This document shows positions 1 to 22,626 of a DNA stretch of 22,626 nucleotides, piece by piece. The DNA is from a virus: positions 1 to 22,626 of IMG/VR virus record IMGVR_UViG_3300038657_000011; one strand, given 5' to 3'. The notes under the pieces were generated by a model, which was not told the DNA's origin, made no database searches, and worked only from the letters and a program-made list of their open reading frames with translations. A program made the position numbers and the translations under genes. The stretch's first letter is position 1. Every line of letters starts with the position of its first letter.

Positions 1-217
1 CCTCGTCACGGCCAACGTAGGCCCAGCCCCAGTCTTCGCTGATCTCAGCCATCGCTGGGCAGTAGCCCCTGTAGGCAGAGCTGGTGAACCGCTGCCAGAG
101 GTCGTCAGCCATCAGCTGCGTGAACTCCTTGAACTTAGCGAAGAGCTCTGGACCGAGGTCCATGACCCAGTCGGTCTGCCAAGGCCTGTCGGGGGGTGTT
201 ATTGATTTGATCTGCAT
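1..217 (-). CDS. Hypothetical phage protein, C-terminus off the window
   Basis: The reading frame stays open from an ATG at 215-217 to the left edge, giving 72 visible residues beginning MQIKSITPPDRPWQTDWVMD. The start is fixed by a good ribosome-binding site, AGGAGACGAAACCA, directly upstream, the same extended leader used by many genes of this window. The visible part is soluble, rich in Trp, Phe and acidic residues, with no signal peptide or membrane segment. I do not recognise the family. It is the last visible gene of a leftward early-type cluster and lies 74 bp after the cysteine-protease-like gene, separated from it by a 9-bp-stem hairpin. Confidence 0.7.
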   Translation of the reverse strand, partial: MQIKSITPPDRPWQTDWVMDLGPELFAKFKEFTQLMADDLWQRFTSSAYRGYCPAMAEISEDWGWAYVGRDE

Positions 218-240
218 TGGTTTCGTCTCCTGTGCAACCC

Positions 241-274
241 CTGTATGCTCCGGCTGTGACGCAGAAGCATACAG
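241..274 (-). other. Intergenic hairpin with perfect 9-bp stem
   Basis: CTGTATGCT at 241-249 is perfectly complementary to AGCATACAG at 266-274, with a 16-nt loop. It sits between the stop of the upstream gene and the ribosome-binding site of the next one, on a leftward transcript. No U-tract follows, so it is not a classical intrinsic terminator. It may be an mRNA processing or stability element, or an attenuator. Confidence 0.6.
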
Positions 275-291
275 GAAGATGATGAATGTTG

Positions 292-756
292 TTATTGGAC
301 CTTCTTGACGATGTACACCGTCGAAACTCGAAGGCTGTTGTTGATGGACCAGTCCTTGACCTCACCCCCCTGCAGGGCGGCTACGTGGAGGCGGCAGTCC
401 AGCAGGTACTCGTTGCCATCGTTGAACACTCCTGGAAAGCGACGTGGATGATGGGTCGTGATGTTCTTCAGAACGTCGCAGTGTGGCTTGGGGTACTGAG
501 AGATGAAGTGATCTTTATTCATCCGGTTGAACTCGTAGCCGTAGTAGGCGAACATCTTTCGGATGATGGACCAAGACGTACCCTTGCCCTTGGTCCGGCC
601 CAGCTTGCACGAGAGCTCAGTGACCTCGTCGTGTGGTGCGCGGCAGAGCAGCGCCACAGCGACCACGGCGCAGTCGTTATTCTCACCGACGTAGCTGGCT
701 GCGTTGCGCATCACTTTGAACTCGGTTGGGTATTCAGTTCTCTTGAGTCTAGGCAT
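292..756 (-). CDS. Papain/C39-like cysteine protease-fold protein
   Basis: A 154-residue protein starting at ATG 754-756 behind AGGAGACGAAAC. The N-terminal part has NDCAVVAVALL (Cys29), the usual helix-borne catalytic Cys of papain-like and C39-like peptidases. The C-terminal part has RLHVAALQGGEVKDW, with His124 followed by Asp135, the spacing expected of the His and Asp/Asn members of the triad. Small phage proteins of this form (DC-x-VRALA near the N-terminus, H-x-V...G-x-V-x-DW near the end) are widespread. Their substrates are mostly unknown; some may cleave peptide, isopeptide or ubiquitin-like bonds, or act on host proteins early in infection. Recognised from motif pattern only, so peptidase activity is inferred. 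It sits in a cluster of small leftward genes that looks early. Confidence 0.65.
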   Translation of the reverse strand: MPRLKRTEYPTEFKVMRNAASYVGENNDCAVVAVALLCRAPHDEVTELSCKLGRTKGKGTSWSIIRKMFAYYGYEFNRMNKDHFISQYPKPHCDVLKNITTHHPRRFPGVFNDGNEYLLDCRLHVAALQGGEVKDWSINNSLRVSTVYIVKKVQ

Positions 757-796
757 GTTTCGTCTCCTGTCCTAGGTTTCGGTTGTTCTTCATGAA

Positions 797-816
797 GCAG
801 GCTCCGGAGAGCCTGC
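797..816 (-). other. Very stable hairpin with UNCG-type tetraloop
   Basis: On the leftward transcript, GCAGGCTC and GAGCCTGC form a perfect 8-bp stem closing the loop UCCG. C(UCCG)G belongs to the UNCG tetraloop class, which is unusually stable in RNA. The hairpin begins about 10 nt after the stop of the 97-residue gene and lies before the leader of the protease-like gene. No U-tract follows, so a role in 3'-end protection, processing or partial termination is more likely than simple intrinsic termination. Confidence 0.65.
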
Positions 817-825
817 CGAGGAAGA

Positions 826-1119
826 TCAGTCCACGTGGATGTCTGCTTCGATCCGCAGCTGCTTGGCCTTGGCATCGAACTTGCGGTAGTCGTCTCGCAG
901 GATCTGGGTGGCCACACCATCCCTCGTTAGGAACGCTGCGATGACCCCAGTGCCGTTGTGGGCGTAGTACCGAGTGGTCTTGCCTATCAGGGCCGCGTCA
1001 GCCTTGGCCTGCTGCTCTGCGTAGTAGCCAAGCGTGTTTGGGACCGTGTGGTCCCATTCGAAGGCTGCGATGATTGAGTGGTCGCCTGCAGCGTGGAAGG
1101 TGTATACTGTAGTGCTCAT
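826..1119 (-). CDS. Hypothetical phage protein, 97 aa
   Basis: A 97-residue soluble protein with ATG at 1117-1119 preceded by AAGGAGACACACC. The N-terminal half is predicted mixed alpha/beta (MSTTVYTFHAAGDHSIIAAF) and is followed by a helical Ala/Gln-rich stretch and a charged C-terminal helix. No catalytic motif, signal peptide or membrane segment is visible. I do not recognise the family. It lies 21 bp after the 81-residue gene and before the UNCG-type hairpin, as part of a string of small leftward genes that each carry their own strong ribosome-binding site. Confidence 0.7.
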   Translation of the reverse strand: MSTTVYTFHAAGDHSIIAAFEWDHTVPNTLGYYAEQQAKADAALIGKTTRYYAHNGTGVIAAFLTRDGVATQILRDDYRKFDAKAKQLRIEADIHVD

Positions 1120-1140
1120 GGTGTGTCTCCTTATTTGATT

Positions 1141-1386
1141 TCAGTCAGTGGCCAGTCTTCTTGGTTTGTTTGAAAGAGGCTGGTCGGGTTCGCCTTGATC
1201 GTCGTACATGTGACGATTATGGCTCCACTCATATTCAAGGTCTGCAAGCTTTCTTAGTTGAGTCTCGCTCAAATAAAGATCAATCTTGTGAAGCAACTTC
1301 AGGCTATCAAGAATGTTGATCTTGCCTGCTTCTCTACTTCTGTGGATACTGTTAGCTAGTGTTCCAGCTTGTCTCTCTGTCAACAT
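1141..1386 (-). CDS. Hypothetical phage protein, 81 aa
   Basis: ATG at 1384-1386, preceded by CCAAGGAGACGCACC, starts an 81-residue protein. It is charged and mostly helical: an N-terminal helix (LTERQAGTLANSIHRSREAG), a Leu/Ile-rich middle (ILDSLKLLHKIDLYLSETQL), and a polar, Pro-rich tail. It resembles a small regulatory or DNA/RNA-binding protein in composition but has no clear HTH, zinc-binding or other recognisable motif. It is the first gene after the 420-bp structured non-coding region, so it would be the promoter-proximal gene of the leftward cluster if a promoter lies there. Confidence 0.65.
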   Translation of the reverse strand: MLTERQAGTLANSIHRSREAGKINILDSLKLLHKIDLYLSETQLRKLADLEYEWSHNRHMYDDQGEPDQPLSNKPRRLATD

Positions 1387-1425
1387 GGTGCGTCTCCTTG
1401 GGTTGGTTTAAAAGAAGGTAGTCAG

Positions 1426-1625
1426 GAGCAACCCTCGCAGAGTTGCTCGTGGTCCCCTTCTCGGGGGTTTCTTGCTCTGCCGGAAACCAGCCGTGAGTTA
1501 CGCGCGAGGATCAATTGCCGTCGGTCCGCGTCTCTCCGTCTACCGTCCCTGTATTCAGGGTTCGCTGTCAGAGGGATCCTTATGCTTGGGGGATCCGTCC
1601 CGTACGACCCGTCGGGGCCGTGACT
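1426..1625. other. GC-rich structured non-coding region
   Basis: No credible gene lies in 1387-1807. The proximal part is full of inverted repeats: GAGCAAC 1426-1432 with GTTGCTC 1442-1448 (7 bp); CCCC 1454-1457 with GGGG 1463-1466; GGTTTC 1466-1471 with GAAACC 1483-1488 (6 bp, competing with the previous stem); CCCTG 1547-1551 with CAGGG 1556-1560 (tetraloop TATT); and two GGATCC palindromes at 1574-1579 and 1591-1596. CCGTC occurs five times (1518, 1536, 1543, 1595, 1609). This could be a structured leader or small RNA, or an origin with short iterons. I cannot decide between these. Confidence 0.5.
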
Positions 1626-1640
1626 TAACTTAAGCCTGAT

Positions 1641-1719
1641 CTTAACTCAGAAGGCACTTACTATTTCATCAATTTGTTATAATAATTTACTGCGATGTAA
1701 GTGCATGTAATTTAAGGGA
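1641..1719. other. AT-rich tract beside the 77-bp element
   Basis: This stretch is clearly more AT-rich than its surroundings and contains TATAAT at 1678-1683 on the plus strand and the overlapping TTATTATAA on the minus strand. It lies between the GC-rich structured region and copy A of the 77-bp element. It could be a DNA-unwinding element or hold a leftward promoter for the small-gene cluster, but no convincing -35 box is present for either strand. Confidence 0.35.
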
Positions 1720-1796
1720 AACCACAAGCCTAACTTCTGAGTAGCTTTCACCACCGAATGCGTGTTGCCACTTAACGACCAAACCTTTGGCGCTAA
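1720..1796 (-). repeat. 77-bp conserved element, copy A (inverted partner at 13942)
   Basis: Read on the minus strand this 77-bp segment (TTAGCGCCA ... TTGTGGTT) aligns without gaps to plus-strand 13942-14018, with 63 of 77 positions identical. Identity is blocky: nine, seven, eleven, twenty-one, five and eight-base blocks are perfect, while the intervening two to five bases are almost completely different. The longest block, ending GGTGGTGAAAGCTACTC, can fold into a 6-bp stem (two to three G-U pairs) capped by a GAAA tetraloop. GCCA and TGGC in the first half form another stem. Copy A starts 11 bp after the primase-helicase stop and reads in the direction of leftward transcription. Confidence 0.8.
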
Positions 1797-1807
1797 GCAG
1801 CAACCCA

Positions 1808-3976
1808 TTACATGGTGGCATCTCCAGCGAACACGGTGTCTGGAGACGTGAGTGCAGCCATGATACGCTTATCGAGGTTTGGTTCGGTCTCGGACCCGAC
1901 AGTCTTGGCTCTGTCCTCTGGAGACTTCCATACCATCTGGCGCTGACGTCCACCGAGTTCGGCGGGCTTGTCAATGGCGAAACCCTTCTCGGACAGGAGA
2001 GAGATGATCCGCTGCGGAGTGATGTAGGCTCGACCCTTGGCTTCCTCTTGCAACCACAACCAGAGGTCCATCACTTCGAGACAGTATCCAGAAGTCAGGC
2101 GCTGGCAGACCACGAGGATAAGGCGCTCGTCCATGGGCATGGACTGGTCGATCAACGCGACCTTGGACGCGGTCAGGGGGGCATGCTCTCCAGCAGTGAC
2201 GTAGTGTCCGAAGTCGAGAAGGTCCTGAGCGAGAGATCTCAACCCCCCTGCAGTTATGAAATCGTACAGCCCTTGGTAGTCGTCGTAGAGGGTGTTGGCC
2301 AGCTTGGGGACCAGCCATCTCCGGTCGTCGTGCTCGATCCGCAGAGCCTCCATGGAGTTGGACGCAGCTGCGTAGTGGCTCCAGTTCGGCAGGGTGTAGT
2401 TGACCATGTGCTTGTTGTTGGCCTCTACGAAGTCGTCGGTGATCAGGCTCTTGAGACGGTTGTAGGTCTTCCAGTTCTGGCCAGCGTAGATCTCATGGAC
2501 CACGACCAGCCGCTTGTTGACTACCCAGCCGTTGAAGTCGGACTGGACCATAGCGTCTCCAGGAAAGCTAACGTGGCGACGACCGATCAAGTCAGCCATG
2601 ATGTCGAGAAGGGTAGACTTGCCTACGCCTTGCATCTTGCTCAGGAGCAGGATCCCGTAGCCCATGCGGACGCTTGGTCGGGCATACAGGGTCGCCATCC
2701 ACCGGACCACCTCTCTCCGCTCTCTGTCGTCTGGGATCAAGTACTCCATGAACTTCCAGAAGGCTTCGGTCCCGTAGTTCCCTCCAACCAGAGGGCGCAT
2801 GCGCCTGTCTATGTACTGGTTGAGGCACAGCTCCCCATCGATGGAGATCAAGCCCTTGGGTTGGTTCGGCATGAAGGTGACTTTGTCGCATATGTTGCCG
2901 CTGACCTTCGCCAGCAGAGCTGAGGTGTCCGCCACGTGGCTGAAGGGCCGGACCTTGATGTTGAATTGGTCTCTGTCCAGCGTGATCTCAGGGTGATGGA
3001 TGTTGGCGTAGTGCCGTAGATTCTGGATGCGGACCCAGTTCTGGGCAAACTCTTCCCTGACAGCGTAGATGATCCTGTTGCCCTCTTGGCCTACTTCCTC
3101 TGTGGCCCAGTTGCAGCTCTGGAGCAACTCCTCGAAGAGAGGGCCTTGGTAGAGCCCAGTGTCATCGGCGAAGAAGTTCTTCGGCATTGGGTCAGCTACG
3201 TCCCAAGCTTGAGGCCAGCGAGCGTCGAACTGGGTGTAGTACGTAGGGCACATGAACCGCTTGGCTATCTTGGAGACCGTGAACTTGCTTATGAAGTCGT
3301 TGTCAGGGACGATGAGCAATTCTCCTGGGATCTTGTTCAGGTCGCGCCATCGGGTCCGGTGCAAGTGGTGAGCTCCACCGATCCAGCCTAGGTGCACTCC
3401 GCTGGAGAAGTACTCGGACCAAGGATGGTTGCCCTCATCCGCTATGCGCTGGGCGATGCGAGCTGACTTGGCACCCTCGTGCAGGAAGACCCTAGCACCC
3501 TTGTAGGCCAAGTCTAGGTTGTATATGGGCAGGCCTTCCTCGGGCTCAGCTGCACGCCAAACTCCATCCGACCAGAAGGTCTGAGGCACATACCGCTTGT
3601 CACCGTTATCGAGCTCAACCCTGACTTGGATGAACACGATGTTCTTGGACTGGTCTCGGAAGATGTACAGGTCGTCTGTGGCTGCATCGCGGATCAGAGG
3701 GGGGAGATCAGAGTTTGGTAGGGCGGATAAGGTGACTTGGTCGGGGAACTGCAGCGCAGAGACCTCACGCTCTATGGCCTCTGCTTCCTGCTCTGTCGGC
3801 ATCATATCCGGCTTAGTGTGGACCTTGCCCTGTCTGTCGAACCTTATAGTGTAGATGTCTTTCTCGTACCCTAACGAGTTGACTATGATCGAAGCATTGA
3901 ACAAGCTCTTCATGGTAGCGCCTATGCGCTCGAGATAGTTCATGGCCGCTTGGCTGGTCGTGATCGGACTGCTCAT
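1808..3976 (-). CDS. Primase-helicase with SF3/D5-type (DUF5906) ATPase
   Basis: A 722-residue protein combining a primase-like N-terminal half and a C-terminal superfamily-3 helicase of the D5/DUF5906 type. Visible motifs: a TOPRIM-like strand with a conserved acid (ARVFLHEGAK, Glu167) and a second acidic motif (LLIVPDND, about 220-227); Walker A MQGVGKST at 448-455; Walker B RLVVVHE at 489-495; motif C-like AASN at 537-540; and an arginine-finger candidate DDRRW at 550-554. It would unwind the fork and prime DNA for the polymerase encoded just upstream. Its ATG overlaps the polymerase stop codon (ATGA), indicating translational coupling. The classic N-terminal zinc finger of DnaG/T7-type primases is not visible, so priming activity is less certain than helicase activity. 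Confidence 0.85.
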   Translation of the reverse strand: MSSPITTSQAAMNYLERIGATMKSLFNASIIVNSLGYEKDIYTIRFDRQGKVHTKPDMMPTEQEAEAIEREVSALQFPDQVTLSALPNSDLPPLIRDAATDDLYIFRDQSKNIVFIQVRVELDNGDKRYVPQTFWSDGVWRAAEPEEGLPIYNLDLAYKGARVFLHEGAKSARIAQRIADEGNHPWSEYFSSGVHLGWIGGAHHLHRTRWRDLNKIPGELLIVPDNDFISKFTVSKIAKRFMCPTYYTQFDARWPQAWDVADPMPKNFFADDTGLYQGPLFEELLQSCNWATEEVGQEGNRIIYAVREEFAQNWVRIQNLRHYANIHHPEITLDRDQFNIKVRPFSHVADTSALLAKVSGNICDKVTFMPNQPKGLISIDGELCLNQYIDRRMRPLVGGNYGTEAFWKFMEYLIPDDRERREVVRWMATLYARPSVRMGYGILLLSKMQGVGKSTLLDIMADLIGRRHVSFPGDAMVQSDFNGWVVNKRLVVVHEIYAGQNWKTYNRLKSLITDDFVEANNKHMVNYTLPNWSHYAAASNSMEALRIEHDDRRWLVPKLANTLYDDYQGLYDFITAGGLRSLAQDLLDFGHYVTAGEHAPLTASKVALIDQSMPMDERLILVVCQRLTSGYCLEVMDLWLWLQEEAKGRAYITPQRIISLLSEKGFAIDKPAELGGRQRQMVWKSPEDRAKTVGSETEPNLDKRIMAALTSPDTVFAGDATM

Positions 3977-6711
3977 TCTTGAAACTCCCCAAGCGCACGG
4001 ACCAAGTCAACGAAGACAATCCCGCCACCCTCAGGCATCGAACCCTTGACCGCCCAGAGGGTCTTGCCAACCCGTCCGGCGTCCAGCATCTTGGTGCCGA
4101 ACTCTTGGTACTTGCGGTTGTTGAGGAAGATCTTGATGTCTCCTGTGTCGTCCTCAAGCAGGCAGGTCATCTTGGTGCCGCCGGACTTCTCGTCCTTGCG
4201 CGGCGTAGCCTTGACCAGCCTACCCATCAGCAGCAGGCCATCCGTCTTGGCTGTCCCAAGCTCTGCCAACGGTGTGGGCTCAGAGAAGATGTTGATCTTG
4301 GTCAGGTCAGGATGGTTGACTGCAATAGCCTCACGGATCGGGTTCAGGCTGTCGAGGGGAGTGGACGGTTCAGATAGTAACTTGAGCGCACGCTTAGGAA
4401 GTTCTTCCCCCCTGTCGCGCTTGCGGAGATACTCAAGGGCAGTCTTGCCGCCTAGACCCTTGACCATGGTCAGAGGGCCCACCAGACCAGATGCCGTCAC
4501 GCGCCACTTCATGGTGGAGGTCAGAGGGTCAACAGGCTTGTAGGTGATGCCTTCCTCTTCCATCTCCCTCAGCATCATCCGTTGGCGCTCCGGCTTGGCC
4601 TCGTGGTTGAGCATGGCTGCGGCGTACTCCAGAGCGTGGTGAGCCTTGAGGTAGCAGCACCAGTAGGAGATCATGGAGTAGGCGACAGCGTGGGAGCGGT
4701 TGAACGCATAGGAGCCGTAGGTCAACAGGTTATCCCAGAACCTCGTAGCTACGCCTTCGTCGATCCCTAGCTTGAGAGCACCTTCCAGGAACTCAGCACG
4801 GAACTCTTCCATGCCCTTGGCACCACCGAAGTACTGTACTGCCTTGCGGAGCTTGGTGACACGTGGCCAACTCATTCCGCCGATCTCTCTGCCAGCCTCC
4901 ATGACCTGCTCTTGGTACAGAACGATGCCCTTGGTACGCCCAAGGATTGGCTCAAAGGCTGGGTGCTCAATGGCGGCTGAGGAAGTGCCGTTGCGGACCG
5001 CGATCCACTTGTCCGTGCCACCAGCGCCCAGCGGCCCAGGACGAGCCAGTGAGGTCGTGGCGACCATGTCCTCGAAGGTCTCAACGTGGAACGAACTGCT
5101 GACCATCTGCACCGAACGACCGTTGTACTGGAACACACCGGAGAACAGCTTCTTGTTCAGCACATCGAAGGCTGCAGGATCATCCAGAGGGACGTTGACC
5201 AGCCAGTCATTATCCTTGCCGATGAGCCGCAGACAATCCTCGAAGACCGATAGCTGCTTGAGGCCCAACGCGTCGATCTTAAGCATGCCCAGATCCTCAG
5301 CGTCGTGCTTGTCGACCTCAGCCGTGTTGGACCGTGAGTCGACTGCAACGAACTCGCTGATGGGCTTGGCGGTCACGACCACACCAGCTGCGTGTGTGGA
5401 GTGGTGACGCGGGTGACCCTCTAGGCGCTTGACGATGCTTAGCTCAGGGTGCTCACGCATCAGCTTGGCACCGTCCTGAGTGTTGGTTAGAACGTCGTCA
5501 AGGGTCGTGTTGCCCTCGTTGACTTCAACGTTCTGAATGACTGTCTCAAACTTGAACTGCGGTATGTTGAGCGCACCAGCTAGCTCCTTGGCTAGGGACC
5601 GCTCTCGCATGAAGGATACGGTTCCCAGCTTGGCCACGTGATCCCTGCCATACTTGTCTGCGAGGTAGTCGAAAACCTTGTGGCGGTGTTGGTCGCTGAA
5701 GTCAATATCGATGTCCGGAAGGTCTGTGCGTCCAGGATCCAAGAACCGCTCAAAGAGCAGAGCATGCACGATCGGGTCGACCGTGGTGATGCCCATGAGG
5801 AAACACACCAACGAGCCAGCCGATGAGCCTCTGGCTGGACCAACAAACATCTCGGTCTTGGCGTAGCGGATCAGATCTGCGATGATAAGGAAGTAGTCCT
5901 CGAACCCCAGCTGCTTGATCACGCCTAGTTCCCGCTCAAGCCTAGCAGCATACTCGGGGGCGGTGATGTCTACGCCTAACTCGCTTGCCCCCCTCTGGCA
6001 CCACTGCTCAAGGTTGACGTCTGTCTCTGGCTGGACCAGAACAGGACGTTGCATGTCGGCAGTGCATAGCGCTGCCATAGCCTCACGATTGTCGAAGGCT
6101 TCCTGACTGGCATACATCCGCAGCTCGTCATCGCTCAGGATGTGCTGGGCCCATGTCTGGGTCGAAGCCTGACGACCCATCATGATCTGGTAGGCGTGCC
6201 TGTCGTCGGGATCAGGGTACATGTTGTCGGAGCTGGCGATAGGCTTCCAGCCAAGCTCTGCAGCAGCCTTTCGCATGAAGGGTATGGTCGACGGTCCCTC
6301 GGCATAATGCCACTCCCTAGACTTGTCCAGTAGGTCAGGGTTGACCCGTCTGCCGAGGATGACCTTGATGCTCGGATCTAGGCTGTTGAGGTCGTTGTAG
6401 TTCAGCAGAGGCTCGTAACGGAACTTGCTGAAGGCTAGCTCAAGAGCGCGGTTGATCGGGCCCAAGGAAGTTGTGGCCACCAGCGTTACGTGGTTGAGGT
6501 TCATGACCTTGGCGTTGGGTGAATCTGTGACCGCAAGCTCAACCCCATAGATCGGTTTGACTTGCTTCTTCTCGCAGAGCTTGCGCCACTGGTTGAAGGC
6601 ATATGTGGAAGCTCTGTCTGTGATGGGAGCGTAGGGTGTCTCGACCCTCGCCATTACATCTTCCAGAAACCCATACGCTACCCTGAACGAGTAGCCGGAT
6701 CTTATTCTCAT
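3973..6711 (-). CDS. dnaE: DNA polymerase III alpha-like (DnaE) replicase, compact
   Basis: A C-family replicative DNA polymerase of 912 residues. Motifs: PARGSSAGS at 292-300, catalytic PDIDIDF at 332-338, HSTHAAGVV near 437-445, and KIDALGL with the third catalytic Asp at about 480. The last 95 residues look like the OB fold (DGLLLMGRLV ... GDIKIF), so the C-terminal tau-binding domain of bacterial DnaE (about 1,160 aa) is absent. The N-terminal PHP domain is recognisable but degenerate: the expected His-x-His-Ser is RIRS and TDH is TDR, so metal-dependent proofreading by PHP is unlikely. A separate DnaQ-like exonuclease is encoded just upstream. I chose the ATG at 6709-6711 because AAGGGGACGAACA precedes it; an upstream in-frame ATG at 6741 lacks this. 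Confidence 0.93.
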   Translation of the reverse strand: MRIRSGYSFRVAYGFLEDVMARVETPYAPITDRASTYAFNQWRKLCEKKQVKPIYGVELAVTDSPNAKVMNLNHVTLVATTSLGPINRALELAFSKFRYEPLLNYNDLNSLDPSIKVILGRRVNPDLLDKSREWHYAEGPSTIPFMRKAAAELGWKPIASSDNMYPDPDDRHAYQIMMGRQASTQTWAQHILSDDELRMYASQEAFDNREAMAALCTADMQRPVLVQPETDVNLEQWCQRGASELGVDITAPEYAARLERELGVIKQLGFEDYFLIIADLIRYAKTEMFVGPARGSSAGSLVCFLMGITTVDPIVHALLFERFLDPGRTDLPDIDIDFSDQHRHKVFDYLADKYGRDHVAKLGTVSFMRERSLAKELAGALNIPQFKFETVIQNVEVNEGNTTLDDVLTNTQDGAKLMREHPELSIVKRLEGHPRHHSTHAAGVVVTAKPISEFVAVDSRSNTAEVDKHDAEDLGMLKIDALGLKQLSVFEDCLRLIGKDNDWLVNVPLDDPAAFDVLNKKLFSGVFQYNGRSVQMVSSSFHVETFEDMVATTSLARPGPLGAGGTDKWIAVRNGTSSAAIEHPAFEPILGRTKGIVLYQEQVMEAGREIGGMSWPRVTKLRKAVQYFGGAKGMEEFRAEFLEGALKLGIDEGVATRFWDNLLTYGSYAFNRSHAVAYSMISYWCCYLKAHHALEYAAAMLNHEAKPERQRMMLREMEEEGITYKPVDPLTSTMKWRVTASGLVGPLTMVKGLGGKTALEYLRKRDRGEELPKRALKLLSEPSTPLDSLNPIREAIAVNHPDLTKINIFSEPTPLAELGTAKTDGLLLMGRLVKATPRKDEKSGGTKMTCLLEDDTGDIKIFLNNRKYQEFGTKMLDAGRVGKTLWAVKGSMPEGGGIVFVDLVRALGEFQE

Positions 6712-6780
6712 TGTTCGTCCCCTTGTTGCTCTCGTGAGCACTCTCCCTCTTGTCTCGTCTGAGAGGCAGAGGCACGCTCT

Positions 6781-7329
6781 TTATTTGAATGCGGGAAGGT
6801 CTCCGCGACGCTTGATCTCGATCAGGCATCTGTGAGTCGCCTCAACGTCCGCTCTTGCGCGGTGCGCTGACTCGAAGCCTGTGCCCAGAAGCAAGGTGTG
6901 GAGGTCGATTAGCTTGAGCCTGCGGCCTTCATAGTGCTCCGTCAGCTCCACAGTGCAGACCCTGTTGGGCGTCCAAGGGAACTTGTTGATGAGGCCAAGG
7001 CGCTTGAGCTCTATCTCTACCATGTCGCAGTCGAACGTAATGTTGTGGCCGCATGCTGCAATCTCGCCTAGCCAGAAGCTCGCTATAGCCTTGGCGTGCG
7101 AAGCGAATGCTCCCTTGCCCTTGACCATCTCATCTGTAATGGAAGTGATCTTTGTGATCTCCTCTGAGATAGGCTCTTTGGGGTCGATCAAGAGGTCGAG
7201 CTCTCCGGTCATCTCGAGGGTCTCGTCGTCCACCTTCATGGCATAGAGCTCTATGATCTTGGGCTGTGTGTGCAGGGGGGAATCAAGGCTCTTTGCGAAC
7301 CCAGTAGTCTCCGTGTCGAAAATGATCAT
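6781..7329 (-). CDS. dnaQ: DnaQ-like DEDDh 3'-5' exonuclease
   Basis: A 182-residue DEDDh exonuclease. ExoI is FDTETTGF (Asp5, Glu7), ExoII is HNITFDCDM, and ExoIII is HRARADVEAT with His and Asp in the DEDDh spacing. This matches the proofreading epsilon subunit of DNA polymerase III and other RNase T/DnaQ-family nucleases. It lies 69 bp upstream of the DnaE-type polymerase, whose own PHP domain has lost its metal ligands, so it most likely provides proofreading. It is shorter than bacterial DnaQ (about 240 aa) and seems to lack the long C-terminal alpha-binding tail. Its ATG overlaps the stop of the HNH gene (ATGA). Non-coding bases 6712-6780 contain only its leader to the polymerase. Confidence 0.92.
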   Translation of the reverse strand: MIIFDTETTGFAKSLDSPLHTQPKIIELYAMKVDDETLEMTGELDLLIDPKEPISEEITKITSITDEMVKGKGAFASHAKAIASFWLGEIAACGHNITFDCDMVEIELKRLGLINKFPWTPNRVCTVELTEHYEGRRLKLIDLHTLLLGTGFESAHRARADVEATHRCLIEIKRRGDLPAFK

Positions 7330-7730
7330 TCGCTGAATCCTTCATACAGAATGTCTGTGGGAGTTACCCTACGTCGTTGGTTGAGGCGATGTGTCACCAT
7401 CTCCAAGTGCAAGTGGTTGACGCACATCCGGTTCTTACACCGATGGTCGATCTGTTTCTTGGGCGGTATGAAGCCGTGCATGTTAGTCCACACAACGCGG
7501 TGGACCGCGACGGTAGCACCGTCCAGCGACATACGAGGGTACCCCCCGCCACGGCCTGTCCCTGAGTGGCTACCCTGCCATACGAAGCAGGGGCTAGGGA
7601 GAGGACCATCGACCACGGCCACGTTGGCCATGATGCGTAGCTCTATGGTCTCCCGTCTGGTGGCCGACTGGAAGTGGTGGTCGCTGAGGTCGTCTTCCTG
7701 AGGGAATTTAGGCTCGTATCCTGCTCCCAT
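7326..7730 (-). CDS. HNH endonuclease
   Basis: A 134-residue protein with an HNH_3-type nuclease core: SPCFVWQGS, then AVHRVVWTNMHG, then the catalytic segment QIDHRCKNRMCVNHLHLEMVT, in which the DH, N and H residues and the paired cysteines are in place. This family includes free-standing homing endonucleases of phages and also packaging-associated nucleases. Here it is joined to both neighbours by overlaps (TGATG at its start, ATGA at its end), which argues for a settled operon member or a precise insertion. It follows a MazG-like gene and precedes the proofreading exonuclease. A downstream in-frame Met (MANVAVVDG) is an alternative start. Confidence 0.88.
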   Translation of the reverse strand: MGAGYEPKFPQEDDLSDHHFQSATRRETIELRIMANVAVVDGPLPSPCFVWQGSHSGTGRGGGYPRMSLDGATVAVHRVVWTNMHGFIPPKKQIDHRCKNRMCVNHLHLEMVTHRLNQRRRVTPTDILYEGFSE

Positions 7731-8245
7731 CAGCTTGGCTCCTTGGTCTCGGCAACATGGTCAAGGCCAGCCACCATGGCGAGGTAAACGATCATGTCCT
7801 CGATGCTGTCCGCATGGCCACCGTCTTCGTACTGGTTGGCGTAGCGCGTCAGCTTGACAATAGCGAGTTCGAACAGGTGCCAACGGTTGAAGTCGTCTGC
7901 CGTCTTGAGCACCTTGCCCTCAGGGAACATCGCAGCCATGACCGCGCCAACCTTCAGGTAGTTGTCCTGGTAGACTGCGTTGCGCTCAGCGTACAGGATA
8001 GCCATCCGGTTGAGCAGCTCAGTGACGTATGGGTCCTTGCCCTGAGCCATAGTCGCAGACCGCATGGTGCGCTCAACGTAGTGAACGCCATCAGCCTTGC
8101 GTCTGATGACCCCGTCAAGATCTACGAACTCAACGTAGTCAGCCTTCCGCTCCAGCGTGCTCTCGTGTGGATGGCCAGCGATTACGTCTGCTATCTGCTC
8201 ATCAGTCAACGGAACGTGCTGTTCTGGTTCTACGCCCTTGCCCAT
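7730..8245 (-). CDS. MazG/DUF6378-like nucleotide-metabolism protein
   Basis: A 171-residue, largely helical protein. The conserved part is AERNAVYQDNYLKVGAVM, then TADDFNRWHLFELAIVKLTR and GGHADSIEDMIVYLAM. The spaced acids of DSIEDMIVY resemble the last helix of phage all-alpha proteins of the DUF6378/MazG-like kind. Those are thought to act on nucleotides, but the biochemical role of this subtype is not established. The N-terminal 60 residues are polar and less conserved in character. Its stop codon overlaps the HNH start, and its own start overlaps the stop of the VOC-like gene (TAATG). The nucleotide-metabolism reading rests on fold resemblance and on the neighbouring ThyX, HD and HAD genes. 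Confidence 0.6.
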   Translation of the reverse strand: MGKGVEPEQHVPLTDEQIADVIAGHPHESTLERKADYVEFVDLDGVIRRKADGVHYVERTMRSATMAQGKDPYVTELLNRMAILYAERNAVYQDNYLKVGAVMAAMFPEGKVLKTADDFNRWHLFELAIVKLTRYANQYEDGGHADSIEDMIVYLAMVAGLDHVAETKEPS

Positions 8246-8790
8246 TACGCTGCCTCCAGACGTTCGATGACCTTGAAGTAGACGCCCAAGAAGTGCTTGG
8301 TGTCGTAGATCGTGTAGCGGTAGCGGCGTCCGGTCTCGAGCAGGAACGCGTTGGTGTGCGTCTGGGTCTCGACCTGCTGAATGATAGGTGCTGCGACGAC
8401 CCAGTTGGCCATGGCCTCGGGAAGCTGTTGGCCCTTCTCGACGTGCGCTCCAATGTGGCAGAGCTGGCAGCTGTTGACGTGGCCGATGTCAGCGTAGTTG
8501 TGACCCTCGATATACCGGAGGATCTCGACCTCAAGGCCAAGGTCGTAGTTGAAGAGCAGCTTGGCACGGTTGGTGGCCTGCTTGCGAGGCTCTCCGGCGC
8601 GACGGGATCCGCGCACGAACCCAGTGGCAACGACTTCATCCTCGACCCAGTTGGCGTCGGTCAGGCGAAGTTGCTTCTTGATTGCAGCTTCATCCTCGTC
8701 GGTGCGAGCGAGGAAGGCGAGTTGGTCGATCTTCAGAAGCCCCAACAGGGGGGAGTTCTTGGGATCCTTAGTGATCAGATCTTCGTACAT
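8245..8790 (-). CDS. VOC (glyoxalase)-fold-like protein, tentative
   Basis: A 181-residue protein that reads like a diverged vicinal-oxygen-chelate domain. The first strand is KIDQLAFLARTDEDEAAIKK, matching the usual (I)DH(V/I)A(F/L)-x-V-D module but with Gln23 where the metal-binding His is expected. Later come LGLEVEILRYIEG and CHIGAHVE (His112), then an end strand RRYRYTIYDTKHFLGVYFKV. VOC proteins include glyoxalases, extradiol dioxygenases and antibiotic-resistance proteins; no substrate can be assigned here. With one His replaced, metal binding may be altered. Its ATG is preceded by CGGAGCATAATC, and it follows the SDR stop by 2 bp. Coupling to the SDR suggests a shared small-molecule or nucleotide pathway, which is inference. 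Confidence 0.55.
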   Translation of the reverse strand: MYEDLITKDPKNSPLLGLLKIDQLAFLARTDEDEAAIKKQLRLTDANWVEDEVVATGFVRGSRRAGEPRKQATNRAKLLFNYDLGLEVEILRYIEGHNYADIGHVNSCQLCHIGAHVEKGQQLPEAMANWVVAAPIIQQVETQTHTNAFLLETGRRYRYTIYDTKHFLGVYFKVIERLEAA

Positions 8791-8792
8791 GA

Positions 8793-9596
8793 TTATGCTC
8801 CGTATGGGATTACAGTGTTGGCGAGAAACTTGTGGTCATCTGGTGTGCGCACAAGGTTGGCGATGAAGCCTGCGAGAGCTTCAGGGGTCGTCTCCTCGCC
8901 AGCAGCGAGGGAAGCCAGTTGGTAGGCTTCAGCTTGTTCAGGGGTCCACCCCCGCAGCTCTGGAACGCGACCCTCAATGTAGGTCGACATGCCTGTGCCT
9001 TTGAGCTTGTTAGGGCTGATGCCGAAGACCGTAAGGTTGTGGGTCTTCTTCAGCTCGCGCCCTAGGGCCAGCGTAGCGATATGCTGGGCACCCTTGGTGG
9101 CGTTGTAAATGACCGAGTTGGTCATAGGCATATGGCTGGCGTTGCTGATGATCTCGATCAGGGTGCCAGTGTCGCGGAACCAGTTGTTGTATTGGCCAGC
9201 TACCGAAGTCAGCGGAGGCTTAGACCCGATCAGCTCTTGCACCAGCTGCAGGTGAGACAGGACGTTGATCCTCATCAAGCGGTTGAACTGCTCCTCAAGA
9301 TCTGCCTGAGGGAACCACTCGATGTAGTTGACGCCGACGCAGTTGATCAGGACAGGGTAGTACTCAGGAGAGAGGGTGCCTGACGAGATGAGATTGGATG
9401 TCCGCTCACGGATCAGCTCCGCAGCTTGGTACACGTCTTCAGAGTACCGGAAGTCGTGAGCTTGGATGTTGTCTAGAGGCGGGAAGGGCCCAGAGATGCC
9501 GATGGTCTCTGTGAGCCCTAGGCCATGGCAACGAGCCATCAGAGCAGCGCCTAGGCCTCCATCTGCTCCAACGATCACAATGAGTTGTTTCTTCAT
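8793..9596 (-). CDS. Short-chain dehydrogenase/reductase (SDR)
   Basis: A 267-residue classical-type SDR. The NAD(P)-binding motif is VGADGGLG (Gly10, Gly14, Gly16), the strand-4 motif is NCVG at 85-88 (usually NNAG), and the catalytic set is complete: Asn111, Ser151, Tyr164 and Lys168 (YNATK). It should be a functional oxidoreductase using NAD(H) or NADP(H); the substrate is unknown. The start at ATG 9594-9596 follows CTAGGAGACTGAACT. SDR genes are uncommon in phage replication operons. Here it sits between a HAD phosphatase and a VOC-like protein, which hints at a metabolic step on a nucleotide, cofactor or sugar rather than a structural role. It could also be a carried auxiliary metabolic gene. 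Confidence 0.88.
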   Translation of the reverse strand: MKKQLIVIVGADGGLGAALMARCHGLGLTETIGISGPFPPLDNIQAHDFRYSEDVYQAAELIRERTSNLISSGTLSPEYYPVLINCVGVNYIEWFPQADLEEQFNRLMRINVLSHLQLVQELIGSKPPLTSVAGQYNNWFRDTGTLIEIISNASHMPMTNSVIYNATKGAQHIATLALGRELKKTHNLTVFGISPNKLKGTGMSTYIEGRVPELRGWTPEQAEAYQLASLAAGEETTPEALAGFIANLVRTPDDHKFLANTVIPYGA

Positions 9597-9607
9597 AGTT
9601 CAGTCTC

Positions 9608-10072
9608 CTAGAATGCGCCTTGCGCGGTTTGAAAGCAGGTGAAGCCGTTGTCTCGCCACATGGCGACTACGGCCTCTCGGTCTTCGAGGATAAGGACCTC
9701 TTCCTTCTTGTGGTGGCCCAGCTCAGCCATCCAATGGGTCAGGAGCTCAAGCTTGAGATCCACGTCCCGACGGTAGTCGTCCTTGGGCCGCATGATCAGC
9801 TCGCTGAACTCGTCGCCTTCGAACATCGCAGCGACATTGTTGAGCCAAGTCAAGGTCTCTGAGCGGTACTGCTCTGGACGCCCAGTCAGCAGGATGGTCT
9901 CGAGGTCATCGCCTCGGATCTCCTGCAGGGCGCGAACCACCTCAAGAACCCACAGCTGGGGCTCATCAAGGTGCATCAGGGAGTGGAACGTATCCCAGTC
10001 GCCACCCAGAGCATGGTGCTGTCTGTGGACGCAGTTGGTCAGTGTCCCGTCAATGTCAAGCACGAGTAGCAT
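9608..10072 (-). CDS. HAD-family phosphatase, PNK 3'-phosphatase-like
   Basis: A 154-residue HAD hydrolase. Motif I is LVLDIDGTLT with nucleophile Asp6 and acid/base Asp8; motif II is LLTGRPEQY; the Lys and acidic motifs lie in RPKDDYRRDVDLKLELL and LILEDREAVVAMW. The RPKDDYRRD-x(3)-K element is close to the phosphatase half of T4-type polynucleotide kinase/phosphatase, so removal of 3'-phosphates from nucleic acid or a nucleotide phosphatase role is likely. No kinase P-loop domain is present. The start is ATG 10070-10072, which overlaps the stop of the 67-residue gene (TGATG) and follows GAAGGAG; a longer in-frame ORF to 10246 is unlikely because it would overlap that gene entirely. Confidence 0.82.
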   Translation of the reverse strand: MLLVLDIDGTLTNCVHRQHHALGGDWDTFHSLMHLDEPQLWVLEVVRALQEIRGDDLETILLTGRPEQYRSETLTWLNNVAAMFEGDEFSELIMRPKDDYRRDVDLKLELLTHWMAELGHHKKEEVLILEDREAVVAMWRDNGFTCFQTAQGAF

Positions 10073-10275
10073 CAGATCATCTCCTTCTCGAGGAACAGGT
10101 CCTCTGGTCCAGTGAGGGTTACGACACAGCCTCGGGCGCGTGGGCCGGAGACTTCGACTTGAGACAGAGGGAACCATACTGGATGCATGTCCTTCTCGTG
10201 GCGCTTGATCTTGATTGCACTGTCTGTCTCGTGGACCCAGATGCACTCAACGTCTGTGATGTTGGAACGGGTCAT
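10072..10275 (-). CDS. Small hypothetical phage protein, 67 aa
   Basis: A 67-residue protein beginning MTRSNITDVECIWVHETDSA and containing HPVWFPLSQVEVSG. The VW-x-P-x-SQ-(V/I)-E pattern is common in small, uncharacterised phage proteins of nucleotide-metabolism operons, but no function is known to me. The ATG at 10273-10275 has a G-rich ribosome-binding site (AGGGGGGCAAG) at good spacing. An alternative GTG two codons upstream (10279-10281) would overlap the ThyX stop and add two residues. Its end overlaps the HAD gene start by one base. Confidence 0.7.
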   Translation of the reverse strand: MTRSNITDVECIWVHETDSAIKIKRHEKDMHPVWFPLSQVEVSGPRARGCVVTLTGPEDLFLEKEMI

Positions 10276-10277
10276 GG

Positions 10278-11087
10278 TCACTTGCCCCCCTGCACGATGT
10301 CGTTGAGCTTGGCAAGAGAGATCCTGAGGGGGTGAGCTTCCTTCTCGCTCAGGCCTAGGGCCTCTATCTCGCGCAGAACGTCGCCGTGAGCCTCAGCTGC
10401 CAGCTCGTCCTTGGGCCGGAGGAAGAGCGCGACCCAAGGCCACATCTCAACGAGGGCCTCACGCATCTCTCTGGCGATGACGTTGAACTCACCCTGTGCG
10501 CGGTAGCTGGAACGAGCCTGAATGAGGTCGACCAGCATGCGGAGGTTGTACTTGGCGATCAGGTTGCAGTGCAGGTTGACCGGAAGGACGCCGCGTGCGT
10601 CTTCGAGCTTAATTCCAAGGCCAACCAGTTCTTTGTAGTTCTGAAGGCCATCCTGCATCTTTCGGTCAAACAAAACTTCATCTGCGAGAGTGCCTGCTGT
10701 TGTTTGGCCCTCGGAGTAGTGCGGGTTGTGCCAAGTCGCATTGGACATGTCGGTCACGCGCTGACTCTGCATTGCGTAGGAGCCGAACAGGTCACCGTCG
10801 ATCGGGGTGAAGCGTGTACGCGTGATCTGCTGGGCACAGGCACGGCTGACGTCGCGGATGCTGAAGGTGATGTCGAGGAACTCCCAGCTGGACCGGATAG
10901 TCTTAGCCATGTACTCCAGCTCAGCCATCATCCACTCAGGCTCGCGGCGGCAACGCTCCACGATACCCTCAAGGCTGGCACCGTCCATCACAAGGCGCGT
11001 GGCCTTGGTGAAGATGAGGAGGCCTGCCGCCTCAGCGGGGTCCTTGGCCGTTGTTGCCACGATTTCTATGTGATTACGTTTGGTCAT
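10278..11087 (-). CDS. thyX: Flavin-dependent thymidylate synthase (ThyX-like)
   Basis: A 269-residue ThyX-type protein, which would make dTMP from dUMP with FAD, NADPH and methylene-tetrahydrofolate. Family features: the helix VSRACAQQITRTR, the SQR following it (108-110), the C-terminal LIQARSSYRAQGE with Arg-Ala-Gln-x-Glu at about 196-200, and the following helix EMREALVEM. The signature RHR-x7-S-x-R is altered: His is Thr (RTR, 90-92), and fifteen residues separate RTR from S-x-R instead of about seven. It starts at ATG 11085-11087 behind AAGGAGACGACCA and overlaps the preceding stop (ATGA). It supplies thymidylate for phage replication, matching the HD, HAD and MazG-like neighbours. The variant signature makes catalytic details uncertain. 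Confidence 0.85.
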   Translation of the reverse strand: MTKRNHIEIVATTAKDPAEAAGLLIFTKATRLVMDGASLEGIVERCRREPEWMMAELEYMAKTIRSSWEFLDITFSIRDVSRACAQQITRTRFTPIDGDLFGSYAMQSQRVTDMSNATWHNPHYSEGQTTAGTLADEVLFDRKMQDGLQNYKELVGLGIKLEDARGVLPVNLHCNLIAKYNLRMLVDLIQARSSYRAQGEFNVIAREMREALVEMWPWVALFLRPKDELAAEAHGDVLREIEALGLSEKEAHPLRISLAKLNDIVQGGK

Positions 11088-11476
11088 TGGTCGTCTCCTT
11101 GGGTTGCGTTGAGTTTGAATGCTGCATTGAGTGCAGCATGGTTCGGAATGTCCTTGTAACTGACAAAATCCATGCGGTATCCGTCAGGATAGTGGGCGCG
11201 AAATGATTCGTGCCTGTCAAGGCGAGTGCCTTCAAGGATTCCAAGATCGTGCAGCATGTATCCCTCAGCGGAACAAATGTGGCCGCCCAAAACCGTGCCG
11301 TCCCGTGCAATAATGCATGCCGAAAACCATCCGGCGCTGCCGCCGTTGTTGAAGCCATAAATTACAGGCAATTCATCGAGGGGTTTGTCGTGGGGGTTAA
11401 ACACAGCATACCCTTTATTATCATGGGCGCGGTTATGCTGGGCTAAATACAGTGCTGCTGCTGATGCTGTTGTCAT
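11084..11476 (-). CDS. Hypothetical phage protein, 130 aa
   Basis: A 130-residue soluble protein with a Gly-rich middle (YGFNNGGSAGWFSACIIARD) followed by a beta-rich GTVLGGHICSAEGYMLHDLG and a tyrosine-rich section near YPDGYRMDFVSYKD. No catalytic motif or known fold is evident. ATG 11474-11476 follows ATAGGAGACACACC. The stop overlaps the ThyX start (ATGA), and the ThyX ribosome-binding site lies inside its last codons, so the two are likely translated together. Its codons look somewhat less GC-rich than those of ThyX, judged by eye only. Confidence 0.7.
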   Translation of the reverse strand: MTTASAAALYLAQHNRAHDNKGYAVFNPHDKPLDELPVIYGFNNGGSAGWFSACIIARDGTVLGGHICSAEGYMLHDLGILEGTRLDRHESFRAHYPDGYRMDFVSYKDIPNHAALNAAFKLNATQGDDQ

Positions 11477-11486
11477 GGTGTGTCTC

Positions 11487-11750
11487 CTATAATGGTACGC
11501 TCAGGTAAACTGGTTTGATTTTGACGTGCCTCTTGTCGAGGGTCTCTGGTTTGGTTCGTCTGATGGCTACGATCGCAGACTTGGCTGCATGCTCTGAATG
11601 ATACATCCTCGGGATTGCCTTTCTGGACATGTCCCCGAATGCTAATGCTGGCCTACCTTTCTCCTTCCGCATCTCTAGCAAGTATTGGTTGGCCACCAGA
11701 TCGTGGACAGCCCAGAGAGCAACAGTTCTCTCTCTGGACTTATCCCTCAT
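11487..11750 (-). CDS. Hypothetical phage protein, 87 aa
   Basis: An 87-residue basic protein with a helical N-terminal half (ERTVALWAVHDLVANQYLL), a central GDMSRKAIPRMYHSEHAAKS segment and a strand-like C-terminus. The high content of Arg and Lys would fit nucleic-acid binding, but there is no recognisable motif. Its ATG overlaps the stop of the FAD-oxidoreductase gene (ATGA), so it is translationally coupled to it, and it ends 10 bp before the next gene. Confidence 0.65.
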   Translation of the reverse strand: MRDKSRERTVALWAVHDLVANQYLLEMRKEKGRPALAFGDMSRKAIPRMYHSEHAAKSAIVAIRRTKPETLDKRHVKIKPVYLSVPL

Positions 11751-12688
11751 TGCGCAGCCTCGTACTTGGCCCTGCCATCGATCAGCTGAGTGATGATGCG
11801 CACATCGTTAGGGATGTCGTCGAGCAGAAGCTTAGGACGCCAAGTAGCGAAGCGGCCAAGAGAGTGAATGTTGTGCTCATTGCTCAACCACATGACGAAC
11901 CGCTTGGCGCTCTCCCTCTCTGAGAAGGGCAGGTCTGCGATCTTCTGGTACTTGGCTGGCTTGACGGTGACACTGGTGATGTGGTCAACTCGGATGCCTA
12001 GGGCAGAGCAAGCCAGCCTAGCGACGTGGCCAACTTGACCTTCAATGTCATGCGCGGAGCCTAGCCCCTCGATCATGATCCGGCGTCCGGTGATAGAGGC
12101 GCGATAGAAAGGTTCGTCGCCAGGAAAGTACAACGTCACATTGAGGTCGCATGGCACGTCGTCGCTGACCCGAGCTTTGATCGTCCAGCCCTCCACGTAA
12201 GAGAACGCAGGGGGGTTGGGCCACTTGAAGAGCTTCATCATATAGGGCATAGGGATGGTCGACAGGATCGGTCGCTTGTTGCGGATCAAGTTGCTAGACC
12301 AGCCTAGGAAGTCCATACCGTAAGAGATGTCCGCAGTGCGAGACAGGCGTTCGATGAAGTCGTCCGGCGCAATGTAGCGTTGCACTGGCTCAAGATCTTG
12401 AATGGACCTGTTGGCATACCCCCCTGTCACCTTGAGACTGTAGCGTGCTGCGTCGGAGGCCTTGTTGATCGGAGCGAAGACGTCCTTGATCACCTTGACG
12501 CGGCTGAAGGGGATGTTGGTGACGCGGGACACCTCGTCCTCGCGGAAGCGTAGCAGCGCACCATGGTTGTTCGGGAGGCTTGCTTGAGCCTCGTAGATGC
12601 ATGGGCTCCGGTCCGCAAGCATGCGTGCTGCTATTAGACCGGAGAGGCCTGCACCCCAGATGATGGGTTGGTTGTCTGAGTCAATCAT
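11747..12688 (-). CDS. FAD/NAD(P)-binding oxidoreductase-like protein
   Basis: A 313-residue protein starting MIDSDNQPIIWGAGLSGLIA. The dinucleotide-binding motif GAGLSG lies on the first strand-turn-helix, followed by CIYEAQASL where the Glu would hold the ribose of FAD. The C-terminal GRFATWRPKLLLDDIPNDV resembles the closing FAD-contact segment of flavin amine-oxidase and UDP-galactopyranose-mutase-like proteins. The substrate is unknown; related FAD proteins do occur in phages. The start at ATG 12686-12688 overlaps the stop of the HD gene (ATGA); a longer frame to 12739 is disfavoured because it runs into that gene. Placement between HD hydrolase and ThyX suggests nucleotide or base chemistry, but that is inference. 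Confidence 0.72.
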   Translation of the reverse strand: MIDSDNQPIIWGAGLSGLIAARMLADRSPCIYEAQASLPNNHGALLRFREDEVSRVTNIPFSRVKVIKDVFAPINKASDAARYSLKVTGGYANRSIQDLEPVQRYIAPDDFIERLSRTADISYGMDFLGWSSNLIRNKRPILSTIPMPYMMKLFKWPNPPAFSYVEGWTIKARVSDDVPCDLNVTLYFPGDEPFYRASITGRRIMIEGLGSAHDIEGQVGHVARLACSALGIRVDHITSVTVKPAKYQKIADLPFSERESAKRFVMWLSNEHNIHSLGRFATWRPKLLLDDIPNDVRIITQLIDGRAKYEAAQ

Positions 12689-13248
12689 CTCGCCACCAGA
12701 AAGTTGTATGTTTGAATGAAGGCCTGCTTGGCACGCCAAGGCAGCATCGGTTGAGACAGGTCTATGCTAAGTCCTACACCATCTGCGAACTGCCAAGGCA
12801 GGTCGTCGTCGTTGTTGGCGAACAACTGCTGGCGCTCATCGACTGTGATGCGGTGGTCAACCTCTTTGATCTGCGGATGCATCTCCTTGTCAATGCCGAA
12901 CTGCATGGCTATGACCTCGTGAGTGCGGTCCTCAATCAGCTGATAGGGCGCTCCAAGGATCCGTTTGAGTGGACGCGGTACATCCCCTACGAACGCTTCT
13001 GCGGCGTCATGAAGCAGTGCAGCCAACTGCAGCTCTGGCCGGACGAACGAACTGACCAGCACAGAGTGTTCTGCGACCGAGTAGAACTTGTCTGTCTGAC
13101 CGCCCCAACGGCATATGTTGGAGAGGCCATGGGCGATGTCTTCGATGAGGAAGTCTCCGACGCGTGGGTCGAGGGGCCAGTAGCGTTGGCCGGAGTTGAG
13201 GAGAAGCCAATCGCCATTGCGAGGTTTGTGATCTGGACGTGGTGGCAT
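12685..13248 (-). CDS. HD-domain hydrolase, YfbR-like 5'-nucleotidase type
   Basis: A 187-residue HD-superfamily metal hydrolase. The metal ligands are visible: His61 in FYSVAEHSVLVS, His80-Asp81 in ALLHDAAEAFVGDVPRPLK, and Asp131 in KEVDHRITVDE. The N-terminus (YWPLDPRVGDFLIEDIAHGL) is typical of phage YfbR-like proteins. YfbR removes the phosphate from deoxynucleoside 5'-monophosphates, so a role in tuning the deoxynucleotide pool is likely, in keeping with ThyX, HAD and MazG-like genes in the same operon. Length agrees with the family (about 190 aa). The start overlaps the preceding stop by one base (TAATG), and the end overlaps the FAD gene. Confidence 0.9.
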   Translation of the reverse strand: MPPRPDHKPRNGDWLLLNSGQRYWPLDPRVGDFLIEDIAHGLSNICRWGGQTDKFYSVAEHSVLVSSFVRPELQLAALLHDAAEAFVGDVPRPLKRILGAPYQLIEDRTHEVIAMQFGIDKEMHPQIKEVDHRITVDERQQLFANNDDDLPWQFADGVGLSIDLSQPMLPWRAKQAFIQTYNFLVAR

Positions 13249-13925
13249 TACTTCTTCCCCTTCGGTTGCTTGACTGCTGCGAACTTACCGTGCCAGATGC
13301 CAGCCTCGGTAATGTCGTTGCCCTTGCCCTTGCCGATCAGCTCCTTGAGCCACGACTTCAGACGCGCAGGATGCACCCCAAGCTTCTCTGTCGCTGGCAG
13401 CTGCTGCAGCTCAAGGGTCTCACGCAGGCGCTGCACGAGGTCCATCTGCTCGTTGGTGAGACGGTGGTCCTCTTCATCTTCGTCGAAGATCGTGGTCTGT
13501 TGCTCGAGACCGAGGATGGCGCGGATCGCATGCGCACGCTTGTCGTTGGGGGAGAAGTTGACGATGAACTCCTCTGCCATGATCTGCTCGATGCCAAGAG
13601 GCCGGAGTGCGTCCAGCATGTCGTTACGCTTCTGGAGGTCCTTCGGCAGAGATGAGTTGACTGCAACCTCCAGCTCGACAGTGATGCCAGTCTCAGGGTC
13701 ACGCCAGATCTCGGTGCCCATCTCCTTGAGCAGGTCCGGCAGAGTGGCTGACTTGATCTTAGTGATGATTGCGTTCTCCCCCTCCAGCTGCGCCTTGAGC
13801 TCCGAAGCGTTGCCCTCTGCTTCCATCAACTGCTTGAAGGTACGGATGACCTCTGCAGTGTTATCGTTGCTGGAAACTGCGTCCACTTCTGGGTCGAAGA
13901 AGTCGTCGTCGGTCTGATTGGTCAT
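13248..13925 (-). CDS. Hypothetical replication-region protein, acidic N-terminus
   Basis: A 225-residue protein and first gene of the operon. It begins MTNQTDDDFFDPEVDAVSSN, an acidic tail, followed by a likely coiled helix (NASELKAQLEGENAIITKIK), a beta-rich middle (GTEIWRDPETGITVELEVAV), and a basic helical C-terminal half ending in Lys-rich PKGKK. It may belong to the phage family annotated as DUF7173, based on the ordering of helix and strand segments; this is uncertain. The DDDFFD stretch also occurs near the N-terminus of the next gene upstream. ATG 13923-13925 follows CTAGGAGACGACCAAG, which abuts copy B of the 77-bp element. Confidence 0.65.
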   Translation of the reverse strand: MTNQTDDDFFDPEVDAVSSNDNTAEVIRTFKQLMEAEGNASELKAQLEGENAIITKIKSATLPDLLKEMGTEIWRDPETGITVELEVAVNSSLPKDLQKRNDMLDALRPLGIEQIMAEEFIVNFSPNDKRAHAIRAILGLEQQTTIFDEDEEDHRLTNEQMDLVQRLRETLELQQLPATEKLGVHPARLKSWLKELIGKGKGNDITEAGIWHGKFAAVKQPKGKK

Positions 13926-13941
13926 CTTGGTCGTCTCCTAG

Positions 13942-14018
13942 TTAGCGCCACAGGTTTGATGTTTAAGTGGCAAGGTTGATTCGGTGGTGAAAGCTACTCT
14001 AAAGTTCGTGTTGTGGTT
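13942..14018 (+). repeat. 77-bp conserved element, copy B (inverted partner at 1720)
   Basis: Plus-strand 13942-14018 matches copy A on the minus strand at 63 of 77 positions without gaps. Relative to leftward transcription copy A is forward and copy B reversed. GCCAC at its 5' end can pair with GTGGC 15 bases on, and the perfectly conserved block carries the GAAA-capped stem. CCACA near the 5' end could also pair with TGTGG near the 3' end, closing the element. It ends six bases from the AGGAG of the downstream gene, so in the leftward transcript its complement forms most of that gene's 5' leader. Confidence 0.8.
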
Positions 14019-14090
14019 AGTTAGGTGGAGGATTTTCACCTCACTGTAGGTCGCTCAACCGACCCTCTGCGGCTTTCCCCGAAGGGATTT
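14019..14090. other. Non-coding gap with short hairpins
   Basis: Between copy B and the stop of the 289-residue gene lie small inverted repeats: GGTCG 14049-14053 with CGACC 14060-14064 (6-nt loop), and on the leftward transcript TCCC-UUCG-GGGA around 14078-14089, a short stem with a UUCG tetraloop. No U-tract follows either, so termination is possible but not shown. I see no gene here. Confidence 0.4.
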
Positions 14091-14960
14091 CTACATCGCC
14101 GCGCCATCTCCTGATGCGCGACCACCTTGGCCCTCAGTCTCACCGACGGACACGTCGATGGTGACCTCGTCGCGGCTGATTGTCTCGTTGATCTCACGCA
14201 CCATAGCGAGGATCGAGCGACCGTTGACGTGCTCCTGCAGCCGGAAGGAAGGCTTGTGGTTCCACACGAACCATTCGTTGCCTTCGAACTCACGCAGACG
14301 CGTACCCAGCTCCCACGCACGGTAGTAGAGTGGCGCAGGACGAATACCCTTCGACGTGTTGAGCTTCTCGTCACGGATGCCAGCCATCAACTTCTTGGAG
14401 CTGGTGAACTGGGTCTTGCCCATAGCGATGAACCCGAGGCTCAGGGTCTCTGGGTCGAGCACGTACCATGTGCCAGTGACGACCAGCTCGTGACCGCGTG
14501 GCGTCCAGACGGATGCGTTGGCCTCGTTGATCTTGCACTCTGCCATGACGCTGTCGTCGGTGCCGTAGTCGCGGTACAATCCACCCCCCGTCACTTGCGG
14601 GAAACCTTCGATCGGGCAAGGCTTGTCGCGGGGGATCCACTCGATGTAGCGACGCTGGTATGCTGCCATGATGAGCGTCTGGCTCTCCATTACCTTGCCT
14701 GACGCAGTGTTGAGGATCATGCCCATCTTGGCACCCTCGACGTACTCGTCCTTGCGGCTGTTGACCTGTGGGCTCTGGCCCTGCAGGATCGTCCAGCGTG
14801 GTAGCGTCACGTCCTCGTTGGTGACGTCGTCCATGCCAGTCGGTGCGTCGAAGAAGTCGTCGTCCGTCATCGCAACCGCATTGTCCTGCGTGTGCATCAC
14901 AGCGTTCTCTTGCTTCAGCTCCTCGGCTTCCGCCTTGTCAGTCTTTGTCTTAGTGGCCAT
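14091..14960 (-). CDS. Hypothetical phage protein, possible DNA-metabolism role
   Basis: A 289-residue protein. The N-terminal 60 residues are polar and acidic, with the motif MTDDDFFD that recurs at the N-terminus of the neighbouring 225-residue protein. The core begins TLPRWTILQGQSPQVN and is beta-rich (AAYQRRYIEWIPRD; HELVVTGTWYVLD), followed by YYRAWELGTRLREFEGNEWF. Proteins of this form are common in phage replication and recombination regions and have no assigned function that I can cite; single-strand DNA binding is one possibility. The C-terminus is Gly-rich. I start it at ATG 14958-14960 behind TAGGAGAGCCACC. A longer in-frame ORF to 15050 lacks a comparable site. Confidence 0.75.
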   Translation of the reverse strand: MATKTKTDKAEAEELKQENAVMHTQDNAVAMTDDDFFDAPTGMDDVTNEDVTLPRWTILQGQSPQVNSRKDEYVEGAKMGMILNTASGKVMESQTLIMAAYQRRYIEWIPRDKPCPIEGFPQVTGGGLYRDYGTDDSVMAECKINEANASVWTPRGHELVVTGTWYVLDPETLSLGFIAMGKTQFTSSKKLMAGIRDEKLNTSKGIRPAPLYYRAWELGTRLREFEGNEWFVWNHKPSFRLQEHVNGRSILAMVREINETISRDEVTIDVSVGETEGQGGRASGDGAAM

Positions 14961-15057
14961 GGTGGCTCTCCTATGGTTGAGGTTCGTCTTCTGTGGTCGG
15001 ATTGCTCCGGTGACGCAGCCCATAGGTGCAGGGCTGCGCTGCAGGATCAACCGCTAG

Positions 15058-15816
15058 TTACTTGCACCACTCGCCATCAGAAGAGGTGCGCACAACGACA
15101 TCGACCGTGCTCACGTCGTTGAAGTCCTGTGGGCCAGTGGCCTTAGTCTTGCTGACGTTGGTGCCCAGGAAGTCTGCGATGTAAGTGCCGACACCGTCAA
15201 CCGCAACGAGAGTGTCTCCAGCTTCGACAGACACAATGACCGTGCCTCCACCAGCCTTGCGGATCTTGACGTCTTGAGCAACAGTGGACCGGACGCGCAG
15301 GATCGTGGCACCGTCAGACACTGCGTTGCCCATAGAGGTAAGGTTGTCGCCGGAAGGCATCGAGCCATCAGACACGCCGCGTTCAGCAACGACCTCTTCT
15401 TCTACGACGCGTTCATCTCTGTCTGGGCGCGTAACGAGGATCACGTCTGTCAGGCCGATGGACGCAAGGTAGTTGGCTACGTCTTGGTCGTCCTTGCTAG
15501 ACAGGCCAGCAGGAATGATGCCAGCGATGCGCTGGTGCGTCGCATATGGAGCTGAGGTCTCTTCGACGAAGTATGCATAGCTTCCGTCGAGCTGCGATCC
15601 ATCGACGAAGCTACCGAAGTTTGCTGGCAGGTTGCGGATCTGGAAGCCAGCGACAGAGCCAGAGCGAGCAGGGACGTTGGTGCAGAGCGCGTAGAGCGTG
15701 GGGCCGGAGTAGGCAGCTGGCGTCGGAGTGCCTTCTGCGATCGGACCGGACAAACCGCCAGAGATGGCCTGAGTTGCGAGAAGCGCGATTGCGCATGCTG
15801 TGATTGTGAGTTTCAT
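15058..15816 (-). CDS. Exported phage protein with N-terminal signal peptide
   Basis: A 252-residue protein starting MKLTITACAIALLATQAISG, a clear signal peptide: one Lys, a hydrophobic core, then a small-residue cleavage site near ISG-GL. The mature part is beta-rich, with paired Cys residues (LYALCTNV; final EWCK), an acidic linker (RDERVVEEEVVAERG), and a C-terminal domain with VIVSVEAGDTLVAVDG, which reads like a short beta-barrel or SH3-like module. No known enzyme motif was seen. An exported non-structural phage protein could act in the periplasm or outer envelope, for example in superinfection exclusion; that is inference. This start has a strong site, CAAGGAGACTAATC. The same frame is open upstream to a second start at 15987. 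Confidence 0.7.
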   Translation of the reverse strand: MKLTITACAIALLATQAISGGLSGPIAEGTPTPAAYSGPTLYALCTNVPARSGSVAGFQIRNLPANFGSFVDGSQLDGSYAYFVEETSAPYATHQRIAGIIPAGLSSKDDQDVANYLASIGLTDVILVTRPDRDERVVEEEVVAERGVSDGSMPSGDNLTSMGNAVSDGATILRVRSTVAQDVKIRKAGGGTVIVSVEAGDTLVAVDGVGTYIADFLGTNVSKTKATGPQDFNDVSTVDVVVRTSSDGEWCK

Positions 15817-15987
15817 GATTAGTCTCCTTGACTGATGCGACAGTGCATCGGCATACAGCTCGCCAGTGGCGCTGCATAGGGTTGGACTGTCTGCTGGGGG
15901 GTTGGTGAGCCCGTAGGCTTGCTCAATGGCTTCGATAGCCTTGAGGTCTGAGGCAAGCTCAGTAGGTCTGATGGTCTTGGTCGTCAT
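15817..15987 (-). other. In-frame N-terminal extension / second start of the exported protein
   Basis: ATG 15985-15987, preceded by GGAGATACCAG, opens a frame that runs without a stop through 57 codons (MTTKTIRPTELASDLKAIEA ...) straight into the signal-peptide start at 15816. The codons encode a plausible helix, not a random string. Translation from here would give a 309-residue form whose hydrophobic segment is internal, so it would be a membrane-anchored or cytoplasmic form rather than an exported one. Alternatively this is a small upstream gene that has lost its stop, or only the inner start is used. Confidence 0.5.
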
Positions 15988-16038
15988 CTGGTATCTCCAT
16001 ATCTAAGGACCTGTGGCCCACGTAGGGTTGTCTCGAGG

Positions 16039-16103
16039 CCGGATCCGACTGATTGGGACTGTACATTTCCAGGGAGGAGGGGACAGGGTTCAATCGGATC
16101 CGG
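16039..16103. repeat. Long imperfect inverted repeat around GGATCCG
   Basis: CCGGATCCGA at 16039-16048, then three extra bases and ATTG at 16052-16055, is complementary to CAATCGGATCCGG at 16091-16103. That gives 13-14 paired bases with one 3-nt bulge and a purine-rich loop of about 35 nt. No U-tract flanks it. It lies in the 198-bp gap 15988-16185, which otherwise has no gene that I can support. It may be an attenuator or a protein-binding site in front of the dual-start gene. Confidence 0.55.
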
Positions 16104-16163
16104 TTGCAGGAGACGAACCTACAAACATCTTATGCACTGGCTTCAGCGCAGAAGCTTATAGTA
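16102..16163 (+). repeat. Leader-like box plus GCAGAAGC hairpin, diverged copy of 219-274
   Basis: GGTTGCAGGAGACGAACC at 16102-16119 matches, on the opposite relative orientation, the leader at 219-239 (reverse complement GGTTGCACAGGAGACGAAACC). In both places, reading the plus strand, the box is followed by a similar segment of the form CT-x-TATGC ... GCAGAAGC-x-TA-x-AG. Here GCTTC AGCGCA GAAGC forms a small stem. No gene follows this ribosome-binding-like site on the plus strand, so it may be a relic of a duplicated or flipped leader. Confidence 0.4.
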
Positions 16164-16185
16164 TTTTCGCCTAACTTGTTACGAG

Positions 16186-16275
16186 TCAGCAGCCCCAAGT
16201 CGCACATTTGAAGCCGTAGATCGCATAGGCCCAAACAAGGAACGTGAACAAGCAACCTAGGGAAGTCCATCCCAT
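16186..16275 (-). CDS. Small single-span membrane peptide, 29 aa
   Basis: An unlisted short ORF: ATG 16273-16275 to TGA 16186-16188, encoding MGWTSLGCLFTFLVWAYAIY followed by GFKCATWGC. Residues 5-22 form one hydrophobic, Trp- and Tyr-bordered membrane span, and the tail has two Cys. An AAGGAG lies 8 nt upstream, inside the previous gene, and the two genes overlap by 19 bp. Very small phage membrane peptides can act as holin-like, host-toxic or envelope-interacting factors, but none of these can be assigned. Composition and a good ribosome-binding site support it; its short length is the main doubt. Confidence 0.5.
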   Translation of the reverse strand: MGWTSLGCLFTFLVWAYAIYGFKCATWGC

Positions 16276-16424
16276 GGCTGAGGCTCCTTCAGGCTAAGGA
16301 TTATGCTGGCTGCATAGCGCTGAGCCGGACTGGCTGGGCCTCTGGCTATCCATCTGAGGCACTCTCGCATGTCAGCGTGTTCCTTGGTGAGGCGTTCGAG
16401 AGGGGAGGCGTCGACCTTGGTCAT
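16257..16424 (-). CDS. Small hypothetical protein, 55 aa
   Basis: ATG 16422-16424 overlaps the TGA of the preceding 142-residue gene (ATGA), and the frame runs to TAG at 16257-16259, giving 55 residues. The sequence begins MTKVDASPLERLTKEHADMR and is helical, with CLRWIARGP, then AQRYAASIILSLKEPQPWDG. This looks like a compact helical bundle; no function is recognised. The four-base overlap and good codon content support it as a real gene coupled to its upstream neighbour. It is too short for many gene finders. Confidence 0.62.
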   Translation of the reverse strand: MTKVDASPLERLTKEHADMRECLRWIARGPASPAQRYAASIILSLKEPQPWDGLP

Positions 16425-16849
16425 AGCTTGATCTCCGCGTCCTTGCAGTACTGGATGAATGCCCCCCTGCCAAGCGTTGACTTGATCTCTTTAAGGTGGC
16501 GGACGGTGCTGGCATCGACGCACATCAGCCTCGTCAGGTCGCCCAAGATCCGTTGGCGCGGGGAAACGTGCAGGCCGTAGTCCTCAACGAGGATGTCCTT
16601 GGCGAAAGCGTAGTGGACAGCGTTGGCCGTGGCCATCCGGCTCTTGGACAGCACGTAGTCGTCGACCTGACCTCTCGCCACATCCAAGCAAGCCTCGACC
16701 ATAGCGCTCATGCGGATGAAGCTGTGCGGCTGGCTAACGAACGCAGCCTGCAGCTCCGGAGCCTTCATGTGCAAGGCCATCTTGAAGCGGATGATGATCG
16801 GGTCCGGAGCAGCTCGCTCCATCAGGGGGGTAAGTGTGCGTTCAGCCAT
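16421..16849 (-). CDS. Hypothetical phage protein, 142 aa
   Basis: A 142-residue, mostly helical protein starting MAERTLTPLMERAAPDPIII. It contains a long helical segment (HMKAPELQAAFVSQPHSFIR), a Met/Ala-rich segment (KSRMATANAVHYAFAKDILV), and a C-terminal CVDASTVRHLKEIKSTLGRG that could be helix-turn-helix-like. No family is recognised. It overlaps its upstream gene by 8 bp (ATGGCTGA) and its downstream gene by 4 bp, within the first leftward operon from the divergent control region. Confidence 0.7.
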   Translation of the reverse strand: MAERTLTPLMERAAPDPIIIRFKMALHMKAPELQAAFVSQPHSFIRMSAMVEACLDVARGQVDDYVLSKSRMATANAVHYAFAKDILVEDYGLHVSPRQRILGDLTRLMCVDASTVRHLKEIKSTLGRGAFIQYCKDAEIKL

Positions 16850-17237
16850 TGATCCAAGCCTCCAACAGCGCCCTACGCTTGCGTGACACCAGCTCGCTGT
16901 ACGCGGGGTCTAGGATCTGTCGCGCTGACGTGATCTTGAAGTGGCCCCACTCAAGCTGGTCACCTAGGCCCACAGCATCGAAGTCTAGGACGAGGGCCAT
17001 AGGAGAAGGGGTCTCGATGGCGCGTACATGGTCGCCTCGCATAAGGACGGTGCGTACCTCTTGCTTCTGGAGCTTGACTAGATGGTGGTAGCCTGTGGGC
17101 CGGAAGTAGCACTGCACGCCAGAGGTCTGCATGGACTCAGCAAGAAGGAGACATCGAGCGAGGAAATTAGGTAGCTCTCCGCGTTGATTCTCCTCGTTGA
17201 CCTCGCGCTCAGAGAGGGGTAGTGTTAGGTTGATCAT
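16842..17237 (-). CDS. Hypothetical phage protein, 131 aa, first leftward gene
   Basis: ATG 17235-17237, preceded by AAAGGAGTATGCACC, starts a 131-residue protein (MINLTLPLSEREVNEENQRG ...). It has an alpha/beta look: a helix FLARCLLLAESMQTSG, strands VQCYFRPTGYHHLVKLQK and VRTVLMRGDHVRAIE, then MALVLDFDAVGLGD and a basic C-terminal helix. No catalytic motif is clear. The frame is open far upstream (to 17522), including an ATG at about 17306, but only the chosen start has a good site. It is the first gene transcribed leftward from the iteron-containing region and may be an early regulator. Confidence 0.68.
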   Translation of the reverse strand: MINLTLPLSEREVNEENQRGELPNFLARCLLLAESMQTSGVQCYFRPTGYHHLVKLQKQEVRTVLMRGDHVRAIETPSPMALVLDFDAVGLGDQLEWGHFKITSARQILDPAYSELVSRKRRALLEAWING

Positions 17238-17361
17238 GGTGCATACTCCTTTGGTTGCTGCCGGAGTATATGCTGGATGAAGCGCAGTAGCACGGACTAT
17301 TTTCATATGCTCTTTGTTGCGACTATATTGGGATTGGGCCGTGTTGCAGAGAAATGGCAGG

Positions 17362-17818
17362 TATCGTACCGAACATGGGTTTTCGTACCGAACCTGCTGG
17401 GAATTTGGTACGACTATTATCGAGCGTTTCCATGGGCTTAAAAGTATCGTACCGAGTGGTTTCGCAGAGAAGATTGGGTATTGGGTATAGGTCATTGGCG
17501 ATTTTCCCTGTGTTACCAGCACGATACCCCCCGATGGTCTTGTCCTTTTATTGGGAACGTACCGTACTGAAAATATTTTCTGAAGACCCTAGGGGAGGGT
17601 AAGACGTTTTTATAATACTGTAAACTGATCCCTTTTAAACTGGAGAAGAAGGGTAAAACTTGGTACGTTGGTTGTAAGGCACTGGTGTTGCTGGATAAAT
17701 ATCGTTCGTACTGAAAATGTATTGGTTGAGAGTTTGGTACGTTGTCAGAGAGGAACCAATAAGGCACTGGCATTGCTGGATAAATATCGTACTGGCCGTT
17801 TGCATGTTTGGTACGATA
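17362..17818. repeat. Cluster of GTAC-centred iterons in divergent intergenic region
   Basis: The 707-bp gap 17238-17944 contains about ten variants of the motif TATCGTACCGAA in either orientation: 17362-17374, 17381-17394, 17404-17413 (reverse), 17445-17455, 17557-17571, 17659-17670 (reverse), 17702-17713, 17733-17744 (reverse), 17787-17793 and 17807-17818 (reverse, TTTGGTACGATA). The longer string CGTACTGAAAAT occurs twice, at 17563 and 17707. The gap separates leftward from rightward genes, so the motif probably binds a repressor or activator, or an initiator at an origin. The small HTH protein encoded at 17945 is a natural candidate to bind it. Short ORFs crossing this region look spurious. 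Confidence 0.7.
17675..17790 (+). repeat. 31-bp direct repeat, 85-bp spacing
   Basis: TAAGGCACTGG-YR-TTGCTGGATAAATATCGT occurs at 17675-17705 and 17760-17790 with 29 of 31 bases identical; only the two-base YR position differs (TG versus CA). Each copy is preceded by a TTGGTACGTTG iteron (at 17660 and 17734) and followed by a CGTAC. This is a duplicated module within the control region, perhaps two promoters or two initiator-binding units. Confidence 0.8.
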
Positions 17819-17944
17819 GGAAGAAAGAGCAACATGGGGGGTGTATCGGTGAAATACTTGATGCTTCTGCCCTACGGGTGAGGCTTAAAGGTGGAGCTAG
17901 ATGATGCTATCCGCATCCGCAACCAACGATCAAGGAGATCAATC

Positions 17945-18187
17945 ATGGCCGACCAGAAAGAAGCAGAACCGAAGGTAATGAATAACCGCTTCACGCCTGA
18001 GCAAATCACGAGCATCCGCGCTGACCGTGCTGAGCTGACTGAAGACGGCAAGCCAGTCAACACGCACAAAGCACTTGGCGAGAAGTACGGTACGTCCGCT
18101 GGCGTCATCTCGCAGATTGTACGCAACCGCACTTATGCCGATCCTGACTACAAGCCAGTCAACGATCGCTTCGACTCAAACAGCTAA
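17945..18187 (+). CDS. Small HTH DNA-binding protein, putative regulator
   Basis: An 80-residue protein beginning MADQKEAEPKVMNNRFTPEQ and containing HKALGEKYGTSAGVISQIVR at about 41-60, a helix-turn-helix of the kind ALAEKYGVS-x-STIS-x-I. This is typical of small phage DNA-binding proteins and of the HTH tails of some homing endonucleases. The start at ATG 17945-17947 follows CAAGGAGATCAATC; an upstream GTG at 17891 extends the frame by 18 residues but has a poorer site. It is the first rightward gene, directly beside the GTAC iterons, so it is a candidate regulator of the divergent promoters. It could also be a packaging accessory protein, since terminase genes follow. Confidence 0.72.
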   Translation: MADQKEAEPKVMNNRFTPEQITSIRADRAELTEDGKPVNTHKALGEKYGTSAGVISQIVRNRTYADPDYKPVNDRFDSNS

Positions 18188-18193
18188 CTGCCG

Positions 18194-18595
18194 ATGGGTG
18201 CATCACGCCCACAACTAGAAGGGGGCCTCAGAGCCATCCTACGGGATGAGGAGAGGTTCCCTTTTTCTTGCGTGACCTTCACAGAGTTCGCCAAGGGCGG
18301 CGATGCTGGCGCTCCTGACTGTTGGATAGCCTACCGACCCATGTGGGTCCCTCTTGAGCTTAAGCTTGGCCCTAGCGTGTTGAAGAAGCTGAGGCCCTCT
18401 CAACGCCGATGGCACAAGGATAGCCTGCTTGCGGGCATACCCACATTCGGAGCAGCCATCAATAGAGAGGAAGTCCACGTCTTCCGGCTGGAGCTGCACG
18501 AGGGGGGTCTCCTCGAATCATGCGTTTCAACTTCCCTCACAACTGCTTTCAATTTGACCCACCTTCATGAAGTATTTGCGATAAGTTACAGGTAA
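18194..18595 (+). CDS. PD-(D/E)XK (VRR-NUC-like) nuclease
   Basis: A 133-residue protein with the core of a PD-(D/E)XK nuclease: AGAPDCWIAY (Asp42), then WVPLELKLG with Glu55 and Lys57, and the downstream RPSQRRWHKD (Gln70). The spacing and the RPSQ-x3-H element match phage VRR-NUC-type proteins, which are thought to act on branched or junction DNA. It lies six bases after the HTH gene and before the terminase genes, suggesting a role in DNA processing before or during packaging. The start at ATG 18194 has only a weak ribosome-binding site, so translation may depend on the preceding gene. The C-terminal 40 residues show no further motif. Confidence 0.78.
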   Translation: MGASRPQLEGGLRAILRDEERFPFSCVTFTEFAKGGDAGAPDCWIAYRPMWVPLELKLGPSVLKKLRPSQRRWHKDSLLAGIPTFGAAINREEVHVFRLELHEGGLLESCVSTSLTTAFNLTHLHEVFAISYR

Positions 18596-18671
18596 TAATG
18601 CGAGAAGGCTCGTTTTAGTACGTGCTTCTGCGTTGCGCATCAGGCTTCTTCCTTTCAACGAGAGGACGAGC

Positions 18672-19223
18672 ATGCCCGACAACCGCCCAAAGTTCGAGAA
18701 AGGCAATCAGCTTTGGCTGCTGGCTTCGCACAAGGTTTTGGCGCGTCGTCGTTGGAAGCATCCAGCAGAACTGCTCGAAGAACTTGTTGAGTACTTCCTT
18801 TGGATGGAGGCCAATCCTCTAGAAGAATCAAAGTTGGTAAGCTTCCAAGGTGTAAGTGCGTTAGAGGGTGTGCCTAAAATGCGCGCCGTCAGCCTGCAGT
18901 CAATGCGCGGCTATCTAGGTATCGGCAAGACCAAGTGGGAGCACATGCGCAAGGGCAACGACCTTGTTGGCTTCGCAGAGGTGGTCGAGTGGGCAGAGGA
19001 GATGATGCACTCCATTAACTTCGAGGGCGCTAACGCTGGGCTTCTGAACCCGATGCTCATCGCACGCCAGCTTGGCCTAGCAGACCGCACAGAGCTTACT
19101 GGACGCGATGGCGCTCCGATGGAGACCCAGACAACAGACATGACGCAGCTAGACCTTGACACACTCAAGAAGCTTAAGGCTGCGCAGATCGCGAAGGGAC
19201 AAGATGAACCTTCAGCTGAATAA
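18672..19223 (+). CDS. terS: Terminase small subunit (P22 gp3-like)
   Basis: A 183-residue small terminase subunit. It starts MPDNRPKFEKGNQLWLLASH, the basic N-terminus common to this group, followed by a helical domain (RRRWKHPAELLEELVEYFLW), the DNA-binding-like section LQSMRGYLGIGKTKWEHMRK, and FEGANAGLLNPMLIARQLGL, a hallmark of P22 gp3-like packaging proteins. The C-terminus is a polar Thr/Lys-rich tail. TerS recognises the packaging site and activates TerL. I chose ATG 18672-18674, behind GAGAGGACGAGC; an upstream TTG (18633) would add 13 residues. It overlaps TerL by 20 bp. The 76-bp gap before it contains no gene. Confidence 0.85.
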   Translation: MPDNRPKFEKGNQLWLLASHKVLARRRWKHPAELLEELVEYFLWMEANPLEESKLVSFQGVSALEGVPKMRAVSLQSMRGYLGIGKTKWEHMRKGNDLVGFAEVVEWAEEMMHSINFEGANAGLLNPMLIARQLGLADRTELTGRDGAPMETQTTDMTQLDLDTLKKLKAAQIAKGQDEPSAE

Positions 19224-20775
19224 CGCAGACCTGCTAGCCCTCGACCAAGAGCTGTGCAAGCGGAGCTTTGCCGCATATGTCGAGATGAGCTGGCCAGTGC
19301 TTGAGCCAGCCAACACATACGTCGAAAACTGGCACATGGACTGCATTGGCGAGCACCTAGAAGCCTGCGCCAACAACGAGATGAACCGCGTCGTGTTCAA
19401 TGTGCCTCCAGGAACCAGCAAGTCTACAGCTGTGGCAGTGATGTACCCAACATGGCTATGGGGTCCTCGTGGTCTGCCCTCGCACCGCTTTATAGGCGCG
19501 TCGCACGAGCAGAGCCTTGCAGTGCGAGACAACCGTAAGAGCCGTAACATCGTCGAGAGCGAGTGGTTCCAGCAGCGTTGGCCAACCAACCTGATCTCGG
19601 ACCAGAACGAGAAGACCCTATTCGAGAATGACAAGACAGGCTTCCGTCAGGCCTGCGCAGTCAAGTCCATGACAGGTCGGCGGGGGGACACGGTCGTTTG
19701 GGATGACCCATTATCCCCTGAGAAGGCATACTCTGAGACTGAGCGGGAGACCGCAATTCGCGTCTTTGAAGAGACCCTGCCGACCCGTATCAACGACCCA
19801 GAGAACTCGACCATCGTCATCATGATGCAGCGCCTGCACGAGCGAGACCCTTCCGGCCACATCCTCGACAACGACTATGGCTATGTGCACGTGTGCCTTC
19901 CTATGGAGTACGAGCCCAACCGCTTCTTCATGGTCATGGCACCCAAGTTCCTGGAGGCTCAGCCTGTCTCAGCTCGCTTCAGCAAGGACCATAAGCTGTG
20001 GTTCGTTGAAGGCGAGGACATCCCTGCAGCCTATGAGCAGACAGCCTCAGACATCCTTGAGGAGCCACTGCAAGAGGTCTACGTTGGCGACCCTCGGACC
20101 GAGGAAGGCGAGCTGCTGTTCGAGAAGCGGTTCTCTCGCAAGACTGTAGAGCGCGACAAGAAGATCATGGGAGACTTCGCTACTGCGGGTCAGTTCCAAC
20201 AGCGCCCAAGTCCTCGTGGCGGCGGCATGTTCCCTGTTGACAAGTTCGTGATCACGCAGAGCATAGTTGCTGAGTCCGACGTCTTGGAGCGTGTGCGCTA
20301 CTGGGACAAGGCAGGCACAGCAGGCGGTGGTGCATTCACGGCAGGCGTCCGTATGGCTAAGCTGCGCAACGGCATGTGCGTCGTGGAGCACGTCGTGCGG
20401 GACCAGCTCGGTGCGCTAGACCGCGAAGCTAAGATCAAGGCTACCGCAGACACAGACCCTGATGGCACAGTCGTATGGGTCGAGCAGGAGCCAGGATCTG
20501 GTGGTAAGGAATCAGCAGAGAACACAGTCCGCCAGCTGGCCGGATACATGGTGTTCATTGACCGCGTCACAGGCGACAAGGTCTCTCGTGCTGGGCCCTA
20601 CGCCGCGCAAGTGCAGGGGGGCAACATTATGCTTTCCAAGGCCTCGTGGAACCAGAAGTTTAAGGACGAACATGAGGGCTTCCCTAATGGCAAGTACAAA
20701 GACCAAGTCGACGCCGCAGCTGGTGCATACATGAAGCTTGTTGGCGAAGGCAAGAAAGCAGGAGTGTTGTTCTGA
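19204..20775 (+). CDS. terL: Terminase large subunit
   Basis: A 523-residue packaging motor. The ATPase half has a Walker A-type NVPPGTSKST (66-75; Ser73 replaces the usual Gly before the Lys) and Walker B DTVVWDDP (162-169), followed by the MMQRLHERDPSGHIL motif at about 207-221. The C-terminal RNase H-like nuclease has acidic residues in YWDKAGTAGGG (Asp368), VWVEQEPGSGG (Glu427, Glu429) and YKDQVDAAAGAY (Asp500, Asp503). It cuts concatemeric DNA and pumps it into the prohead. The ATG at 19204 follows GAAGGGACAAG and overlaps TerS; an in-frame upstream start at 19156 would lie deep inside TerS. The stop overlaps the portal start (TGATG). Confidence 0.95.
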   Translation: MNLQLNNADLLALDQELCKRSFAAYVEMSWPVLEPANTYVENWHMDCIGEHLEACANNEMNRVVFNVPPGTSKSTAVAVMYPTWLWGPRGLPSHRFIGASHEQSLAVRDNRKSRNIVESEWFQQRWPTNLISDQNEKTLFENDKTGFRQACAVKSMTGRRGDTVVWDDPLSPEKAYSETERETAIRVFEETLPTRINDPENSTIVIMMQRLHERDPSGHILDNDYGYVHVCLPMEYEPNRFFMVMAPKFLEAQPVSARFSKDHKLWFVEGEDIPAAYEQTASDILEEPLQEVYVGDPRTEEGELLFEKRFSRKTVERDKKIMGDFATAGQFQQRPSPRGGGMFPVDKFVITQSIVAESDVLERVRYWDKAGTAGGGAFTAGVRMAKLRNGMCVVEHVVRDQLGALDREAKIKATADTDPDGTVVWVEQEPGSGGKESAENTVRQLAGYMVFIDRVTGDKVSRAGPYAAQVQGGNIMLSKASWNQKFKDEHEGFPNGKYKDQVDAAAGAYMKLVGEGKKAGVLF

Positions 20776-22172
20776 TGACTGGATTTGGTGACATCAGCAT
20801 TCGCGCGTTCCTAGCTCGCTTCATGGGCTACCAGAACCGTCGCAAACTGTGGCAGGCCTTTGGCTACCCCAACATCATTACTGCTGCTGACTACTGGGAC
20901 GCATACAAGCGTAACGGCATCGCTAACCGCATCGTCAAGTCCTACCCTAACGCATGCTGGCGCGACGGGACCACGGTCAACGACGATGATGGTTCCGACA
21001 TGGACAAGGACAGCGACGATTACTCCGAATTCGCTGCTGCATGGTATGAGCTCCAGAAGGCCAACAAGATCTACCACTACCTTGAGCGTGCGGACCGCAT
21101 GGCTCGTGTGGGACAGTTCAGTATCCTCGTTATGGGCTTCGCGGACAACTCCAGAATGTCCACCCCCCTTGTTGGCGAAGCTGAGCTGCGTTACATGAAC
21201 GCCTATGCCGAGAAGTCGGTCACCATTACACAGTGGGACACGGACCCCGAGTCAGAACGCTTCGGCCTGCCCGTCCTGTACCGCGTTCAGGTGGACAACC
21301 AGAATGATCCAGGATCCAAGCAGGTCACGCCCAATGCGTCGTTCGTGGTTCACTTCTCTCGCGTAATACACGTAGTCGAAAACCCAGATGACACTGAGAT
21401 CTTCGGTGAGCCTGCGCTGCGTCCTGTGTGGAACTACGTCATCGACCTAGAGAAGGTCACGGGGTCAAGCTCTGAGACCTTCTGGCTCAACGCTCGTGGC
21501 GGTATGTCCATTGAGGCTGCTGCGGATGCCAAGCTTACGGCTGAGGGCATTCAGGCCATGAAGGAGCAGGTCGAAGAGTACGAGAACCAACTGCGCCGCG
21601 TCATCGCCATCCAAGGTGCCAAGGTCAACGCTATCGCCACAACGGTCGCTAGCCCACAGGCCAATGCGGAGCTTCTCTTCAGCCTCATCTCGGGGGCAAC
21701 AGGCATACCGCAGCGGATCCTATTCGGGTCCGAGCGCGGCGAGCTAGCATCCTCAGAGGATGCCAACAGTTGGGAGAGCCGCGTTGACGAGCGTCGGCAG
21801 AACCACTGCGGCCCAATGATCCTGATTCCCTTCATCAACCGGATGATTGAGACGGGCAATATGCCAGAGCCTTCCGGCGACTGGTGGGCCGTATGGCCAG
21901 AGGCCTCTGCTGCCTCTCCCGAGAAGCAAGCAGACATTGCAGTTAAGCGTACCAACGCTCTCGTGGCCTATGCCAACTCGGCAGCAGACCAGATCGTAGG
22001 GCCTACAGAGTTCCGTCCATGGATCGGCCTTGAGCCTGTTCCTGACGCTGGTGTTATCGAAGAGGATGATGACGAGGACACGCTAGGGCTAGGTGAAGAT
22101 GAAGAAGAAGAGGCCGAAGAGGAAGTGGTTGAGGATCCAGAGGCAGAAGAGGAGGAAGATGATGAAGTGTAA
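20775..22172 (+). CDS. Portal protein (DUF1073/phage_prot_Gp6 type)
   Basis: A 465-residue portal protein of the DUF1073 group. Typical stretches include AADYWDAYKRNGIANRIVKS near the N-terminus, FGEPALRPVWNYVIDLEKVT, and ATGIPQRILFGSERGELASS followed by EDANSWESRVDERRQNH, where the portal stem and crown are expected. The order TerS-TerL-portal agrees. Portal proteins form the dodecameric channel through which DNA is packaged. The last 40 residues are almost entirely Glu and Asp (from about EEDDDEDTLGLGEDEEEEAE onward) and read like an unstructured acidic tail, encoded by purine-rich repeats near 22060-22165. The start overlaps TerL by one base. Confidence 0.92.
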   Translation: MTGFGDISIRAFLARFMGYQNRRKLWQAFGYPNIITAADYWDAYKRNGIANRIVKSYPNACWRDGTTVNDDDGSDMDKDSDDYSEFAAAWYELQKANKIYHYLERADRMARVGQFSILVMGFADNSRMSTPLVGEAELRYMNAYAEKSVTITQWDTDPESERFGLPVLYRVQVDNQNDPGSKQVTPNASFVVHFSRVIHVVENPDDTEIFGEPALRPVWNYVIDLEKVTGSSSETFWLNARGGMSIEAAADAKLTAEGIQAMKEQVEEYENQLRRVIAIQGAKVNAIATTVASPQANAELLFSLISGATGIPQRILFGSERGELASSEDANSWESRVDERRQNHCGPMILIPFINRMIETGNMPEPSGDWWAVWPEASAASPEKQADIAVKRTNALVAYANSAADQIVGPTEFRPWIGLEPVPDAGVIEEDDDEDTLGLGEDEEEEAEEEVVEDPEAEEEEDDEV

Positions 22173-22626
22173 TCACAGCGCCGACTTCCACGCCCACAAT
22201 GTCCGCACGGATCCCACACAGACTGGCCAACTGCGCAAGCGGTTTGAGGCAGACTTCAAGCGTCGGTTCGCCAAGCTCAAGAAGGCTATCATCGATGAGG
22301 TGTATAAGAACGACGCATTCGGGATCAACGAACTGAAGGCCAACCGTCGCTTCGACTTCCCTACGAACCAAGAGAAGGTTTCAGGCTTCATGGCGTGGCT
22401 CAACCAGCTGCAGGACGCTGAGATCTTCGATGGCACCCTAGCCCTGCCTCGCTCGGTCGCGGCCCAGCGTGCGTGGATGGACACCTACATTGACACGGCA
22501 TACCGTCGCGGTCTGCGGAAGGCTACAGTTGACATCAAGCAGGCAGGGGGGCAAGTGTCTCCAACCTACATCGAGTCAGCCTTCCTACGTCCGGTCCATG
22601 CTGACCGTGCAGGCATCATTTATACG
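22162..22626 (+). CDS. Putative minor head / head morphogenesis protein, partial
   Basis: The ATG at 22162-22164 lies inside the end of the portal gene, behind GGAGGAAGATG, and opens a frame that continues to the right edge (155 codons). The protein begins MKCNHSADFHAHNVRTDPTQ and is helical and basic, with TGQLRKRFEADFKRRFAKLK, then FDFPTNQEKVSGFMAWLNQL and WMDTYIDTAYRRGLRKATVD. This is the style of SPP1 gp7/Mu F-like minor head proteins, which usually follow the portal gene and are carried inside the prohead. The C-terminal part is not visible, so any fusion domain there cannot be judged. Confidence 0.78.
   Translation, partial: MKCNHSADFHAHNVRTDPTQTGQLRKRFEADFKRRFAKLKKAIIDEVYKNDAFGINELKANRRFDFPTNQEKVSGFMAWLNQLQDAEIFDGTLALPRSVAAQRAWMDTYIDTAYRRGLRKATVDIKQAGGQVSPTYIESAFLRPVHADRAGIIYT

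Follow-up and report, generated by a model that had tools for sequence, protein, structure and literature searches.

The window, which makes up a separate virus record of 22,626 bases from an uncultured phage (labelled G000 among the compared genomes), contains a leftward (minus-strand) gene array that harbors two intergenic copies of one element. Copy L (1696-1815, core 1720-1796; motif on the plus strand) is located between the stop of a primase-helicase gene (1808-3976, minus strand) at 1808 and the next minus-strand gene at 1386. Copy R (13923-14032, core 13942-14018; motif on the minus strand, operon-sense) is located between a Pam3_Gp34-like gene upstream (14091-15050, minus strand; Pfam PF23977, E = 2e-34) and a Pam3 gp33-like gene (DUF7307) downstream (13248-13925, minus strand; Pfam PF23984, E = 8e-9), whose Shine-Dalgarno sequence it adjoins. 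The array runs past both copies; they sit in gaps within it and do not bracket the operon from outside, as the original prediction had it. The window also encodes its own DNA polymerase III alpha-like gene, a free-standing HNH_3 endonuclease gene within the replication gene array (7326-7730, minus strand) and, among the replication genes, a FabG-like reductase gene (8793-9596, minus strand), which is a possible auxiliary metabolic gene. A 31-bp direct repeat of 94% identity (17675-17705 and 17760-17790) is located in the region that separates the leftward genes from the rightward packaging genes.

The two cores (1720-1796 on the minus strand and 13942-14018 on the plus strand) are identical at 63 of 77 bases in an ungapped alignment, with the identity in blocks, both as first described. 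This is the top self-match of the window, with E = 3e-15 in self-BLAST and a raw score of 84, whereas 40 shuffles of the window by an order-2 Markov model scored no higher than 53. A 22-mer allowing up to three mismatches occurs in L and R only (0 expected). The 77-bp match represents the core of an element of ~110 bp, and the homologous unit at L extends beyond the core to about 1696-1815; the full profile matches L with E = 2e-28 and R with E = 3.5e-17. Three conserved blocks were recognized in the operon sense: GTAAGTCNATGTTATT..GAAACCAC, AA.TTT.GAGTAC and CCAAACCTTT.G.GCTTTG. Few 6-mers are repeated inside the element and clear tandem iterons were not found in it, nor was a ~10.5-bp periodicity of conservation; an excess of matches at a lag of 20-21 (z = 4.2 and 2.9) stems from homologous, non-independent copies.

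Relatives obtained by protein searches in IMG/VR form a small family, consisting of G001 (8.8 kb), G002 (46.6 kb), G003 (25 kb), G004 (22 kb), G005 (48 kb), the distant G006 (21 kb) and L040 (4.8 kb examined of a 6.1-kb contig). Among seven contigs, only G002 and G005 have terminal repeats suggesting completeness (253 bp and 99 bp, respectively). The original prediction regarded a lack of counterparts in relatives as grounds against a functional element; counterparts were found in four related contigs, giving eight copies with those of the window, always at the L or the R site. The L site, directly after the primase-helicase stop, is occupied in G000, G001, G003, G005 and L040, and the R site, between the Pam3-gp34-like and gp33-like genes, in G000, G003 and G005. 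The three genomes in which both loci are visible (G000, G003 and G005) contain exactly two copies each, spaced 12.1-12.4 kb apart. A first profile made of six copies recovered an unused seventh copy exactly in the gp34-gp33 gap (G005, 4360-4476), and the eighth was then found in L040, directly after the primase stop. Leave-one-genome-out profiles recovered the copies of every genome, including those of G005 (E = 5e-13 and 1e-7), G003 (1e-18 and 5e-12) and G000 (3e-19 and 7e-5); in no contig did a third copy pass the threshold, and a profile of the L copies alone recovered all three R copies (1e-11, 6e-11 and 5e-9; 4.5e-9 for the window R). The reversed-profile control gave nothing below E = 1.7. 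A weak profile match in the R gap of G004 (E = 3.2) was dropped because the eight-copy profile did not uphold it.

The complete relative G002 has neither an L nor an R copy according to the profile search, though it encodes a related primase. A two-gap pattern search returned G001 only, a profile scan of genome contigs yielded one distant primase without a significant element match, and DNA matches in named phages and plasmids were at chance level or absent. Exact 17-mer matches in IMG/VR (L001-L005) occur in unrelated context and were set aside. The primase of G000 shares only 58% identity with that of G003 or G005, despite the same two element gaps. Within G000, L and R score 100 against each other, and R scores no more than 74 against any copy of another genome, whereas the L-R similarity in G003 (88) and G005 (56) is not above that between genomes. 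The element is a real, conserved and paired cis element. It looks functional, as proposed at the outset, and a multi-block binding site fits.

All R copies are operon-sense, as are the L copies of G003, G005 and L040; L is flipped only in the window and G001, where its flanks are not reversed and it runs antisense to the operon. A profile built from G003, G005 and L040 only placed the window L, inverted relative to those of these three relatives, at 1696-1794 on the plus strand (E = 3e-7) and the G001 L on the minus strand (1.5e-5). One inversion of L suffices because the primase tree groups L040, G003 and G005; the placement of G000, G001 and G002 is not settled by the tree. The inverted pair is therefore present in the window but not conserved, a detail of one lineage, since G003 and G005 carry their copies in direct orientation. 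The flip of L in G000 and G001 without loss fits a double-stranded DNA site, not an RNA in a one-way operon.

The primase-helicase (722 aa) is the candidate initiator. Its SF3 helicase is recognizable by sequence (Pfam DUF5906, E = 1e-18; PDB primase 6k9c, E = 2e-17). The full-length model had a low pLDDT of 50, and therefore the analysis was confined to its N- and C-terminal parts. The N-terminus is predicted to adopt a TOPRIM-like fold, with a weak foldseek match to the T7 gp4 primase (E = 8e-4), and the C-terminus was modelled as a winged helix (pLDDT 86) whose PDB matches were largely winged-helix proteins, all with E above 0.03; these two of the three domains are thus putative and assigned by predicted fold only. 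Over 50 bp, the AT content of the window is highest beside copy L (1662-1711, 76% AT), at a candidate unwinding element. All five L loci have a 50-bp AT peak (66-76%) within 180 bp after the primase stop, ranking in the top 1-4% of the contig, but AT-rich peaks are common in intergenic DNA generally. No turn of GC skew was detected at L or R in the complete relatives.

Between copy L and the next gene, covariation points to a candidate structured RNA, RNA1 (1393-1660, minus strand), of ~265 nt with 51 predicted pairs, 13 of which show two-sided changes. None of 500 shuffles reached the observed values, slid controls gave much lower ones, and no Rfam match was found. Homologues are present in G001 (6475-6747), G003 (17672-17926), G005 (16915-17160) and L040 (1890-2195). 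The genes after RNA1, beyond L, differ between phages, and a conserved UCCU in RNA1 may pair with the Shine-Dalgarno sequence of the next gene. The element-free G002 contains short stretches like the RNA1 5' end at 28735, 1018 and 43281-43334 (all minus strand), with GTGCCTTCTG or a near match and AT-rich DNA before them. Among the small genes downstream of L there are direct repeats of about 50-78 bp in G005 (17362-18388) and G001 (7262-7706). Copy R adjoins another conserved non-coding segment (14022-14077, minus strand), which shares 91% identity with the corresponding gap of G002 (40875-40930). Segments at this side are also found in G003 (5541-5675) and G005 (4205-4355); one type is common to G000 and G002, and another to G003 and G005.

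We tentatively favour L and R as candidate double-stranded DNA sites for a replication initiator, which together would form a two-site origin of the P4 ori/crr type; of the roles originally listed, replication origin is the best fit. The initiator is most likely the phage's own SF3 primase-helicase. This reading draws on the two copies at conserved positions, their orientation insensitivity, the AT-rich neighbour and the domains of the adjacent protein. The C-terminal winged helix of the primase-helicase would bind L and R at their conserved blocks; the helicase would assemble at L and open the adjacent AT-rich stretch, and R, across the replication genes from L, could provide a second site for loading or looping. 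On the other hand, the lack of clear iterons and of a GC-skew turn and the G002 primase without an element speak against an origin, as do strong hairpins in the R copies of G003 and G005, which could indicate a single-stranded function. If it is true, the phages with a DNA polymerase III-like replicase gain a testable candidate for where and how their replication starts, and the two-site ori/crr plan of a satellite phage would then also apply to phages that carry a complete set of replication genes. There is a slim chance that the pair represents a new kind of origin, in which two non-iteron, orientation-tolerant sites of ~110 bp, one at each end of the replication genes, work jointly and L is coupled to RNA1, which would participate in initiation, for example as a primer or regulator.

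The copies could instead be operators, through which a DNA-binding regulator of the phage controls the early leftward operon from two positions inside it. Intergenic, double-stranded and orientation-tolerant sites numbering two per genome would suit such a regulator, as would the position of R, which in G000 and G005 abuts the Shine-Dalgarno sequence of the gp33-like gene; however, ~110 bp is long for an operator, no promoter is shown at L or R, and the genes after L vary among the relatives, and we consider this explanation unlikely. The operon transcript might alternatively carry the copies as cis-acting RNA elements, for example antitermination signals, for which lambda nutL/nutR and HK022 putL/putR are analogues. 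Two copies in early genes, most of them operon-sense, would be expected of such signals, and RNAfold predicted strong hairpins in some single copies (R of G003 and G005, L of G000 and G005). The stems of the two R hairpins differ in sequence, a feature that also speaks for RNA elements, and these hairpins mean that a single-stranded role of R could be considered. Nevertheless, RNAalifold on the eight copies gave 0 consensus pairs on either strand, and the L copies of G000 and G001 run antisense to the operon. The GAAA-capped stem of the original prediction is absent from most homologues (it is not kept in G003, G005 and L040), and its GCCA/TGGC pairing is kept in some copies only. With hairpins in only some single copies and none by RNAalifold, the proposal that the element itself is a structured RNA was rejected, and a role in the transcript appears distinctly unlikely.

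A small mobile or repetitive element without a role, inserted twice, might account for the inversion in one lineage and for the way the R element switches its position relative to the neighbouring conserved segment, lying before it in G003 and after it in G005; yet the absence of a third copy in every contig, the exact pair in three genomes and the use of the same two gaps by phages with such divergent primases make it improbable. The inversion site also proposed originally is very improbable and a 12-kb inversion was rejected, even though L is flipped in G000 and G001 and near-perfect inverted repeats of 12 bp (ATGtAAGTGCAT) enclose the L of G005. In G000, G003 and G005, the primase and gp34-like genes point the same way and the L-R spacing is kept, G003 and G005 have direct copies, and neither PF00589 (tyrosine integrase) nor PF00239 (serine resolvase) was matched in the seven contigs, two of them complete-looking and most partial.

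The preferred reading, a two-site origin, has its closest likeness in satellite phage P4. In the P4 record, crr is annotated as a pair of 120-bp repeats that carry type-1 sites in both orientations, and it begins 46 bp past the 3' end of alpha; ori, which shares these type-1 sites, lies ~2.1 kb past the alpha 5' end, outside the alpha operon on the opposite side. In both systems, two separate cis sites that share sequence flank the replication gene or genes, one of them directly 3' of a primase-helicase gene; the units are of similar size (~120 bp in P4 and ~110 bp here), the short P4 sites occur in both orientations, and alpha carries the same DUF5906 helicase domain together with TOPRIM. It is through a winged helix that the P4 alpha protein binds the repeats of its origin (PMC4234260). 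In contrast, the P4 sites are arrays of 8-bp type-1 repeats (TGTTCACC), a word absent among the recurrent words of our element, the two sites are about 5 kb apart in P4 rather than 12 kb, and the window phage has a DNA polymerase III alpha-like gene of its own. Comparison of the whole window primase-helicase with P4 alpha by hhalign gave no significant similarity. Type-1 repeats were not found here, and therefore we regard the pair as working like P4 ori/crr and not as a member of it.

Two further systems place a cis site downstream of a replication gene. In SaPIs, the origin directly follows the Rep helicase gene, and Cch2 of SCCmec, a parallel at the biochemical level, binds direct repeats downstream of its own gene (PMC7581432). 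The shared feature is a cis site directly downstream of the gene for a self-loading helicase, which in those systems is bound by the C-terminal domain of the helicase (PMC7581432); the SaPI and SCCmec sites, however, are iterons at a single locus, whereas the present element lacks clear iterons and has a second copy at a distance of 12 kb. Plasmid pRN1 needs one large stem-loop, unlike the present element with its two copies and no conserved fold. Replication of the plasmid requires that stem-loop, which lies downstream of the SF3 primase gene and still functions in another position (PMC4234260), so that pRN1 offers a precedent for a relocatable cis element of ~100 bp downstream of an SF3 primase-helicase gene.
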